Shown piece after piece: positions 1 to 64,000 of a DNA stretch of 64,000 nucleotides. This DNA is from Flavipsychrobacter sp. (GTDB lineage: Bacteria > Bacteroidota > Bacteroidia > Chitinophagales > Chitinophagaceae). Below the pieces are notes generated by a model. That model saw only the letters and a list, made by a program, of their open reading frames with translations, was not told the origin of the DNA and searched no databases. A program made the position numbers and the translations under genes. Location: contig JAEUVF010000008.1 in the NCBI GenBank assembly GCA_016787265.1, positions 1 through 64,000 of the forward strand, read 5' to 3'. How positions within the stretch are numbered: the first letter of the stretch is position 1; every line of letters begins with the position of its first letter.

Positions 1-62
1 GCAACACGTGAAGGATTTTGATCACCGGGGACCGCCTATTGAAATAGTGAAACAAGTAACAT

Positions 63-281
63 TCATTGTAAAGTCGACCCTTTGAAAGCGTATTGCCGAA
101 CAGGCCTGGGAATCTTATAACCACTACCTATGAAAAGCAGTCTATAATACCAGGAGAAAAATCCGGATACCCAAAAAATTAGATTACAAAACAATAAAGC
201 ATAACAATTATAGGGCATCATCCAACTAAAATCCTCCCGCTTCATTTCATACACTATCAACTTCTTCAATTCAAACCCCAT
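63..281 (-). CDS. Small hypothetical membrane protein, possible cassette gene
   Basis: I do not recognise this protein. It is about 73 residues from the ATG at 281. An in-frame ATG at 326 would add 15 residues, but it lies inside the arm of the attC-like hairpin (303-368), so I prefer the later start. A hydrophobic, aromatic-rich stretch in the middle (around CYALLFCNLIFWVSGFF) suggests one membrane segment, followed by a basic tail. It reads in the same direction as the nucleotidyltransferase-like gene and begins directly after the recombination-site-like hairpin, as the next cassette of an array would. It may equally be a chance ORF. Positions 1-62 beyond its stop show nothing recognisable. 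Confidence 0.3.
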   Translation of the reverse strand: MGFELKKLIVYEMKREDFSWMMPYNCYALLFCNLIFWVSGFFSWYYRLLFIGSGYKIPRPVRQYAFKGSTLQ

Positions 282-302
282 AAATAATAGCCCGGCTACC
301 GA

Positions 303-368
303 GGTTCCGTGCAACAGCTGCTTCATCGTTGGCGCTTCGCACCCGACGAAGCTTAGTTGTTAGCGGTA
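303..368 (-). other. attC-like recombination site
   Basis: Imperfect inverted repeat with bulges. The plus-strand arm at 313-328 (AACAGCTGCTTCATCG) pairs with the arm at 344-361 (its complement reads AACAACTAAGCTTCGTCG), leaving two mismatches and two unpaired bases, with a spacer of about 15 nt. On the minus strand the site begins with CCGCTAAC directly after the stop of the nucleotidyltransferase gene and ends near GTTGCACGG. In integron cassettes the first box of attC is complementary to the first bases of the same cassette. Here CCGCTAAC is exactly complementary to GTTAGCGG at the cassette's far end (1290-1297). The call rests on structure only, without a covariance-model search. Confidence 0.5.
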
Positions 369-1142
369 GTTTTTTCTTATTTCATGTAGGATTTCTTTCA
401 TTTTTGGTTCAATATTTAGTTCGTCAAATAGTTTTTCCGATAAATTTAATGAGTTTTCAAAAGCTAAAATTATATTTTTAGGATTTAAATCCGATGTTAC
501 TGTTTTATACGCAAAATAGCAAGTCGTATCAATATCCTTTTCAAGACTTTTAGTTGGACTTTCCCAATGTTGGGTTTTGTTTGTTCTTGCTCTAATAAGC
601 CAAAGCAAATATTTCTGAACATTTGATAAACTATGATGAGCATGAGCAAATTCTTCTCGCTTAATTAAGTTGCTTGTTGTCAGTATAACATTCAGTAATG
701 ATTGACTTAACCACAAGATGTTTTCATTTGTTATTCTTTCGGGCGATTTCGTTTTGATTTGATTTAGTGTTTTCGTTAAATGTCCGTCTTTGTCGATTAG
801 GTTCATTTGGTCAAAATCGCTAAATGCAACAATTCCGTCCCAAGATTTGATAATTTCAATTTCCTCCGTTTTTAAAAAATGAAATTCGCCTCTGACCATA
901 TTCTCAAAAATAGCAACTTCGCTTCCATATTCATTTGTAAAATATAATGCCACAGGATGAATTTGATTTACCCATTTTTCCGACGAGAAATTTTCTTTAT
1001 TTTTTAAAAAGATGTAAAATTCGATATCAGAATATTTATCTCCTTCGCTTTTAGTAAATGAACCATACATAAAAACAGCGGAAACATTTTCGTCTTGTTG
1101 AGCTATAGATTTTGTTTTGTTAATCATTTGTAACTGCGTCAT
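360..1142 (-). CDS. Lincosamide nucleotidyltransferase-like protein, Lnu(B/F/H) type
   Basis: 260 residues, in the size range of the Lnu(B)/Lnu(F)/Lnu(H) group of enzymes, which inactivate lincomycin and clindamycin by adding a nucleotide to a hydroxyl. Near the N-terminus it has the nucleotidyltransferase signature MYGSFTKSEGDKYSDIEF, with the Gly-Ser at 27-28 and metal-binding acidic residues D39 and E41, followed by a conserved stretch with NEYGSEVAIFENMVRGEFHF. I recognise this pattern from memory of the Lnu family; no alignment was run. The gene is visibly AT-rich compared with everything from 3500 onwards, which suggests transfer. Its stop codon lies inside the 10-bp terminal repeat, and the whole gene sits between two hairpin sites downstream of a tyrosine recombinase, as a cassette would. 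A related nucleotidyltransferase of other specificity is the main alternative. Confidence 0.75.
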   Translation of the reverse strand: MTQLQMINKTKSIAQQDENVSAVFMYGSFTKSEGDKYSDIEFYIFLKNKENFSSEKWVNQIHPVALYFTNEYGSEVAIFENMVRGEFHFLKTEEIEIIKSWDGIVAFSDFDQMNLIDKDGHLTKTLNQIKTKSPERITNENILWLSQSLLNVILTTSNLIKREEFAHAHHSLSNVQKYLLWLIRARTNKTQHWESPTKSLEKDIDTTCYFAYKTVTSDLNPKNIILAFENSLNLSEKLFDELNIEPKMKEILHEIRKNYR

Positions 1143-1287
1143 TTCTTCTAATTTTTAAAAGTTGATAATAGAAATTCTCACTGCTTTTTGAAAGCAATAA
1201 AAAAGTTTCACTTTTTTTATTTTGAACATTTACTTATAGCTTCATCGGATTATATTTTTTTATGTTCAACATTCTGTTTGGTAAAAT

Positions 1288-1330
1288 TACCGCTAACGCG
1301 TTAATTTGCGCAATTATACGCGCCCGTTAA
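1288..1330 (-). other. attI- or attC-like hairpin at the upstream cassette boundary
   Basis: The plus strand carries TACCGCTAAC at 1288-1297, the exact inverted complement of GTTAGCGGTA at 359-368, so the nucleotidyltransferase unit is bounded by a perfect 10-bp inverted repeat. Overlapping it, 1295-1328 folds into a hairpin: CGCGTTAATT pairs with AATTATACGCG with one bulged base around the palindrome TTGCGCAA, and outer AACG/CGTT ends close it across a two-base bulge. A single-stranded-fold recombination site of integron type is the best explanation I have. The rest of 1143-1460 is AT-rich and contains nothing else I can name. Confidence 0.45.
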
Positions 1331-1460
1331 AAATTTAAATTCTTCATTATCAATTATCAGATTCGCGTTCAGGCGGATTGGGGTTGCGCCAATCCATTTT
1401 GGGGGTGGGGGTGCGTTGAGGTGGATTGTTCGAATAATTACTTGTTTCCGTTTACTTCTT

Positions 1461-1507
1461 TCCTTCCTCCGTTTTCCTTTCCTCCATTTTCCTTTCCTCC
1501 ATTTTCC
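1461..1507. repeat. 15-bp tandem repeat downstream of the recombinase
   Basis: The unit TTTCCTCCATTTTCC occurs twice exactly (1478-1492 and 1493-1507), preceded by a degenerate copy from 1461. A closely similar polypyrimidine repeat with the same 15-bp period occurs at 17448-17475, so this looks like a dispersed simple-repeat type rather than something specific to the recombinase. Confidence 0.6.
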
Positions 1508-1516
1508 GTTCCCCCT

Positions 1517-2797
1517 TCACCATTCAACACTGCCGCGACGGATTAAATCATCAAACGGACTGATGATGTTGACCAACTGCTTCTTGCTTACATGCAGATA
1601 CCGCTCCGTTGTTTTGATGTTGAAATGCCCCAACAAATCTTTGATGTAGCGGATGTCTACACCCTTGTCCAATAAATGCGTCGCAAAACTGTGCCGCAAA
1701 CTGTGTACGCCAACTTCCTTCATGATCCCCGCCCGCTGCTTTGCCTGGTGAAAAATGTCCTGCACCGTTCGGGTAGAATAGGCCGTGCCCGTTTGCTCCG
1801 ACTCAAATAAATACTCCTTCGGACGCTTGCCCAACAACTGTATATATTTTCGCAGGATGTCCAGCAAAACCGGACTCAAATTCACATAACGATCCTTCTT
1901 TCCTTTCGCACGCTCCACAAATAACTGCATCCGGTTCGCATCAATATCTCCTAACTTTAATCGTACCAACTCACTTACCCGTAACCCCGCACTGTAAATG
2001 GTAAACAACATCGCCTTGTGCTTGCGGTTCTCCAACGCATTAAACAAGCGGGCTAGCTCATCCTCATTCAATAATTTGGGTAACTGTGATGGTTTTTTCG
2101 GGCGCGATATCTCAAAAAACATCTTCTCCCGCTTCAATACCTGCTCATAGTAAAACTTCAACGCATTGATCCGGCTATGAATCGTATGCTCACTTAACTT
2201 CAATTCCGTAAAACAATATGCCAGGTAATCCTTGATCCGGTCTGCTGTCAATTCATCCGCACGATGCATTCCTAATGTTTGGAGATAGACTCCCAACTCA
2301 TTTATATAGGTTCGAATCGTACTGGGACTATACGCCTTCAATATCAATTCCCTTCTCGTTGCCTCCAATGCCTGGCTATTCTCCAGCGATAAACGACTTT
2401 TGGGTTGGTACGATCTTTTTTCCTGTACCACGGGTAATGGTTCTACTACTCCTTCCGGTTTTTCATTGCTTGCTGCACGTATCGCTTCCTGCAACTCATC
2501 CGGTATCACCTTTTTCTGCAGATACAAATCAAGCGCCTGCCTGTCCAATTCCAACCTGCCGGCTACCAACTCCTCCAATCGCCGATACCAGACTGCACTC
2601 ATGGGCCCATACCAACACCGATGAGTCCGGGACCACTGAATTCCTAATGGTCGTAATATTGCTAACAGATTCCGATCATCCGGAAAATAAAGCGCGATCC
2701 GATCAGCCCCCCGGTGATGCATACCCGATAAGAATACTTGCCGAACCCATACCTGTTTCCATTTCTCCTCATTACCAACTCCACATTCATGTTTCAT
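1517..2797 (-). CDS. Tyrosine recombinase/integrase with an extra N-terminal domain
   Basis: 426 residues. The C-terminal half is a complete tyrosine recombinase: Arg273 in AGLRVSEL, Lys298 in the AKGKKDR hairpin, His365 and Arg368 in HSLRHSF, His391 in LLGH and the nucleophile Tyr400 in TERYLHVS. The core-binding SAM-like domain covers roughly 140-230. Residues 25-95 form an extra domain with a WSRTHRCWYGP motif that I associate with many Bacteroidota recombinases of this type. The additional insert that marks integron IntI proteins between the last conserved patches is not visible, so it is XerC/D-like rather than IntI. Its stop faces the nucleotidyltransferase-like unit in the same orientation. 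Such enzymes are also found beside IS91-type transposases in this phylum, but no transposase is present here. Confidence 0.9.
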   Translation of the reverse strand: MKHECGVGNEEKWKQVWVRQVFLSGMHHRGADRIALYFPDDRNLLAILRPLGIQWSRTHRCWYGPMSAVWYRRLEELVAGRLELDRQALDLYLQKKVIPDELQEAIRAASNEKPEGVVEPLPVVQEKRSYQPKSRLSLENSQALEATRRELILKAYSPSTIRTYINELGVYLQTLGMHRADELTADRIKDYLAYCFTELKLSEHTIHSRINALKFYYEQVLKREKMFFEISRPKKPSQLPKLLNEDELARLFNALENRKHKAMLFTIYSAGLRVSELVRLKLGDIDANRMQLFVERAKGKKDRYVNLSPVLLDILRKYIQLLGKRPKEYLFESEQTGTAYSTRTVQDIFHQAKQRAGIMKEVGVHSLRHSFATHLLDKGVDIRYIKDLLGHFNIKTTERYLHVSKKQLVNIISPFDDLIRRGSVEW

Positions 2798-3249
2798 AAC
2801 CCCAGATTTTCTCTACTTGTTTAACAAGCTAGTAAATCAGGACTATTAATGGACCTTCTTTAAAAAATTCAGCTAAAACACGGTTTTTCCTTGTGGCACT
2901 TTTGAGTTCTTGCCAGGCTGAAAAAAAATCGGGATGAGATCATTTTTTATAAATGCTTCGCCACCTGAGTCCCATTGCTGGAATCAAAGGAAAGGTGCCT
3001 AAACATAAAATATTCCGGGCAAGTTTGCAAGGGGTAAATGACTTTTTATCGTTTCTTTTTTACCCAGGAGATTAGGCATTACCGAACCTATACTGAACCT
3101 AAACCGAACCTAAACCGAAGCCAGAACGATTGAACAGTTAAGAAACACTTACCAAATACTTAACAATGAATGGTTGAACATGCCCGAATGGTTAGAGAAA
3201 ACATGCCCGAATGGATGTTTGAAGATGCAGACTGTATTGTTGTGCCCGA
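2798..3249. other. Non-coding stretch with short direct repeats upstream of the recombinase
   Basis: No convincing gene is visible on either strand. It holds an 11-bp tandem repeat at 3081-3122 (about four copies of a unit like ACCGAACCTAA) and a 14-bp direct repeat ACATGCCCGAATGG at 3178-3191 and 3201-3214, with GCCCGAA again near 3244. These could be recombinase-binding or attachment sequences, or the outer boundary of the accessory segment next to the tRNA gene. Nothing here settles which. Confidence 0.4.
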
Positions 3250-3250
3250 A

Positions 3251-3287
3251 AAAAAAGAGTCATACAATGTTTGTATGACTCTTTTTT
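3251..3287 (-). terminator. Terminator of the tRNA-Asn gene
   Basis: A perfect 17-bp stem (3251-3267 with 3271-3287) closes a 3-nt loop. On the minus strand the 3' arm ends in a run of T, giving an intrinsic terminator 2 nt past the tRNA end. Confidence 0.85.
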
Positions 3288-3289
3288 CG

Positions 3290-3363
3290 CTCCCCCTGCT
3301 GGACTTGAACCAGCGACCCTCTGATTAACAGTCAGATGCTCTAACCAACTGAGCTAAGGAGGA
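3290..3363 (-). tRNA. tRNA-Asn (anticodon GUU)
   Basis: A complete 74-nt cloverleaf can be drawn on the minus strand. The acceptor stem TCCTCCT pairs with AGGGGGA, the D-arm contains TAGCTCAGTTGGTTAGAGC, the anticodon loop of CTGACTGTTAATCAG shows GTT, and the T-arm contains GGTTCAAGTCC. The discriminator is G, as in other tRNA-Asn. The 3' CCA is not encoded. Confidence 0.95.
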
Positions 3364-3405
3364 AGTTGCCCTTTTAAACCAGGCCGGTTTCCCTTTTGGG
3401 GAGTG

Positions 3406-3434
3406 CAAAAATAGGGATTTTTGCATTGGAACAA
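3406..3434 (-). promoter_or_regulatory. Promoter of tRNA-Asn
   Basis: On the minus strand TATTTTTG (3413 down to 3406) matches the Bacteroidota -7 consensus TAnnTTTG, and TTG (3434-3432) lies 18 nt upstream as the -33 element. The tRNA 5' end is about 40 nt downstream. Confidence 0.6.
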
Positions 3435-3499
3435 AATTTTTAAATGGAATTTTCTGCCACCCGCCCCCATATTCTTAGTAGTTTGCATATCAATACTAT

Positions 3500-4549
3500 A
3501 TGATATACTCTTCCCTTATTTGCGACCAACCCGGATCCTTCCTCTACCGGCAGGATCTTCTGGAGCCAATTGCTCCTGCTGCCAGCACCCCAACCGCCCT
3601 GCTCAAGGTGAAACAGGTCGGTATCTGTGGCACCGATCTCCACGCCTTCGATGGTACACAACCCTTTTTTCAATACCCCCGTATCCTCGGCCATGAAATC
3701 TGCGCCGAAATTGTAGAGCTGCCCCCAACTGCCCCCAATCCCGATAACTTTCAGCCCGGCGACCTGGTCACCCTGCTCCCTTACTTTAGTTGCGGCACCT
3801 GCATCGCCTGCCGATCCCATAAACCCAATTGCTGCTCCTCCATCCAGGTCTTCGGTGTCCATATCGATGGCGGCCTCCGCCATTTCATCCAGGTTCCCTT
3901 CTCCGTCCTGGTCAAAGGCCCAGGTCTGAACCCCGACCAGCTCGCCCTCGTTGAACCCCTGGCCATCGGCGCCCACGCAGTCCGAAGAGCCAACCTGCAA
4001 CCGGGTGAAACCATCCTGGTTATTGGTGCCGGTCCCATCGGCCTCGGCCTTATGGAAATGGCCAGAATCGCAGGCGCCACTGTAATTGCAATGGATGTCA
4101 ACACATCGCGACTCGAATTCTGCAATCAACAACTCGGTATTCAGCATACCATCAACCCAAAAGATCAGGATGCTGTGGAATCAATAAAGAATATCACGAA
4201 CGGTGATATGGCTACCGCGGTTTTTGATGCTACCGGTAATCTCAGGGCGATCGAAGGCGGACTGCAATATCTCGCCCACGGTGGTCGATTCGTACTGGTT
4301 GGTTTGCAAAAACAACCGTTCTCTTTTTCACATCCCGATTTTCATAAGCGCGAATCCACGTTGATGAGTAGCCGAAATGCCACGAGAGATGATTTTAACT
4401 GGGTGATCAGCTCACTTCAATCAAATCTCATTCAACCGGCCAACTATATCACGCACCGCATTGCCTTTTCCCACCTTGCGGAGCAGTTCAAATCTCTCTC
4501 TGATCCTTCAAACGGAGTCATCAAAGCGATGGTTGATATGGAGGCCTAA
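3500..4549 (+). CDS. Zinc-dependent alcohol/polyol dehydrogenase (MDR superfamily)
   Basis: 349 residues, the usual length for a medium-chain zinc dehydrogenase. Catalytic zinc ligands are visible as Cys43 (GICGTD) and His65-Glu66 (GHE). The structural zinc cluster is CGTCIACRSHKPNCC (residues 98-112), and the Rossmann nucleotide-binding motif is GAGPIG (176-181). The sequence resembles the branch that oxidises sugar acids or polyols (sorbitol, threonine or galactonate dehydrogenase-like), but the substrate cannot be read from sequence. It stands alone on the plus strand and its stop overlaps by 4 bp the stop of the convergent glycosyltransferase gene. A soluble cytoplasmic NAD(P)-dependent enzyme is expected. 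Confidence 0.88.
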   Translation: MIYSSLICDQPGSFLYRQDLLEPIAPAASTPTALLKVKQVGICGTDLHAFDGTQPFFQYPRILGHEICAEIVELPPTAPNPDNFQPGDLVTLLPYFSCGTCIACRSHKPNCCSSIQVFGVHIDGGLRHFIQVPFSVLVKGPGLNPDQLALVEPLAIGAHAVRRANLQPGETILVIGAGPIGLGLMEMARIAGATVIAMDVNTSRLEFCNQQLGIQHTINPKDQDAVESIKNITNGDMATAVFDATGNLRAIEGGLQYLAHGGRFVLVGLQKQPFSFSHPDFHKRESTLMSSRNATRDDFNWVISSLQSNLIQPANYITHRIAFSHLAEQFKSLSDPSNGVIKAMVDMEA

Positions 4550-6240
4550 GGCTTCGGCCCCACCTGCATCAAATACCGATACTGCAAATACTTCGGTCGT
4601 TTATCCGGCAACAAAAAACCGATCTTCAATTTGGAGATATGATAATGCGGAAAGCTGTCTATTACCTGCACCGGTACGCCCATCGCCACCAGCGTATCGC
4701 GCTGTTCCCTGCTGCTGTAATACAATACCGCACTGTCTTTGGCTGCTGCTACCAGCTCCACCCGATCAGTATAACGGACAGGCCCATCCGAATAAAAATC
4801 CAGCGAATAGGAGAGGGGATTCGTCTGATAAATGCGTTTGCCAGGCTGCTGCTGATTCACCTGTTTGGCTACCTGCTCACCCGACTGATACTTCAACAAG
4901 GCCGGATAAAAATATAGGTTCAAAAATCCATAGAGCGTAATCGCCGCCAGGCTGGTACTTATGATCAATCTCGCCGTCCGGCCGAAGCCAGATACGCCCG
5001 CTTTCTTCCAGAACAATCCCCACAAGATCGCCATCGATAACACATATACCAATGGCCTGAAATTCGTCAGGTACATTAATCCCCACAACAAAATACATCC
5101 CACTAGCAGTAAGATAGATATGCCCAATTGTATGCCTCCCAACACCCGAAGCTTTTTACCCTCCGCATCCTGGCGCAGGAGCCATTCCGCCGTCAATATC
5201 GCAAAGAAGGGAAACACGATATTCATATAGTGCGGTAACTGAAACCTCGATGCCGAAAACAACAGAAAACAGATCAGCGAAATCCCTGGCAACACCCATT
5301 CTCCTTTTTCTCTTCGCACCAGTCCCTTTATTTTCTCCCACATCGTTGTATACAGCAATATCGACCATGGCAAAAAAGCCCACAACAACGTATGCAGAAA
5401 AAAACTTGGATCACCCTTGCCTTTAATCGGACCGGTATTCATAAACCTTCCAAACTGACTGTCCCAGAAGAAAAACCGCAAGCCCGATACGCCCGTCCGC
5501 CCAAATACAGTTTTCTCCGGGTGCTGGTCGAACTGCCAGTACAAGGTGAGCAATTCCGGTAAGATGAATACCCCCACCAGTCCCAGTGCGATCCACCATC
5601 TCGGCTTGCTCAACTCCTGTTTCAACTGCCCGTTCAATGCCCAGTGCAGCATAAAGGCACCCACTACCGGTATCAGGATAAAGATCCCCTTGGTCATAAT
5701 CGCCGCCGCCATGAACAGGGCCCCCAGCACCACCCGACCGGTGCCACCCGACCGGTGCCACCGGTCGGGTGAGGGCAGCCAATAATACACAGATCCCGCC
5801 AGCAATCCTGTCAAATAAGGCTCTGCCCGCACATCGTTGTTGGAGATCACCAAATGCAGCGCCGTCAGATAAATCAGTAAGGCCACCTGTGCAACCTGCT
5901 CAGAATAAAGGCGGCGGGCAATCAAAAAGGTATACCATCCCCCCAGCGCCCAAAAGACCAGCGCCGGAATTTTATACGCGATCTCATTGATCCCGAAGAG
6001 AGAATAACTGATGGCCGTCATCCAGAAAGGAAAATGTGGCTTGTCCAGCCAGTCGCGGTTATGGGCATATAAATTCACCCAATCCCCATTCAACACCATC
6101 GTCTTGGCGATGCTTGCATACAGAGCGCCATCCGGCTCCAGGATGCTGCTGTGTAATCCCAACAGGTTTACCAGGATGCCTGCTGCTACCAGTGCAATAT
6201 ACCAGCTCCGCCAGCGTACCGGCGTCAGTTGTTCCGTCAT
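4546..6240 (-). CDS. GT39/ArnT-like membrane glycosyltransferase
   Basis: 564 residues with about a dozen hydrophobic segments. An acidic motif in the first periplasmic loop (EPDGALYASIAKTM, from residue 35) is followed by DWLDKPHFPFW near residue 63, the arrangement of the dolichyl-phosphate-mannose protein mannosyltransferase/ArnT family. These enzymes move a sugar from a polyprenyl-phosphate donor onto lipid or protein on the outer face of the inner membrane. The acceptor here is unknown. Residues 157-170 are encoded by a GC-rich palindromic repeat (5732-5770) that reads in frame through a loop between membrane helices, apparently a tolerated insertion. The PAP2 phosphatase gene lies 13 bp upstream on the same strand, so the two are probably co-transcribed. 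Confidence 0.85.
   Translation of the reverse strand: MTEQLTPVRWRSWYIALVAAGILVNLLGLHSSILEPDGALYASIAKTMVLNGDWVNLYAHNRDWLDKPHFPFWMTAISYSLFGINEIAYKIPALVFWALGGWYTFLIARRLYSEQVAQVALLIYLTALHLVISNNDVRAEPYLTGLLAGSVYYWLPSPDRWHRSGGTGRVVLGALFMAAAIMTKGIFILIPVVGAFMLHWALNGQLKQELSKPRWWIALGLVGVFILPELLTLYWQFDQHPEKTVFGRTGVSGLRFFFWDSQFGRFMNTGPIKGKGDPSFFLHTLLWAFLPWSILLYTTMWEKIKGLVRREKGEWVLPGISLICFLLFSASRFQLPHYMNIVFPFFAILTAEWLLRQDAEGKKLRVLGGIQLGISILLLVGCILLWGLMYLTNFRPLVYVLSMAILWGLFWKKAGVSGFGRTARLIISTSLAAITLYGFLNLYFYPALLKYQSGEQVAKQVNQQQPGKRIYQTNPLSYSLDFYSDGPVRYTDRVELVAAAKDSAVLYYSSREQRDTLVAMGVPVQVIDSFPHYHISKLKIGFLLPDKRPKYLQYRYLMQVGPKP
5732..5770. repeat. GC-rich palindromic repeat inside a coding sequence
   Basis: ACCCGACCGGTGCC is present twice in tandem (5732-5745 and 5746-5759), then its inverse ACCGGTCGGGT (5760-5770). 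The same core recurs at 63349-63386. Here it sits in frame inside the glycosyltransferase gene. Confidence 0.85.
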
Positions 6241-6253
6241 GTAAAAAAATTAA

Positions 6254-6859
6254 TCAGGGTAGTGAAACCGCATCCGGGTTGGCCATCCGCTTTTTCCGGT
6301 TATCCCAGAGCTCAAAGAGTTTGGCCATGGCGGTTCCGATAAAGATACCCAATAATCCTCCTCCGAGAATATCAATGGGGTAGTGTTTGCCTACATAAAC
6401 CTGCGCATAACCGATTATAAATGCCCATAGAAACAACCAGTACCAGCGCTGCCCTTTGATCAGGTAAATCGCCCAGTACCAGAAGGCCGCCAGCGCGAAA
6501 TGATTGCTGGCATGGGAAGAAGGAAATCCGTATTTGCCACCACAGCCCACCAGGGAACGTACCACTCCTTCGAGCTCGTCCTCATAACAGGGCCGCTCCC
6601 GCGCGAAAAAGGGTTTGAAAATGGACGCACTGCTGAAGTCCGCCAGTCCGAAACTCGCCACCGTCAACAGAATGAATGCCAACATTTTAGACCGCGCATT
6701 CTTCCAGATCCAGTACAGCATAAACGCATAAAAGGGTATCCAGAGTTTGGCTTCCCGCATAGCTAACATGAAATGATCCAGGAAATTGGATACCCCCGTG
6801 CTCTGAATGAATTTGAAAATGGTGTAATCGAGTTGTATGAGTTCTTCGGTCCAGCTCAT
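6254..6859 (-). CDS. PAP2-family membrane phosphatase
   Basis: 201 residues with five or six membrane segments. The three phosphatase motifs can be placed: KPFFARERP (K82, R89-P90), PSSH (113-116) and the final one ending in GKHYPID (His159, Asp163). The usual Ser-Arg at the start of motif 3 reads Ala-Gln (YAQVYVGKH), a variant I associate with Bacteroidota members. PAP2 enzymes of this size usually remove a phosphate from undecaprenyl diphosphate or related lipids at the periplasmic side. Co-transcription with the downstream ArnT-like transferase suggests a shared role in lipid-linked glycan metabolism, which is an inference. Confidence 0.87.
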   Translation of the reverse strand: MSWTEELIQLDYTIFKFIQSTGVSNFLDHFMLAMREAKLWIPFYAFMLYWIWKNARSKMLAFILLTVASFGLADFSSASIFKPFFARERPCYEDELEGVVRSLVGCGGKYGFPSSHASNHFALAAFWYWAIYLIKGQRWYWLFLWAFIIGYAQVYVGKHYPIDILGGGLLGIFIGTAMAKLFELWDNRKKRMANPDAVSLP

Positions 6860-6957
6860 GTGTGTGTGTTGTTCAGCGAAAATGTGTTTCGTATATGAAC
6901 AAACTACAATGTGGATGTTACCAATGTTTTAAAGATCTATTAGAATGCGATTAGAAT

Positions 6958-7290
6958 TTAGCAACCAACATACACCCCATCCTCCCTTTCCTCCACGGGC
7001 CAATGTTTCAGGTAATATCCCTCACCCGATACATTTCTCCCACTCGCCATACTGAACCGGTACCGGTGAACCGGACATACCACATTGCCCAATGCATCAA
7101 TAAAACCTTCTGAAAACAGCCCGCTGGCATGCGGACATTTATGCGCAAACGCAAACAACTTCTCTTTATACCGCCCAATACAGATAGGCCTTCCCTCCAG
7201 TTCCGCCAACGCAATCTGGTTGCCACTGAAGCTCAGTTGACCAATGGATTCGGCCACCTTGACCCAGTTATACACGCGGTTGAGTTCCAT
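6958..7290 (-). CDS. Rieske [2Fe-2S] ferredoxin-like protein
   Basis: 110 residues. The two Rieske cluster-binding boxes are intact: CPH at 52-54 and CPVH at 72-75, giving Cys52, His54, Cys72 and His75 as ligands. The length and the lack of a signal peptide fit a small soluble electron carrier of the nirD/bphA3 kind rather than a cytochrome bc subunit. It starts 8 bp after the hflX stop on the same strand and is likely translated from the same mRNA. No partner oxygenase or reductase is nearby, so its electron acceptor is unknown. Confidence 0.88.
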   Translation of the reverse strand: MELNRVYNWVKVAESIGQLSFSGNQIALAELEGRPICIGRYKEKLFAFAHKCPHASGLFSEGFIDALGNVVCPVHRYRFSMASGRNVSGEGYYLKHWPVEEREDGVYVGC

Positions 7291-7298
7291 GTAATCGG

Positions 7299-8510
7299 TT
7301 ATTCCCCTTCATTCGCCTGAAATGTTCCGAAGAACTCAGTCTTGTATGGATAGCGCTCCCGGTACATCTGCCTCACTTTATTCAGGATCGTTGCTCTCAA
7401 CCCCTCCAGGTTCCGGCGCTCTGTCGCAGATACAAATACGCAATTGCCCAGGGTGATATTCTCCCAGCGCTCCCGCACTTCCTCCAGGATCTGGGTTTTC
7501 ACCTCCGGCTCCAGCCACTCGTCAAACACATTCTTCTCATACTGATCCAGCTTGTTGAAGATGGTGATCATCGGCTTCTCGGTTACCTTCAGTTCCTGCA
7601 GGGTTTTATTCACCACATTAAACTGATCCTCGTATTGCGGATGTGATAAATCCACCACATGCAGCAGGATATCCGCCTCGCGCACTTCATCCAGCGTGCT
7701 TTTGAAACTCTCCACCAGGTGGTGAGGTAATTTCCGGATAAATCCTACGGTATCACTTAATAAAAAGGGCGTGGTATCAAATACTACTTTTCGCGTGGTC
7801 GTATCCAGGGTAGCGAATAATTTATTCTCTGCGAATACTTCACTTTTACTCAGGATATTCATCAGGGTACTTTTCCCTACGTTGGTATATCCTACCAGGG
7901 CTACCCGGATAAACTCTCCCCGGTCTTTTCGCTGGGTAAAGGACTGTTTGTCAATTTCACTTAACCGTCGCCGTAAGAGCGCGATTTTCTCCTTCACTAT
8001 CCGGCGGTCCGTTTCAATTTCAGTTTCACCCGGACCCCTGGTTCCAATTCCACCCCCCTGGCGTTCCAGGTGTTTCCACATCCCTTTCAGGCGGGGCAGG
8101 AGGTACTGGTACTGCGCCAGCTCTACCTGGGTTTTGGCCTGCGCAGTTTTCGCACGCCGCGCAAATATGTCCAGGATCAGATCCGACCTGTCAATGGTTT
8201 TTACCCCCAACACTTTTTCAATATTGAGGATCTGCGAGCCGGTCAGTTCATCATCAAATATGACCAGGTTGATTTCCCTTCCGGTTATATAATCCTTGAT
8301 CTCTTCGAGCTTTCCCTTACCCACAAAGGTTTTACTATCCGGATGCGCCAGTTTCTGTGTGAATCGTTTCACAGTTTCCGCCCCGGCTGTCTCCGCCAGG
8401 AATGCCAGCTCATCCAGGTACTCGGCCACCTGCTGCTCATTCTGGTCTTTCTGTACCACACCCACCAGCACGGTGCGTTCATTTTCTGCTATCTGCTTTT
8501 TTTCTATCAA
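7299..8510 (-). CDS. hflX: GTPase HflX, ribosome-splitting factor
   Basis: 403 residues. The HflX N-terminal domain is followed by the family signature GGGIGTRGPGETEIETDRR (about 152-170), a helical linker, and a G domain with the P-loop GYTNVGKST (207-215), DTVGF as G3 and NKLD as G4. HflX binds the large ribosomal subunit and splits stalled or heat-damaged ribosomes using GTP. It is the first gene of a pair with the Rieske protein. The length is typical and nothing is missing. Confidence 0.96.
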   Translation of the reverse strand: MIEKKQIAENERTVLVGVVQKDQNEQQVAEYLDELAFLAETAGAETVKRFTQKLAHPDSKTFVGKGKLEEIKDYITGREINLVIFDDELTGSQILNIEKVLGVKTIDRSDLILDIFARRAKTAQAKTQVELAQYQYLLPRLKGMWKHLERQGGGIGTRGPGETEIETDRRIVKEKIALLRRRLSEIDKQSFTQRKDRGEFIRVALVGYTNVGKSTLMNILSKSEVFAENKLFATLDTTTRKVVFDTTPFLLSDTVGFIRKLPHHLVESFKSTLDEVREADILLHVVDLSHPQYEDQFNVVNKTLQELKVTEKPMITIFNKLDQYEKNVFDEWLEPEVKTQILEEVRERWENITLGNCVFVSATERRNLEGLRATILNKVRQMYRERYPYKTEFFGTFQANEGE

Positions 8511-8559
8511 GGCACTTATATTAAATGTTGCTCAGGTCGGTAAAATTAGCACAAAAAAA

Positions 8560-8577
8560 GCGGGCCATCGGGCCCGC
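8560..8577 (-). terminator. Intrinsic terminator of the outer-membrane-type protein gene
   Basis: A 7-bp GC stem (8560-8566 with 8571-8577) closes a 4-nt loop. On the minus strand it is followed by seven T. It ends the transcript of the gene at 8598-9380 just before hflX. Confidence 0.85.
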
Positions 8578-8597
8578 CTCCTAACTAAACTTTTTTC

Positions 8598-9380
8598 TTA
8601 GAGTCCACTGATCGTTAACCCGACCGACATGGGATGCACAGGAGGTCCCTGGTTGTCCTTGATCAGAGTATTGATCTGGTAGGATCCAAAGATTCCAAAT
8701 GGTCCATAACTGATCCTGGCCGTTGCTGCAATTCTCAAACTATTGAAATATCGTTTGGAGTTGATCTTCTCCGTGTAATTGTTAATGGTGCTTCCGGATT
8801 TGGTCTGGAAGTTCTTCCCTTTGGTATGCGCATTCAGCATGGTTCCCACTTTCGCACCCAGGGCAAATTTCCAGCTCTTGTTGGTGTTCTCCGGATTGGC
8901 TGCGAAACGCAATTCCACTGGTATTTCAGCCCACACGTTTACCAGTTTGTATTTTTTAAAATGATTGGTATCCGCCAGGTTGCGGAAGGCCAGGGTGGGA
9001 CTCGTTCCTGCAATCTTTACCTCCTGTTTGTCAAAGAAAATATTGCTGGATCCGATTCCTACACCTATCCCAACACTGAAACGGGGATCCACTTTAAAGG
9101 GAAAATCCATCATCAGGTACATATTCAGGTGTCTGCCAATGCCCGTCAACTTGATGGAATCCGGTACCTGTGTCCAGGTATCGTAGCCAAACTGGAACAT
9201 GAAATGGTCATTCGCACGGTTGCTCAGTTTTACTTTGCTCCAGTCTTTCTTTGGTTTGGATGCTACTTTCTCCTTGATGGGAGGTATAGGTGCAGCTGGA
9301 TTTTTTACAGTGGTATCCGTCTGAGCCTGAACTGCAAGGGTCAGCAGGAGGGCAGACAAAACGGCTGAAATTTTTCTCAT
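8598..9380 (-). CDS. Outer membrane beta-barrel-type hypothetical protein
   Basis: 260 residues. An N-terminal signal peptide is clear (ALLLTLAVQAQ, cleavage near residue 20), followed by a Pro/Lys-rich linker (about 28-55) and alternating hydrophobic/polar strands through to a C-terminus ending in VGLTISGL, as in porin-family outer membrane proteins of Bacteroidota. No enzymatic motif is seen. It is transcribed alone: two candidate -7 elements lie upstream and a strong terminator lies 20 bp downstream. A general structural or transport role is possible, but I cannot assign a function. Confidence 0.7.
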   Translation of the reverse strand: MRKISAVLSALLLTLAVQAQTDTTVKNPAAPIPPIKEKVASKPKKDWSKVKLSNRANDHFMFQFGYDTWTQVPDSIKLTGIGRHLNMYLMMDFPFKVDPRFSVGIGVGIGSSNIFFDKQEVKIAGTSPTLAFRNLADTNHFKKYKLVNVWAEIPVELRFAANPENTNKSWKFALGAKVGTMLNAHTKGKNFQTKSGSTINNYTEKINSKRYFNSLRIAATARISYGPFGIFGSYQINTLIKDNQGPPVHPMSVGLTISGL

Positions 9381-9396
9381 ACTAGTTGATAAAGCG

Positions 9397-9404
9397 CAAA
9401 TCTA
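9397..9404 (-). promoter_or_regulatory. Candidate -7 element before the outer-membrane-type protein gene
   Basis: TAGATTTG on the minus strand fits TAnnTTTG and lies 16 nt before the start codon. No clear -33 TTG accompanies it. Confidence 0.35.
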
Positions 9405-9489
9405 TCGGTTGGACTGCCAGGGTCCTTCCTTCACGTTGTTAATGTTATTAAAAACCACAGCCGGTTATAGGTTCCAGCTGAAGCGAGCG

Positions 9490-9517
9490 CAAAAATAGGG
9501 CTTTTCCTGCTGACCAA
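9490..9517 (-). promoter_or_regulatory. Candidate promoter upstream of the outer-membrane-type protein gene
   Basis: TATTTTTG (9497 down to 9490) with TTG (9517-9515) 17 nt upstream resembles the Bacteroidota -7/-33 pair. It would give a leader of about 100 nt. Confidence 0.45.
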
Positions 9518-9522
9518 CGCGA

Positions 9523-10566
9523 TTAGAGACTAACCACCCGTTTTTCCCGATGGCTTTGCTGGGCTGCATCCAGTACGGTCATTGTTTTAATGGCATCCGC
9601 CACCGGCACGGGATTCGGAGCTCCATTTACCAGGGTTTGATATACATCTTCAAAAAATCCCATGTAATTGCCAGGGGTAGACCGGGTTTCTTTACGCACC
9701 AACTGACCATCTATCAGGGTGTGCAGGAGTCCATCTGCCTTTTCCGGCGCCGGGCACCAGGCATCCAGGGAGGGGATCGTTCCTTTTAGTAATTCTGTTT
9801 CCTGCAGATCAGATCGCTCCTGGATAAAAGTTCCGTTCATGCCCTGCAATACAAATGCAGGAACCGTTTCACGCGCCACCACAGTTGCTTTGAGTCGCAC
9901 CCGCATGCGGGGATAAAACAGCAGCATCTCAAAATAATCGTTGCTCTCCACTGAATCCCTGAGGGTCATAATATCTGCAAAAACAGCCTGTGGCCAGCCG
10001 AACAATTGCAGGGTCTGGTCGGTGAGATGCGATCCCAAATCATGCAACACCCCTGCTCCCGGCAGGTTTTTTTCCTTATGCGCTTTACCACTGGGTTCGG
10101 TTCGAAACCGGTCATATCGGAATTCAACTTCCCGGATTTCCCCCAGCCAACCTTTGTCCACTACCTCCTTGATGGCATGATAATCTCCATCATAGCGGCG
10201 GTTCTGATACACGATCAAATGCAGGTTTTTGTCTTTCGCCAGTTGATCCAGCTCGGCAGCTTCTGCCGCATTCGTGGTTACAGGTTTTTCAACGATTACA
10301 TGTTTGCCTGCCAGCAATGCCTGTTTGGTAAAATCAAAATGTGTCTGCGTAGGCGTATTCACAATTATCAGCTCGATGGAATCATCCGCTAATAACTCTT
10401 CTACTGAACGAACCAGTTTACTATGCGGGTACCTGCCCCTTGATTCATCGTTATGGCGCTCAACGATCGCCGTTAGTTCATAACCAGGATGATTGTCTAC
10501 GAAGGGAGCATGAAACAGTTTGCCGCTCATGCCGAAGGAACAGATGCCGGTATGGATGATTCTCAT
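9523..10566 (-). CDS. Gfo/Idh/MocA family oxidoreductase
   Basis: About 347 residues from the ATG at 10566, chosen because the sequence from there (MRIIHTGICSFGMSG) begins the Rossmann fold. An ATG 39 nt upstream would only add an unlikely tail. The family hallmark EKP occurs in GKHVIVEKPVT, and the downstream substrate-binding domain has the catalytic-type HDLGSHLTDQ. There is no signal peptide, so it is a cytoplasmic NAD(P)-dependent sugar or inositol dehydrogenase of undefined substrate. It is divergent from the sulfatase gene. The start codons are 80 bp apart, so they may share a control region. Confidence 0.88.
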   Translation of the reverse strand: MRIIHTGICSFGMSGKLFHAPFVDNHPGYELTAIVERHNDESRGRYPHSKLVRSVEELLADDSIELIIVNTPTQTHFDFTKQALLAGKHVIVEKPVTTNAAEAAELDQLAKDKNLHLIVYQNRRYDGDYHAIKEVVDKGWLGEIREVEFRYDRFRTEPSGKAHKEKNLPGAGVLHDLGSHLTDQTLQLFGWPQAVFADIMTLRDSVESNDYFEMLLFYPRMRVRLKATVVARETVPAFVLQGMNGTFIQERSDLQETELLKGTIPSLDAWCPAPEKADGLLHTLIDGQLVRKETRSTPGNYMGFFEDVYQTLVNGAPNPVPVADAIKTMTVLDAAQQSHREKRVVSL

Positions 10567-10646
10567 GCCCTCTAAAATACACCCTTCAATCGAAAGAGAT
10601 AACATTTTCGGAATTAATGGTTATCTTTTTTGCCAAACATTTTGAA

Positions 10647-12155
10647 ATGAAACAGTTGCTTGCAGCTTTCCTGTTGGGTTCTTTTTTTACCGCTTCACAA
10701 GCACAGGAAAAACTGAATGTGGTTTTTATTCTCACAGATGATCATCGCCACGATGCCATGGGCTTTACTGGTCGCATTCCCTGGCTGCAAACACCTTTTA
10801 TGGATAAAATGGCCAAAGAAGGAGTGTGGGTGAAAAATGCTACTGTTACTACTGCACTCTGTTCTCCTTCCCGTGCTTCTATTTTAACCGGGCAATATGC
10901 ACATACTCATACGGTAGTAGATAATTTTTCTCCCCTGCCTCCCAATCTCCGTTTCTTCCCGGAATACCTGCAAAAAGCAGGTTACCAGACCGGCTTCTTT
11001 GGCAAATGGCATATGGGTCACCAGGGCGATCAGCCTCAAAAAGGTTTTCATCATTGGGAGAGTTTCACGGGACAGGGAGTATATTTCAATCCCCGCCTCA
11101 ATATCAATGGCGAACACATTCAATACAAGGACAGTACCTATATCACCGATCTGCTGACAGATCATGCGGTGGAATGGATTCGCAAACAGAAAAAGGGTCA
11201 ACCTTTCTTCGCCTATATCTCACATAAAGGTGTACACGATGAATTCATGCCTGCACCCCGGCACCGTGGGCGTTATGCCAATAAACCAATTCCCTATCCT
11301 TCTACCATAAACCTCACGGCGAAACCAAACAGCAAGATCTTCGGTGATACAACCCTGTTACCGTTAGCCCATCGCGCAGCTGCAGATCCCGCTTACAATG
11401 TGAAAGATATTCCCTCCTGGGTTTGGGCGCAACGCAATAGCTGGCACGGAGTGGACTTCATGTACAATGGCCGCGTCTGGTTTGATGAATTCTATCGCCG
11501 CTACTGTGAAACCCTGCTGGCGGTGGATGAAAGCATCGGTCGTATTATGCAAACCCTCAAAGAAACCGGCCAGGATAAAAATACCATCCTCGTATATATG
11601 GGAGATAATGGTTTCCTCATGGGCGAACATGGCCTGATCGACAAACGCAACATGTATGAAGAGAGCCAGAAAGTGCCGTTGCTGGTGTATGCACCGGAAC
11701 ATATCAAAGGCGGACAAATTCTTGATGCCGTGATCCAGAACATTGATATCGCCCCCACAGTATTGGACATTGCGCGTGTTGAAAAGCCATCGCAAATGCA
11801 GGGCTATTCTTTTCTGCCTTTACTGAAAGGAGCCAAAATTGCCTGGCGCAGTAAAGCTTTTTATGAATATTACTGGGAGTATTCCTTCCCGCAAACGCCT
11901 ACCACTTTTGGCGTGCGCGATGGAAAGTATAAGTTCATTTATTACCCCGGTGTATGGGATATCAGTGAGCTGTACGACCTGGAAGCAGATCCTGAAGAAA
12001 AGCGCAATCTCTGGCGCCATCCGGATCACCAGGAAACCGTATTAAGACTGCGCAATGAACTCTGGGACTGGCTGGAAAAAACAGGCGGGATGCAGATTCC
12101 CCTGAAACGCATCACAGAGAAGCGGGGCGATTATGGGAACCATCAATTGTACTGA
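10647..12155 (+). CDS. Secreted sulfatase (S1 family)
   Basis: About 502 residues from the ATG at 10647. That start puts a clean signal peptide first (MKQLLAAFLLGSFFTASQAQ); an upstream ATG at 10617 is less likely. The formylglycine signature is CSPSR. Counted from 10647 its Cys is residue 72, and metal ligands Asp31-Asp32 occur in LTDDHRHD. MGDNGFLMGEHG carries further metal-site residues. Family members remove sulfate esters from glycans in the periplasm or outside the cell. Activity needs a Cys-to-formylglycine maturase, and none is in this window apart from an unassigned radical SAM protein at 62298. The gene end overlaps the convergent GNAT gene by 44 bp. Confidence 0.92.
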   Translation: MKQLLAAFLLGSFFTASQAQEKLNVVFILTDDHRHDAMGFTGRIPWLQTPFMDKMAKEGVWVKNATVTTALCSPSRASILTGQYAHTHTVVDNFSPLPPNLRFFPEYLQKAGYQTGFFGKWHMGHQGDQPQKGFHHWESFTGQGVYFNPRLNINGEHIQYKDSTYITDLLTDHAVEWIRKQKKGQPFFAYISHKGVHDEFMPAPRHRGRYANKPIPYPSTINLTAKPNSKIFGDTTLLPLAHRAAADPAYNVKDIPSWVWAQRNSWHGVDFMYNGRVWFDEFYRRYCETLLAVDESIGRIMQTLKETGQDKNTILVYMGDNGFLMGEHGLIDKRNMYEESQKVPLLVYAPEHIKGGQILDAVIQNIDIAPTVLDIARVEKPSQMQGYSFLPLLKGAKIAWRSKAFYEYYWEYSFPQTPTTFGVRDGKYKFIYYPGVWDISELYDLEADPEEKRNLWRHPDHQETVLRLRNELWDWLEKTGGMQIPLKRITEKRGDYGNHQLY

Positions 12156-12639
12156 TCATATCATAGTTGGCACCCTCCCATTCGAAATACCCGACAATCC
12201 GGAATCCATTTTTCAGGTAGAAATTCACGGCGCGGATATTGGCACACTGAACCCCGCCCCATAGGATCAATTGTGTAATGCGGGCTGCTTTTAAAATGGG
12301 GAGGGCTTGCTCTAGCATTGTGACTCCGAGCCCCCTTCCCTGGAAACCATCACCCAGTACCGGCGCATAGGATGCGGTGTGCTGGTCAAGGACGATTCCA
12401 TATTGCTGATAGCGATCGCGCTCCCAGGTGAAGGCTCCTTTTAGAAAAACCTGGTAACCTGCCAGTTCATCATCAACAAATGAAAGCAACATCAGGTAAG
12501 CCGGATCAGCAATCTGTTGCAGGATGGTTTCCCGATCCATGGGATGCGGTGCATACAACCTGCGGGTTGCTTCCTGCAACTGCTGGTAAAAGCTTACAAT
12601 ACTGTCACAATCAGCGGCGGTGGCGATTCGGGTGTGCAT
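12112..12639 (-). CDS. GNAT family N-acetyltransferase
   Basis: 175 residues. The acetyl-CoA binding motif A reads GDGFQGRGLGVTML (about 96-109), followed by a motif B-like NIRAVNFYLKNGFRIVGYFEW. The substrate is unknown; the sequence gives no specific hint. It is the last gene of a minus-strand run with the methyltransferase (5 bp upstream) and the DUF1275 protein. Its 3' end runs 44 bp into the sulfatase gene on the other strand. Confidence 0.87.
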   Translation of the reverse strand: MHTRIATAADCDSIVSFYQQLQEATRRLYAPHPMDRETILQQIADPAYLMLLSFVDDELAGYQVFLKGAFTWERDRYQQYGIVLDQHTASYAPVLGDGFQGRGLGVTMLEQALPILKAARITQLILWGGVQCANIRAVNFYLKNGFRIVGYFEWEGANYDMISTIDGSHNRPASL

Positions 12640-12644
12640 AATGG

Positions 12645-13289
12645 TTAGCTTACCTTAAACAGCAGACTGAGGATGCGGGGCAGCTCGCGATTGTCTTCAT
12701 CAAACCACTCTTTCAGTTCTGCCAATTCAAATCCCTGTGCTTTGGCTGCAGCATAAAATTCGCTTACATGGTGATTGAAACAGGTTACCACCTGTTGGCC
12801 TTCCGCTGTTTCGAATCTTGCCTTGGTTCCGGTATATTGTTTAAAGGGATGTAGTTCTCCCACATATACATAACCGTTAAGTTGCATCACTTCTTTCAAC
12901 TTTGCAAAGATGCTGTCAAGGTTTTCAATATGTTCCAATACCAGGCTAAAGGTTGCGAGGTCATAAGGTCCTTTGGCAAATTGCCAGTCCTGCGTGATAT
13001 CAGCTTGTATGAATGCCACCTGCGGCGAGTTGATTTTTTCTCTTGCCCTGGTCAGCATGCCTTCCGACAAATCAACTGCGGTGATCTGTTCCGCAATTGT
13101 CAACAGCCATTCCGTATTCTTGCCGGTACCACAGCCAATCTCCAGACAGTTCCTAAAACGGCGATCTGCAAGCAAAGTTCTTAAGCTGATCGCTTCCAGG
13201 TCCCGCGTGCGGTTTTTATTGCTATCATAAATTTCAGCCCATTGGTTATAGGCCGATGAAACGTTCGACATAGTGTTGAGTTGCTCCAA
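12645..13289 (-). CDS. Class I SAM-dependent methyltransferase
   Basis: 214 residues. SAM-binding motif I is LEIGCGTGKNTEWL (about 45-58), with the acidic motif II (TAVDLSEGML) and post-I region AFIQADITQDW behind it. The fold resembles ubiquinone/small-molecule methyltransferases of the Methyltransf_11/25 group. The substrate cannot be inferred. A second ATG six codons in (13271) is an alternative start. It begins directly at the DUF1275 gene stop, so the two are likely one transcript. Confidence 0.88.
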   Translation of the reverse strand: MEQLNTMSNVSSAYNQWAEIYDSNKNRTRDLEAISLRTLLADRRFRNCLEIGCGTGKNTEWLLTIAEQITAVDLSEGMLTRAREKINSPQVAFIQADITQDWQFAKGPYDLATFSLVLEHIENLDSIFAKLKEVMQLNGYVYVGELHPFKQYTGTKARFETAEGQQVVTCFNHHVSEFYAAAKAQGFELAELKEWFDEDNRELPRILSLLFKVS

Positions 13290-13290
13290 A

Positions 13291-14028
13291 TTATTTTGAT
13301 TGACGGGCTGCTTTCATTTTTCGTTGCACCACCAGCACGCGTAATTTAATGGCATCGTATAATAAGCCAGCCAGCAAAAGAAATACAGCAACTAACAGGA
13401 TATGCAATCCAACCCTGCTAAAGGGTAATCCTCCTGCAATGCCTCCGAGAAAGAAAAACCCAATGATGGTCAGTCGCAGGCGAATAGAGGATCGCAATCT
13501 TTCCTGCTGCTCTTCCTTCTTGTAAAAAAATAACTGCGACAGTTCAATTCCGAGGTCAGTAAACAAACCGGTCAGGTGAGTCGTGCGTACGGTTGCATTG
13601 GATAAACTGGTCACCAGTGAGTTTTGCATGCCCATACTGAAGAGCAGTATATAGGCAAGCGAATTCGGATGCGTTTGAATAATTTTTGGCCCGGCCAGCG
13701 CAGCAATCAGCAGGAGCCCGGCTTCAATCAGTACGGGCCGCAGAAAGGCTTTTTTCTCACTGTGTCGAAGTCCCGCTTCCACCAGCAGATTCGAAAAAAA
13801 AGATCCTGCCAGGAAAAACAGGATGTAAAGGAAATAGGCAAATCCCTCCCAGAGTTTCCACTTCATCACCTCCTCCATGAAGAAGGCAAAATGACCGGTT
13901 ACATTGGTGGTTAATTGCTGTATGGATAGGAATCCAACCACATTCACCATGCCTGCTACAAAAGAAAGCAGGGAGGCGATTGCCAGGTTATGTTGAAAAG
14001 TGCGCGTCTTGCCGCGATGTTTAAACAT
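13291..14028 (-). CDS. YoaK/DUF1275 family membrane protein
   Basis: About 245 residues from the ATG at 14028, preferred over an upstream ATG at 14106 because the conserved family sequence starts there. Six or so hydrophobic segments are visible, with the family features GMVNVVGF early on and MGMQNSLVTSLSNATVRTTHLTG in the middle. DUF1275 proteins are inner-membrane proteins of unknown biochemical function. It leads a three-gene minus-strand set with a methyltransferase and an acetyltransferase. Nothing in the neighbourhood defines a substrate. Confidence 0.85.
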   Translation of the reverse strand: MFKHRGKTRTFQHNLAIASLLSFVAGMVNVVGFLSIQQLTTNVTGHFAFFMEEVMKWKLWEGFAYFLYILFFLAGSFFSNLLVEAGLRHSEKKAFLRPVLIEAGLLLIAALAGPKIIQTHPNSLAYILLFSMGMQNSLVTSLSNATVRTTHLTGLFTDLGIELSQLFFYKKEEQQERLRSSIRLRLTIIGFFFLGGIAGGLPFSRVGLHILLVAVFLLLAGLLYDAIKLRVLVVQRKMKAARQSK

Positions 14029-14209
14029 AGTCAATGAAGGTCCTGATTTTTTTAGCAGAAAAATATATGGTAAATATTTTATACGCGTAAAAAATTTTGG
14101 GTACAATTTATAGAATTGCGGCTTTTTGCGGTATTTATTTCAGTGTAATTGCCCGCTATTTCTTCTTTAATGCTGTATTTTCCTGCATAAACCAGATAAA
14201 TACTGCATT

Positions 14210-16579
14210 ATGAAAAAAACGCTACTACTTTTTTCAGTATGTATTTGGGCGATGCTTGGCCTAAATGCACAAACACCTAAGAGAGAATTCCGGGGCGCCT
14301 GGATTGCCAGTTATTTTGGGATCGACTGGCCCAACCGGAACCAGACTCCTGCCCAACAGCAGGCTGCCCTGATTTCCATCCTGGATCACCACAAAGCAAC
14401 CGGTATCACCACCATTTTCCTGCAGGTCAGAAGTCAGTCGGATGCCCTCTATCCGAGTGAGCTGGAACCCTGGTCCAACGACCTTACCGGCCTCCAGGGG
14501 CGTGCCCCCAATCCTCTTTGGGATCCCCTGGCTTTCGCTATTGAAGAAGCACACAAAAGAGGAATGGAATTACATGCCTGGATCAATCCCTATCGGGCCG
14601 TCGGCAATGCCGCCAACCTGCCTTCCTTTGCAGATAACCATATCGCTAAGCAGCATCCGGAATGGCTGATCAGCACCGGAGTGCTGAGAACACTGGATCC
14701 TGGTATTCCGGGTGTACGGGATCATATCAATGCCGTGATTTCGGATATTGTTTCACGTTATGATGTGGATGGCATTCATTTCGATGATTATTTTTATCCC
14801 AATGCCGCTTTTAACGATGATGCTACTTATGCAGCTGATCCGCGCGGCATCGCTGACCGGGCCGACTGGCGCAGGGATAATGTAAACCTGCTCGTAACCA
14901 GGATCAATCAAACCATTAAACAAATCAAGCCCTGGGTTGAATTTGGTATTTCGCCTTCCGGCATTTATCGTAACAGTACAGATCCTTCAATTGGTTCTGC
15001 TACCTCCGGCTTGCAGCATTATTCTCAACTCTATGCGGATAGTAAAAAATGGTTGCAGGAAGGATGGATCGATTACCTGGCACCACAGGTGTACTGGTAT
15101 ATCGGTCAGCCCGGTGCCAACTATGGCATCGTTACGCCCTGGTGGAATAACAACAGTTTCGGCAGAAGAATCTATATCGGTTTGGCGGGTTATAAAGTAA
15201 ACGATCCTGCACAGGGCGTGAACTGGGCCAATCCCTCCCAGATCCCCAACCAGGTGAGGTTGAACCGCAGCCTGCCCAATATATCCGGACAGGCAGTATA
15301 CAACACGGCTAGCCTGAGAAGCACCACCAAACTGGGTTTCAGGGATTCACTGCGACTTGATTTTTACAGTCGTCCTGCACTGCAACCCACCATGCCCTGG
15401 ATTGATGCAGTGGCTCCCGATGCCGCCACGGATTTGAGAGTGATTAAATTTGGTGCATCACACAACCTGCTGAAATGGAAAAAGCCCGCAGCTGCAGGAG
15501 ATGAACTGAATCGCGTAAGGCAGTTCGCGATATACCGTGCTTCCAGTACCAATATTGATATTGAAACATCGGAGAACCTGATTGCTATTACCAACCAGGA
15601 TGAAACTTCTTTTGAAGACCATTCTGTGGAGCCGGATCAAACCTATTATTACCTCGTGACTTCCCTGGATCGCCTGCACAATGAAAGTGCACCTTCCAAT
15701 ACCGCAACTTTCCAGTTGCCTGTTATTGTATGTCCGGCTAACCAGCAGTCCGTTTTGGATGAAAACTGCAGTGTAGCAGTGCCCGATTTCACAGCCGGTC
15801 TCCCGGTTCAGGAAGATATTACGTACTCACAGGAGCCTTTGGCCGGTACAGTTGTATCAGGCGCTGGAACTACTACTATTACACTCCGCGCTACTGATAT
15901 TGGAGGTAATACCAGCACCTGCAGTTTTGAATGGACAAGGGTGGATGAGACTGCGCCTTTGATTGCCGGACTGCAAACAGATAAAACGATATTGAAAGTT
16001 CCCAATCATAAAATGAATGAGGTGGCGGTGAATTATACCGTGAGCGACAATTGCGGACCGGTTACTGTTTCACTTGCTGTAAACAGCAATGAGCCGGTGA
16101 ATGGAACAGGAGATGGAAACACCTCACCTGATTGGGAGATCCTCAACAACAACCTGGTTAAACTCAGGGCTGAACGTTCCGGAACTGGTTCAGGCAGAAT
16201 TTATACTATTACGGTAACTGCGACGGATGCGGCAGGCAATGAATCTACTGCTTCCACTGAAGTGCGCGTTCCACATTCAGCAGCTGCTTCCACTTCTTCA
16301 ACTGAAGCTGCGGCAATGGAAAACAGTCAGCCGGTTGGTAACTGGGTGAAACTGCTGCCCAATCCAACCACCACCAGCTTTACGCTTCGCTTACTCGGAA
16401 CCGGTAGCCAGCAGGTGAAACTGCGTATGCTGGATCTGGATGGGCGTGTGATTGAATCACGTGCAGGCATAGCCGACAACGCAACCCTGCAATTCGGTGG
16501 TAATTATCGTCCCGGTAATTATTTTGTCGAAATACAAAGAGGAAAAGAACGATTGGTGCTGAAGCTGATCAAACAATAA
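14210..16579 (+). CDS. GHL10 family glycosidase with Fn3/HYR modules and T9SS sorting domain
   Basis: 789 residues. The signal peptide (MKKTLLLFSVCIWAMLGLNAQ) is followed by a GHL10/DUF187 glycoside hydrolase-like barrel (about 25-330) with REFRGAWIASYFGIDWP, HAWINPYRA and DGIHFDDYFYP. Then come a fibronectin type III module (about 400-510), an HYR-like module (510-580) with paired cysteines, a further Ig-like segment, and a C-terminal domain (about 712-789) with LLPNPTTTSFTLRL and GNYFVEI. That last pattern is a type A T9SS sorting signal, so the protein should be exported through the outer membrane and anchored or released. GHL10 members act on glycans, in some cases peptidoglycan-like ones. 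A shorter paralogue without the extra modules is at 60503. Confidence 0.9.
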   Translation: MKKTLLLFSVCIWAMLGLNAQTPKREFRGAWIASYFGIDWPNRNQTPAQQQAALISILDHHKATGITTIFLQVRSQSDALYPSELEPWSNDLTGLQGRAPNPLWDPLAFAIEEAHKRGMELHAWINPYRAVGNAANLPSFADNHIAKQHPEWLISTGVLRTLDPGIPGVRDHINAVISDIVSRYDVDGIHFDDYFYPNAAFNDDATYAADPRGIADRADWRRDNVNLLVTRINQTIKQIKPWVEFGISPSGIYRNSTDPSIGSATSGLQHYSQLYADSKKWLQEGWIDYLAPQVYWYIGQPGANYGIVTPWWNNNSFGRRIYIGLAGYKVNDPAQGVNWANPSQIPNQVRLNRSLPNISGQAVYNTASLRSTTKLGFRDSLRLDFYSRPALQPTMPWIDAVAPDAATDLRVIKFGASHNLLKWKKPAAAGDELNRVRQFAIYRASSTNIDIETSENLIAITNQDETSFEDHSVEPDQTYYYLVTSLDRLHNESAPSNTATFQLPVIVCPANQQSVLDENCSVAVPDFTAGLPVQEDITYSQEPLAGTVVSGAGTTTITLRATDIGGNTSTCSFEWTRVDETAPLIAGLQTDKTILKVPNHKMNEVAVNYTVSDNCGPVTVSLAVNSNEPVNGTGDGNTSPDWEILNNNLVKLRAERSGTGSGRIYTITVTATDAAGNESTASTEVRVPHSAAASTSSTEAAAMENSQPVGNWVKLLPNPTTTSFTLRLLGTGSQQVKLRMLDLDGRVIESRAGIADNATLQFGGNYRPGNYFVEIQRGKERLVLKLIKQ

Positions 16580-16587
16580 AAAATAAA

Positions 16588-16620
16588 AGGGGCTGCATGT
16601 TAAATGCAGCCCCTCTTTTT
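16588..16620 (+). terminator. Intrinsic terminator after the GHL10 gene
   Basis: An 11-bp stem (16588-16598 with 16604-16614) and 5-nt loop, followed by CTTTTTT on the plus strand. The sequence before it is A-rich, so it may also stop transcription of the minus-strand tRNA gene. Confidence 0.85.
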
Positions 16621-16622
16621 TG

Positions 16623-16696
16623 TGGGCCCTGCCGGGCTCGAACCAGCGACCCTCTGATTATGAGTCAGATGCTCTAACCGACTGAGCTAAGGGCCC
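16623..16696 (-). tRNA. tRNA with CAU anticodon (Met elongator or Ile2)
   Basis: A 74-nt cloverleaf on the minus strand. The acceptor stem GGGCCCT pairs with AGGGCCC, the anticodon arm CTGACTCATAATCAG shows CAT, and the T-arm contains GGTTCGAGCC. The discriminator is A. The acceptor and T-arm (CCTTAGCTCAG, GGTCGCTGG) look more like the lysidine-modified tRNA-Ile2 of E. coli than its elongator tRNA-Met, so the amino acid is not certain. Confidence 0.92.
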
Positions 16697-16739
16697 TTCC
16701 TCTTGCGAGGCGCCATCCCAAAAATGGTTTGGCAGGCCG

Positions 16740-16747
16740 CAAAAATA
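16740..16747 (-). promoter_or_regulatory. -7 element of the CAU tRNA gene
   Basis: TATTTTTG on the minus strand, identical to the element before tRNA-Asn and at a similar distance (about 44 nt) from the tRNA 5' end. No clear -33 TTG is visible. Confidence 0.45.
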
Positions 16748-16850
16748 TAAAAACCCCGGCGATTTGCGCCTGCCTGAAAAAAATATTCCGCAACTGATTC
16801 AATATTGTACATTTATACCTCGATTTTGCTTTTAACTGCTGCTGCTAAAC

Positions 16851-17432
16851 ATGATTGCTCCTGCCAGAATACAATTCCTGAAGGAACGCATTGCGCGTTT
16901 TAACGACCAACAGGCCTATCGGGAGCTTTATATGGCCTTTTTTCCACCTCTTCTACAATTCGCCAGCGGCTTTATCAAATCCCGGCAGTCGGCCGAAGAA
17001 ATAGTGTCCGATGTATTTATTACCATCTGGGAAAAGCGCAATCGACTGGAACATGTCAGCAATTTGAAATTGTATCTGTACACCGCCACCCGAAATACAG
17101 CCATCAATTATATTACCCGTCACAATAAAGTGATGGTGACTGAACTGAGTGAGTTGCCCATCGAGTTGCAGTCCCTCCAGTATGACCCGGAGCGCATGCT
17201 GATTACCTCCGAGATGAAAAAAATGATTGCAGAGGCGATCAACAGTCTGCCTGCCCGTTGCAAACTAATATTCAAGCTGGTAAAAGAGGATGAACTCAAA
17301 TACCGGGAAGTAGCCGAGTTGCTGAAAGTGTCCATCAAAACTGTTGAAACCCAGATGAGCATCGCGCTCAAGCGCATTGGGGAAGCCATCCGCTTTGACC
17401 CCCGCAAAACCCTGCCCACCGGCAAACGCTAG
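16851..17432 (+). CDS. ECF RNA polymerase sigma factor (FecI-like, Bacteroidota type)
   Basis: 193 residues. Region 2 is visible at about 30-90 (SAEEIVSDVFITIWEKRN, then TRNTAINYI), and region 4 at about 125-180, with a helix-turn-helix in YREVAELLKVSIKTVETQMS. This is the sigma factor of a trans-envelope cascade. When the SusC transporter binds its glycan, the FecR protein encoded 120 bp downstream releases the sigma factor, which then transcribes the locus. The intergenic gap to fecR holds a 15-bp-period polypyrimidine repeat (17448-17475). Confidence 0.93.
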   Translation: MIAPARIQFLKERIARFNDQQAYRELYMAFFPPLLQFASGFIKSRQSAEEIVSDVFITIWEKRNRLEHVSNLKLYLYTATRNTAINYITRHNKVMVTELSELPIELQSLQYDPERMLITSEMKKMIAEAINSLPARCKLIFKLVKEDELKYREVAELLKVSIKTVETQMSIALKRIGEAIRFDPRKTLPTGKR

Positions 17433-17447
17433 GTTTCCCTACCCCTT

Positions 17448-17475
17448 CTTCCATTCCTCCATCTTCCATTCCTCC
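17448..17475. repeat. 15-bp-period polypyrimidine repeat
   Basis: CTTCCATTCCTCC occurs at 17448-17460 and again at 17463-17475. It shares its period and wording with the repeat at 1461-1507. Confidence 0.55.
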
Positions 17476-17552
17476 TTTCCTCCATTATTTTTTCTTCCAT
17501 GCTTTCAGGGTATCCCCTCCTTTTCCGTGTCTTATACATTCACACCCTACAC

Positions 17553-18665
17553 ATGCAAGACAGGATTTGGGAAATTATTGCTAAAAAGCTCGCAGGAGAA
17601 GCCAGCGTCCATGAACTGGAGGAGCTGGAAAATACCTTGCGGCAGCATCCTGAATTGCATTATTCGCTTCAGACAATTTCCGACCTCTGGTTTCATTCTT
17701 TACCCGTAACCGAAGATGCCAGCCAGGCATTCGAACGCCATCTGGACCGCATGAAAGCTCAGGGGATTGAGATGGAACCTGCTGATAATCAGGAGGTGGT
17801 GGAGTTTGAGGAAGCGACTGGCCGATTCAAATGGCTGAAATGGATGGCCATGACATTGGTTGTATTTGTTGCAGGATGGTATTTCTTTATGAAAGAAACC
17901 AACCCTGGCAGCAGCAAATCCGCTCCCACTCTTGCCCTTAATAGTGAAGTGTCCACCAAAAATGGATCCCGCTCCAAGATCATGTTACCCGATGGAACCC
18001 AGGTTTGGCTGAATGCCGGGTCCAAACTGACCTACGGAAAAGAATTTGGAAACAGCCTGCGGGAAGTTACCCTGACCGGGGAAGCCTATTTTGATGTGGT
18101 GAAGGATTCTTCCAGGCCTTTTTTGATCCATGCCCGCAATGTGGATATCCGGGTATTGGGTACCGCTTTCAATGTGAAATCCTACCCCGGTGATAAAACA
18201 ACCGAGACCAGCCTCATCCGCGGTAGCGTGGAAGTGAGCATCAAGAACAGGCCTAAGGAAAAAATCATCCTGAAACCCAATGAAAAGCTGGTGGTTGCAG
18301 AAGAAGAAAAGGCGGTTAAACCGGTCTTTCCTGCTACTACTTCCAGGCAACGTATAACAACAATACCTCCCAGGGTAGTAGTGGAAGAAGTTCACTATGA
18401 TGAAAAAGAAAGTGTCATTGTAGAAACTTCCTGGATGGAGAATAAGTTGATTTTCCGGGACGAATCTTTTACCGAATTGGCTAGTAAGTTAGAGAGATGG
18501 TATGGTGTCCGATTCGTATTCAGAGATTCTTCCTCACAATCGCTGCGCTTTACCGGTACATTTAAGGGCGAGTCTCTTCAAATGGCTCTTAAAGCATTAA
18601 AGATTACTGCCAACTTCAATTATACAATTGAAAAAGATACTGTCATTATCTCACCTATTAAATAA
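17553..18665 (+). CDS. FecR family anti-sigma factor
   Basis: About 370 residues from the ATG at 17553 (MQDRIWEIIAKKL). An ATG 54 nt upstream adds a stretch that does not resemble the family. A cytoplasmic sigma-binding helical region (1-80) is followed by a single membrane segment (WLKWMAMTLVVFVAGWYFF, about 90-108), the periplasmic FecR domain (KIMLPDGTQVWLNAGSKL onward) and a C-terminal DUF4974-type domain (FTELASKLERWYGVRFVF) that resembles an STN fold. It should pass the SusC signal to the sigma factor. Confidence 0.93.
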   Translation: MQDRIWEIIAKKLAGEASVHELEELENTLRQHPELHYSLQTISDLWFHSLPVTEDASQAFERHLDRMKAQGIEMEPADNQEVVEFEEATGRFKWLKWMAMTLVVFVAGWYFFMKETNPGSSKSAPTLALNSEVSTKNGSRSKIMLPDGTQVWLNAGSKLTYGKEFGNSLREVTLTGEAYFDVVKDSSRPFLIHARNVDIRVLGTAFNVKSYPGDKTTETSLIRGSVEVSIKNRPKEKIILKPNEKLVVAEEEKAVKPVFPATTSRQRITTIPPRVVVEEVHYDEKESVIVETSWMENKLIFRDESFTELASKLERWYGVRFVFRDSSSQSLRFTGTFKGESLQMALKALKITANFNYTIEKDTVIISPIK

Positions 18666-18703
18666 AAACGATTGCATATGACCCTCAACACCTCATAAAA
18701 AAA

Positions 18704-18725
18704 GGGAAATGCGTTCACATTTCCC
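18704..18725. other. Hairpin between fecR and susC
   Basis: An 8-bp perfect stem (GGGAAATG, 18704-18711, with CATTTCCC, 18718-18725) closes a 6-nt loop. A run of A precedes it, so on the minus strand it would resemble a terminator. On the plus strand it may be a leader structure before susC. Confidence 0.45.
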
Positions 18726-18798
18726 CTCAGGATACAATTTGATTTATCAACGCTCGCACTGTTGAATAACTGTTTTTGTAACCCTAATTGCTCAAAAT

Positions 18799-21700
18799 AT
18801 GAAAAAAACTTCATATGGTGACATTCTATTGAGTCAACCATTACTACAAAAGTTTTTCAGAATTATGAAATTGACTGCTCTGTTTATGCTGGTTTGTGCC
18901 CTCCAGGTATCTGCAGGCGTGTTTTCTCAAACCAAGGTCAGTCTAAAACTGGATCGGGTAAATATTAAAAAGGCTCTTTCAATTATAGAAAGGAAATCCA
19001 ATTACCGGTTTCTGTACAACCAGGCATTGTTCAGTGAAAATGCAACCGTGAACCTTTCTGCAAAAGATGAAGAGGTTCTCAAAGTCCTGGATCAATTATT
19101 GGAAAATTCAGCCCTTACCTACGAGGTGCTTGATAACTACCTTATTGTTATCAAGTTTAAAGGGGTTGAATTTCAACAACAGCGGGTAACCGGCCGCGTT
19201 ACCAATGCTGCCGGCGAAGCCCTACCCGGAGCTTCTATCAAGATCAAAGGAAGTGAAGGTGGTACTTCAGCCGATGCGGATGGTAATTTCGCAATTACTG
19301 TTCCGGCTAATTCTACATTGGTAATTTCCAGTGTTGGGTATGATGACCAGGAAATCGCTGTTGGAGACCGGACTACTCTAAGTATTGTTATGCAGCCCTC
19401 TACGAAACTTCAGGACGAAGTGGTAGTGATCGGATATGGTACTGCTACAAAAAGAGACCTTACCGGTTCTGTTGCGAAAGTTAAGGGTGAAGTGGTGGCT
19501 AACCAGCCCAATACCAACCCTCTTGCATCACTACAGGCTAAGGTTGCCGGTCTATCTATTGTAAACAATGCGATTCCAGGTTCAACTCCGGATGTGCGCA
19601 TCAGAGGTACTATCAGTATCGGAACGGTAAATCCGGTTTATATCATTGATGGAATTTTCAGCAATAACATGGATTTTGTTAACCCCAATGAAATTGAAAG
19701 TATTGAGGTGTTAAAAGATCCGTCTTCACTTGCTGTATTCGGAATCAGAGGGGCTGCCGGTGCTGTATTGGTTACCACTAAAAAAGCCAAAGCTGGCCAA
19801 ACCAATATTAATTTCAATACGGTATATGGTATCAAAAACCTGGTAGATAAAATCCAGCTTGCCAACGGCGATCAATTCCGTCAACTGGCAACTTTTGAAG
19901 CCAACAACCGCGTACAGGATGATCCAACCAACAACTCTTATTTGAATTTTGTAAATAATGTTGGAGGTCCGGGTATGGCTGCCTTTACAGGTAATACTGA
20001 CTGGATTGATGCGGTAACCAGGACTGCTCGCTATACTACCAATAACCTGAGTATTGATGGCAGTTCAGAAAAGAACAGATTCCATATGGGGCTGGGTTAT
20101 ACGTTTGATGAAGGGCTGGTTAAACATGTGAAATACGAGCGTTTAACTTTCAACCTGAATGATGAGTATAAAATCAGCAAGACTTTTAAAGTTGGTTTTA
20201 ACTTCATCGGTTCAAGAGAAAATCTTCCTTATAATAGCAATGCACTGGAAAATGCAAGAAGGGCATTGCCTATCATTCCGTCTTCACCCAAGGAAATATT
20301 TTCAAGGAATCCATATGTTGCAGATGATTCCGGATACTATAAGTTATATTCAAATACCCCAATAATTCAGAACTCGGAATCCAATCCGCTGGCAACCCTG
20401 AACAATGAATGGGATAAAAGAAAAGACATCCGGTACCGTTATGTGGGAAGTGCATTTGTTGATGTAAATGTGACTAGAGATCTGAACTTCCGTGCTACCT
20501 GGTATGCAAATATCAGCAACCGTGATATCAGAATTTATACGCCATTGTATGATCTGTATGATCCTACCCGGCCTGAAGGTCAGCAGGTGATTCCAAAGAA
20601 TAACCTGACAGCAGTTGAAAACAATAAAGAAGAAACTCGCTCTTTCCAGCAGGATTATATTGCCACGTATAAGAAGAATTTTGGTGATCACTCCCTGACC
20701 GCAACAGCAGGTTTTACTACGTTCTACAACTACTATTCTTATCTGCAATCCAATATCAACCAGAGTGAACTGGGAGTTAACATCATCCCGAATGACGAAC
20801 GCTTCTGGTACATTAACTCTGGATTTGGTGATCTTTCAACTCGTACTTCTTTATCCCGTCAGAATGAATTTGCTACGGTTTCAGGTCTCGCACGCGTGAT
20901 CTATAACTATCAGAGAAAATATTATCTGAATGCCAGCTTCCGCCGCGATGGTTCCAGCCAAATCAACAGGATCTATAAAAACAAATGGCAGAATTTCTGG
21001 GCAGTTGGTGCAGCCTGGGAAATCAGCAATGAGAAATTTATGGAAAACCAGTCGGTGGTTGACTACCTGAAATTAAAGGCCTCTACTGGTGTGCTAGGGA
21101 ACTTCAACTCTCAGCGTCCTTATCCGGCTTATCCAACTATTAACAGTAACTCTTCCGCTGTTTTCGGTACTACGCTGGAACCCGTATTTACTGAGGAATT
21201 CCTGGTAGATCCGGGACTGAGATGGGAAACTGTTGCTTCATCAGAAATAGGTGTGGAAGCAGACCTGTTCAACAGAAGACTCCATTTCGAAGCAAACTAC
21301 TATCATAAGAAAACGGATGGTCTTCTGGTTGAGGTTAGATACCCGGGATTACTTCCCACATTGAGAAATGGTGGTAGTATCCAGAACAATGGTTTCGAAT
21401 TTGTTGCTGGTTGGGAACAGCGCTTCAGCAAAGACTTTACTTTGACTGTTAGTGGAAACCTGACTACATACAATAACAAGGTATTGAACCTCGAAACCAA
21501 TTTCCGCACGCTGTCCAGCAGTGAACAAACTGCCAGCCAGGTGCAGGAAGGTTTTCCAATGGGATATTTCTATGGCCTCGTTGTTGAAGGTGTTTATCAG
21601 TCGAACCGCGATATCCTTTTATCACCCGATAATACCATCAATGGTGGTAATGCAAGACCTGGTGATCTGAAGTACAAGGATATTAATGGAGATGGTGCAA

Positions 21701-22230
21701 TAACCGATGCGGATCGCACCAATATTGGCAACCCAACTCCTGATTTTACCTATGGTATTACAACCAACCTCAGGTACAAGGGACTGGATGCTTCGATTGA
21801 TTTAGCTGGTGTTTACGGAAATGAAATTTATCGCGTTTGGGGTACTTCAGAACAGAAGAACTCTGTGTACAACTATCCTGCTAACTATATGCAGGCATGG
21901 ACCGAACCAGGTAGTTCCAACTTCATTCCGATTGTGAATGCTTCGCATCTTATCAACAGAGCACCCTCTACTTATGGAGTAGAAGACGGAAGCTATTTCC
22001 GCATCCGGAATATTTCAATTGGATACACTTTTGGTGGTCTCTCTAATAAAATCAAGACGCTTAAGAATTTGCGGGTTTACACTTCTATCCAGAACCTTAA
22101 AACCTGGAAAAACAACCTGGGTTATTCACCAGAATTTTCTGGAGATGCAACCTTCTGGGGTGTAGACTTTGGCGGTGCCGGTAGTGCGCTGCCCAGAATT
22201 ATCAGTGTAGGATTGAACGCAAATTTTTAA
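18799..22230 (+). CDS. SusC/RagA family TonB-linked outer membrane transporter with STN domain
   Basis: 1143 residues. The first 22 residues precede the hydrophobic signal segment (MKLTALFMLVCALQVSAGVFSQ), an arrangement I associate with Chitinophagaceae SusC proteins. Domain order: STN signalling domain (about 50-115), carboxypeptidase-regulatory-like beta sandwich (about 128-215), TonB plug beginning near TATKRDLTGSVAKV, then a 22-strand barrel ending in VGLNANF. The STN domain fits the adjacent sigma/FecR pair. It imports oligosaccharides together with the SusD protein encoded 31 bp downstream. Confidence 0.96.
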   Translation: MKKTSYGDILLSQPLLQKFFRIMKLTALFMLVCALQVSAGVFSQTKVSLKLDRVNIKKALSIIERKSNYRFLYNQALFSENATVNLSAKDEEVLKVLDQLLENSALTYEVLDNYLIVIKFKGVEFQQQRVTGRVTNAAGEALPGASIKIKGSEGGTSADADGNFAITVPANSTLVISSVGYDDQEIAVGDRTTLSIVMQPSTKLQDEVVVIGYGTATKRDLTGSVAKVKGEVVANQPNTNPLASLQAKVAGLSIVNNAIPGSTPDVRIRGTISIGTVNPVYIIDGIFSNNMDFVNPNEIESIEVLKDPSSLAVFGIRGAAGAVLVTTKKAKAGQTNINFNTVYGIKNLVDKIQLANGDQFRQLATFEANNRVQDDPTNNSYLNFVNNVGGPGMAAFTGNTDWIDAVTRTARYTTNNLSIDGSSEKNRFHMGLGYTFDEGLVKHVKYERLTFNLNDEYKISKTFKVGFNFIGSRENLPYNSNALENARRALPIIPSSPKEIFSRNPYVADDSGYYKLYSNTPIIQNSESNPLATLNNEWDKRKDIRYRYVGSAFVDVNVTRDLNFRATWYANISNRDIRIYTPLYDLYDPTRPEGQQVIPKNNLTAVENNKEETRSFQQDYIATYKKNFGDHSLTATAGFTTFYNYYSYLQSNINQSELGVNIIPNDERFWYINSGFGDLSTRTSLSRQNEFATVSGLARVIYNYQRKYYLNASFRRDGSSQINRIYKNKWQNFWAVGAAWEISNEKFMENQSVVDYLKLKASTGVLGNFNSQRPYPAYPTINSNSSAVFGTTLEPVFTEEFLVDPGLRWETVASSEIGVEADLFNRRLHFEANYYHKKTDGLLVEVRYPGLLPTLRNGGSIQNNGFEFVAGWEQRFSKDFTLTVSGNLTTYNNKVLNLETNFRTLSSSEQTASQVQEGFPMGYFYGLVVEGVYQSNRDILLSPDNTINGGNARPGDLKYKDINGDGAITDADRTNIGNPTPDFTYGITTNLRYKGLDASIDLAGVYGNEIYRVWGTSEQKNSVYNYPANYMQAWTEPGSSNFIPIVNASHLINRAPSTYGVEDGSYFRIRNISIGYTFGGLSNKIKTLKNLRVYTSIQNLKTWKNNLGYSPEFSGDATFWGVDFGGAGSALPRIISVGLNANF

Positions 22231-22261
22231 TACCATTTATTCACGTTTAAAGGATTATACC

Positions 22262-23782
22262 ATGAATATGCGTAATCTGTTAGTACCGTTGGTGGTGATC
22301 TCAACACTGCCTTTCACTATAAGTTGCGAGAAGTTTTTGGATCGTAAGCCACTGCAGGCAACGATTGAAGATATCCCAGGAGCGCTGGACGGACAGGCAA
22401 AAGGTTTGTATGGAGCCATACGGAACTCTGCCAGCGAACCTTATATTGGTGATGGCATGCAGAATATTCCCTGGATTGCTATGAACGGTTTTCGCTCTGA
22501 TGACGCGGAAATTGTAGCCGATCCTGGTGCTTCTGCCTGGAGACAGACGTATGATAATTTTCAGTACACCAAAGATGACTGGGGTGCTGGTCTGTACTGG
22601 GACAAACATTACGTGATGATCGGTCAGTGTAACAGTGTATTGAATACCGCTGATGCCAACAATTTCAATGATGAACGCTCCATGATCAACCGTGCGGAAG
22701 CCCGCTTTTTCAGAGCTTACACTTACTTTGATCTGGTACGCACTTTTGGTGATGTACCTATCATCGACTTCATCATTACCAAACCTTCTGACAACGAAGT
22801 GGAGAAATCTCCAGCTGATATGGTTTGGAGTTTTATTGATGAAGACCTTGCTTTTGCGGAACAATATCTGCCCATTTCCTGGGAACCTAAATATGCTGGT
22901 CGTTTAACCCGTGGGGCTGCAAAAGCTCTGCGCGCAAAAGCGCTTATGTATAACCAGCAATGGTCTCAGGCCCTGGGTTTACTAAAAGAGGTGATTAACC
23001 TGGAAAGCGCTGCAGGCTATGGTTTGCTGGAAGATTACTGGCGTGTGTTTAAAGAAGAAGGAGAACTGAGCGCTGAATCTGTTTTCGAAATTCAGGCCTC
23101 CAAAATTTCAGGTGATGGAAATATCTACTGGAGCCGTCTCGGACAATCACAGGGTGTGAGAGGTTCTGGTACATGGGATCTGGGATGGGGTTGGAATACT
23201 CCAACTGAATCATTGGTTGCTTCTTATGAACCAAATGACAAGAGAAAAGATGCTACCATTCTTTATTCCAATCAGTACGACGGTGGTGTGAATACCGGTG
23301 GTTATGGCCTTACCCTTCCCAATCTCTCCAATGCCAAGTATTGGAACAAAAAAGTATACAACCGATACGAACGTTACCTGGAAGCAGGTTTGGGAACCCC
23401 TAATAATGAAGCACAAAACACCTGGATCAATCATCGCGTAATACGTTATGCTGATGTATTGTTGCTGGCAGCAGAAGCAGCCAATGAAGTGGGTGGTGGT
23501 TCTAATGGTACCGATGCTGCTGGATGGGTTAACCGGGTAAGAGACAGAGCGGGTCTTCCTCCTGTTACCTTTACGGATCAGGCTACCATGCGTGATATCA
23601 TTAAAAAGGAAAGAAGGGCTGAATTTGCGATGGAGTATGAACGTTTCTATGATCTGGTTCGTTGGGGTGATGCGATTGAAGCACTGGGACCTCTTGGTTA
23701 CCAAAACAAGCATCGCTATTTCCCAATTCCAACCCCAGCACTAAACGCGAATCCAAAGCTGACTCAGAATCCGGAGTGGTAA
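22262..23782 (+). CDS. SusD/RagB family glycan-binding lipoprotein
   Basis: 506 residues. A lipoprotein signal peptide ends at the Cys of TISCEKFLDRKPL (about residue 22). The helical SusD core with TPR-like repeats follows, including the N-terminal SRVLNT-like region and the C-terminal RRAEFAMEYERFYDLVRWGDA motif typical of RagB/SusD. It caps the SusC barrel and hands over bound oligosaccharide. It is directly downstream of susC in the same transcript. Confidence 0.95.
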   Translation: MNMRNLLVPLVVISTLPFTISCEKFLDRKPLQATIEDIPGALDGQAKGLYGAIRNSASEPYIGDGMQNIPWIAMNGFRSDDAEIVADPGASAWRQTYDNFQYTKDDWGAGLYWDKHYVMIGQCNSVLNTADANNFNDERSMINRAEARFFRAYTYFDLVRTFGDVPIIDFIITKPSDNEVEKSPADMVWSFIDEDLAFAEQYLPISWEPKYAGRLTRGAAKALRAKALMYNQQWSQALGLLKEVINLESAAGYGLLEDYWRVFKEEGELSAESVFEIQASKISGDGNIYWSRLGQSQGVRGSGTWDLGWGWNTPTESLVASYEPNDKRKDATILYSNQYDGGVNTGGYGLTLPNLSNAKYWNKKVYNRYERYLEAGLGTPNNEAQNTWINHRVIRYADVLLLAAEAANEVGGGSNGTDAAGWVNRVRDRAGLPPVTFTDQATMRDIIKKERRAEFAMEYERFYDLVRWGDAIEALGPLGYQNKHRYFPIPTPALNANPKLTQNPEW

Positions 23783-23810
23783 TCAATTTTTCACAATAAA
23801 TAAATGAAAA

Positions 23811-24662
23811 ATGAAAACAATTTATAAATTTTTATTTCTTGGTTTGATCGCAGCCTCTGTTCTGCCAGCTTGCCAGAAAGAAAACAGACCCAAATTGGGA
23901 GAATACGAAACAGATGATTCCCGGCCCCCTCTTCCTGAAGGCCCTTTGCGTTTCTTCGTTCCTTTCGGAGATGATCCGCAAAAAAGGTATGAAGCAAAGG
24001 ATAGTGTTTCCGGAGACCCTGCACAGGTTTTTCCATTTGATCTCACAGAAGGTGTAAATGGTAAAGGTGTTCAGTTTACGGATGCAGGCCGCGCCATCAA
24101 ATACATGACAGTGAATGACATGGGATCTGCAACCAGTTTTTCTATTGCGTTCTGGATGAAGAACACGGAAAAAGGTCGCACCGAATTCCTGTTTTCATTA
24201 ACGGATGCGAAATACAATGGCTGGCATCATAGTGCAGTATTCCTGCTTCTGGAAAAAGGTACGCCAAGTGCTGTTACCCTTAAACTCGGTCTCATGGACC
24301 AGTGGCTCGAATTCCCGGATAATAACCAGTTCAAAAAGCCTTTAATGGATGGCAACTGGCATCACCTGGCTTTCGTATATGATGAAACCACCTCCAAAAT
24401 GAATTACTTCTTCGATGGAGAATTGGTTACTGATGTGCCCGCGGGAGCTACCAATGTAACAAAAAATGGTGCTCCAAGAGGAGCCGTTGATTTCTCCACG
24501 GTTAAAAATCTGGTTTTAGGCGGATGGAATAAACATGCTGCATTAGCCGGTCCAACAGATGACTGGATTCGAAGTTTCACTGGCGCAATGGATCAGTTCC
24601 GGATCTATAAGAAAGCGCTTACAGCAGCTGAAGTCCGGGAACTCTTCGTTGGTAAACTTTAA
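23811..24662 (+). CDS. LamG-like (concanavalin A-fold) surface lipoprotein
   Basis: 283 residues. The lipoprotein signal ends at LPACQKE (Cys21). A linker is followed by a laminin-G-like jelly roll, with GVNGKGVQFTDAGRAIKY, FSIAFWMKN, DGNWHHLAFVYDETTSKMNYFFDGEL and a closing IRSFTGAMDQFRIYKKAL segment. Its place after susD suggests a surface glycan-binding protein, analogous in position to SusE/SusF. Binding is inferred; no catalytic residues are evident. A strong terminator follows it. Confidence 0.82.
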   Translation: MKTIYKFLFLGLIAASVLPACQKENRPKLGEYETDDSRPPLPEGPLRFFVPFGDDPQKRYEAKDSVSGDPAQVFPFDLTEGVNGKGVQFTDAGRAIKYMTVNDMGSATSFSIAFWMKNTEKGRTEFLFSLTDAKYNGWHHSAVFLLLEKGTPSAVTLKLGLMDQWLEFPDNNQFKKPLMDGNWHHLAFVYDETTSKMNYFFDGELVTDVPAGATNVTKNGAPRGAVDFSTVKNLVLGGWNKHAALAGPTDDWIRSFTGAMDQFRIYKKALTAAEVRELFVGKL

Positions 24663-24689
24663 AAGAGCCCTTCTTCTATACTACTAACC

Positions 24690-24724
24690 AAAAGGGCTGG
24701 ATTCATTTCAGCCCTTTTATTTTT
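24690..24724 (+). terminator. Internal terminator of the glycan locus
   Basis: A perfect 10-bp stem (AAAAGGGCTG, 24690-24699, with 24709-24718) closes a 9-nt loop and is followed by ATTTTT. It separates the sigma/FecR/SusCD/LamG block from the downstream enzymes. Confidence 0.8.
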
Positions 24725-24725
24725 G
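24718..24725 (+). promoter_or_regulatory. Candidate -7 element restarting transcription after the terminator
   Basis: TATTTTTG matches TAnnTTTG and overlaps the 3' end of the terminator, 18 nt before the ATG at 24744. It lacks an obvious -33 TTG. Confidence 0.3.
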
Positions 24726-24743
24726 CCTTATCAAAACTTGTAT

Positions 24744-27700
24744 ATGTTGTTTTTCAGGCGGACATATCTTCTTCAGGTGGCATTATTCATGCTCATTATA
24801 AGTTCCTGTAAAGACCAGAAAAAATCGCTTTTTGAAAATCTGCCTGCTTCTGAAACAGGTATACAATTCGAAAATAAGCTGGAGGATAAAGAGCTTTTTA
24901 ATATTTTATACTACCTCTACTATTACAACGGTGGAGGTGTGGCAGTAGGGGATATCAACAATGATGGACTGCCCGATTTGTATTTTACCGCCAACAGCAA
25001 AAGCAATAATAAACTTTACCTGAATAAAGGGAATTTCCAATTCGAAGATATTACAGCTATGGCCGGTGTTGCAGGAAAGGCAGATTGGGCCACAGGTGTA
25101 ACAATGGCTGATGTAAACGGTGATGGTTTTCTTGACATATACGTGATGGTAAGCAGCCAGCACCATAATCTTACTGGCCATAATGAACTTTATCTAAACA
25201 ATCAGAATAACACGTTTACAGAATCAGCAGAGAAATATGGGCTAAACTTTGCTGCTATGGGAACACAGGCCGCCTTTTTTGATTATGACAGAGACGGAGA
25301 TCTGGATGTGTACCTTCTGAATCATTCCCAGAAGCCAAACTCCAATATAACGGATACTTCGGCTCGTAGAAAATTCAGTGATATTTCAGGCGACCGATTG
25401 CTGAGAAATGATATTGTATCCACCGGAAAGTTTACAGATGTGTCTGCTTCCGCAGGCATCTATCAAAGCTCATTGGGATATGGCCTTGGCATTGCAATAG
25501 CAGATCTGAATCAGGATGGCTGGGATGATATATATGTAGGTAATGATTTTCATGAAAATGATTACTATTACTTAAATGCTGGTAATGGATCATTTATTGA
25601 AAGCGGCGCTAAACATTTTCGTCATTACAGTCGCTTTAGTATGGGGAATGACATCAATGATATTAATAATGATGGACAGCCTGATATTATAACTGTTGAT
25701 ATGCTGCCTCCGGATGAAAAAGTATTAAAAACCTATGGCAGCGATGAAAACCCCGACACCTATAACTTCAAACTTACGCGCCATGGTTATCAGCATCAGT
25801 ACTCACGCAATAGCCTGCAAATAAATAATGGTCGTGGTGTTAGTTTTAGTGAAACTGCTTTGCTGAGTGGTGTTTCTGCAACAGACTGGAGTTGGGCACC
25901 TCTTTTTGCTGATTTTGATAATGATGGGTATAAGGATCTCTTTATTTCCAGCGGTATTGTAAAACGACCGGTTGACCTGGATTATGTCCGGTTTGTATCA
26001 GACCTGGTAGCAAAAACCGATGAAAAGGATCTCACCCAATTTGACAAAAAAGCGATTGATCAAATGCCAGATGGAGCTTCTCATCCATTTTTTTATAAAG
26101 GTGATGGGAGTTTGGAGTTTCAGGATGTAAGCGATGCCTGGGGCACTGCTGATCTGAAAGGATATTTCAATGGAGCCGCATATGCTGATCTGAATGAGGA
26201 TGGAAAGCTTGATCTGGTTGTGAATCAACTGAATGGGAAAGCCCTTGTGCTTAAGAATAATAGTCCTGATAAATTCACACTCGAACTCCACCTGAAAGGG
26301 TTAAATGCCAATAAATTCGGAATAGGTGCGAAAGTCTGGATATTTTATAATGGTAAAATGCAATACCAGCAGTTGACTTTAACAAGAGGGTTTCAGTCCT
26401 CTGTTGAACCCGTTTTGCATTTCGGACTGGATAGTTTAAAATATGTAGACAGTATGTTGATCGTTTGGCCTGGCCAGAAATTCCAGCTGGTTCGTAATAT
26501 ACCGGCAAAAGGAGCCCTGGAATTCCAGGAAATGCATGCTGGTGGCCAATTCAATTACGATCAATTTTTTCCTCCTTTACAAAAGCAGCTGACAGAAGTA
26601 ACTCAACAGGTCAACCTTAACTGGAAACACAAAGAAAATATTTTTTATGACCAGCACAAGCAATATTTAATCCCACATCAGTTATCCACGTTTGGGCCGG
26701 CACTCGCAGTTGCAGATGTGAATCGAGATGGCCTGGATGATTTTTATATTGGTGGCGCTGCCGGTCAACCGGGACAACTTTTTATTCAACAAAAGAATTC
26801 AGGATTTGTCGCTTCCAAAGGATCTGATTTTTCAGCAGCAATTACCAGTGAAGAAACCAGTGCAGTATTTTTTGATGCAAACGGTGATGGGTATCCCGAT
26901 CTTTACGTGGTAAGTGGGGGAAATGAACTGGAGGATGAACATCCGGATCTCTCCGATCATTTTTATTTGAATGATGGTAAAGGAAATCTGATCCCCTCAC
27001 CCTCTTCTATTCCTTCCATAAAACGAAATAAATCTTGTGTTGATATTGCCGATATTGATAAGGATGGTGATATTGATCTGTTTGTGGGAGGTTTGGCTAA
27101 TGCTAAGATGTATGGAGTATCACAAGATTCCTATTTATTACTGAATGATGGTAACGGTGTATTCGCAATAGCGGGGCAGGAAATTGTCAGATTGGATTCT
27201 CTCGGAATGGTTACCAGCGCAGCATTCCATGATATCAATGCGGATGGGTGGTCTGACTTGGTGGTTGCGGGGGAATGGATGCCGTTGACGCTGTTTCTTA
27301 ATAAAAACGGTCGGTTTGTCAGCACACCATTGCCTGCTTCCAACGGACTTTGGCAATCGCTCTCAGTAATGGATATGAATGGCGATGGGCATCCGGATAT
27401 TTTAGCTGGAAACTGGGGCTTGAATAATAAATTCTCTTCTGATAAAGATGGTCCGGTAAAACTATACATTAAAGATTTCGACAAGAATGGTTCAATAGAA
27501 CAAATTCTTACCTATTCAATTAATGGGGAAGAATATACTTTTTTGGCAAAGGATGAATTGGAACGCGCCCTTCCTGTTTTGAAAAAAGCCTATCTCAAAT
27601 ACAGCGAAGTGGCTGGTAAATCCGTTCAATATATGTTCTACGATTTGTTTACCGGATATATTGAAAAGAAAGCAGAAACGCTTGCTTCCACTTTATTTCT

Positions 27701-28016
27701 GAATGATGGAAAGGGTGGATTTAAACCGAATAAGCTCCCCCTGGAATTCCAGCTTTCTCCCATCTTCTCATCTGCTCCGGTTGGTACTCAACAATGGCTG
27801 CTGGCAGGGAACTTTTATGGTACGATTCCCTATGAAGGAAGATATGACGCATTTCAGCCAACTTTTCTGCAGGTTTTTAATAACCAGCAATTGAAACCCA
27901 ACGGAATGTTGCCAGCTGTTAGTGGTGAGTTCAGAAAAATGAAATGGTTAAAAACATCAGGCGCTCCCTTGTTAATGCTGGTTCGGAATAATGAAGAGCC
28001 GCTTTTCTTTAAATAG
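24744..28016 (+). CDS. FG-GAP/VCBS repeat lipoprotein with ASPIC/UnbV domain
   Basis: About 1090 residues from the ATG at 24744; an earlier in-frame TTG would start inside the terminator. Lipoprotein signal (LIISSCKDQKK). Many calcium-binding FG-GAP/VCBS repeats of the form GDINNDGLPDLY, DVNGDGFLDIY and DFDNDGYKDLF run through the N-terminal half. An ASPIC/UnbV-like domain follows at about 520-600 (NKFGIGAKVWIFYNGK, then LTRGFQSSVEP), and another set of propeller repeats follows that. Such proteins are common in Bacteroidota glycan loci as cell-surface beta-propellers. The binding partner is unknown and no catalytic site is evident. Confidence 0.85.
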   Translation: MLFFRRTYLLQVALFMLIISSCKDQKKSLFENLPASETGIQFENKLEDKELFNILYYLYYYNGGGVAVGDINNDGLPDLYFTANSKSNNKLYLNKGNFQFEDITAMAGVAGKADWATGVTMADVNGDGFLDIYVMVSSQHHNLTGHNELYLNNQNNTFTESAEKYGLNFAAMGTQAAFFDYDRDGDLDVYLLNHSQKPNSNITDTSARRKFSDISGDRLLRNDIVSTGKFTDVSASAGIYQSSLGYGLGIAIADLNQDGWDDIYVGNDFHENDYYYLNAGNGSFIESGAKHFRHYSRFSMGNDINDINNDGQPDIITVDMLPPDEKVLKTYGSDENPDTYNFKLTRHGYQHQYSRNSLQINNGRGVSFSETALLSGVSATDWSWAPLFADFDNDGYKDLFISSGIVKRPVDLDYVRFVSDLVAKTDEKDLTQFDKKAIDQMPDGASHPFFYKGDGSLEFQDVSDAWGTADLKGYFNGAAYADLNEDGKLDLVVNQLNGKALVLKNNSPDKFTLELHLKGLNANKFGIGAKVWIFYNGKMQYQQLTLTRGFQSSVEPVLHFGLDSLKYVDSMLIVWPGQKFQLVRNIPAKGALEFQEMHAGGQFNYDQFFPPLQKQLTEVTQQVNLNWKHKENIFYDQHKQYLIPHQLSTFGPALAVADVNRDGLDDFYIGGAAGQPGQLFIQQKNSGFVASKGSDFSAAITSEETSAVFFDANGDGYPDLYVVSGGNELEDEHPDLSDHFYLNDGKGNLIPSPSSIPSIKRNKSCVDIADIDKDGDIDLFVGGLANAKMYGVSQDSYLLLNDGNGVFAIAGQEIVRLDSLGMVTSAAFHDINADGWSDLVVAGEWMPLTLFLNKNGRFVSTPLPASNGLWQSLSVMDMNGDGHPDILAGNWGLNNKFSSDKDGPVKLYIKDFDKNGSIEQILTYSINGEEYTFLAKDELERALPVLKKAYLKYSEVAGKSVQYMFYDLFTGYIEKKAETLASTLFLNDGKGGFKPNKLPLEFQLSPIFSSAPVGTQQWLLAGNFYGTIPYEGRYDAFQPTFLQVFNNQQLKPNGMLPAVSGEFRKMKWLKTSGAPLLMLVRNNEEPLFFK

Positions 28017-28031
28017 ATAAATGAAACGTAT

Positions 28032-29471
28032 ATGGTGAACCTCTGTAACAGATTTTTTTTGCTTGCTATTGTCTCAATGGCTATTTCCTGCTCCGATAAA
28101 GGTACCGGTGCAAGTATCACACCCACCCCACCACCCCAGAACAGAACAAATGAAATCGACATGTGGATGACAAGGGGGGACCAGGCAGCATTGCTGCAGA
28201 AACAATCTACTGTATTGTATTTTAGTGATACCACAAATATCTATCCTGTAATTGCTGTTGACAGTCTTACCACCTACCAGCCAATCGATGGCTTTGGTTA
28301 TACCCTCACTGGTGGTAGTGCCTATTTGTTGAATGCTATGGGAGCCGGCAGGTCTGCCTTGTTACAGGAGCTGTTCGGAAATGGAACCAACAGTATTGGT
28401 GTCAATTATCTCCGGGTAAGTATTGGGGCCTCTGATCTGAGTGCAGAAGTTTTTAGTTACAATGATTTGCCAGAAGGACAAACCGATCCTGAGCTAAAGA
28501 AATTCTCTTTGAGTAAGGATACAGTTGATCTGATCCCTGTATTAAAGGAGATTCTGGCTATTAATCCCACTATCAAAATCATGGGATCTCCCTGGAGTCC
28601 TCCTGTTTGGATGAAAGATAATAAGAGTTCAATTGGAGGTAGTCTGCTTCCACAGTATTACTCAACCTACGCTAACTATTTTGTTAAGTACATCAATGCC
28701 ATGAAAGAAAATGGTATTACTATTGATGCAGTCACCATTCAGAATGAACCACAGCACGGAGGTAATAATCCCAGTATGGTTATGTCTCCAGAACAACAGG
28801 CAGACTTTATCAAAAATCACCTTGGTCCTGCTTTTCAGTCAGCCGGAATAAATACGAAAATCATTATCTGGGATCATAATTGTGATAATCCAAATTATCC
28901 CATTACTATTCTGAATGATCCTGATGCTAAAAAATATGTAGATGGATCAGCTTTCCATCTTTATGCCGGTGATATCAGCGCACTTTCAACAGTTCATACT
29001 GCCCATCCGGATAAATCCCTCTATTTTACCGAGCAGTGGACTTCTTCTAAAGGGGATTTTGGTGGTGATCTGAAATGGCACGTTAAAAATGTAATCATAG
29101 GGTCTATGCGAAACTGGAGTAAGATTGCGTTGGAATGGAACCTCGCAAACAATGTAAATTTTGGACCTCATACTCCCGGTGGCTGCACAGAATGCAAAGG
29201 TGCCCTTACTATTAATGGCTCCTCTTTTACAAGAAATGTCAGCTATTATATAATCGCTCATGCTTCTAAATTCCTTCCTTCCGGTTCTCTTCGAATAGGA
29301 AGTAACAATATTAATAATCTTCCGAACGTGGTATTTAAAAGACCTGATGGGAAAAAAGTGATGATTGTTTTGAATGATGGGAATGAACCAGTGGGTTTCA
29401 ATATTAAATATAATAACAAACTTGCCTTTACGTCCTTGCCTGCAGGTGCAGTTGCTACTTATATCTGGTAA
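28032..29471 (+). CDS. GH30 family beta-glycosidase (lipoprotein)
   Basis: 479 residues. The lipoprotein signal has its acylated Cys at 20 (VSMAISCSDKG). The GH30 TIM barrel follows with IDGFGYTLTGGSA near 85, GSPWSPPVWMK near 185, the acid/base Glu239 in TIQNEPQ and the nucleophile Glu334 in YFTEQW. The C-terminal beta domain ends the protein. GH30 members of this kind cleave beta-1,6-glucan or glucosylceramide-type bonds. Next to two GH144 genes and a GH3 gene, a beta-glucan substrate is the sensible reading. It starts 15 bp after the propeller protein gene and runs directly into the first GH144 gene (2-bp gap). Confidence 0.9.
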   Translation: MVNLCNRFFLLAIVSMAISCSDKGTGASITPTPPPQNRTNEIDMWMTRGDQAALLQKQSTVLYFSDTTNIYPVIAVDSLTTYQPIDGFGYTLTGGSAYLLNAMGAGRSALLQELFGNGTNSIGVNYLRVSIGASDLSAEVFSYNDLPEGQTDPELKKFSLSKDTVDLIPVLKEILAINPTIKIMGSPWSPPVWMKDNKSSIGGSLLPQYYSTYANYFVKYINAMKENGITIDAVTIQNEPQHGGNNPSMVMSPEQQADFIKNHLGPAFQSAGINTKIIIWDHNCDNPNYPITILNDPDAKKYVDGSAFHLYAGDISALSTVHTAHPDKSLYFTEQWTSSKGDFGGDLKWHVKNVIIGSMRNWSKIALEWNLANNVNFGPHTPGGCTECKGALTINGSSFTRNVSYYIIAHASKFLPSGSLRIGSNNINNLPNVVFKRPDGKKVMIVLNDGNEPVGFNIKYNNKLAFTSLPAGAVATYIW

Positions 29472-29473
29472 AT

Positions 29474-31147
29474 ATGAAAGCTGTTCGTTTTTATTCAGTA
29501 TTAATAGGATTCCTGGCCTTCTTTGCTTGCGGAAAATCATCTGATGAATCGCAGCCTCCTGCTCAATCATCACGGCCAATTGCTGTTACTAGTGTTCTTA
29601 TGGGCAGTAAACCAATGGCAGATAAGGAATACGATGTACCTATATCTCCAAAATTTACTTTCCGTTTTAATGAACCTGTTTCCACATCAACCATTACCGG
29701 AGCAATTGAATTTAAATCACAAGATGGCGAACATAACCCGCAGTTTTCGTTTACTGTCGGTCAGAATGACTCAGTTATTGTTATTGCTACAACTTCGCCT
29801 CTTAAGCACCTGACGCAGTATAAATTATCACTGAATGCTTCCCTGAAATCAGCATCGGGGGGGAGATTTATTTCTGTTGTAAATAAAACATTTCTCACCA
29901 GTATTGATTCCTCCTCCAAATTCCCTGAGCTCACGGATGACGCACTGCTTACCAAAGTGCAGGAACAAACTTTCCGGTATTTCTGGGACTTTGGTCACCC
30001 CGTTAGTGGGATGGCCAGGGAACGAAACAGTTCCGGCGACCTGGTAACCAGCGGTGGCACAGGCTTTGGCATTATGGCCCTGCTGGTTGGAATTGAACGT
30101 GGATTTATTACCCGTCAACAGGGATTGGAACGACTCCAAACAATAGTTGAGTTTTTGAAAACCAAAGCCACCCGCTACCATGGAGCTTTTGCCCACTGGA
30201 TGAATGGTGCAACCGGCGCTACCATCCCCTTTAGTCAGAAAGATAATGGTGCCGACCTGGTTGAAACCTCTTTTCTTATCATGGGCCTGCTCACCGCACG
30301 CGAATATTTTGATGATAACGCCCCGGCAGCAATTGAATTACGGTCCCGCATAACCGAAATCTACGAAGCAGTTGAGTGGGACTGGTTCCTGCGCAATAAT
30401 GGAAATGTTCTCTTCTGGCACTGGAGCCCTGATTTCGGCTGGGATATGAACCTGCCCATCCGAGGCTGGAACGAATGCCTGGTTACCTATGTGCTGGCTG
30501 CCGGTTCTCCCACGCATCCGGTTACAAAAGAGGTATATGATAAGGGATGGGCCAGGGAAGGTGCCATGAAAAATGGTGCATCTTATTTTGGTATTAATTT
30601 GCCGCTGGGTGAGCCTTATGGTGGTCCGCTGTTTTTATCCCATTATTCCTTTCTGGGTATCAATCCGATAGGTCTTAAAGATGCCTACGCTGATTATGAG
30701 GTGCAGAACCGTCAGCATGCAAAAATTAATTACCAGCACAGTATACAAAACCCGAACCGGTTTTTTGGATACAGCGGCAGTGTATGGGGACTAACAGCCA
30801 GCGATATCCCAAATGGATATACGGCCAGTTCTCCACAGAACGACCGGGGTGTAATTGCTCCAACAGCAGCACTCGCATCTTTTCCCTATACGCCGGATGA
30901 ATCAATGGCTGCTCTGAAGTTTTACTATTATGTCCTTGGTGATAAACTTTTTAAAGAGTACGGTTTTATTGATGCATTCTCCCTTCACAATGCCTGGTTT
31001 GCTGATAGTTTCCTGGCCATTGACCAGGCCCCGATAATTGTGATGATTGAAAACCATCGGACCGGTTTGTGCTGGGACCTTTTTTCAGCTGCACCTGAAG
31101 TAAAGGCCGCACTGCGTAAACTGGGATTTACTGCACCCTATCTATAA
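29474..31147 (+). CDS. GH144-type endo-beta-1,2-glucanase family lipoprotein with Ig-like domain
   Basis: 557 residues. Lipoprotein signal (LAFFACGKSSDE), then an Ig-like domain (about 30-140, SPKFTFRFNEPVSTSTITG), then an alpha/alpha-toroid catalytic domain (about 150-555). Conserved blocks are FRYFWDFGHPVSGMARE, TSGGTGFGIMA, DNGADLVETSFL, FWHWSPDFGWDMN, GGPLFLSHYSFLGINP and VIAPTAALASFPYTPDE. These are the blocks of the Glycoamylase Pfam family that became GH144. Its characterised members, including one from Chitinophaga, hydrolyse linear beta-1,2-glucan to sophorooligosaccharides. The lipid anchor suggests surface or periplasmic display. Confidence 0.88.
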   Translation: MKAVRFYSVLIGFLAFFACGKSSDESQPPAQSSRPIAVTSVLMGSKPMADKEYDVPISPKFTFRFNEPVSTSTITGAIEFKSQDGEHNPQFSFTVGQNDSVIVIATTSPLKHLTQYKLSLNASLKSASGGRFISVVNKTFLTSIDSSSKFPELTDDALLTKVQEQTFRYFWDFGHPVSGMARERNSSGDLVTSGGTGFGIMALLVGIERGFITRQQGLERLQTIVEFLKTKATRYHGAFAHWMNGATGATIPFSQKDNGADLVETSFLIMGLLTAREYFDDNAPAAIELRSRITEIYEAVEWDWFLRNNGNVLFWHWSPDFGWDMNLPIRGWNECLVTYVLAAGSPTHPVTKEVYDKGWAREGAMKNGASYFGINLPLGEPYGGPLFLSHYSFLGINPIGLKDAYADYEVQNRQHAKINYQHSIQNPNRFFGYSGSVWGLTASDIPNGYTASSPQNDRGVIAPTAALASFPYTPDESMAALKFYYYVLGDKLFKEYGFIDAFSLHNAWFADSFLAIDQAPIIVMIENHRTGLCWDLFSAAPEVKAALRKLGFTAPYL

Positions 31148-31162
31148 CCTAAAACAACAGCG

Positions 31163-32515
31163 ATGAAAATCCGCCATTTTGTTTTTTTCTGCTGCCTGTT
31201 TGGCGCCTTCAACGGTGTTGCCTATGCGCAAAAGAAAAAGCAACCGAAACCGCTAGCTTTTTCTGCAGCAGATCGTCCCCGGAATCTTTCTGATTCTGCT
31301 TTACTCGATCTGGTACAGCAACAAACCTTTCGCTATTTCTGGGATTTTGCGCATCCGGTTTCCGGACTCTCACGGGAACGCAGCAACGAATCCTTTAATT
31401 ATGGGGGTGAGGTAGTTACAACCGGTGGTACCGGCTTCGGAATTATGGCAGTGATTGTGGCAACTGAAAGAAAATGGATCGGGCGTGATACTGCCGCGAA
31501 ATTCCTGCTCAAAATGGTACGCTTTCTTTCCAAGGCAGATTCCTATCATGGTGTTTTTCCACATTGGTTAAATGGGGAAACTGGTAAAACAATTCCTTTT
31601 AGTCGCAAAGACGATGGTGCCGACCTGGTAGAGTCTTCTTTTCTGTTCCAGGGTCTGTTGACAGCACGACAATACTTCAATGCAGATAATCCGGTTGAAG
31701 GAGAACTCCGAAACCGGATCAACTGGCTCTGGAATGATATCGAATGGAACTGGTTTACCAATAACCAGGAGGTGCTCTACTGGCACTGGAGTCCTAATAA
31801 CGGATGGGCAATGAATTTTCCGGTGCGGGGTTTTAATGAATGCCTGATCATGTATGTGCTGGCCGCCTCAGCAGATCGCTATCCGGTTTCTCCCGCGGTT
31901 TATCACAATGGATGGGCTCAGAGTAATTTCTTTAAAAATGGCAAAGAGTTTTATGGGATAGAACTACCCCTGGGATTTGACTTTGGCGGACCTCTTTTCT
32001 TTTCTCATTATTCTTTTCTGGGTTTAGATCCCCGCGGATTACAGGATCGTTATGCAGATTATTGGATTCAAAATCGCAACCATACCTTAATCAACCGCGA
32101 ACATTGTGTGCGTAATCCTAATCAGTTCAAAGGATATGGCCCACAATCATGGGGGCTCACCGCCAGTGATACCTACAACGGTTATGATGCGCATTCGCCA
32201 ACCAATGACAAAGGCACCATCACACCCACTGCTGCACTTTCAGCTTTTCCTTATACACCGGAATATTCCATGCAGGCAGTTCGCCATTTTTATGAACAAT
32301 TGGGTGATAAGATCTGGTCGGAATACGGTTTTGTAGATGCCTTCAATGAAACACAAAACTGGTATGCTTCCAGTCACCTTGCAATTGATCAGGGACCTAT
32401 CATAGTTATGATCGAAAATCATCGTAGCGGTTTACTTTGGAACCTGTTCATGTCCTGCCCGGAAGTACAACGCGGTCTTAAAAAACTGGGCTTTCAAAGC
32501 CCGCACCTTAAATAA
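31163..32515 (+). CDS. GH144-type endo-beta-1,2-glucanase family protein, second copy
   Basis: 450 residues with a classical signal peptide (MKIRHFVFFCCLFGAFNGVAYAQ) and no Ig-like domain. The toroid is closely parallel to the upstream paralogue: FRYFWDFAHPVSGLSRE, TTGGTGFGIMAV, DDGADLVESSFL, YWHWSPNNGWAMN, FSHYSFLGLDP and TITPTAALSAFPYTPE. The lack of a lipobox predicts a soluble periplasmic enzyme, so the pair may divide surface and periplasmic cleavage of the same polymer. It starts 15 bp after the first copy. Confidence 0.88.
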   Translation: MKIRHFVFFCCLFGAFNGVAYAQKKKQPKPLAFSAADRPRNLSDSALLDLVQQQTFRYFWDFAHPVSGLSRERSNESFNYGGEVVTTGGTGFGIMAVIVATERKWIGRDTAAKFLLKMVRFLSKADSYHGVFPHWLNGETGKTIPFSRKDDGADLVESSFLFQGLLTARQYFNADNPVEGELRNRINWLWNDIEWNWFTNNQEVLYWHWSPNNGWAMNFPVRGFNECLIMYVLAASADRYPVSPAVYHNGWAQSNFFKNGKEFYGIELPLGFDFGGPLFFSHYSFLGLDPRGLQDRYADYWIQNRNHTLINREHCVRNPNQFKGYGPQSWGLTASDTYNGYDAHSPTNDKGTITPTAALSAFPYTPEYSMQAVRHFYEQLGDKIWSEYGFVDAFNETQNWYASSHLAIDQGPIIVMIENHRSGLLWNLFMSCPEVQRGLKKLGFQSPHLK

Positions 32516-32544
32516 TAGTTACAGCAATTGCTAAAACCTTGCAT

Positions 32545-33705
32545 ATGAAAAATCAATCCCGTAAAGAATTTCTTCAGCAGTCTGCCATGGCAGGTACCGC
32601 ACTGCTGCTTTCTTCTTTGGAAGCAGTAGCATCCAAAGAGAATAAAAAAATCAAAATTGGAATAGTGGGCTGTGGTAGTGTATCCGGTCAGTACCTGCCA
32701 CATCTTTCCAAATCGGCGCATGTGGAACTGGTAAGTGTCTGCGATATTGTGCTGGAAAGAGCAAAGAACCGGGCGAAAGAATTTAATGTTCCGCATGTGT
32801 ATGAACATATCTACCAGCAGCTTGGCGGTGCAGCTTTTGATCTGCTTGTGAATCTGACGGATATGCAGGAGCATGGCCGGCTCAATAAAATGGCCCTGGC
32901 TTCCGGCAAGCATGTATGGAGTGAAAAACCAATGGCCAATACCTACAAGGAAGGCAAGGCACTGCTGGATATGGCCCGTGAAAAAAAACTGCGCATCTGG
33001 GGAGCGCCTGCAGTGGTGAACAGTCCGCAATTTGCTTTCATGAGTAAAGCTATCCAGGAAGGTAAACTCGGCAAGGTTGCTGCAGCACATGCACATTATG
33101 GCCATGAAGGCCCGCACTGGTCGGCTTTCTTCTATGAAAAAGGCGGCGGCAGTCTTCCTGATCTGGGTGTTTATAATCTTGCTACCTTAACAGGGTTGTT
33201 GGGTCCTGCGAAATCTGTGATCGCCATGACAACCATTGTTACGTCTGAACGTACTGTCGATAACAAGGGCAAAATCAAAGTGGAGGCCGAAGACAATGCG
33301 ATGATCATTATGGAACATGCTGGCGGTGTGCTGTCTCATGTGCAGAGCGGGTTTAATTATTTCGATCCCTATGGCCATGGTGGTAAGGGGCAGGATCGGC
33401 ATACAATTTCTATCTGGGGTACAAAGGGCAATATGGGATTGGTAGGATATGACTGGGCTCCTTTTGGTGTAGACCTTGCAACCATGGATGCGCCAACTCC
33501 TATAAGGCATGTGCCGGATCCCGGCTCCTATGTGTGGCAGGAAGGTGCAACCGTGATTTCAAAATCACTGCTCGATAAAAACGAACCGCTGATTTCTCCC
33601 GAACATGCATTGCACGTGCTGGATATTATTGAATCCGCCCGTGCCTCATCGCAAACCGGCCAGAAAATCAGCCTTCAATCCAGCTTCCGCTGGCCTATCG
33701 TCTAA
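32545..33705 (+). CDS. Exported Gfo/Idh/MocA family oxidoreductase
   Basis: About 386 residues from the ATG at 32545. The N-terminus QSRKEFLQQSAMAGTALLLSS resembles a twin-arginine signal with Arg-Lys instead of Arg-Arg, as often seen in exported members of this family. Rossmann fold (KIGIVGCGSVSGQYL), EKP in HVWSEKPMAN, and a substrate domain with GHEGPHWSAFFYEKGGG. In Bacteroidota such proteins sit with GMC oxidoreductases and DUF1080 proteins in loci for 3-keto-sugar chemistry, where they can interconvert a C3 hydroxyl and a ketone. That role is inferred from neighbours here. Confidence 0.85.
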   Translation: MKNQSRKEFLQQSAMAGTALLLSSLEAVASKENKKIKIGIVGCGSVSGQYLPHLSKSAHVELVSVCDIVLERAKNRAKEFNVPHVYEHIYQQLGGAAFDLLVNLTDMQEHGRLNKMALASGKHVWSEKPMANTYKEGKALLDMAREKKLRIWGAPAVVNSPQFAFMSKAIQEGKLGKVAAAHAHYGHEGPHWSAFFYEKGGGSLPDLGVYNLATLTGLLGPAKSVIAMTTIVTSERTVDNKGKIKVEAEDNAMIIMEHAGGVLSHVQSGFNYFDPYGHGGKGQDRHTISIWGTKGNMGLVGYDWAPFGVDLATMDAPTPIRHVPDPGSYVWQEGATVISKSLLDKNEPLISPEHALHVLDIIESARASSQTGQKISLQSSFRWPIV

Positions 33706-33716
33706 CTTCACCTGAC

Positions 33717-35408
33717 ATGAGTGACCAACATACATACGACGCAATTGTAATCGGCAGCGGCATCAGCGGAGGTTGGGCTGCCAAAGAACTCTGTGAGCAG
33801 GGCCTGAAAACCCTGGTTCTGGAGCGTGGCCGGATGGTGGAACACCTGAAAGATTATCCCAACATGAACAACCATCCCTGGGAATTCAAACACAGGGGAT
33901 ATATCACACAGCAGCAACGTCAAAATAATCCACTCATCTCTAAAGCAGCCGGCTATTCAGAAGATACACAGCATTTTTTCATCGAAGATGCAGATCATCC
34001 GTATGTACAGGAGAAACCCTTTGACTGGATCCGCGGTTACCAGGTCGGAGGAAAGTCCCTGACCTGGGGCAGAAGCTGTCAGCGCTGGAGTGATTTTGAA
34101 TTCAATGCTCCCAAACAATATGGCTTTGCTACCGACTGGCCAATCCGCTACAAGGACATCGCACCCTGGTACAGTCATGTTGAAAAATTTATTGGGGTGT
34201 GCGGCAGCCAGGAGAATATCCCCGCAATGCCAGATGGCGAATTCCTCCCTGCCTATGAACTCAATTGTGTGGAAGCGGACATGAAGCAACTGCTTTGGAA
34301 GAAATTTAAACGTCATTTTATTTCCGGCCGTTGGGCACATCTTACCCAGCCGGAACCTATTCACCTGGAGCAGGGCAGAGGCACCTGCCAGAATCGCAAC
34401 CTCTGTATGCGCGGTTGCCCCTTTGGCGGATATTTCAGCTCCAACAGCAGCACCCTCCCCTGGGCAGAAAAAACCGGCAACCTGACCATAAGGCCCCATT
34501 CGGTGGTGCATTCCATTCTTTATGATGATGCCAAACAAAAGGCGATTGGAGTACGCGTGATAGACAGCCAGACAAAATCCACCACCGATTATTTTGCTAG
34601 AATCATTTTTGTAAACGCTTCGGCTCTTAATACCAACCTGATCTTACTCAATAGCAAATCAGAACGTTTCCCCAACGGTCTTGGTAATGACCATGATCTT
34701 CTTGGACGTTACATCTGTTTCCACAACTATCGGGGGTATATGAATGGAGAAATCAAAGGCTATGAAGAAAAATACTACAAAGGTCGCCGTCCGGCCGAGT
34801 GCGTGATCCCAAATTTCCGCAACCTCGGTAAACAGGAAACGGATTTTGTGGGAGGTTATACTATTTTTTCAGGTGCCTACCGGGAATGGATAAACGCAGA
34901 TCGCCATCCTGATAAAATGGGTGCAGAGTTGAAAGAAGCACTTACAGAACCAGGCCCCTGGCGGATCTATATGTATATGCAGGGTGAAACCATTCCCAAG
35001 GCAACCAACCGGGTTTACCTGCATCCAACAAAAAAAGATCAATGGGGTATTCCCCTGCTGGTAACCGATGTTGACTATGATGAAAACGATGAAAAAATGC
35101 TGCAGGATTTTTTAACGGAAGGCAAAAAAATGCTAGAAGCCTGTGGCGCATTCAACATTGTTGTAAATGATACGAAACAACCACCAGGACTGGACATTCA
35201 TGAAATGGGTGGCGTACGTATGGGTACCGATCCTTCCGATTCCATGCTCAATGAATGGAATCAATTGCATCTCTGTAAAAATGTATTTGTTACGGATGGG
35301 GCCTGTATGACCAGTACGGGAAATCAAAGCCCATCAATATTATATATGGCATTCACAGCAAGAGCAGCACAATTTGCCGCTGCTGAAATGAAAAAAGGGA
35401 ATCTCTAA
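33717..35408 (+). CDS. GMC family FAD-dependent oxidoreductase
   Basis: 563 residues. FAD-binding GSGISGG (13-19) in AIVIGSGISGGWAA is followed by the GMC-type flavin attachment region (GYQVGGKSLTWGRSC). The C-terminal catalytic pair is His495 (DIHEMGGVRMG) and Asn536 (TGNQSPSIL). The Cys-rich stretch CQNRNLCMRGCPFGG is typical of bacterial sugar/gluconate dehydrogenase members. There is no signal peptide, so either it stays in the cytoplasm or it is carried by a partner; the usual small Tat-exported subunit is not encoded here. The likely job is oxidation of a sugar C3 hydroxyl. It is followed 11 bp later by the DoxX fusion. Confidence 0.87.
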   Translation: MSDQHTYDAIVIGSGISGGWAAKELCEQGLKTLVLERGRMVEHLKDYPNMNNHPWEFKHRGYITQQQRQNNPLISKAAGYSEDTQHFFIEDADHPYVQEKPFDWIRGYQVGGKSLTWGRSCQRWSDFEFNAPKQYGFATDWPIRYKDIAPWYSHVEKFIGVCGSQENIPAMPDGEFLPAYELNCVEADMKQLLWKKFKRHFISGRWAHLTQPEPIHLEQGRGTCQNRNLCMRGCPFGGYFSSNSSTLPWAEKTGNLTIRPHSVVHSILYDDAKQKAIGVRVIDSQTKSTTDYFARIIFVNASALNTNLILLNSKSERFPNGLGNDHDLLGRYICFHNYRGYMNGEIKGYEEKYYKGRRPAECVIPNFRNLGKQETDFVGGYTIFSGAYREWINADRHPDKMGAELKEALTEPGPWRIYMYMQGETIPKATNRVYLHPTKKDQWGIPLLVTDVDYDENDEKMLQDFLTEGKKMLEACGAFNIVVNDTKQPPGLDIHEMGGVRMGTDPSDSMLNEWNQLHLCKNVFVTDGACMTSTGNQSPSILYMAFTARAAQFAAAEMKKGNL

Positions 35409-35419
35409 ATTCAGACAAC

Positions 35420-37582
35420 ATGACGTCCTTCCATTCAACACAAAAAACAATCTGGCTGGAACCCGGTTGGGCATTGGTGAGAATTATTACCGGATTATTA
35501 ATGACCTACCATGGATGGGAAGTATTTGATGCGGCGAAAATCAAGGAATATGCAGGTTGGATGACGTATTTCTCTGCCGGAACCGCAACCGCAATGGCAT
35601 ATCTTGGAAAGGTATCCGAGCTGGTTTCCGGTATCTTACTTACCCTTGGTTTATTTACAAGACTGGCAGTTTGGCCCATGATTGCCGCCATGTTGTTTAT
35701 TGCTTTTATTCTGGGGAATGGTAAAATCTGGTATGGCGACCAGCATCCGTTTTTATTTGTGTTGCTCGGTTTATTGTTTTTTTTCAGAGGCGCAGGTAAA
35801 TACAGCCTGGATCAGCGTTATTATTCTCGTGGACTTGCTATCATGCTGCTCCTTTTTGCTGCGATTCCAATTTATGCTCAAACAAACAAAACTGCTGCTA
35901 CCGCACAAACTACCTACTGCAATCCTATCAATCTTGATTACGGTTATACACCCATTCCCAATTTTAGTGAATGGGGCCGGCATCGCGCTACCGCTGATCC
36001 GGTAATCGTGACCTATAAAGGTGATTACTATCTGTTCTCCACTAACCAGTGGGGGTACTGGTGGAGTTCCGATATGCTGAACTGGAATTTTGTATCCCGC
36101 AAATTCCTCAAACCCTATCACAAAGTATATGATGAACTATGTGCACCTGCAGCTGTTGTGGTAGGTGATACCATGCTTGTTTTCGGATCTACCTACTCCA
36201 GCAATTTCCCCCTCTGGATGAGTACCAACCCAAAGGAGAATGAATGGAAGGAAGCACTGGATTCACTCGAAATAGGAGGTTGGGATCCTGCTTTTTTCCT
36301 CGACGATGATGGCCGCTTTTATATGTACAATGGCAGTAGTAATCGCTATCCTTTATACGGCATTGAATTAAATCGCAAAACATTCCAGCCAATTGGTACC
36401 CGGAAGGAAATGTATTTCCTGGAAGACTGGCGTTATGGCTGGCATCGCTTTGGTGAATACATGGACAACACTTTTTTAGATGGCTTCATCGAAGGTGCCT
36501 GGATGACCAAACACAAGGGGAAATATTATCTGCAGTGGGGTGGTCCGGGTACGGAAATGAGTGGATATGCCGATGGCGTTGTAGTAGGTGATTCACCCCT
36601 CGGACCCTTTACTGCGCAATCAGATCCGGTCAGCTTTAAACCCGGAGGTTTTGCAAGAGGAGCGGGACATGGCGCCACCTACCAGGATCCATGGAATAAT
36701 TACTGGCATGTTTCTACCATGGGCATCAATGTAAAAAACACATTTGAACGTCGCAATGGCATCTGGCCGGCTGGCTTTGATGAAGATGGAATCATGTATG
36801 CCAATACTGCATTTGGTGATTACCCACATTACCTCCCGGGTGGTCCGGCTGATCATCGTAAAAGCCGCTTTACCGGCTGGATGTTACTCAATTACAAAAA
36901 ACCGGTTCAGGTTTCGTCTACACTTGGCAGTTATACCGCCAACAACGCGGTGGATGAATCTATCAAAACCTATTGGAGTGCAGCATCCGGCAATCGAGGT
37001 GAATGGATACAAACCGACCTTGGGGAAATTTCCACTATACATGCCATTCAACTCAACTATGCTGATCAGGATGCGGAATTTCTTGGTAAACAAACCGACA
37101 TTTATCATCAGTATAAAATTTACCATTCACAGGATGGAAAAAAGTGGAGCCTGCTCATAGATAAAAGCCAGAATAAAAAAGATGTACCCCACGATTATAT
37201 TGAGCTAAAGGATCCTATAAAATCCCGATACCTCAAATTGGAAAATATTCACATGCCAACCGGAAAATTTGCATTGTCTGGTTTCAGGGTATTCGGGAAA
37301 GGAAATGGAGCCCGGCCTTCTGCGGTAAAGACATTTTTCGTTCTTAGAACTGAAAAGGACAAACGAAGCGCCTATATCAAATGGTCGCCGGTTGACCAGG
37401 CTTATGCGTATAATATTTATTACGGAACAGCGCCCGATAAATTGTACAATTGTATCATGGTGCATGATGTAAACGAATACTATTTTAAAGGCATGGATAA
37501 GGAGAAAGTTTACTATTACACCATCGAAGCGGTGAATGAAAACGGCGTTTCGGAAAAAACTCCCGTTCAACAGGTAAACTAA
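35420..37582 (+). CDS. DoxX-GH43-F5/8C-Fn3 fusion protein
   Basis: 720 residues encoding what are normally two proteins. Residues 1-132 form a complete four-helix DoxX-type membrane protein (LVRIITGLLMTYHGWEVF to FFFRGAGKYSLD). Residues 138-153 form a hydrophobic segment ending in IYAQ, which looks like the leftover signal peptide of the second protein. Residues 165-485 are a GH43-like five-bladed propeller with candidate catalytic residues Asp193 (TADPVI), Asp289 (GGWDPAFF) and Glu358 (FIEGAW). A discoidin-like F5/8C domain (about 495-630) and an Fn3-like domain (640-720) follow. No internal stop, frameshift sign or convincing second start is visible, so the enzyme would be tethered to the inner membrane facing the periplasm. 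Confidence 0.85.
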   Translation: MTSFHSTQKTIWLEPGWALVRIITGLLMTYHGWEVFDAAKIKEYAGWMTYFSAGTATAMAYLGKVSELVSGILLTLGLFTRLAVWPMIAAMLFIAFILGNGKIWYGDQHPFLFVLLGLLFFFRGAGKYSLDQRYYSRGLAIMLLLFAAIPIYAQTNKTAATAQTTYCNPINLDYGYTPIPNFSEWGRHRATADPVIVTYKGDYYLFSTNQWGYWWSSDMLNWNFVSRKFLKPYHKVYDELCAPAAVVVGDTMLVFGSTYSSNFPLWMSTNPKENEWKEALDSLEIGGWDPAFFLDDDGRFYMYNGSSNRYPLYGIELNRKTFQPIGTRKEMYFLEDWRYGWHRFGEYMDNTFLDGFIEGAWMTKHKGKYYLQWGGPGTEMSGYADGVVVGDSPLGPFTAQSDPVSFKPGGFARGAGHGATYQDPWNNYWHVSTMGINVKNTFERRNGIWPAGFDEDGIMYANTAFGDYPHYLPGGPADHRKSRFTGWMLLNYKKPVQVSSTLGSYTANNAVDESIKTYWSAASGNRGEWIQTDLGEISTIHAIQLNYADQDAEFLGKQTDIYHQYKIYHSQDGKKWSLLIDKSQNKKDVPHDYIELKDPIKSRYLKLENIHMPTGKFALSGFRVFGKGNGARPSAVKTFFVLRTEKDKRSAYIKWSPVDQAYAYNIYYGTAPDKLYNCIMVHDVNEYYFKGMDKEKVYYYTIEAVNENGVSEKTPVQQVN

Positions 37583-37593
37583 ACAAACAGGAT

Positions 37594-38334
37594 ATGCAAA
37601 TTCAGTTCAAAATTTTTCGGACAAAAATTTTTGTAGTCGCGCTTCTTTCACTTGTCACTTGTCAGGCATTTGCGCAACAACAGGCGCCGTCTGTAGAACA
37701 TGCAAAAGCTCCTTCATTGGAATTCTATCAGGGCAAACCTTTTTATGATGCGATTCGTGCTTTTCAAAAGGCAGACAGTTTACAAATGCCGGCATCCAAA
37801 TCGATTCTTTTGATTGGGAGTTCTTCTTTCACTTACTGGAGAGATGTAGCCAATTATTTCCCGGGCTACCGGATCATTAATCGTGGTTTTGGGGGTTCGT
37901 CCCTTCCAGACCTGATTCGTTATCAGGATTATATCATTTATCCCTACAACCCAAAACAGATTCTGATCTATTGCGGGGAAAATGATTTTGCAGCCGCAGA
38001 TACAGTAAGTATTTCAACTGTTGTTAATCGGTTCAAACAATTATTCTGGGATATACGTGTCCGATTGCCCCGGGTTCCCATCAGTTATATTTCAATGAAG
38101 CCAAGTCCTAGCCGGGCTGCTTTACTTCCAAAATTCAAAGAAGCCAATCAGCAGATCAGGACCTTCCTCGCCACGCAAAAAGCTACTTCTTATATCGATG
38201 TTTACGATGCAATGCTGAAGCCCGATGGACGTCCTATTGCCGACATATTTACAAAGGACAGTCTTCATATGAACCCGCAGGGTTATGTGATCTGGCAAAA
38301 GCAGATCAGGCCGCATCTGAGAAAAACAAAATGA
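37594..38334 (+). CDS. Secreted SGNH/GDSL hydrolase
   Basis: 246 residues. A signal peptide (VVALLSLVTCQAFAQ) is followed by the SGNH blocks: the nucleophile Ser in LLIGSSSFTYW, Gly in GFGGSS, Asn in YCGENDF, and the Asp/His pair in DSLHMNPQGY. Enzymes of this fold remove acyl (often acetyl) groups from glycans or lipids. Within this locus de-esterification of a decorated glucan is plausible but unproven. It lies 11 bp after the DoxX fusion and 15 bp before the GH3 gene. Confidence 0.88.
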   Translation: MQIQFKIFRTKIFVVALLSLVTCQAFAQQQAPSVEHAKAPSLEFYQGKPFYDAIRAFQKADSLQMPASKSILLIGSSSFTYWRDVANYFPGYRIINRGFGGSSLPDLIRYQDYIIYPYNPKQILIYCGENDFAAADTVSISTVVNRFKQLFWDIRVRLPRVPISYISMKPSPSRAALLPKFKEANQQIRTFLATQKATSYIDVYDAMLKPDGRPIADIFTKDSLHMNPQGYVIWQKQIRPHLRKTK

Positions 38335-38349
38335 TCAAAATTAACAGCC

Positions 38350-40638
38350 ATGAAATACAATGTACTCCCGCTTCGATTGATAATTGTTCTGTCAATATTA
38401 TTGCCCTGGTCAGCCCATTCTCAAACTGCTCCAACTAAAATGAATCAGTTTGTATCCGGACTACTGGCTAAAATGACAGTCCAGGAAAAGATCGGACAAC
38501 TGAATCTTGTTGTTGGAGGCGAAGCAACAACCGGCTCTGTTGTAAGTACCGGGGTGGAAGAGAAAATCAAACAGGGTAAAGTGGGTGGCATCTTTAGTGT
38601 TTCCTCTCCGCAGCGCATTCGTAGAATTCAGGAACTGGCGGTACAGCAAAGCCGTTTGAAAATTCCCATCATATTCGGAATGGATGTGATTCATGGATAC
38701 CGTACCATTTTTCCTATCCCATTGGGATTGGCAGCTTCCTGGGATATGCAACGCATTGAACAATCAGCCCGCATTGCCGCACAGGAAGCTACAGCAGACG
38801 GACTGAACTGGACCTTTTCCCCCATGGTGGATGTATCTCGTGATCCCCGCTGGGGAAGGATTTCAGAAGGTTCGGGGGAGGATCCCTTTCTCGGTTCAGC
38901 CATCGCGGTAGCAATGGTTAAAGGTTACCAGGGCAAGAATTTAGCTGCAGATAATACCCTGCTTGCCTGCGTGAAACATTTCGCCCTTTATGGCGCAGCA
39001 GAAGCAGGCCGCGATTATCACTCCGTTGATATGAGCCGCATAAAAATGTTCAACGATTACTTACCTCCCTATAAAGCTGCCATTGATGCTGGTGTTGGTA
39101 CGGTTATGAGTTCCTTTAATGATGTTGATGGTATTCCCGCAAGTGCCAACAAATGGTTACTGACCGACCTGTTACGCAAGCAATGGGGTTTCAAAGGAAT
39201 GGTTGTGTCGGATTACACATCAGTTAATGAAATGATCGACCATGGGCTGGGTGATCTTAAGCAAGTATCTGCTCTTGCTATTAAAGCCGGACTCGATATG
39301 GATATGGTGGGGGAAGGTTTTTTAACCACCCTGGAAGCTTCCCTGAAAGAAGGCAAGATTACCATGGCGGATATTGATCGCGCCTGCAGGATGGTGCTGG
39401 AAGCCAAGTACAAACTGGGACTCTTTGAAGATCCCTTCCGGTATTGCAATGAGCAGAGAGCCGCAACAGAAATATTTTCATCCGCACACAGAAAGATTGC
39501 GCGTGAAACAGCTGCCCGCTCTTTTGTGCTGCTGAAGAACCAGGGTGTATTACCACTTGCAAAAAAGGGATCCATTGCATTGGTTGGTCCGCTTGCAGAT
39601 GCGAAGGAAAACATGGTGGGAACCTGGTCGGTTTCAGCAGATGTTTCCAAAGCTACCTCTCTGTTAGCCGGACTTAAAGAAGTTGCAGGTTCAGGTGTGA
39701 ATGTTCGGTATGCCAAAGGTGCAAATGTTACGGAGGATTCTGCACTGGAAGCACGCACTAGTGTATTTGGAAAACCCTGGCAGCGGGATTCGAGACATCC
39801 GGATACACTGATTGCTGAAGCAGTGCGGTTGGCCCTGCAGTCTGATGTAGTGGTGGCTGCAATGGGAGAGCTGGCGGAATTTACAGGTGAAGCTTCCAGC
39901 AGAACCGATCTCAACCTGCCAAACAGCCAGAAAAAACTACTGGATGCGTTGATGGCAACCGGCAAACCTGTTGTAATGGTGCTCTTTACTGGCCGTCCGC
40001 TCACGATTGTAGAAGAAGATAAAAAGCTTCCCGCTATTTTGAATGTATGGTTTGGTGGCTCGGAAGCAGGATATGCGATTAGTGATGTATTATTTGGCGA
40101 TGTGAATCCATCTGGAAAACTACCGGTCACCTTTCCACGAAATGTGGGACAAATTCCGATTTACTACAGTTATAAAAATACCGGCCGCCCATTGGTGGGC
40201 GATGAATTCCAGAAGTTCCGTTCCAATTACCTGGATGTTTCCAATACACCACTGTATCCATTTGGTTACGGACTTAGTTATACGAAGTTTGATTATAGTC
40301 CGGTTACTTTATCTAAATCATCGCTGAAAGGTGCAGAGAAATTAATTGCCCGGGTAACGGTAACCAATAGTGGTAAATACGCCGGTGAAGAAGTGGTGCA
40401 GTTATACCTTCGTGATATCGTGGCGAGTAATACCCGGCCTTTGAAGGAGTTGAAAGGTTTTCAGAAGATTCTGTTGCAGCCTGGAGAATCCAGAGAAATC
40501 AGTTTCGAAATCACTACTGATTTGCTGAAGTTCTACGATCATAACCTTCGTTATGATTGGGAGCCGGGGGAGTTTACTGTATTCATTGGAACCAATTCCC
40601 GCGATGCCCAGTCTGCCAACTTCCGCTGGTCCCGCTGA
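38350..40638 (+). CDS. GH3 family beta-glucosidase (BglX-like)
   Basis: 762 residues. Signal peptide (LIIVLSILLPWSAHSQ), N-terminal GH3 barrel with GMDVIHGYRTIFPIPLG and WTFSPMVDVSRDPRWGR, the nucleophile Asp288 in MVVSDYTSVNEM, then the C-terminal GH3 alpha/beta sandwich and an Fn3-like domain (VTVTNSGKYAGEEVVQLYLRD). Periplasmic GH3 enzymes of this architecture release glucose from the non-reducing end of beta-gluco-oligosaccharides. Sophorooligosaccharides from the GH144 enzymes would be a natural substrate. A palindromic repeat follows 8 bp after the stop. Confidence 0.93.
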   Translation: MKYNVLPLRLIIVLSILLPWSAHSQTAPTKMNQFVSGLLAKMTVQEKIGQLNLVVGGEATTGSVVSTGVEEKIKQGKVGGIFSVSSPQRIRRIQELAVQQSRLKIPIIFGMDVIHGYRTIFPIPLGLAASWDMQRIEQSARIAAQEATADGLNWTFSPMVDVSRDPRWGRISEGSGEDPFLGSAIAVAMVKGYQGKNLAADNTLLACVKHFALYGAAEAGRDYHSVDMSRIKMFNDYLPPYKAAIDAGVGTVMSSFNDVDGIPASANKWLLTDLLRKQWGFKGMVVSDYTSVNEMIDHGLGDLKQVSALAIKAGLDMDMVGEGFLTTLEASLKEGKITMADIDRACRMVLEAKYKLGLFEDPFRYCNEQRAATEIFSSAHRKIARETAARSFVLLKNQGVLPLAKKGSIALVGPLADAKENMVGTWSVSADVSKATSLLAGLKEVAGSGVNVRYAKGANVTEDSALEARTSVFGKPWQRDSRHPDTLIAEAVRLALQSDVVVAAMGELAEFTGEASSRTDLNLPNSQKKLLDALMATGKPVVMVLFTGRPLTIVEEDKKLPAILNVWFGGSEAGYAISDVLFGDVNPSGKLPVTFPRNVGQIPIYYSYKNTGRPLVGDEFQKFRSNYLDVSNTPLYPFGYGLSYTKFDYSPVTLSKSSLKGAEKLIARVTVTNSGKYAGEEVVQLYLRDIVASNTRPLKELKGFQKILLQPGESREISFEITTDLLKFYDHNLRYDWEPGEFTVFIGTNSRDAQSANFRWSR

Positions 40639-40646
40639 TCCCTCCA

Positions 40647-40695
40647 CTCCGCCTTGGCGGATGCCACTTGTCCGGTGCCATCTGCCAAAGCGGAG
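40647..40695. repeat. Palindromic intergenic repeat (REP-like)
   Basis: Arms at 40647-40667 and 40675-40695 pair with about three mismatches around a 7-nt loop. The segment GCCATCTGCC followed by GCGGAGT is shared with the repeat at 63349-63407. It fills the gap between the GH3 and DUF1080 genes and may act as a 3' mRNA stabiliser or weak terminator. Confidence 0.7.
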
Positions 40696-40716
40696 TAAAA
40701 TAGTTAGCTTTGACGC

Positions 40717-41511
40717 ATGAACCGTTACAGGCTTTTTTCAGTAGCACCCATTGCGTTGCTGGTCTTCGTCTGCTCCTTTTCACAGCATGGCTCTGATGAA
40801 AAGAAGTGGATCGAACTCTTCAATGGTAAGCATGTCCGCAACTGGATCGTGAAGGTCAATCATCATGATGCGGGAGTGAATTTTGGAAATACTTTCCGGG
40901 TGGAGGATGGTCTTATTAAGGTTCGGTATGATCAGTATGGTGCTTATAATGACCAGTTTGCACATTTGTATTTCAAACGCCCCTTCTCGCACTATCACTT
41001 GCTGGTTGAGTATAGATTTACTGGAAAATTCAAGGAAGATGCACCGGGTTATACCTATCGTAACAGTGGGGTTATGCTGCATTCCCAGGATCCCCGCACC
41101 ATGTTGAAAGACCAGGATTGGCCTATATCCATAGAAATGCAATTTCTGGGTGGATTGGGGGATGGCAAGCCACGGACTACCGGTAACCTCTGTACGCCGG
41201 GTACCAATGTAGTATATGAAGGGAAGCTGGATACCCGTCACTGTATTGATTCCAGGTCTAATACCTATGATGGGGATCAGTGGGTAACAGCAGAAGCCAT
41301 TGTAATGGGTGACAGCCTGGTCAAACATATAATTAATGGCGATACAGTACTTCAATATTCCAAACCTCAGATTGGCGGCGGCGTGGTAAATAATTTCAAT
41401 CCTGCCATCAAAATTGATGGTACGCCTCTCAAAAAGGGATTTATCGCGCTTCAGTCGGAAGGACAGGAGATCGATTTTCGGCGGGTTGCAATCCGAATCC
41501 TTCGGCGCTGA
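40717..41511 (+). CDS. DUF1080 family protein (3-keto-glycoside hydrolase family)
   Basis: 264 residues. An N-terminal signal-type segment (LFSVAPIALLVFVCSFSQ) is followed by a single DUF1080 jelly-roll: KKWIELFNGKHVRNWIVK, SHYHLLVEYRFTGK, NSGVMLHSQDP, and the closing GFIALQSEGQEIDFRRVAIR. The Pfam family is named 3-keto-disaccharide hydrolase, because characterised members cleave glycosides whose ring has been oxidised at C3. Together with the GMC and Gfo/Idh/MocA genes upstream it completes the set expected for a 3-keto route. The length is typical. Confidence 0.88.
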   Translation: MNRYRLFSVAPIALLVFVCSFSQHGSDEKKWIELFNGKHVRNWIVKVNHHDAGVNFGNTFRVEDGLIKVRYDQYGAYNDQFAHLYFKRPFSHYHLLVEYRFTGKFKEDAPGYTYRNSGVMLHSQDPRTMLKDQDWPISIEMQFLGGLGDGKPRTTGNLCTPGTNVVYEGKLDTRHCIDSRSNTYDGDQWVTAEAIVMGDSLVKHIINGDTVLQYSKPQIGGGVVNNFNPAIKIDGTPLKKGFIALQSEGQEIDFRRVAIRILRR

Positions 41512-41547
41512 TACCCCCAAAATATCAGATATCGTACCTTTAGGAGT

Positions 41548-42162
41548 ATGGAAAAGATTGAAACCATCATTCTGGATTTGGGAGGAGTTTTATTGAATAT
41601 CAGTTTTGAAGCCACGGAAAAAGCTTTCGAGTCTATTGGAGTAACCAATTTTCATCAATATTTTTCCCAGTATAAAGCATCTCCGCTGTTCGAGCAGTTG
41701 GAAACCGGGGTAGTATCGGAACAGGAGTTTTTCGATTATTTCCGGAAAGAAACCGGCCTGGTTGTAGACGATGAAGCCATTACGACGGCCTGGAATGCGA
41801 TGTTGCTGGATTTTCCCCAGGAAAGAATCAATTGGCTTCGCAGCCTTGAAAACCGGTACCGGGTATTTCTTTTCAGTAATACAAACAGCATCCACCACGA
41901 AGCTTTCCAGTTAAAATTCAGTGCCGAATTTCCGGGAAAGCCCTTTGACCTGCACTTTGAAAAAGCCTATTATTCACATCTGCTTGGGAAACGCAAACCT
42001 TATGTAGAGGCCTTTGAGGCACTGATCAGAGATGCAGCCATTAATCCCTCCACTACACTCTTTATTGACGATACCAAAACCAATATCGAAGGGGCTCAAC
42101 AGGCGGGTATGAAGGGAATCTTCCTTACAAACGGGGAAACGGTGTTGGACCTGGGGATTTGA
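41548..42162 (+). CDS. HAD family hydrolase (YihX-like)
   Basis: 204 residues. Motif I DLGGVLL places the nucleophile at Asp10. The usual second Asp is Gly12, as in YihX-type members. Motif II is FLFSNTN, the motif III Lys lies in GKRKP, and motif IV is FIDDTKTNIEGAQQAGM. YihX-like enzymes dephosphorylate sugar phosphates such as glucose-1-phosphate. The substrate here is a guess. It is 36 bp after the DUF1080 gene and may be the last gene of the locus, or an unrelated cytoplasmic enzyme. Confidence 0.87.
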   Translation: MEKIETIILDLGGVLLNISFEATEKAFESIGVTNFHQYFSQYKASPLFEQLETGVVSEQEFFDYFRKETGLVVDDEAITTAWNAMLLDFPQERINWLRSLENRYRVFLFSNTNSIHHEAFQLKFSAEFPGKPFDLHFEKAYYSHLLGKRKPYVEAFEALIRDAAINPSTTLFIDDTKTNIEGAQQAGMKGIFLTNGETVLDLGI

Positions 42163-42169
42163 GGAAGTA

Positions 42170-42258
42170 AAAGGTGAAAGGTGAAAGGTGAAAGGTGAAA
42201 AATGGTGAAACGTGAGAAGTGAAACGTCAGGAGTGAAACGTGAGAAGTGAAACGAGTC
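42170..42258. repeat. Simple repeats between convergent genes
   Basis: GAAAGGT-type 7-mers are repeated about four times (42170-42200), then the 16-mer GTGAAACGTGAGAAGT occurs at 42205-42220 and 42233-42248. Related words (GTGAAACGTCAG) recur after infB at 47603-47617. Positions 42163-42330 hold no gene. Confidence 0.6.
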
Positions 42259-42330
42259 TTTAGATGCCGTTGTTTCCAGCCTCCATGCCTCCTTTGTTTC
42301 CTTTGTCTCCTCTTCCATTACTCCTCTTCC

Positions 42331-42597
42331 CTACTTTATCTCCTCAAACTCAATATAATCACCTTTGGATGTGGGTTTCGAAGGTTCAGTGCGTGCATTG
42401 GCGGCAGTGGCCCCCTGCGGATTTGCACCATATGGACCAAAGCCCTGTTGCTCCTGCATGCGGGCAGCCATTTCTTCCTGGGCTGCCTTGAACTGGCGTC
42501 GCACATTCCGGGTAGCCCGGCTTACAGGAATTACAAATCCGAAAATAAATTTGTAAGCGATGTACGCCAATAACAGTAATAATACAGTTTTTAACAT
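42331..42597 (-). CDS. DUF4834-like small membrane protein
   Basis: 88 residues. An N-terminal membrane segment (MLKTVLLLLLAYIAYKFIFGFVIPV) is followed by a charged helix (RQFKAAQEEMAARMQEQQ) and a flexible Pro/Ala-rich tail ending in DYIEFEEIK. This matches my recollection of the DUF4834 proteins conserved in Bacteroidota, of unknown function. It is divergent from the rimP operon, which agrees with being a real, independently transcribed gene. Confidence 0.72.
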   Translation of the reverse strand: MLKTVLLLLLAYIAYKFIFGFVIPVSRATRNVRRQFKAAQEEMAARMQEQQGFGPYGANPQGATAANARTEPSKPTSKGDYIEFEEIK

Positions 42598-42669
42598 AGC
42601 CTGTCAAAGGTACGATCTCCGGCCATTTTTAATTGTTAATCTTCCCCTGTAAACAGCCTGAACCTCACA

Positions 42670-42702
42670 TTTGGATTGTATAGGCCTTTTCCCGTACATT
42701 TG
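42670..42702 (+). promoter_or_regulatory. Promoter of the rimP-nusA-infB operon
   Basis: TACATTTG at 42695-42702 matches the Bacteroidota -7 consensus, with TTTG at 42670-42673 as a -33 candidate 21 nt upstream. Transcription would begin near 42709, downstream of the first in-frame ATG (42676). This rules out that ATG as the rimP start. Confidence 0.55.
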
Positions 42703-42723
42703 CATCGGAAAAAGAAACAAAGG

Positions 42724-42745
42724 AAGGGAACGGAAGCGTTCCCTT
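42724..42745 (+). promoter_or_regulatory. Leader hairpin of the rimP operon
   Basis: A perfect 9-bp stem (AAGGGAACG with CGTTCCCTT) closes a GAAG loop between the predicted transcription start and the rimP start codon, followed by a pyrimidine-rich run. It could be an attenuator controlled by NusA, or an mRNA 5' stabiliser. Confidence 0.45.
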
Positions 42746-42777
42746 CTTCTATTTTCGAAATTCTCAAAACAGGCAGC

Positions 42778-43248
42778 GTGGCAAACGAAACTTACATACA
42801 GGCGGTGGGGCAGTTTATGAATGAATTGCTGGAAGGAGATCCCGACTGTTTCCTGGTGGAAGTACGGATCAAGCCCACGAATAATTTCAAAGTATTCCTG
42901 GATGCAGATTCAGGAATGTCCATTGCCCGGTGTGTGAATTTCAATCGTGCGCTGTATAAGAAAATTGAAGAAGCTGGCTGGTTTCCGGAAGGTGATTTCT
43001 CACTGGAAGTTTCCTCACCGGGATTGGATGAACCGCTGAAACTGTGGCGCCAGTACAGGAAAAATATCGGCCGGATGGTGGATATTACTTTTCAGGATGG
43101 CAGCCAATTGAATGGCAAACTGCTGGATGTGACAGAAGACGGCTGCGTGGTGGAAGAAACAAAAGGGAAAAACAAAAAAAAGGAAGTGATAACCCACTCC
43201 CTCTTATTTGACAATATAAAACAAACCAAAATTCAGGTAGTATTCTAA
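42778..43248 (+). CDS. rimP: Ribosome maturation factor RimP
   Basis: About 156 residues from the GTG at 42778 (VANETYIQAVGQF). This start gives the normal RimP length and lies after the predicted promoter and leader hairpin, whereas an ATG at 42676 would precede the transcription start. The N-terminal alpha/beta domain holds LEVSSPGLDEPLK, and the C-terminal SH3-like domain starts near GRMVDITFQDGSQ. RimP assists late 30S subunit assembly. It opens the conserved rimP-nusA-infB operon, with nusA 11 bp downstream. Confidence 0.93.
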   Translation: MANETYIQAVGQFMNELLEGDPDCFLVEVRIKPTNNFKVFLDADSGMSIARCVNFNRALYKKIEEAGWFPEGDFSLEVSSPGLDEPLKLWRQYRKNIGRMVDITFQDGSQLNGKLLDVTEDGCVVEETKGKNKKKEVITHSLLFDNIKQTKIQVVF

Positions 43249-43259
43249 ATAACACTACT

Positions 43260-44507
43260 ATGGCAAGTATCAATTTGATTGAAGCGTTCCAGGATTTTAA
43301 AGAGGCGGAGAATATCGATCGCCCAACGATGATGAAAGTGGTGGAAGATGTGTTCAAGACCCTGTTACGGAAAAAATACGGTAGCGATGATAACTTTGAC
43401 GTAATCGTAAATGCCGAGAAGGGGGACCTTGAGATTTTCCGGAGAAGGACGATCGTAGAAGACGGCGCGGTGGAGGATCCGCTGGCAGAAATCGCCTACA
43501 CGGATGCCGTAAAGATTGAACCCGACTATGAAGTGGGGGAAGAGTTGTACGAAACAGTTGAAATCCTGGACTTTGGCCGCAGGGCAATCCTGGCTGCCAA
43601 GCAAACACTTGCCAGCCGCATCAGTGATCTCAAAAAGAACGTACTGGTTAAAAAATATGGCGACCGCGTAGGTGAAATCACCAATGCAGAAGTTTACCAG
43701 GTATGGAAAAAGGAAATCTTGCTGCTGGATGAGGAAGGAAATGAACTGATTCTGCCCAAAAGTGAGCAGATTCCTCAGGATTATTTCAAAAAAGGGGAGA
43801 CCATCCGTGCCGTGGTTAAAAAGGTAGAATTAAAAAATAATTCACCCGTAATCATTTTATCACGTACCAGTCCGTCTTTCTTAGCTAAATTGCTTGAAAT
43901 TGAAGTGCCGGAGATCTTTGATGGTTTGATCGTTATTAAAAAAATCGTCCGTGAACCGGGCGAAAGAGCCAAAGTGGCGGTTGAGTCTTATGATGATCGC
44001 ATTGATCCGGTGGGTGCCTGCGTAGGTATGAAAGGCAGCCGGATTCACGGAATCGTTCGCGAACTGAAAAACGAGAACATCGATGTGATCAACTACACTA
44101 CCAACATGCAGCTCCTGATCCAGCGGGCCCTTACGCCGGCCAAGATCACCAGTATGGAGTTGGACAACGAAAAGCACCATGTGAATGTTTTCCTGAAACC
44201 CGACCAGGTATCCCTGGCTATCGGACGTAAGGGTGTTAATATCAAACTGGCACAGGAACTGACCGGTATGACAATTGATGTATTCCGGGATAACGAAGGT
44301 GAACCTGAAGAGTACGATATTGATCTGGATGAATTCAGCGATGAAATTGAAACCTGGATCATTGATGAATTAAAACGCATTGGATGTGATACCGCACGCA
44401 GCGTTTTGGACCTGACAGTTGACGAATTAGAGAGAAGAACCGACCTTGAGCGTGAAACGATCGAAGAAGTGAAGAAAGTCCTCGAGGCTGAGTTCGAAAA
44501 AGAATAA
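43260..44507 (+). CDS. nusA: Transcription termination/antitermination factor NusA
   Basis: 415 residues. The N-terminal RNA polymerase-binding domain (about 1-125) is followed by an S1 domain (about 130-200, VGEITNAEVYQVWKKEI), two KH domains (CVGMKGSRIHGIVRELKNE and AIGRKGVNIKLAQELTG) and a short C-terminal helical tail with a helix-hairpin-type ending. The E. coli acidic repeats are absent, as in other Bacteroidota. NusA modulates pausing, termination and antitermination. It is the second gene of the operon. Confidence 0.97.
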   Translation: MASINLIEAFQDFKEAENIDRPTMMKVVEDVFKTLLRKKYGSDDNFDVIVNAEKGDLEIFRRRTIVEDGAVEDPLAEIAYTDAVKIEPDYEVGEELYETVEILDFGRRAILAAKQTLASRISDLKKNVLVKKYGDRVGEITNAEVYQVWKKEILLLDEEGNELILPKSEQIPQDYFKKGETIRAVVKKVELKNNSPVIILSRTSPSFLAKLLEIEVPEIFDGLIVIKKIVREPGERAKVAVESYDDRIDPVGACVGMKGSRIHGIVRELKNENIDVINYTTNMQLLIQRALTPAKITSMELDNEKHHVNVFLKPDQVSLAIGRKGVNIKLAQELTGMTIDVFRDNEGEPEEYDIDLDEFSDEIETWIIDELKRIGCDTARSVLDLTVDELERRTDLERETIEEVKKVLEAEFEKE

Positions 44508-44557
44508 GTTTCGAACAAGAAAAATAAGGTCTGCAGGGGCAGACGCAAAAAGAACGA

Positions 44558-47500
44558 ATGGCAGAAACAACAACACCTAGATTGATGGCCGCCGCCAAGG
44601 AATTCAACATCGGCAAGGATACTCTTGTGGATTTCCTGGCGAGCAAAGGATTTGATCGTGAAGATCTGAAACCAACTTCCAAGCTCACAGAGGACATGTA
44701 CAATGCCCTCCAGCGTGAGTTTCAGGGAGACAAAGTGGCAAAGATCAAGAGCGATCAGATTGACCTGCCCAAAGGCAATGTGCAGGAGAAGAAGAAAAAA
44801 GAAGAGGAAGAACTCGTATTCCGGAAGGATTCCAAAAAAACGGAACCTGTAGCTGAAAAGCCGGCAGTTGCTGAACCTGCACCTGTGCCTGTGCCTGAAG
44901 TGGCACCTCCTGTTAAGGAAGTGGAGAAAGAAGAACCAATCCAGGAACCAGTGGCCGCCGCTCAGCCAGAGCCGGTTAGTGCCAAAATAGAAGAACAGCC
45001 TGAAAAGCCTGCTGTTGAAGAAGAGCCTGCAAGACCAGGTGGTTCCGTAATCGAAGGGCCAAAAATTGTTGATAAAATTGATTTATCTGCCATTGATTCT
45101 TCAACACGACCGAAAAAAACAATAAAAAAGCAGGTAGACAAAGCGCCGGTAGCTGAAAAACCAGCAGAAAAACCAGCTCCGCAACCTGTTGCAGAGCCGG
45201 TTAAACCTGAAACAGTACAAACAGAAGAGCCGGCTGAAGTGAAAGCGCCTGAAACCCCTAAGGTTGTAACAGAAGAGGAAACTGATCAGCCACCCGCTAT
45301 TGAAAATATTCAGGCTGAACGTCTGACAGGACCAAAAATCCTGGGTAAGATCCAGCTTCCTGTGGATAGCGACACCCGCCCGAAAGCAGCTGGTCCGGCT
45401 GCTGGTGCCGGTGCAGGTGCAGGTCATGATGAAAAACGCAAACGCAAACGCATTCCGATTGATAAAAAAGGAGAAAACATTACCCGTCAGCAGGCAAGTG
45501 GCCAGCAACAGGGTAGTGGATTCCGCGGTGGTCAGGGTGGCCAGCAGGGCGGCGGTAATCGCTTCCAGCGACCCGGCCAGGGCGGTCAGCAGGGTGGAAG
45601 AGGCGGACAGCAAGGCGGCCGTGGCGGTCAGCAACGCAACCAGCCTCGTGAAGTAAAAGAAATCGATCAAAAAGAGATACAGGAAAAAATCCGCCAGACA
45701 CAGGCCAAAATGGCTGGTGGTAGTGGAAGCCAGAAAGGTGGTCGAGGTATGAAAACCCGCCGTCTCCGTGAAAAACGCGCCGGTATGGCGGAAATGGAAG
45801 GTGCGGAAGCACAAGACATGACCCTGCAGGTGACCGAGTTCATCAGCGTTAGCGAACTGGCTTCCCTGATGGATGTAAGTTATGCGGAAGTAATTGGAAA
45901 ATGTATGGGACTGGGTATGATGGTGTCTATCAACCAGCGTCTGGATGCGGAAGTGATTGAACTGGTAGCCAGTGAGTTTGGATATAATGTGGAATTCATC
46001 GGCGTGGATGATGCCGATTCCATGGATGAGGAAGAAATTGTAGACGATCCGGAAGATCTGAAACCACGTCCGCCAATTGTTACCATCATGGGGCACGTTG
46101 ACCATGGTAAAACATCCTTGCTCGACTATATCCGTAGTGCCAACGTAGTAGGTGGTGAAGCCGGTGGTATCACACAGCACATTGGTGCATACACCGTGGA
46201 TCTTCCTAATCAGAAAAAAATAGCCTTCCTTGATACGCCCGGTCACGAAGCCTTTACGGCAATGCGTGCACGTGGTGCCAAAGTAACCGATATCGCAATT
46301 ATTGTAATTGCTGCTGATGATGCGGTGATGCCGCAAACAAGGGAAGCTATCTCCCACGCACAGGCTGCTGGGGTTCCAATGATTTTCGCGATCAACAAAA
46401 TTGATAAAGACGGAGCCAATCCGCAGAAAATATACGAGCAACTGGCAGGTATGAACATCCTCGTGGAAGAATGGGGTGGTAAATTCCAGAGCCAGGAACT
46501 TAGTGCCAAGAGTGGACTGAATGTTGATCTCCTGTTGGAAAAAGTTCTGCTGGAAGCGGAATTGCTGGAACTAAAAGCAAATCCTGACCGGGAAGCGAAT
46601 GGTAGTGTTATTGAAGCTTCCCTCGACAAGGGACGGGGTTTTGTAGCTACCGTACTTGTACAGAACGGGACCTTGAAACAGGGTGATCTTGTTGTATCCG
46701 GTCAGTACTATGGCCGTATCAAGGCCATGTTCAATGAACGTAACAAAAAACTTGATACAGCGCCTCCTTCTACACCGGTGCTGATCCTCGGATTGAATGG
46801 TGCACCACAGGCAGGTGAAACTTTCCGCGTTTTTGAAGACGAATCCGAAGCTAAAGAAGTGGCCAACCGCAGGGCTCAGATTCTGCGTGAACAGGGCATC
46901 CGTACCAAGAAGCATATCACTCTGGATGAAATCGGTCGCCGTTTGGCACTGGGTAACTTTAAACAGCTCAACCTGATTATCAAAGGGGATGTAGATGGTT
47001 CTGTAGAAGCCCTGTCCGATTCCCTGATCAAACTGAGTACAGAGGAAATCGCAGTGAATGTGGTACACAAAGCCGTAGGTGCAATTACCGAAAGTGATGT
47101 GTTGCTGGCAACTGCTTCCGATGCTATCCTGATAGGATTTAACGTTCGGGCATCTTCACAGGCAGCCCGACTGGCAGAAAACGAAGGCGTTGAAATTAAG
47201 ACCTACTCAATCATCTATAACGCGATTGAAGAAATCAAGAGCGCAATGGAGGGTATGCTGGAGCCTAAAGTGCAGGAGAAAGAAGTGGCTACGGTGGAAG
47301 TACGTGAAGTGTACAAGTTTGACAAAGCTACTGTTGCGGGATGTTTTGTTACCGAAGGAAAGATCAAACGCGACAGCAAAGTACGTCTCTACCGCGATGG
47401 GGTACTTATTTACCCAAGAACGGAAGGAGCCTTTGGAGAACTGGGCAGCCTGAAACGCTTTAAAGACGACGTAAAAGAAGTCAACAATAACTATGAATGT

Positions 47501-47587
47501 GGTCTGACACTGAGAAACTTCAGCGATGTTCAGGTGGGTGATACCATCGTGGCCATTGAGGAAGAGGAAGTGAAGCGAACACTTTGA
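44558..47587 (+). CDS. infB: Translation initiation factor IF-2
   Basis: 1009 residues. An N-terminal IF2_N module ([23 protein letters not shown]) is followed by a long low-complexity Pro/Glu/Ala linker (about 75-290), a Gly/Gln/Arg-rich stretch (about 310-370), a second IF2_N-like domain, and the G domain with GHVDHGKTS near residue 511, DTPGHEAF and NKID. Domains II to IV complete the protein. IF-2 positions initiator tRNA on the 30S subunit. The low-complexity linkers make it long, but this is normal for the phylum. Confidence 0.98.
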
Positions 47588-47592
47588 GCAAT

Positions 47593-47667
47593 GTGAGATT
47601 TGAGACGTGAAACGTCAGATGCGTTTTTTCTTCTCACGTCTCACGTCTGACTTCTCACTTTTTTTTG
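47593..47667 (+). terminator. Terminator-like structure after infB
   Basis: Imperfect arms of about 28 nt (47593-47620 with 47631-47658) are followed by a run of nine T. The arms are built from GTGAGACGTGAAACG-type words also found at 42205-42248. Confidence 0.55.
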
Positions 47668-47683
47668 TTAAATCATGAATTCA

Positions 47684-47712
47684 TTAACACAGGAGCTGGT
47701 CTCCTGTGTTAA
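47684..47712. promoter_or_regulatory. Perfect palindrome upstream of the surA-like gene
   Basis: A 12-bp perfect inverted repeat TTAACACAGGAG / CTCCTGTGTTAA closes a 5-nt spacer. It is not followed by a T-run, so it is an operator or RNA leader hairpin rather than a terminator. TAACTTTA at its right edge resembles a -7 element. Confidence 0.4.
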
Positions 47713-47733
47713 CTTTAATAGGATTACGAGAAT

Positions 47734-49089
47734 ATGAGAACTTTCTTTACAATACTGTTGGCTGTGCTGTTTTTTCAAAACAGCCAGGCGCAGACCCGAA
47801 AAGTGGTAGCGGATAAAATCATCGGTGTGGTGGGTGATAAAATCATTCTTCAGTCGGATGTAAATAATTCGATTTTAGATGCCCAACGACAGGGGCAAGG
47901 CCGGGTTCCGGAACCTTGCGAAATAATGGAAGTAGCACTTGCCCAAAAAGCACTGGTATTACAAGCCGAAAAAGACTCCCTGGTGGTTAGTGAAGAAGAA
48001 ATCGATGGCATGCTTGATAACCAGGTTCGCCAGTTCATCGCCATGTATGGCTCCAAAGAAGCACTGGAACAGATTGCCGGCAGAACCGTGTACCAGATCA
48101 AGGAAGATTTTCGTCAGAACTTCCGGGAGCGCCGACTCTCTGAGCTGATGAGAAACAAAATAGTAGCCAACATCAAAATCACCCCTACTGAAGTGAAGGA
48201 GTATTTTGACAAAATCCCGACCGACAGCCTCATGTTCTATGAAAGTGAACTTGAAATCGGCGAAATTGTTATCTACCCCAAAGCTAGTCGCGACCTGGAA
48301 CTTTATGCCATTGAAGAATTAAATGATTATAAGCAACAGGTAGAATCGGGCAAGGCAAAATTTGAAACACTCGCGAGCTTGTATACGGATGACCCCGGCA
48401 GTAAGAATACCGGTGGCATGTACCAGGTTAACCGTACCGAAAAACAGATGGACCCCACCTTCATCAGCAACGCATTTCGACTGCGGGAAGGACAGATTTC
48501 ACCCGTATTCAAAACCAAGTTCGGTTATCATATCATTCAAATGGTGAATCGTGCCGGTGATGACGCAACGGTTCGGCACATCCTTCGCATTCCGGCTATT
48601 ACGGATACAGAGGTAAATGCATCTGTTGGAAAGCTTGATTCTGTTCGCAGTGACCTGCTGGCAAACAAATATGATTTTGGTGCAGCTGTTTCCAGGTTCA
48701 GCGAGTCGGACGAGTCTAAATTTACAGGGGGAATGAAACAATGTGGTCAGGGAACCTATTGTACTATTGATCAACTCGACAAAGACCTGGTAGTGGCACT
48801 GAAAGGGTTAAATCCCGGTGATATCAGCAAACCGCTGGTTTATACGGATGAAAGGGGCAAAAAAGGCGTTCGGCTGGTGTTCCTCAAAACCCGAACTGAA
48901 CCCCACAGAGAAAACCTGAAAGACGATTATAATAAAGTGGCGGATCGCGCTTTGGAAATTAAGAAGATGGAAACAGTAGACAAATGGTTCAAAAGCAAGA
49001 TCCCGACTTTTCACCTGGTTATAGATCCACAATTTGCAAGTTGTAATCAACTTGGAATCTGGATGCAAAGCATCACGAAGAACCAGTAA
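47734..49089 (+). CDS. SurA-like periplasmic peptidyl-prolyl isomerase/chaperone
   Basis: 451 residues. A signal peptide (FFTILLAVLFFQNSQAQ) is followed by a SurA N-terminal chaperone domain (DKIIGVVGDKIILQSDV), then parvulin domain 1 (about 170-275, with FETLASLYTDDPGSKNTGG and FKTKFGYHIIQMV) and parvulin domain 2 (about 280-385, with DATVRHILRIP and SRFSESDESKFTGG). SurA-type proteins escort outer membrane beta-barrel proteins across the periplasm. The gene stands alone between the infB terminator and its own terminator at 49117. Confidence 0.92.
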   Translation: MRTFFTILLAVLFFQNSQAQTRKVVADKIIGVVGDKIILQSDVNNSILDAQRQGQGRVPEPCEIMEVALAQKALVLQAEKDSLVVSEEEIDGMLDNQVRQFIAMYGSKEALEQIAGRTVYQIKEDFRQNFRERRLSELMRNKIVANIKITPTEVKEYFDKIPTDSLMFYESELEIGEIVIYPKASRDLELYAIEELNDYKQQVESGKAKFETLASLYTDDPGSKNTGGMYQVNRTEKQMDPTFISNAFRLREGQISPVFKTKFGYHIIQMVNRAGDDATVRHILRIPAITDTEVNASVGKLDSVRSDLLANKYDFGAAVSRFSESDESKFTGGMKQCGQGTYCTIDQLDKDLVVALKGLNPGDISKPLVYTDERGKKGVRLVFLKTRTEPHRENLKDDYNKVADRALEIKKMETVDKWFKSKIPTFHLVIDPQFASCNQLGIWMQSITKNQ

Positions 49090-49116
49090 TACAATATTCT
49101 AATGAAATCAGCGGAT

Positions 49117-49142
49117 GGTCTGCCCTCGGGCAGACCTTTTTT
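49117..49142 (+). terminator. Intrinsic terminator after the surA-like gene
   Basis: GGTCTGCCC (49117-49125) pairs with GGGCAGACC (49128-49136), in practice an 8-bp stem with a 4-nt loop, followed by TTTTTT. Confidence 0.88.
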
Positions 49143-49156
49143 GTGTAATTTTAAAC

Positions 49157-52100
49157 ATGCACTCCCTCGCTGCCATGCATTCCGTTGACCAGGACCAGCT
49201 GAATTTCCAGTTGTTTTCCGATGAGGAATCGAGGGTGCTCGATATTTCCGATTCGCTGGTGCCCCACCTTTCCTTTTCACTGGAGTCCGGCAAAAACCGG
49301 CTCGACGACTTGTTGCATCTTGACGCCAATGCAAGTGCATTGCTCAGGCATGCTACTCAAACCAGGCAACCGGTTCATTTCAGAGCTTCTATCCGGAAAG
49401 AAGCAGGTGTGCTATTACCGGTTTATTGGACCATTATACCAAAACCGTCTTTTGATGGATATCAATGGTATGGCTTTCCCCCACAGGAAAAATATGAATC
49501 CGAAAATCGCTTACACGAAATTGAAAGAACACTTTCTTCCTTGCACGATATCGTCTTTGAAATTGATGAAAAGGATGTGTTTTCAAATTTTTGGGTAGAC
49601 GATATCAATAAACTCTTTCTATCACCCGCAGGATTTCTTGGAAAACAGTTGGAGGAGGTTATAAATGGTTTCCCAGCCCCGATTGGTGAAAAACTATTGC
49701 ACGCATACAGGACAGCGAGAATAAGTCAGGAAAAATACTCGGTGGAATATCCTTCCTGGAACGATAATTCCTGGTACATGTGCAGGTTCATGCCTGTGAG
49801 ATATGCTGATAATTCCTATGCTGGAATGATCATAGTGGTTACAGATATCACCCAGCAAAAAACGCTGGAATATAATCTCCGGATTAGTGAATTGCAATAC
49901 AGAGACCTGTTCGAAAATGCGCACGATATCATTTATACCATCGATTTTGATGGACTTGTGCAATCGTATAACCGTCAGGCTGAAAATATATTAGAATATG
50001 ATCAGCAGGAAATTATCGGGCAACGATCACATGTTTTCTTTTCCCCTGAAAGACTGGAGCAGGCTGTAGCATATGGTAAGCTGAAAAGACAGGGTATTAC
50101 TACAGACACATTTTATGAATCGGAATTCATTTCAAAATCCGGGAAACGTATTCCCGTGGAGATTAATTCAAGAGTTATTTTTCGAAATGGTGATCCTGTA
50201 GGTATTCATGTAACAGCGAAGGATATGCGCCTTCAGAAACAGGCAGCACTTGAACTGGCAAAAAGCGAAGCCAAGTTCAGGTTTCTTGCAGAACATTCCC
50301 GGGACCTTATTTGTCTGCACCGCCCAAATGGTGATTATATCTATATTTCTCCTTCCATACAATCCATTCTGGGGTACGACCGGGAGGAACTTATTGGCCG
50401 GTCGCTGTATGATTTTTTTCATCCTGATGATGCGGCATCAACTGTTCGGGAAGCGCATGAGAATAATTTCAATGGTATAGAATCTCCTTCTGTACAATTC
50501 CGTTTTCGAAAAAAAAATGGCGACTATGTTTGGCTGGAATCTGTTTCCAAACCCATCATGGAAGATGGAGAGCTGATCTATATTCAGACCAATAGCCGTG
50601 ACATTACTGAACGAAGAAACTCAGAGGAAAAATTGCGGTTAAGTGAAGAACGATTCAAAGCACTCTTTCAGAATTCCCTGGATGTGGTAATGATCATCTC
50701 TGAAGATGGCATGCTTGAAAACGCTACACCGAGTTTCGGGAAGCAATTGGGTTATGCGGTGTCAGATTGGGTAGGGAAACCAGTAAGAGAACTGGTACAC
50801 CCTGAACAGGTTGCGGTTTTTGATAAAGCAATTCAAACCATACTGCATAGAAAGGAGTCAGATCTGGTACTTCGTATTCAATTCAAAAATCATGATAAGC
50901 AATGGATATGGATGGAGTTAAAAGCTGCTTCGGCAGTCGCTAATCCTACCATTCAGGGAATTATCCTGAGCCTGAGAAATATTACTGAATATATCGGGAT
51001 CGAAAAAACGCTTCAGCATTATTCAGATCGGATTACCGGTATGCTGCACAGCATCACAGATGGTTTTATCGCGGTTGATCGAAACTTCAACATTACCATG
51101 TTCAACGCGGTTGCCCAGGAAGCACTATTACATAACAATAACCTGGTGGTCGGCGCCAACTTATGGAGCCTTTTCCCCGAAGCACTGAATTCAGTAAGCT
51201 TCCATTCGCTCCAACAGGCAATGAATGATAATTCTACCATTCGCTATGAGCAACAGATTGTTTTATTGAAAAAATGGTTTGACGTTAGCGCCTTCCCCTA
51301 CGATGAAGGATTATTTATTTATTTTAAGGATGTAACTACCCGGAAAAAGCAGGAAAAAATATTGCAGCTGGAAAAGGAGGTGCTGGAAATGCATACCGGC
51401 TCACGGGCCAGCTTGCAGGAGATTACCGGTCATTTGCTTACAGGGGTGGAAAGCATCAGCAACCGCTTTTACTGCGCCGTATGTATCGTTAAAAACAACC
51501 TGAGAGATGCTGAACTGATGGCTGCTCCAAGTCTGCCTAAATTATTCTGGGATTTTACCAATAATACGCCACTGGAACCTGAACTGACCACTTGCGGAAA
51601 AGCAATTGTACAGAAGAAGGCTGTGTCGATTCCGGATGTTGCGTCATCAGATCTTGCAGATTCAACCCGGCAGGGTGCTCAGGTCCTGGGTATTCAGGCT
51701 ACACTGTCCATTCCAATGATCACCACCCGGAATGAAATTTTAGGAACTTTTTCCGTTTATTTTCTGGATGCCCGAAGTGCTACATCAGAAGAAATGGAAA
51801 TTCTGAGCAGGCTTACTCACCTGCTTACAATGATTATTGAAAATAAACAGGCGGCTGAAAAATTATGGATCAGTAATGAACGCTATCTGCTGGCTACTAA
51901 AGCCAGCAATGAAGCTATCTGGGATTGGGATGCAGTGGAGCAGGTCTCTTTCTGGGGTGAAGGCTTTAATACCCTGTTTGGTTATCCATCCATGTTTTAC
52001 ACCGGGGCTTCACAAAATTGGGAGAATAAAATCCATCCTGAGGATCGCGAACGGGTTTTAAAACTGATTGAAAAGTACCTGGCCGGTGAGAAGAGGGGCT

Positions 52101-52930
52101 TGTATAAAACAGAATATCGCTTCCTGAAAGCAGATCAAACCTATGCCCTGGTAATTGATAAAGGCTATTGCCTTTATGACGATAAGGGAAAAGTAATCCG
52201 AATGATCGGTTCTACGGAAGATATCACCGAAAGAAAACTGCTGGAGGAAAAACTGCTTCAACAGGAAATTCATAAACAACAGCAGATCGCGCAGGCAGTG
52301 GTAGATGTCCAGGAAAATGAACGTGCCGAGATCGGAAAGGAATTGCATGATAATGTAAACCAATTGCTTACAACTGCGAAACTGTTTCTTGAACTGGCAC
52401 GTAACGATGCTTCCATGCAGGAAAGCATGTTGAAAAGAAGCTCGGATACCATCATGAATGCGATCAATGAGATCCGGAAAATAAGCCGCTCGCTGATGCC
52501 GGCCAGTCTGAGTGACCTTGGACTTATCTCTTCAATAAATGATCTCATCGATAATGTTAACCTGTCGCGGCAATTACATGCAGAGTTTAAATACGATAAG
52601 AACATAGAAAAACGTTTGAGAGCCAAAGAAAAGCTGATGTTCTTTCGGATTATACAGGAACAGGTCAACAATGTGCTCAAACATGCAGATGCGCGCAACC
52701 TGTTGGTCAGTATTTCCAATCACCGGCGACTGACCCGCCTCGAGATCAAAGACAATGGTAAAGGTTTTGACCCCCAGGTGGCCAGGAAAAAAGAAGGGAT
52801 CGGAATGCTGAATATTATGAGCCGTGCAGCTATCTTTAATGCCAAAGTAGAAATTGTAACGGCACCCGGAAAAGGATGTCATTTAGTTATAGATTTGCCT
52901 TATTCCACTAAAAAAACAATACCAGAATGA
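49157..52930 (+). CDS. Soluble multi-PAS/GAF sensor histidine kinase (NarL-type partner)
   Basis: About 1257 residues from the ATG at 49157; an in-frame start at 49115 would lie in the preceding terminator. No membrane segment is visible, so it should sense intracellular signals. Approximate order: five PAS-type units through residue 745 (for example YRDLFENAHDIIYTIDFDG, FRFLAEHSRDLICLHRPNG, FKALFQNSLDVVMIISEDG), a GAF domain (about 750-900), a sixth PAS (about 905-1030), then a HisKA_3 dimerisation helix with the phospho-acceptor His1064 (GKELHDNVNQLL) and an ATPase domain (NNVLKHADA, DNGKGFDP, GIGMLNI). It overlaps the regulator gene in ATGA. Confidence 0.92.
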   Translation: MHSLAAMHSVDQDQLNFQLFSDEESRVLDISDSLVPHLSFSLESGKNRLDDLLHLDANASALLRHATQTRQPVHFRASIRKEAGVLLPVYWTIIPKPSFDGYQWYGFPPQEKYESENRLHEIERTLSSLHDIVFEIDEKDVFSNFWVDDINKLFLSPAGFLGKQLEEVINGFPAPIGEKLLHAYRTARISQEKYSVEYPSWNDNSWYMCRFMPVRYADNSYAGMIIVVTDITQQKTLEYNLRISELQYRDLFENAHDIIYTIDFDGLVQSYNRQAENILEYDQQEIIGQRSHVFFSPERLEQAVAYGKLKRQGITTDTFYESEFISKSGKRIPVEINSRVIFRNGDPVGIHVTAKDMRLQKQAALELAKSEAKFRFLAEHSRDLICLHRPNGDYIYISPSIQSILGYDREELIGRSLYDFFHPDDAASTVREAHENNFNGIESPSVQFRFRKKNGDYVWLESVSKPIMEDGELIYIQTNSRDITERRNSEEKLRLSEERFKALFQNSLDVVMIISEDGMLENATPSFGKQLGYAVSDWVGKPVRELVHPEQVAVFDKAIQTILHRKESDLVLRIQFKNHDKQWIWMELKAASAVANPTIQGIILSLRNITEYIGIEKTLQHYSDRITGMLHSITDGFIAVDRNFNITMFNAVAQEALLHNNNLVVGANLWSLFPEALNSVSFHSLQQAMNDNSTIRYEQQIVLLKKWFDVSAFPYDEGLFIYFKDVTTRKKQEKILQLEKEVLEMHTGSRASLQEITGHLLTGVESISNRFYCAVCIVKNNLRDAELMAAPSLPKLFWDFTNNTPLEPELTTCGKAIVQKKAVSIPDVASSDLADSTRQGAQVLGIQATLSIPMITTRNEILGTFSVYFLDARSATSEEMEILSRLTHLLTMIIENKQAAEKLWISNERYLLATKASNEAIWDWDAVEQVSFWGEGFNTLFGYPSMFYTGASQNWENKIHPEDRERVLKLIEKYLAGEKRGLYKTEYRFLKADQTYALVIDKGYCLYDDKGKVIRMIGSTEDITERKLLEEKLLQQEIHKQQQIAQAVVDVQENERAEIGKELHDNVNQLLTTAKLFLELARNDASMQESMLKRSSDTIMNAINEIRKISRSLMPASLSDLGLISSINDLIDNVNLSRQLHAEFKYDKNIEKRLRAKEKLMFFRIIQEQVNNVLKHADARNLLVSISNHRRLTRLEIKDNGKGFDPQVARKKEGIGMLNIMSRAAIFNAKVEIVTAPGKGCHLVIDLPYSTKKTIPE

Positions 52931-53568
52931 AAAAAGTCTCAATCCTGATTGTTGACGACCACAAGTTAATCCGTGAAACCTGGAGCTTTATCCTTGGAAG
53001 TGATGACCGTTTTGAAGTAATTGCTGACTGTGGTGATCCCGATGAAGCGATCAAAGTGGCCGCTGAAAAGAAACCCAATGTGGTGTTGATGGATATCAAC
53101 ATGATTCCCATGAGTGGTTTTGATGCTACAGAACAAATTAAAAAAGTAAGCCCTGAAACCCGCATCATAGGTGTTTCCATGCATTCGCAGCCTGCTTATG
53201 CCCGTAAGATGCTACAGGTCGGCGCCCATGGATACGTGACCAAAAACAGCAGCCGCGAGGAAATGGTTAAAGCAATCCTGGAAGTTGATAAAGGGAATAA
53301 ATACATCTGCGACGAAATCCGCAATATCATTTCGGAACAATTAACCGAAACAGAACCACAGGGGCCGGATATCCAGAGCCTTACCGACCGGGAAATCCAG
53401 ATCATCAGCTTTATCAAAAAAGGGCATTCATCCAGGGAAATTGCAGCAGAACTGGATATTTCACTCAAAACCGTAGAAGTGCACCGACACAATATTCTGA
53501 AAAAACTGAAATTGAAGAATACTGCCGCACTCGTAAACTTCATAAACAGCAACCCAAGTTTATATTGA
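52927..53568 (+). CDS. NarL/LuxR family response regulator
   Basis: 213 residues. The receiver domain has Asp10-Asp11 (IVDDHK) and the phosphorylated Asp56 (VVLMDINM). The C-terminal LuxR helix-turn-helix covers about 148-208 (LTDREIQIISFIKKGHSSREI, TVEVHRHNILKKL). The ATGA overlap with the kinase gene marks it as the cognate partner. Target genes are unknown; the DNA glycosylase-like gene follows directly. Confidence 0.94.
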   Translation: MKKVSILIVDDHKLIRETWSFILGSDDRFEVIADCGDPDEAIKVAAEKKPNVVLMDINMIPMSGFDATEQIKKVSPETRIIGVSMHSQPAYARKMLQVGAHGYVTKNSSREEMVKAILEVDKGNKYICDEIRNIISEQLTETEPQGPDIQSLTDREIQIISFIKKGHSSREIAAELDISLKTVEVHRHNILKKLKLKNTAALVNFINSNPSLY

Positions 53569-53569
53569 C

Positions 53570-54250
53570 TTGACCTTCGCTAAAAAAGCGATACTATACT
53601 TTGGCCGGATCAAACCACCGGATCGATTGCCAATTGGTGTACATCCCCTTTATCCGCATAAAGATCCGGCAGTACAGGTGGTAATTAGTACCTTTTTTAA
53701 TCGCTATTATTCCGATGAACAACCCCGCATCCTGTTGATCGGAATAAATCCCGGGCGTATGGGGGCCGGAATAACCGGAGTGAATTTTACCGCACCCCGG
53801 CAACTTTCTCAATTCCTTGGGATAAAACATCCCTGGCCGGATACTTCTGAATTATCCGCGGAATTCATCTATGATGTAATTCTGTCTTATGGTGGCCCCG
53901 CCGCATTTTTTGGCCAATTTTACCTGGGCTCCGTCAGCCCGATCGGTTTTATCCGGGATGGGAAAAACCTGAATTATTACGATGATCCACTCCTGCAGCA
54001 AAGGATCAGGCCTTATGCGCTTAAACAGTTAAAAGCCCAGATTGATTTTGGTATCCGCAGGTCGGTCGCCATCTGCATCGGGGGTGATAAAAACCTGAAA
54101 TTCCTGAAAGGTCTTAATGATGAACACAACCTTTTTGATGAACTGAGAGTAGTGCCTCACCCACGCTTCATCCAGCAATACCGCCGCTCAGCAAAAGAAT
54201 CCTACATTCAGCAATATTTGGATGAACTCTTGTATTGCATTAAAAAATAA
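53570..54250 (+). CDS. SMUG2/DUF4918-type uracil-DNA glycosylase family protein
   Basis: About 226 residues from a TTG start at 53570, one base after the regulator stop. No early ATG exists that would keep the conserved N-terminus, so a TTG start is my reading. The family motif ILLIGINPGRMGAGITGVNFT (about 54-74) and a late VVPHPRFIQQYRR resemble the active-site motifs of the uracil-DNA glycosylase superfamily. SMUG2-type enzymes remove uracil or damaged pyrimidines from DNA. The tight link to a two-component system is unusual and may just be transcriptional coupling. Confidence 0.78.
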   Translation: MTFAKKAILYFGRIKPPDRLPIGVHPLYPHKDPAVQVVISTFFNRYYSDEQPRILLIGINPGRMGAGITGVNFTAPRQLSQFLGIKHPWPDTSELSAEFIYDVILSYGGPAAFFGQFYLGSVSPIGFIRDGKNLNYYDDPLLQQRIRPYALKQLKAQIDFGIRRSVAICIGGDKNLKFLKGLNDEHNLFDELRVVPHPRFIQQYRRSAKESYIQQYLDELLYCIKK

Positions 54251-54402
54251 TACTAGATTTGTTTTCTTATTGATTGTTTTATGATTTTCTAACTCGCCGG
54301 CACCTCCGGCACTGATCCCAAAGGATCTATACAACACGGAACCATCTGGTTCATTCTTAACCGGCCTTCCCGGGCTATTTATTATTCTTTAGTACGTATA
54401 GA

Positions 54403-55827
54403 ATGCGAAATAATAATTCTACTACCTTAAAACGGGGTAGTATCTGGACCATTATCAAAGCTGCGCTTCGGGGTGAAGAGCAGGATTATACCACCGGAAG
54501 TATTCGCCGTGCGGTATTTTTATTGGCCATTCCCATGGTTATTGAAATGGGTATGGAAAGTGTATTTGCCATCGTGGATCTTTATTTTGTCGGTCAATTA
54601 CCAGACAGCCAGCATAATATTCAAACAGTCGGATTAACCGAATCGGTATTATCACTGGTTTATGCAATAGCAATAGGTGTTAGCATGGCGGCTACAGCCA
54701 TGGTAGCCCGAAGAGTGGGAGAAAAAGATAAAAAAGGAGCAGCTCACGCGGCGATGCAATCCCTCCTGGTTGGAATCGGCATTGCCGCAGCCGTAAGCGT
54801 GATTGGTTTAATGCTGGCTCCTGATATCCTTCGCTGGATGGGCGCAGAGCCTGAAACCGTTCGGATTGGTACACCCTATACCAGGCTGATGATGGGCACC
54901 AGCCTGGTGATCACCCTGCTCTTCCTGATCAATGGAATTTTCCGGGGTGCCGGTGATGCATCCATGGCTATGAAAAGCCTGATGATCGCCAATATTGCAA
55001 ATATCCTGCTATGTCCGATTCTCATCCTGGGCTGGGGGCCAATACCCGGCATGGGATTATTGGGAGCCGCGCTGGCTACCACTATTGGACGGGGAATTGG
55101 TGTTTGTTACCAGCTGTACTATTTATTCCGCGGAAATTCCATAGTGAATCTCAGGTTGGCTAAATGGTTGCCTGACTGGATAGTAATCCGGTCTCTTTTT
55201 AAAATAGCAGCTCCGGGAACAGCACAGTTTATTATCGGTTCCTGCTCCTGGATATTCCTGGCTAAACTGGTTGCGGAAACCGGTCATTCGGAAGCTTCCG
55301 CCGGTTACCAGACCGCGATCCGAATCATGGTGTTTTTTATCCTGCCTGCCTGGGGTATGTCCAATGCAGCTGCAACACTGGTGGGACAAAACCTCGGTGC
55401 TCAAAAACCGGATCGTGCTGTTCGGTCGGTTTATGCAACCGCACGTTACAATGCCATTTTTATGGGAGTGGTGATGCTGGTATTTTTTGTGGCCGCTGAG
55501 TGGGTAGTCGGTTTTTTTACGCACGAGCCCGAAGTAAAAACAATCGGAACCCAGGCGCTCCAAATCATGAGCGTCGGATTTGTTTTTTATGGTATCGGAA
55601 TGGTAATGGCAAACGCCTTTAATGGTGCTGGCGATACCAAAACACCCACGCGAATCAACCTGGTTGGTTTCTGGTTTTTCCAGATCCCCCTCGCATATCT
55701 TCTTTCCAAGCCATTGGGTTTAGGGCCAGTGGGTGTTTTTATTGCAATTCCAGTTGCAGAAACAGCCATAACGATCGCCGCCTGGATCCTTTTTTTAAAA
55801 GGGCGATGGAAAGATGTTGTCATATAA
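54403..55827 (+). CDS. MATE family multidrug efflux transporter
   Basis: 474 residues with twelve hydrophobic segments and the two-fold repeat of MATE proteins (RAVFLLAIPMVIEMGMESVF in the first half, LFKIAAPGTAQFIIGSCSWIF in the second). MATE proteins export cationic drugs or metabolites using a Na+ or H+ gradient. The substrate is unknown. The 152-bp gap upstream contains only weak GC-rich hairpins (around 54296-54380) and no riboswitch I recognise. Confidence 0.93.
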   Translation: MRNNNSTTLKRGSIWTIIKAALRGEEQDYTTGSIRRAVFLLAIPMVIEMGMESVFAIVDLYFVGQLPDSQHNIQTVGLTESVLSLVYAIAIGVSMAATAMVARRVGEKDKKGAAHAAMQSLLVGIGIAAAVSVIGLMLAPDILRWMGAEPETVRIGTPYTRLMMGTSLVITLLFLINGIFRGAGDASMAMKSLMIANIANILLCPILILGWGPIPGMGLLGAALATTIGRGIGVCYQLYYLFRGNSIVNLRLAKWLPDWIVIRSLFKIAAPGTAQFIIGSCSWIFLAKLVAETGHSEASAGYQTAIRIMVFFILPAWGMSNAAATLVGQNLGAQKPDRAVRSVYATARYNAIFMGVVMLVFFVAAEWVVGFFTHEPEVKTIGTQALQIMSVGFVFYGIGMVMANAFNGAGDTKTPTRINLVGFWFFQIPLAYLLSKPLGLGPVGVFIAIPVAETAITIAAWILFLKGRWKDVVI

Positions 55828-55841
55828 TGGTAAATTAGGTA

Positions 55842-56885
55842 ATGAGTTATTTAAACACTGATAAACTCCGCCAGGTTGTTTTTTTATTGATGCTGCTCTT
55901 ACTGGGCGGCATCCTTTTTTTCGAGCTTAGGGCCTTTTTGCCTGCTGTCCTGGGAGCTTTTACATTATTTATTCTCATGAACCGCTGGATGCGTATACTG
56001 GTGGTCAAAGGCTGGAATCCTTCGCTGGCAGCAGCTTCTTTGATGCTGCTATCATTTATGATTATTGTACTTCCAATAGCCGGTGTAATAAGTATGCTGG
56101 TTAACCGCCTGAAAGGCTCAGGCATCCAATTGCAGCAGGCTGTTGAAGCTATTGGAAGGTTCATCGAAAACCTCGAACAGAAGTTAGGCTTCCAGTTAAT
56201 CAGTGAACAATCCATGTCGAAAATTGGGGGAGTGGCGGCACAGGAACTGCCGATCCTGCTGGGCGCTACTTTTAATACGCTTACAACCCTGGTGGTGATG
56301 TATTTTATTTTGTACTTCATGCTGATGGGTGGCCGCAATTCAGAGTACAATATTTTTCAATGGCTGCCTATGTCGCGCAGGAACCAGCAGCAATTGCAGG
56401 ATCAGATCAACTCACTGGTTTTTTCCAATGCGATCGGTATTCCGCTGATTGCCATCATCCAGGGCATCATCGGATTAGGAGGTTATTTGCTGATGGGGGT
56501 GAAGGAACCCTTTTTATGGTTTGCGATTACCTGCATCGGTTCCATGATCCCAATCATTGGAGCAGCCATCGCTTATATCCCGCTGGCAATTATCTTTTTT
56601 GTTGAAGGTAATACCTGGATGGGGGTAGCTATGCTGATATTTGGTTTCGGTGTAATCGGCACTTCTGATAATATTTTCCGTTTCTGGTTGCAAAAGAAAA
56701 TCGGAGATGTACATCCATTAATCACCGTATTTGGAGTAATTCTGGGTATTAATTTATTCGGGTTCATCGGGCTGGTTTTTGGACCCTTACTTATTTCTGT
56801 TTTTATCCTGCTCATCCGGATTTATCAACTGGAGTTTACTGAAGCCGAACAGAGTCCTGAGTTTACGGAGAATGAATCCATTTAA
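55842..56885 (+). CDS. AI-2E/PerM family membrane protein
   Basis: 347 residues with seven or eight membrane segments, typical of the UPF0118 (AI-2E transporter) family: VFLLMLLLLGGILFFEL at the N-terminus, a central soluble segment (LQQAVEAIGRFIENLEQKLGF), and the conserved GLGGYLLMGVKEPFLWFAI with the closing GFIGLVFGPLLISVF. Members have been linked to autoinducer-2 export or Na+/H+ antiport, and the exact substrate differs. It starts 14 bp after the MATE gene and may be co-transcribed. Confidence 0.9.
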   Translation: MSYLNTDKLRQVVFLLMLLLLGGILFFELRAFLPAVLGAFTLFILMNRWMRILVVKGWNPSLAAASLMLLSFMIIVLPIAGVISMLVNRLKGSGIQLQQAVEAIGRFIENLEQKLGFQLISEQSMSKIGGVAAQELPILLGATFNTLTTLVVMYFILYFMLMGGRNSEYNIFQWLPMSRRNQQQLQDQINSLVFSNAIGIPLIAIIQGIIGLGGYLLMGVKEPFLWFAITCIGSMIPIIGAAIAYIPLAIIFFVEGNTWMGVAMLIFGFGVIGTSDNIFRFWLQKKIGDVHPLITVFGVILGINLFGFIGLVFGPLLISVFILLIRIYQLEFTEAEQSPEFTENESI

Positions 56886-56986
56886 CAATTCATTCTTCAA
56901 CTGAGTTTTTTGAATTCTTTTAGATTTTGCGTAAAAACACGCACACTATTTGCAGAATAGCGCCCGTTATTACAATCCAATTGTCC

Positions 56987-57799
56987 ATGAATTACTCAAT
57001 ATCCAAACGTACCCTAAGGGCGACAGTGTTTTTTGTCCTCTTGTCAATTCATCTGATGGTTCCTAGAAATGTAACCACCAGTATGGCCGCTAATAATGGT
57101 CCGGCCAGCTCAATTGCAGCTGTTTCAATGTTTGTTCCAATCGAAGACACACTGAAACCCTCCATCCCCAAACTGGAATTGCCTGCAAAGGATACTATTC
57201 TGCTTTCAGCGGATTCAGTTTATGCCAACCTGGGACTGGCACGCAAGGGATTATCGCGACAAGCTTTTCAATTTGCCTGGAAAGGATATAAGAAACTACT
57301 TTCAAAGGGAAAAATCCGTCGGGATGATGTCCTGTCCATTTGTGATTTCAGTCAGTCCTCCAAACGCAGAAGATTGTATATCATTGATATGGAAGAGCAA
57401 AAATTACTGATGCATACCTTTGTTGCACATGGTCGGAATTCGGGCTCCGAGTATGCCGGTAAATTTTCCAATCGCCCGGAATCACACCAGAGCAGCCTTG
57501 GATTTTATGTAACCCGCTCTACCTATTATGGGGAGCATGGACTTTCTTTAAAAATTGACGGCCTTGAAAAAGGAATTAATGATAAGGCACTGGCACGTCA
57601 TATTGTTGTTCATGGATCTGATTATGTGGGAAAAGATTTTCTGAAATCAAATAAAATAACGGGAAGAAGTTTTGGTTGTCCGGCGGTTCCCAGGGAACAT
57701 GCACCCCAAATTATTGAAACGATCAAAAACGGATCCTGTTTATTTATCTATCATCCCTCAAAGAAATACCTGGATTCATCAAAGATTCTTAACGTTTAG
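56987..57799 (+). CDS. L,D-transpeptidase catalytic domain family protein (murein-type)
   Basis: About 270 residues from the ATG at 56987. An upstream TTG at 56927 would add 20 residues that do not look like a leader. A signal/membrane segment (RATVFFVLLSIHLMV) is followed by a helical region and a C-terminal YkuD-like murein L,D-transpeptidase catalytic domain, with VAHGRNSGSEYAGKFSN, HIVVHGSDYVG and GRSFGCPAVP. The catalytic Cys is near residue 231. Family members cross-link or trim peptidoglycan peptides in the periplasm. The gene ends in a terminator (57842). Confidence 0.87.
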   Translation: MNYSISKRTLRATVFFVLLSIHLMVPRNVTTSMAANNGPASSIAAVSMFVPIEDTLKPSIPKLELPAKDTILLSADSVYANLGLARKGLSRQAFQFAWKGYKKLLSKGKIRRDDVLSICDFSQSSKRRRLYIIDMEEQKLLMHTFVAHGRNSGSEYAGKFSNRPESHQSSLGFYVTRSTYYGEHGLSLKIDGLEKGINDKALARHIVVHGSDYVGKDFLKSNKITGRSFGCPAVPREHAPQIIETIKNGSCLFIYHPSKKYLDSSKILNV

Positions 57800-57841
57800 C
57801 TTGGACATAGACAAAGGCTGGTTTGGACACCCCTAAGCAAG

Positions 57842-57870
57842 AGCTCAATCCGTAGATTGGGCTTTTCTTT
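57842..57870 (+). terminator. Intrinsic terminator after the L,D-transpeptidase gene
   Basis: AGCTCAATC (57842-57850) pairs with GATTGGGCT (57855-57863) through GC, AU and GU pairs around CGTA, followed by TTTCTTTT. Confidence 0.75.
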
Positions 57871-58532
57871 TATATAACCAGCGCCGCAATTGCCATGGAT
57901 ACAAGACCGGTAAGGTATCCGACTATTAATTCCTTGTAATCATGTTCTCCTAGAATAAGTCTGGCCGTTCCAACCATGCCAGTGATTAAGATGGCAATCA
58001 TCAGCGGTAAGGCCATCGGGATAAAACTTATCCATGCCTGGAATAGAAAAAATCCGGATAGTACCCCCACCGCAATTCCATGCAAACTGATCTTTATAAA
58101 ATTGTTTGCCGTTAGCGCAATGATGCTTGAAACAAAAACCGCGCATAAGACCTGAACCAGTTCTGTTGGATTATCTCCCTGGTTTTTAGCTACATAAAAT
58201 ATCCAGAAATAAAAAACCATGGAAGCGATGATCGGGATGATTCGCTCTTTTTGTGTTTTCAGCCGGATGGATGTGGCAAAACCCAGCTGTTTTAGCAGGA
58301 AAACCGTAAATGCAGGAAAGAATGCCGTACTGACAAAAACCGAAGTCAGTTTGATCTTTTTATAGAGATCTGAATCTCCGGCAAATGCGAAAGGGTGCAA
58401 AAACAGTAGAAATGCCGCAATATAACTGGGTATAAAAAGGGGATGAAAAACAATGGAAACAATATGCGCGAAGGCTCGTGGGAGCCAACCCTGCCTGCTA
58501 CCTGATCCCAGATCCATATTGGCTTGATTCAT
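57870..58532 (-). CDS. PAP2-like integral membrane protein
   Basis: 220 residues with six or seven membrane segments. The layout resembles the PAP2 phosphatase fold, and HGIAVGVLSGFF and LILGEHDYKELIVGYLTG recall motifs 2 and 3, but the canonical catalytic Arg-Pro and Ser-His residues are not all present. It may be a non-catalytic or divergent member, conserved in Bacteroidota as far as I recall. Its ATG overlaps the rpoN stop (TAATG), implying translational coupling. Confidence 0.65.
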   Translation of the reverse strand: MNQANMDLGSGSRQGWLPRAFAHIVSIVFHPLFIPSYIAAFLLFLHPFAFAGDSDLYKKIKLTSVFVSTAFFPAFTVFLLKQLGFATSIRLKTQKERIIPIIASMVFYFWIFYVAKNQGDNPTELVQVLCAVFVSSIIALTANNFIKISLHGIAVGVLSGFFLFQAWISFIPMALPLMIAILITGMVGTARLILGEHDYKELIVGYLTGLVSMAIAALVI

Positions 58533-60016
58533 TATAATTCCTTTCTTAAGCGAGCAACCGGAATGTTTAGTTGTTCCCGGTATTTTGCCACTGTTCTGCG
58601 TGCAATGTTATAACCTTTTTCCTGTAATAGTTCGGTTAAACGTTCATCACTCAGTGGTTTTCTTTTATGTTCTCCGGCCACCAGATCACTGAGGATCTTT
58701 TTGACTTCCCGGGTACTTACTTCCTCGCCGCTGTCTGTACTGAGGCTTTCACTGAAAAAGAATTTTAAACGATAAGTGCCAAATTCGGTTTGTACAAACT
58801 TGCTGTTGGCAACCCGACTAACGGTTGAGATGTCAAGTCCGGTTCTTTCCGCAATATCCTTTAGGATCATCGGGCGGAGGGTGGTTTCATCGCCTGTCAG
58901 AAAAAATTCATACTGGTAATCCAGGATGGTTTGCATCGTCATCATCAGGGTCTGCTGCCGTTGTTTGATCGCATCAATAAACCATTTGGCGGCATCAATT
59001 TTTTGCTTGATGAACATGACTGCTTCCTTCTGCCGCTTGTCTTTCTTGGTTCCGCGATCATACTCTTTCAACATGTCCCGGTAACCTTCACTCACCCGCA
59101 GGTCAGGGGCGTTTTTGCTGTTAAGTGTTATCTCCAGCTTTCCGCCGGTATTGTAAATAAAAAAGTCAGGAACCACATAACTTTCTGCCTTGTTTACCTC
59201 CCCTACATTGCCTCCCGGTTTGGGACTCAGGCGAATGATCTGCTGTATGATCTGCTTTAGTTCTTCATCATCAATATTCAATCCACGCTGAATCTTGTCG
59301 TAATGTTTTTTAGTAAACTCATCAAAATAATGCGTGAGAATTTCAATGGCACCCTGAACCGCTGTGCCTTCATGTTTTTTTCGTTCCAGTTGCAATAACA
59401 GGCATTCCTGTAAATTACGGGCTGCAATGCCGGCGGGGTCAAACTGTTGTATAAGTGAAATAAGTTCTTCGATTTCTTCTTCCGAAGCTTCAATATTCTG
59501 ACGAAATGCAAGATCGTCCTGGATGGAAGTGGTTTCTCTGCGCAGATACCCATCATCATCTATGCTCCCTACTATCTGTTCTGCAATTTTATGCTTGCGA
59601 TCATCAAGAGTTAACATGCCCAACTGATCGGCGAGCATGTCATGAAGAGTTGATTCAATTTTGAAAGGGGTAACCTGTTTGTCATCCATTTCGGGATAAT
59701 TCTCATCCCTTAACCGGTAATCCGCAATATCATCATCCCCTTCTGAAACATATTCGCTGATATCAATATTGTCGTATTCTTCCTCCGACCCTTCTGTTTC
59801 AAACTCCTCTTCCGCAGATTCGAATTCATCCCTGGTTTCTTCGAAAGTATCATCACCTGCTTCATCCGACTGTTCCAGGGCTGGATTTTCTTCCAGCTCT
59901 TCTTTGATCCGCTCTTCCAGGTTGGCCGTTGGCACCTGCAAAAGCTTCATCAGCTGAATCTGCTGAGGAGACAGTTTTTGTAGTAATTTCTGTTGTAAAC
60001 TTTGACCTAATGCCAT
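58532..60016 (-). CDS. rpoN: RNA polymerase sigma-54 factor RpoN
   Basis: 494 residues. The N-terminal Gln/Leu-rich region I (GQSLQQKLLQKLSPQQIQL, then LEENPALEQ) contacts the bacterial enhancer-binding ATPases. Region II is a very acidic linker (about 50-115). The core-binding and HTH domains follow, and the RpoN box ARRTVAKYRE is present near the end (IARRTVAKYREQLNIP). Sigma-54 reads -24/-12 promoters. It is followed by the PAP2-like membrane protein in a TAATG overlap rather than by the usual hpf or ptsN genes. Confidence 0.97.
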   Translation of the reverse strand: MALGQSLQQKLLQKLSPQQIQLMKLLQVPTANLEERIKEELEENPALEQSDEAGDDTFEETRDEFESAEEEFETEGSEEEYDNIDISEYVSEGDDDIADYRLRDENYPEMDDKQVTPFKIESTLHDMLADQLGMLTLDDRKHKIAEQIVGSIDDDGYLRRETTSIQDDLAFRQNIEASEEEIEELISLIQQFDPAGIAARNLQECLLLQLERKKHEGTAVQGAIEILTHYFDEFTKKHYDKIQRGLNIDDEELKQIIQQIIRLSPKPGGNVGEVNKAESYVVPDFFIYNTGGKLEITLNSKNAPDLRVSEGYRDMLKEYDRGTKKDKRQKEAVMFIKQKIDAAKWFIDAIKQRQQTLMMTMQTILDYQYEFFLTGDETTLRPMILKDIAERTGLDISTVSRVANSKFVQTEFGTYRLKFFFSESLSTDSGEEVSTREVKKILSDLVAGEHKRKPLSDERLTELLQEKGYNIARRTVAKYREQLNIPVARLRKEL

Positions 60017-60107
60017 TCGTTATGTTCAGGGTTTATGCGCTTCTTTTTGAAAGGGCGCGCTATCCACAAAAATCAGGCCGTAAATTACAAAATTAGTTGG
60101 AGTAGGT

Positions 60108-60500
60108 GTGAAATCTTTCCTTAAAATAATGATAATGCTCGGTGCCTGTTGGCCGACAGTCTGTTCAAACGCTCAATCAGCGGGCGTTTGGAAGGATTTT
60201 TCCGAATTTACCACGATTCGGGTTCCTTTCCGGAACATACAGGTAAAACCTTCGAAAACCCCTAATTTTAGGGATTTGGCTGTTAGTATTAACAGGCTAC
60301 CGGAGTCATTTGGCGGTCCGTCAGTTCTGCTCAAATCAGGCCTGCAGCCATGGGAAATAAAATCAATAGCATCCGATTTTATCCTTTCTCAATGGGGTAT
60401 TATCTGTGTAGGAGAATACCGGTTGCAACAAAAAACCGGGCTTCCGCTCCGGTTTCGTTTGGGTTCATTGGAATATGTAAATGCCCTTGAAGGCAAATAA
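60108..60500 (+). CDS. Small exported hypothetical protein
   Basis: 130 residues from a GTG at 60108; an ATG at 60129 is a possible alternative. The N-terminus (KIMIMLGACWPTVCSNAQ) looks like a signal peptide. The mature part (LPESFGGPSVLLKSGLQPWEIKSIASDF, read here as separate blocks LPESFGGPSV and LQPWEIKSIA) has no motif I recognise. It is divergent from rpoN and ends 3 bp before the convergent GHL10 gene. I consider it probably real because of the coherent leader and the absence of a better reading in the gap. Confidence 0.55.
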   Translation: MKSFLKIMIMLGACWPTVCSNAQSAGVWKDFSEFTTIRVPFRNIQVKPSKTPNFRDLAVSINRLPESFGGPSVLLKSGLQPWEIKSIASDFILSQWGIICVGEYRLQQKTGLPLRFRLGSLEYVNALEGK

Positions 60501-60502
60501 GT

Positions 60503-61771
60503 TTAATAGGTGAGTGATCTTGGATTGGGAGCCATCCATTCCATTGATGGAATAGTAGCAGGGGACCGGTAATAATTATTTCTCAGGCTGTCATTCCAGC
60601 CATTGGGGTTTTTTTCAAAACTTTTGCTGCTGAAATAAATTACTCCATGCATATTGGGAGTGTTTCGTACTGCCTGGATCATTCGGGGCAGCTGATTGGG
60701 GTCTTTCCAGGCGCTATTGGAACCTGCCCGATAAATCCCTAATCCGATATAACAATGTTTACCATAAGTGTTCCTGCTCCACCAGTCCAATAATACTTCA
60801 AACGCTGCTGCTGAATGGCCGAACTCCCAATACAGCTGGGGGGCAACATAATCAATCCAGCCTTCTTTAAGCCAGAGCAGTATGTCGGCATACAGATCGT
60901 CATAATTCGTTTGTCCCGCTTTGGTAGCGCTTCCTCTGGGATCCTTATCACTGTTACGCCATACTCCAAAAGGGGATATTCCAAATTTTACCCAGGGCTT
61001 TTCTGATTTTATCGCAATTGCAAGATGGCGGATTATGGAATCCACATTACTTCTTCTCCATTCATCCACACTCATCCCAACTCCGAATACTTTATATGAT
61101 TTCTGGTCAGGGAACTCTTTTCCAGGAATGCGGTATGGATAAAAATAGTCGTCAAAGTGAATGCCGTCTACGGGATATCTTTTTACCAGGTCACGCACGA
61201 TGTTGACTACAAACTGCTGGGCATTTTTATTTCCCGGATCAAAATATTTTTTATCTCCATAAGTAAGAAACCAGTCAGGAAATGTTCTTGTTATATGATT
61301 TGGATCGGTTACGGTTGTTTTTACATTAAATACAGCCCGATAAGGATTGAGCCAGGCATGAAATTCCATTCCTCGTTGGTGAGCCTCGTTAATCATAAAC
61401 TGAAGCGGATCATAATAAGGGACCGGTGGCTTTCCCTGTTTGCCGGTTAACCATTCGCTCCAGGGCTCAAAGGGGGAGGGATAAAAAGCGTCTGCAGCGG
61501 GACGAACCTGCGCAATTACTGCATTCAGCCCGTTTTTTTTATGCATATCCAGCATCCGGATATATTCCTCTCTTTGTTTTGCAGGATCAGTGGTGCCTTT
61601 TGTTGGCCAGTCAATATTTGTAACAGTAGCAATCCAGGCTGCCCTGAATTCATTGGTGGCAGAGCCTGCTTCCATGGGTGGAGGTACGGGAGCTGCGGGT
61701 TGCTGGGAAACTACAAGGGCAGGAATAAAAAGGATACTGATTGCTGTTAGCAATGATTGTTTTACTGACAT
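60503..61771 (-). CDS. GHL10 family glycosidase-like protein, short form
   Basis: 422 residues. Signal peptide (LTAISILFIPALVVSQ), then one GHL10/DUF187 barrel with NEFRAAWIATVTNIDWP, HAWLNPYRAVFNV, VDGIHFDDYFYPY and DYVAPQLYWEFG. It shares these blocks with the 789-residue T9SS protein at 14210, but it lacks the Fn3, HYR and sorting domains, so it probably stays in the periplasm. It starts 14 bp after the MarR gene on the same strand and may be controlled by it. Confidence 0.9.
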   Translation of the reverse strand: MSVKQSLLTAISILFIPALVVSQQPAAPVPPPMEAGSATNEFRAAWIATVTNIDWPTKGTTDPAKQREEYIRMLDMHKKNGLNAVIAQVRPAADAFYPSPFEPWSEWLTGKQGKPPVPYYDPLQFMINEAHQRGMEFHAWLNPYRAVFNVKTTVTDPNHITRTFPDWFLTYGDKKYFDPGNKNAQQFVVNIVRDLVKRYPVDGIHFDDYFYPYRIPGKEFPDQKSYKVFGVGMSVDEWRRSNVDSIIRHLAIAIKSEKPWVKFGISPFGVWRNSDKDPRGSATKAGQTNYDDLYADILLWLKEGWIDYVAPQLYWEFGHSAAAFEVLLDWWSRNTYGKHCYIGLGIYRAGSNSAWKDPNQLPRMIQAVRNTPNMHGVIYFSSKSFEKNPNGWNDSLRNNYYRSPATIPSMEWMAPNPRSLTY

Positions 61772-61785
61772 GGTTTTGTTTTCGG

Positions 61786-62241
61786 TTAATCCTGGCTGTT
61801 ACGAAGTTTATCGAGCAGGTTGTTTAATTCAGCAGCCTCTTTTTCATTAAGGTTTTTGAGAAGGCTATCCCATTCATTTTCATGTTTATCCATCTCCGTA
61901 AGTAAAAGCTTTCCTTTTTCAGATATGGTAACATCCACCAGCCTGCGATCGGAGCTGCACACCACTTTGCTAACCAGCCCTTTTTTGACAAGACGGTCAA
62001 CAATACGGGAGGTGTCACTCATTTTATCCAGCATGCGCTGTCTGATCTGTAATGTGCTGAGCGGTTCACCAGCCCCCCTTAAAATCCGGAGGATATTAAA
62101 TTGCTGGTTAGTAAGATCATACTGATCAAGGTGTTTACGGGTATTTTCCATCAACCAGTTATAGGAGTAAATCAGGTTAATCATGGCTTTCTGATGCTCA
62201 TTCCTGAATTTCCGCTGATTGATGTCTTTGTTAATACTCAT
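61786..62241 (-). CDS. MarR family transcriptional regulator
   Basis: About 151 residues from the ATG at 62241 (MSINKDINQRKFRNEHQ). An ATG at 62337 would overlap the radical SAM gene end. The winged helix-turn-helix is at about 45-110 (LTNQQFNILRILRGAGEPLST, IVDRLVKKGLVSK, SDRRLVDVTISEKG). MarR proteins are dimeric repressors relieved by small ligands. The downstream GHL10 gene and upstream radical SAM gene are candidate members of its operon. Confidence 0.9.
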   Translation of the reverse strand: MSINKDINQRKFRNEHQKAMINLIYSYNWLMENTRKHLDQYDLTNQQFNILRILRGAGEPLSTLQIRQRMLDKMSDTSRIVDRLVKKGLVSKVVCSSDRRLVDVTISEKGKLLLTEMDKHENEWDSLLKNLNEKEAAELNNLLDKLRNSQD

Positions 62242-62297
62242 AACAGGTATGTTCAGGTTTAAAATTACTGAAAATGAATTAAGCTGATGGTTGTTGC

Positions 62298-63323
62298 TCA
62301 TCCCCAAACACGTGTTCCTTCTGAGCAGTTGGCGCAAATATCGATATTCGCACGACTTTTAAGTAGTCCGGATCTGAATTTTTGGTAAGCGGGGTCTTCC
62401 CATATTTCCCGGAAACTGGCTTTTTTAAGATCGCCCAGGCGATGTTGTGCGTCTTTGTCAAAACAACAGGGCACTACCAGGCCGTCCCAGGTGATTACTG
62501 TTGCATGCCAGGCTCTCCAGCAATGATTCAATAATTTGTTTTTAAAAGCAAACTGACCCTGCTTGTTTTTTTTATACCTGCTGTATTTTTCAATAGTTGG
62601 AATCAATTGGTTGGGGTCATTTTCATAATCATAAACCTGTGCAGTCTTCAGCCAGATATCATCTACCCCGATTGACTTTGCCAATGCTTTTGCCTCATCA
62701 ATCTGGTGTTCATTGGGTTTTACAACCAGGAACTGAAAAACTACAAATGGTTTTTGTGCGCCCATCTCTTTTTTTGCCTGAACAATATTGCGGGCGCCTT
62801 GCAACACTTTTTCCAGATTGCCACCAATCCTGTATTGCTGATAAACATCCTGGGTAGTACCATCGATGGAAATGATCAGCCGATCCAGTCCGCTTTCCAC
62901 TGTTTTTCTCGCATTGGCTGCTGTGAGATAATGTGCATTCGTGGAGGTAGCTGTATAAATACCCTTATCGGATGCATACTTCACCATGTCCAGGAATTCC
63001 GGATTCAGGTAGGGTTCTCCCTGGAAATAAAAGACCAGGTAAAAAAGATCCTTGTATAACTGGTCAATGGTATCGCGGAAGAAATTGCTTTGCAGCATAC
63101 CGGTTGGACGGGTGAATGCTCTTAATCCACTCGGACATTCCGGGCAACGTAGATTACAGGAGGTGGTAGGTTCCACACTGATGGAAATCGGTACCCCCCA
63201 CTGTATGGCTTTCCCGCTGTATTTGCTGATATAATAACTGCTGAGCACTTTCGTGGCATTCCAGGCCCTTCGGACACTCATCTTGCCCAGCATATTCATC
63301 GAGTCTCTAAAATGAAACGGCAT
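62298..63323 (-). CDS. Radical SAM/SPASM domain protein
   Basis: About 341 residues from the ATG at 63323. A longer open frame to 63440 runs through a palindromic repeat and is unlikely; 63299 is another option. The SAM-cluster motif CNLRCPEC (CxxxCxxC, Cys56, 60 and 63 from this start) lies in the usual N-terminal position, and a SPASM-type C-terminal region shows VPCCFDKD and ICANC. Such enzymes modify peptides or act as maturases; some activate sulfatases. No peptide substrate gene is visible. The MarR gene lies 56 bp downstream. Confidence 0.87.
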   Translation of the reverse strand: MPFHFRDSMNMLGKMSVRRAWNATKVLSSYYISKYSGKAIQWGVPISISVEPTTSCNLRCPECPSGLRAFTRPTGMLQSNFFRDTIDQLYKDLFYLVFYFQGEPYLNPEFLDMVKYASDKGIYTATSTNAHYLTAANARKTVESGLDRLIISIDGTTQDVYQQYRIGGNLEKVLQGARNIVQAKKEMGAQKPFVVFQFLVVKPNEHQIDEAKALAKSIGVDDIWLKTAQVYDYENDPNQLIPTIEKYSRYKKNKQGQFAFKNKLLNHCWRAWHATVITWDGLVVPCCFDKDAQHRLGDLKKASFREIWEDPAYQKFRSGLLKSRANIDICANCSEGTRVWG

Positions 63324-63348
63324 TGACCAAAGATACAATCCTTCCTCC

Positions 63349-63407
63349 ACCCGACCGGTGCCACCGGTCGGGTGGCACCGGTCGGGAGCCATCTGCCGGG
63401 GCGGAGT
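63349..63407. repeat. GC-rich palindromic repeat upstream of the radical SAM gene
   Basis: ACCCGACCGGTG, CCACCGGTCGGGT and GGCACCGGTCGGG (63349-63386) form interleaved palindromes sharing their core with 5732-5770. The continuing GCCATCTGCC and GCGGAGTGA match the 40647 repeat. It sits between the divergent radical SAM and GH25 genes. Confidence 0.85.
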
Positions 63408-63419
63408 GAAGGAAATACC

Positions 63420-63427
63420 TATTTTTG
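63420..63427 (+). promoter_or_regulatory. Candidate -7 element before the GH25 gene
   Basis: TATTTTTG fits the Bacteroidota consensus but lies only 6 nt before the ATG, so transcription from it would give a nearly leaderless mRNA. No -33 TTG is visible. Confidence 0.25.
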
Positions 63428-63433
63428 CGCGCG

Positions 63434-64000
63434 ATGGCAAAAAAGAAAAAAAGTCAGGAATCCGTACCTAAATATTTACTGGCAGTGCTTGTTCTGGTAC
63501 TGGTCGGAATTTTAGCATGGTGGTGGTTTTCTGCTTCAGAGCCTGATTTCGAACACTATGAAGATTTTGGTATTGAGATCCCGACCAATTTTCAGCTGCA
63601 TGGAATTGATGTATCCAAATACCAGCAGCGCATTAACTGGGATGCCGTAAAAAGCATGAGGGCAGAAGATGTAAAAATTGGTTTTGTATTTATAAAAGCT
63701 ACAGAAGGATTGGGTAATATGGACCAGCAGTTCCGAAGAAATTGGAAGCAGGCCAAAGAAGCCGGACTGCCAAGAGGTGCTTATCATTTTTTCCTGGCAC
63801 CCAAAAGCGGGGCTGAACAGGCTGAGAATTTTATTCGCCGGGTAGAATTGGAAAAGGGAGATCTGCCTCCGGTATTGGATGTTGAACAAACCTACGGAGT
63901 TAGTAGTTCCAGGTTGAGAATGGAAGTGAAATCCTTTCTCGACCGGCTGGAAGCACATTATGGTGTTAAGCCCATCATTTATACCAATGTGGATTTTTAC
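63434..64000 (+). CDS. GH25 family lysozyme, membrane-anchored (truncated by the window end)
   Basis: 189 codons are visible and the frame runs off the window. A Lys-rich start (MAKKKKSQE) and a single membrane segment (about 14-32, LLAVLVLVLVGILAWWWF) are followed by the GH25 domain: HGIDVSKYQQRINWD (with Asp59), VFIKATEGLG, GAYHFFLAPKSG and the catalytic pair region PPVLDVE (Asp149, Glu151). GH25 enzymes cleave the beta-1,4 bond between N-acetylmuramic acid and N-acetylglucosamine in peptidoglycan. Confidence 0.9.
   Translation, partial: MAKKKKSQESVPKYLLAVLVLVLVGILAWWWFSASEPDFEHYEDFGIEIPTNFQLHGIDVSKYQQRINWDAVKSMRAEDVKIGFVFIKATEGLGNMDQQFRRNWKQAKEAGLPRGAYHFFLAPKSGAEQAENFIRRVELEKGDLPPVLDVEQTYGVSSSRLRMEVKSFLDRLEAHYGVKPIIYTNVDFY

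Follow-up and report, generated by a model that had tools for sequence, protein, structure and literature searches.

A single open reading frame in the window, the 64,000-nucleotide stretch of DNA analyzed here, joins a DoxX-type membrane protein to a predicted GH43 glycosidase. This arrangement raises the question of whether the fusion is genuine, how it arose, and whether its product acts as one protein or as two. The frame runs unbroken from ATG to TAA over 720 codons, and a stop in the same frame lies 11 codons before its ATG (Table 1). The DoxX, GH43 and F5/8C domains score 46.0, 62.7 and 62.8 bits in Pfam, respectively, against curated cut-offs of 23.6, 32.2 and 28.2. The original prediction, made from the sequence alone, had placed DoxX, a hydrophobic segment and a GH43/F5-8C/Fn3 enzyme in one frame; all of this was recovered except Fn3, which Pfam did not detect in the 720-aa window protein. 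In the fused protein of F. petaseus, Fn3 scored below threshold.

The PF07681 score and four membrane helices in a structural model place the N-terminal part in the DoxX family. These helices (residues 13-36, 53-76, 80-98 and 110-123) are long and were modelled with pLDDT mostly above 90. Searches of the PDB with DoxX returned no characterized relative by sequence (best E 0.92) and no match by fold below E 1. The enzyme part belongs to GH43 by its PF04616 score and by Asp, Asp and Glu in the expected motifs, residues whose catalytic roles (D193, D289, E358) we presume from family knowledge. Its closest solved fold was BT_3662 (5msx), a GH43 of Bacteroidetes polysaccharide loci. The two share a five-bladed propeller type fold at 19% identity over the match, but the window protein differs by its N-terminal DoxX.

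Table 1. Features of the fused gene and its locus, with positions in the window
Feature	Position	Residues	Strand	Basis
Upstream part of locus: ECF sigma, FecR, SusC, SusD, LamG, VCBS-like protein, GH30, two PF10091 (GH144-type) enzymes	16851..32515		+	Pfam and inspection
Gfo/Idh/MocA oxidoreductase, Tat-like N-terminus (SRKEFLQQS...)	32539..33705		+	Pfam and N-terminus
GMC oxidoreductase, 11 bp upstream of fusion	33717..35408		+	Pfam; N-terminus inspected
Fused gene: DoxX, internal signal-peptide-like segment, GH43, F5/8C (720 aa)	35420..37582		+	Intact ORF, Pfam, fused homologues
DoxX domain PF07681	35468..35713	17-98	+	Pfam; model helices
Internal signal-peptide-like segment RYYSRGLAIMLLLFAAIPIYA	35816..35878	133-153	+	Sequence comparison; low-confidence helix 137-161 in model
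Sole in-frame ATG of junction, in mid hydrophobic core; would give no n-region	35843..35845		+	Sequence
Variable linker QTNKTAATAQTT after predicted site, containing second AQ	35879..35914		+	Sequence comparison
GH43 catalytic domain PF04616	35990..36793	191-458	+	Pfam
Expected GH43 general base (ADP motif)	35996..35998	Asp193	+	Invariant in 43 sequences; role from family knowledge
Expected GH43 pKa-modulating Asp (WDP)	36284..36286	Asp289	+	Invariant in 43 sequences; role from family knowledge
Expected GH43 general acid (IEG)	36491..36493	Glu358	+	Invariant in 43 sequences; role from family knowledge
F5/8 type C (CBM32-like) domain PF00754	36908..37252	497-611	+	Pfam
SGNH/GDSL hydrolase, signal peptide, 11 bp downstream of fusion	37594..38334		+	Pfam and N-terminus
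GH3-like glycosidase	38350..40638		+	Named by sequence resemblance
3-keto-disaccharide hydrolase (DUF1080, PF06439)	40717..41511		+	Pfam

Fused and separate genes in Chitinophagaceae

Judged by its named relatives, the window comes from a Flavihumibacter genome. A GH43 homologue is present in all 15 Flavihumibacter genomes. It lies in one frame with DoxX in seven (the window species, F. cheonanensis, F. fluminis, Prado059, UBA7668, CACIAM 22H1 and F. petaseus), and DoxX is a separate, adjacent upstream gene in six. The two genes share a frame with one or two stops between them in F. stibioxidans, F. solisilvae, ZG627 and F. profundi, and adjacent DoxX is in a different frame from GH43 in G012 and G007; G003 and G010 have DoxX elsewhere than beside GH43. 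In the nearest unfused relatives DoxX ends at a stop, followed by a Met, a signal peptide and GH43, sometimes in the same frame and less than 150 bp apart. Separate pairs of this kind, in the four same-frame species and others, are unfused homologues that match the fusion in order, domains and signal-peptide end but differ by the stop codon and new Met between both proteins. By sequence comparison, separate genes in close relatives are the ancestral state.

A wider search drew 396 genomes of the family, 216 of which gave a strong GH43 match. Among the matches listed, the only fusions outside Flavihumibacter were in G104 and G244, from one other Chitinophagaceae genus, and their DNA confirmed an unbroken DoxX-GH43 frame (L121 7855-10062, and L122). 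Both retain a complete old signal peptide, MKKWYLLVFACCMAMGAEAQ, with its Met inside the fused frame, and apparently represent an early fusion stage. The old start codon and original n-region are gone from the Flavihumibacter fusions. The family-wide DoxX scan covered the best matches listed and says nothing on the frequency of other DoxX fusions; a literature search on DoxX-glycosidase fusions yielded nothing usable.

Loss of a stop codon through an assembly or sequencing artefact might be suspected in a draft assembly, and two of the six other Flavihumibacter fused copies, Prado059 and CACIAM 22H1, are themselves drafts with damaged 3' ends. However, nine genomes that were sequenced independently share this frame; their synonymous divergence is saturated and their junction sequences differ, which contradicts an artefact and leaves it a negligible chance. 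Among the checks named by the original prediction were recurrence of the fusion in relatives and exclusion of a sequencing frameshift. Because the unbroken frame recurs in six other Flavihumibacter as well as in G104 and G244, the fusion is not a sequencing error. Its proposed origin, two adjacent genes joined by loss of a stop, was right in that adjacent genes were joined and, as unfused relatives show, the internal signal peptide was once the beginning of the second gene. It was incomplete in that the window clade has lost more than the stop, namely the start codon and n-region too. In CACIAM 22H1 (L011 / L051), frameshifts disrupt the fused gene towards its 3' end and the locus includes a run of N; this damage is probably a draft-assembly gap.

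On the GH43 tree, the fusion label needs three changes of state, falling in the six-species window clade, in F. petaseus, and in the second genus (G104/G244). A single clade of all fused rows, second genus included, was rejected (p-AU 6e-84), as were F. petaseus grouped with G104/G244 (p-AU 0.00013) and, in the first sampling, one clade of Flavihumibacter fusions (p-AU 0.00037). The three changes could in principle include losses of the fusion. Such losses are unlikely because stop, start and n-region must all be restored, and because junctions differ in length and sequence. Judged by these trees, the fusion arose at least three separate times in Chitinophagaceae. Mean pS among the six window-clade genomes was 0.57-0.64, with many pairs near or past correction; with synonymous sites this near saturation, the window-clade fusion must be old. 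In the same six genomes, pN/pS was 0.13 for DoxX, 0.53 for the junction, 0.03 for GH43 and 0.11 for the C-terminal modules, values indicating that DoxX and GH43 are under purifying selection, that the C-terminal modules too are constrained, and that the junction varies freely.

The DoxX of the window clade is unusually diverged from other Flavihumibacter DoxX. Replacement of the DoxX gene in the fused clade was considered, as a first tree suggested that its DoxX is not closest to the others of the genus. With more rows, a grouping of the genus was not rejected (p-AU 0.147), and gene replacement is therefore not claimed. An alignment with same-frame read-through rows was used instead of a 55-row alignment in which short, DoxX-only rows were misplaced.

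The junction and its predicted cleavage site

A hydrophobic segment with a signal-peptide-like end, as originally predicted, occupies residues 133-153, and the predicted cut falls after Ala153 and before Gln154 (codon 35879-35881). Across the six-genome window clade, every one of the 22 junction columns varies except A(-1) and Q(+1); the chance that two random invariant columns would be this pair is 1/231. A site of signal-peptidase-I type appears to be retained at the junction of the fused proteins, reading TNG|Q (i.e. Gly-Gln) in F. petaseus. As far as sequence can tell, the fusion is real, old and repeatedly evolved, and its predicted internal cleavage site is preserved. The view of the segment as merely a relic of a signal peptide is not supported, since A|Q alone is invariant in the junction. 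A hydrophobic N-terminal segment followed by [AGSP]Q was seen in each of the 71 separate homologues examined, with AQ in 55 of them. Gln at +1 is a lineage habit, not a requirement, so part of the A|Q conservation could be slow drift.

The post-cleavage linker of F. petaseus holds a 25-bp palindrome-like sequence at approximately L047:10487-10511 (G009:C22:2213316-2213340). Ten near-copies of it were found in the F. petaseus genome and none in a reversed-sequence control, in G000 or in G004. The sequence is a small dispersed repeat inserted in frame.

Fate of the fused product

We favor, with a probability of roughly 0.62, a polyprotein with an internal signal peptide that is cut at Ala153|Gln154 into the same two products as the separate genes give. 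DoxX would insert into the inner membrane with four helices, and charges and family knowledge suggest that both of its termini are cytoplasmic. The former GH43 signal peptide, residues 133-153, would then serve as an internal signal sequence, with the basic DoxX tail as its n-region. Its hydrophobic core would initiate export and signal peptidase I would cleave after Ala153, leaving DoxX in the membrane and freeing the GH43-F5/8C enzyme into the periplasm. Synthesis of the two products would be equimolar.

Precursors cut by signal peptidase I at an internal site are a known but rare plan in bacteria. Cleavage has reportedly been demonstrated by experiment for FbcH, the cytochrome b/c1 precursor of Bradyrhizobium, which is said to yield two subunits of one respiratory complex. 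Like the window gene, FbcH combines a multi-spanning membrane protein, an internal signal sequence and a periplasmic protein in a single frame, with separate genes in other species. In contrast, the partners in the window are a DoxX protein and a glycosidase, and their cleavage is a prediction. The order expected of such a polyprotein, a membrane protein first, a secreted protein second and no usable internal start between them, is found in the seven fused Flavihumibacter; G104/G244 depart from it by keeping the internal Met. A 386-aa frame on G000:C9, which we take to encode a BT_3928-like DoxX protein, also has a DoxX-type membrane part and a further C-terminal part in one gene. Proteins of this type have neither the signal-peptidase site nor the glycosidase, and their architecture is unrelated.

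The original prediction envisaged a glycosidase held by the membrane protein. If the segment were an uncleaved fifth transmembrane helix, DoxX would permanently anchor GH43 on the periplasmic face of the inner membrane. With the N and C termini of DoxX inside, the fifth segment would face outward, and the enzyme would thus be periplasmic, cut or uncut. The unbroken frame and lack of a usable internal start agree with such an anchor, and selection for physical linkage could account for fusion having arisen independently at least three times. In a short-construct model, the junction formed one fifth, low-confidence but continuous helix (residues 137-161), which could equally be a permanent anchor; in the full-length 720-aa model, the junction was mostly below pLDDT 50. 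However, nothing in a simple membrane anchor calls for Ala-Gln at the outer end. The hydrophobic stretch is short, about 10-16 residues, and in several species Pro, Asp or Asn interrupts it; in relatives with separate genes the enzyme has a signal peptide of the cleavable type. Since no position of the junction other than A|Q is invariant, cleavage explains the pattern more economically, and we consider permanent anchoring possible but unlikely. It keeps a real share of probability because cleavage is a prediction and because an estimate of biological hydrophobicity could not tell a signal peptide from an anchor; the helices of DoxX itself scored no better.

Ribosomes might instead restart within the frame, making free GH43 with its own signal peptide alongside the fusion. 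Persistence of the internal Met and complete signal peptide in G104/G244 speaks for this, and its likelihood is higher there; for the window clade we judge it improbable. The junctions of the seven fused Flavihumibacter contain no ATG, GTG or TTG from which translation would include an n-region as well as a core. F. cheonanensis, F. fluminis, CACIAM 22H1 and F. petaseus have none of these codons between the DoxX end and the hydrophobic core, and in the window, Prado059 and UBA7668 such codons occur only inside the core or at its border, where they would leave no n-region.

The genomes form a natural series that begins with two genes, passes through a recent fusion retaining its former start (G104/G244) and ends with old fusions that hold nothing but the cleavage site constant, and fusion is repeated in at least three lineages. 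Whether fusions of membrane and exported proteins are tolerated because signal peptidase undoes them becomes a testable general question. There is also a warning for annotation, in that a 'DoxX-GH43' entry of 80 kDa may have no counterpart as a single mature protein. More speculatively, the repeated joining of DoxX to a periplasmic glycosidase might reflect selection for a joint product that functions differently from its two parts. The enzyme might, for example, be held at the inner membrane, or its export be coupled to DoxX insertion, though we lean against either. If true, a joint product of this kind would reveal an undescribed DoxX role in polysaccharide use.

The surrounding locus and the proposed redox link

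The fused gene lies within a polysaccharide utilization locus in which genes from GH30 through the GH3-like gene are spaced by 2-23 bp. Its PF10091-GH43-GH3 core recurs in Chitinophagaceae and Sphingobacteriaceae, and a GH3-like neighbor of GH43 is conserved in most relatives. A poorly understood family, DoxX, is thereby tied to a conserved glycan-degradation locus.

An electron-transfer link was also part of the original prediction: DoxX would take electrons from the GMC oxidoreductase, and the fusion would bring the glycosidase to the oxidized sugar. GMC, DoxX and GH43 are consecutive in every Flavihumibacter with the pair and in G104/G244, and the same locus contains Gfo/Idh/MocA and DUF1080 keto-sugar genes. 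Nevertheless, at the level of the locus DoxX and GMC do not consistently co-occur. GMC adjoins GH43 with no DoxX between them in L055 and L056, and in L049, L050, L052, L059, L060, L073 and L123 DoxX adjoins GH43 while the locus as retrieved contains no GMC. Inspection of the N-terminus of the window GMC oxidoreductase revealed no signal peptide, and the PDB searches gave DoxX no characterized relative. Given that either gene can adjoin GH43 in the other's absence, and with no export signal on GMC, a GMC-DoxX electron path is unsupported by distribution, and we now regard it as very improbable.

Most other enzymes of the operon are exported, whereas the GMC oxidoreductase has no signal peptide; it may stay in the cytoplasm or leave it together with a partner. 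Gfo/Idh/MocA, GMC and the DUF1080 3-keto-disaccharide hydrolase all lie in one SusC/D locus (32539-41511), which suggests that part of the glycan is cleaved via a 3-keto oxidation route besides ordinary hydrolysis.
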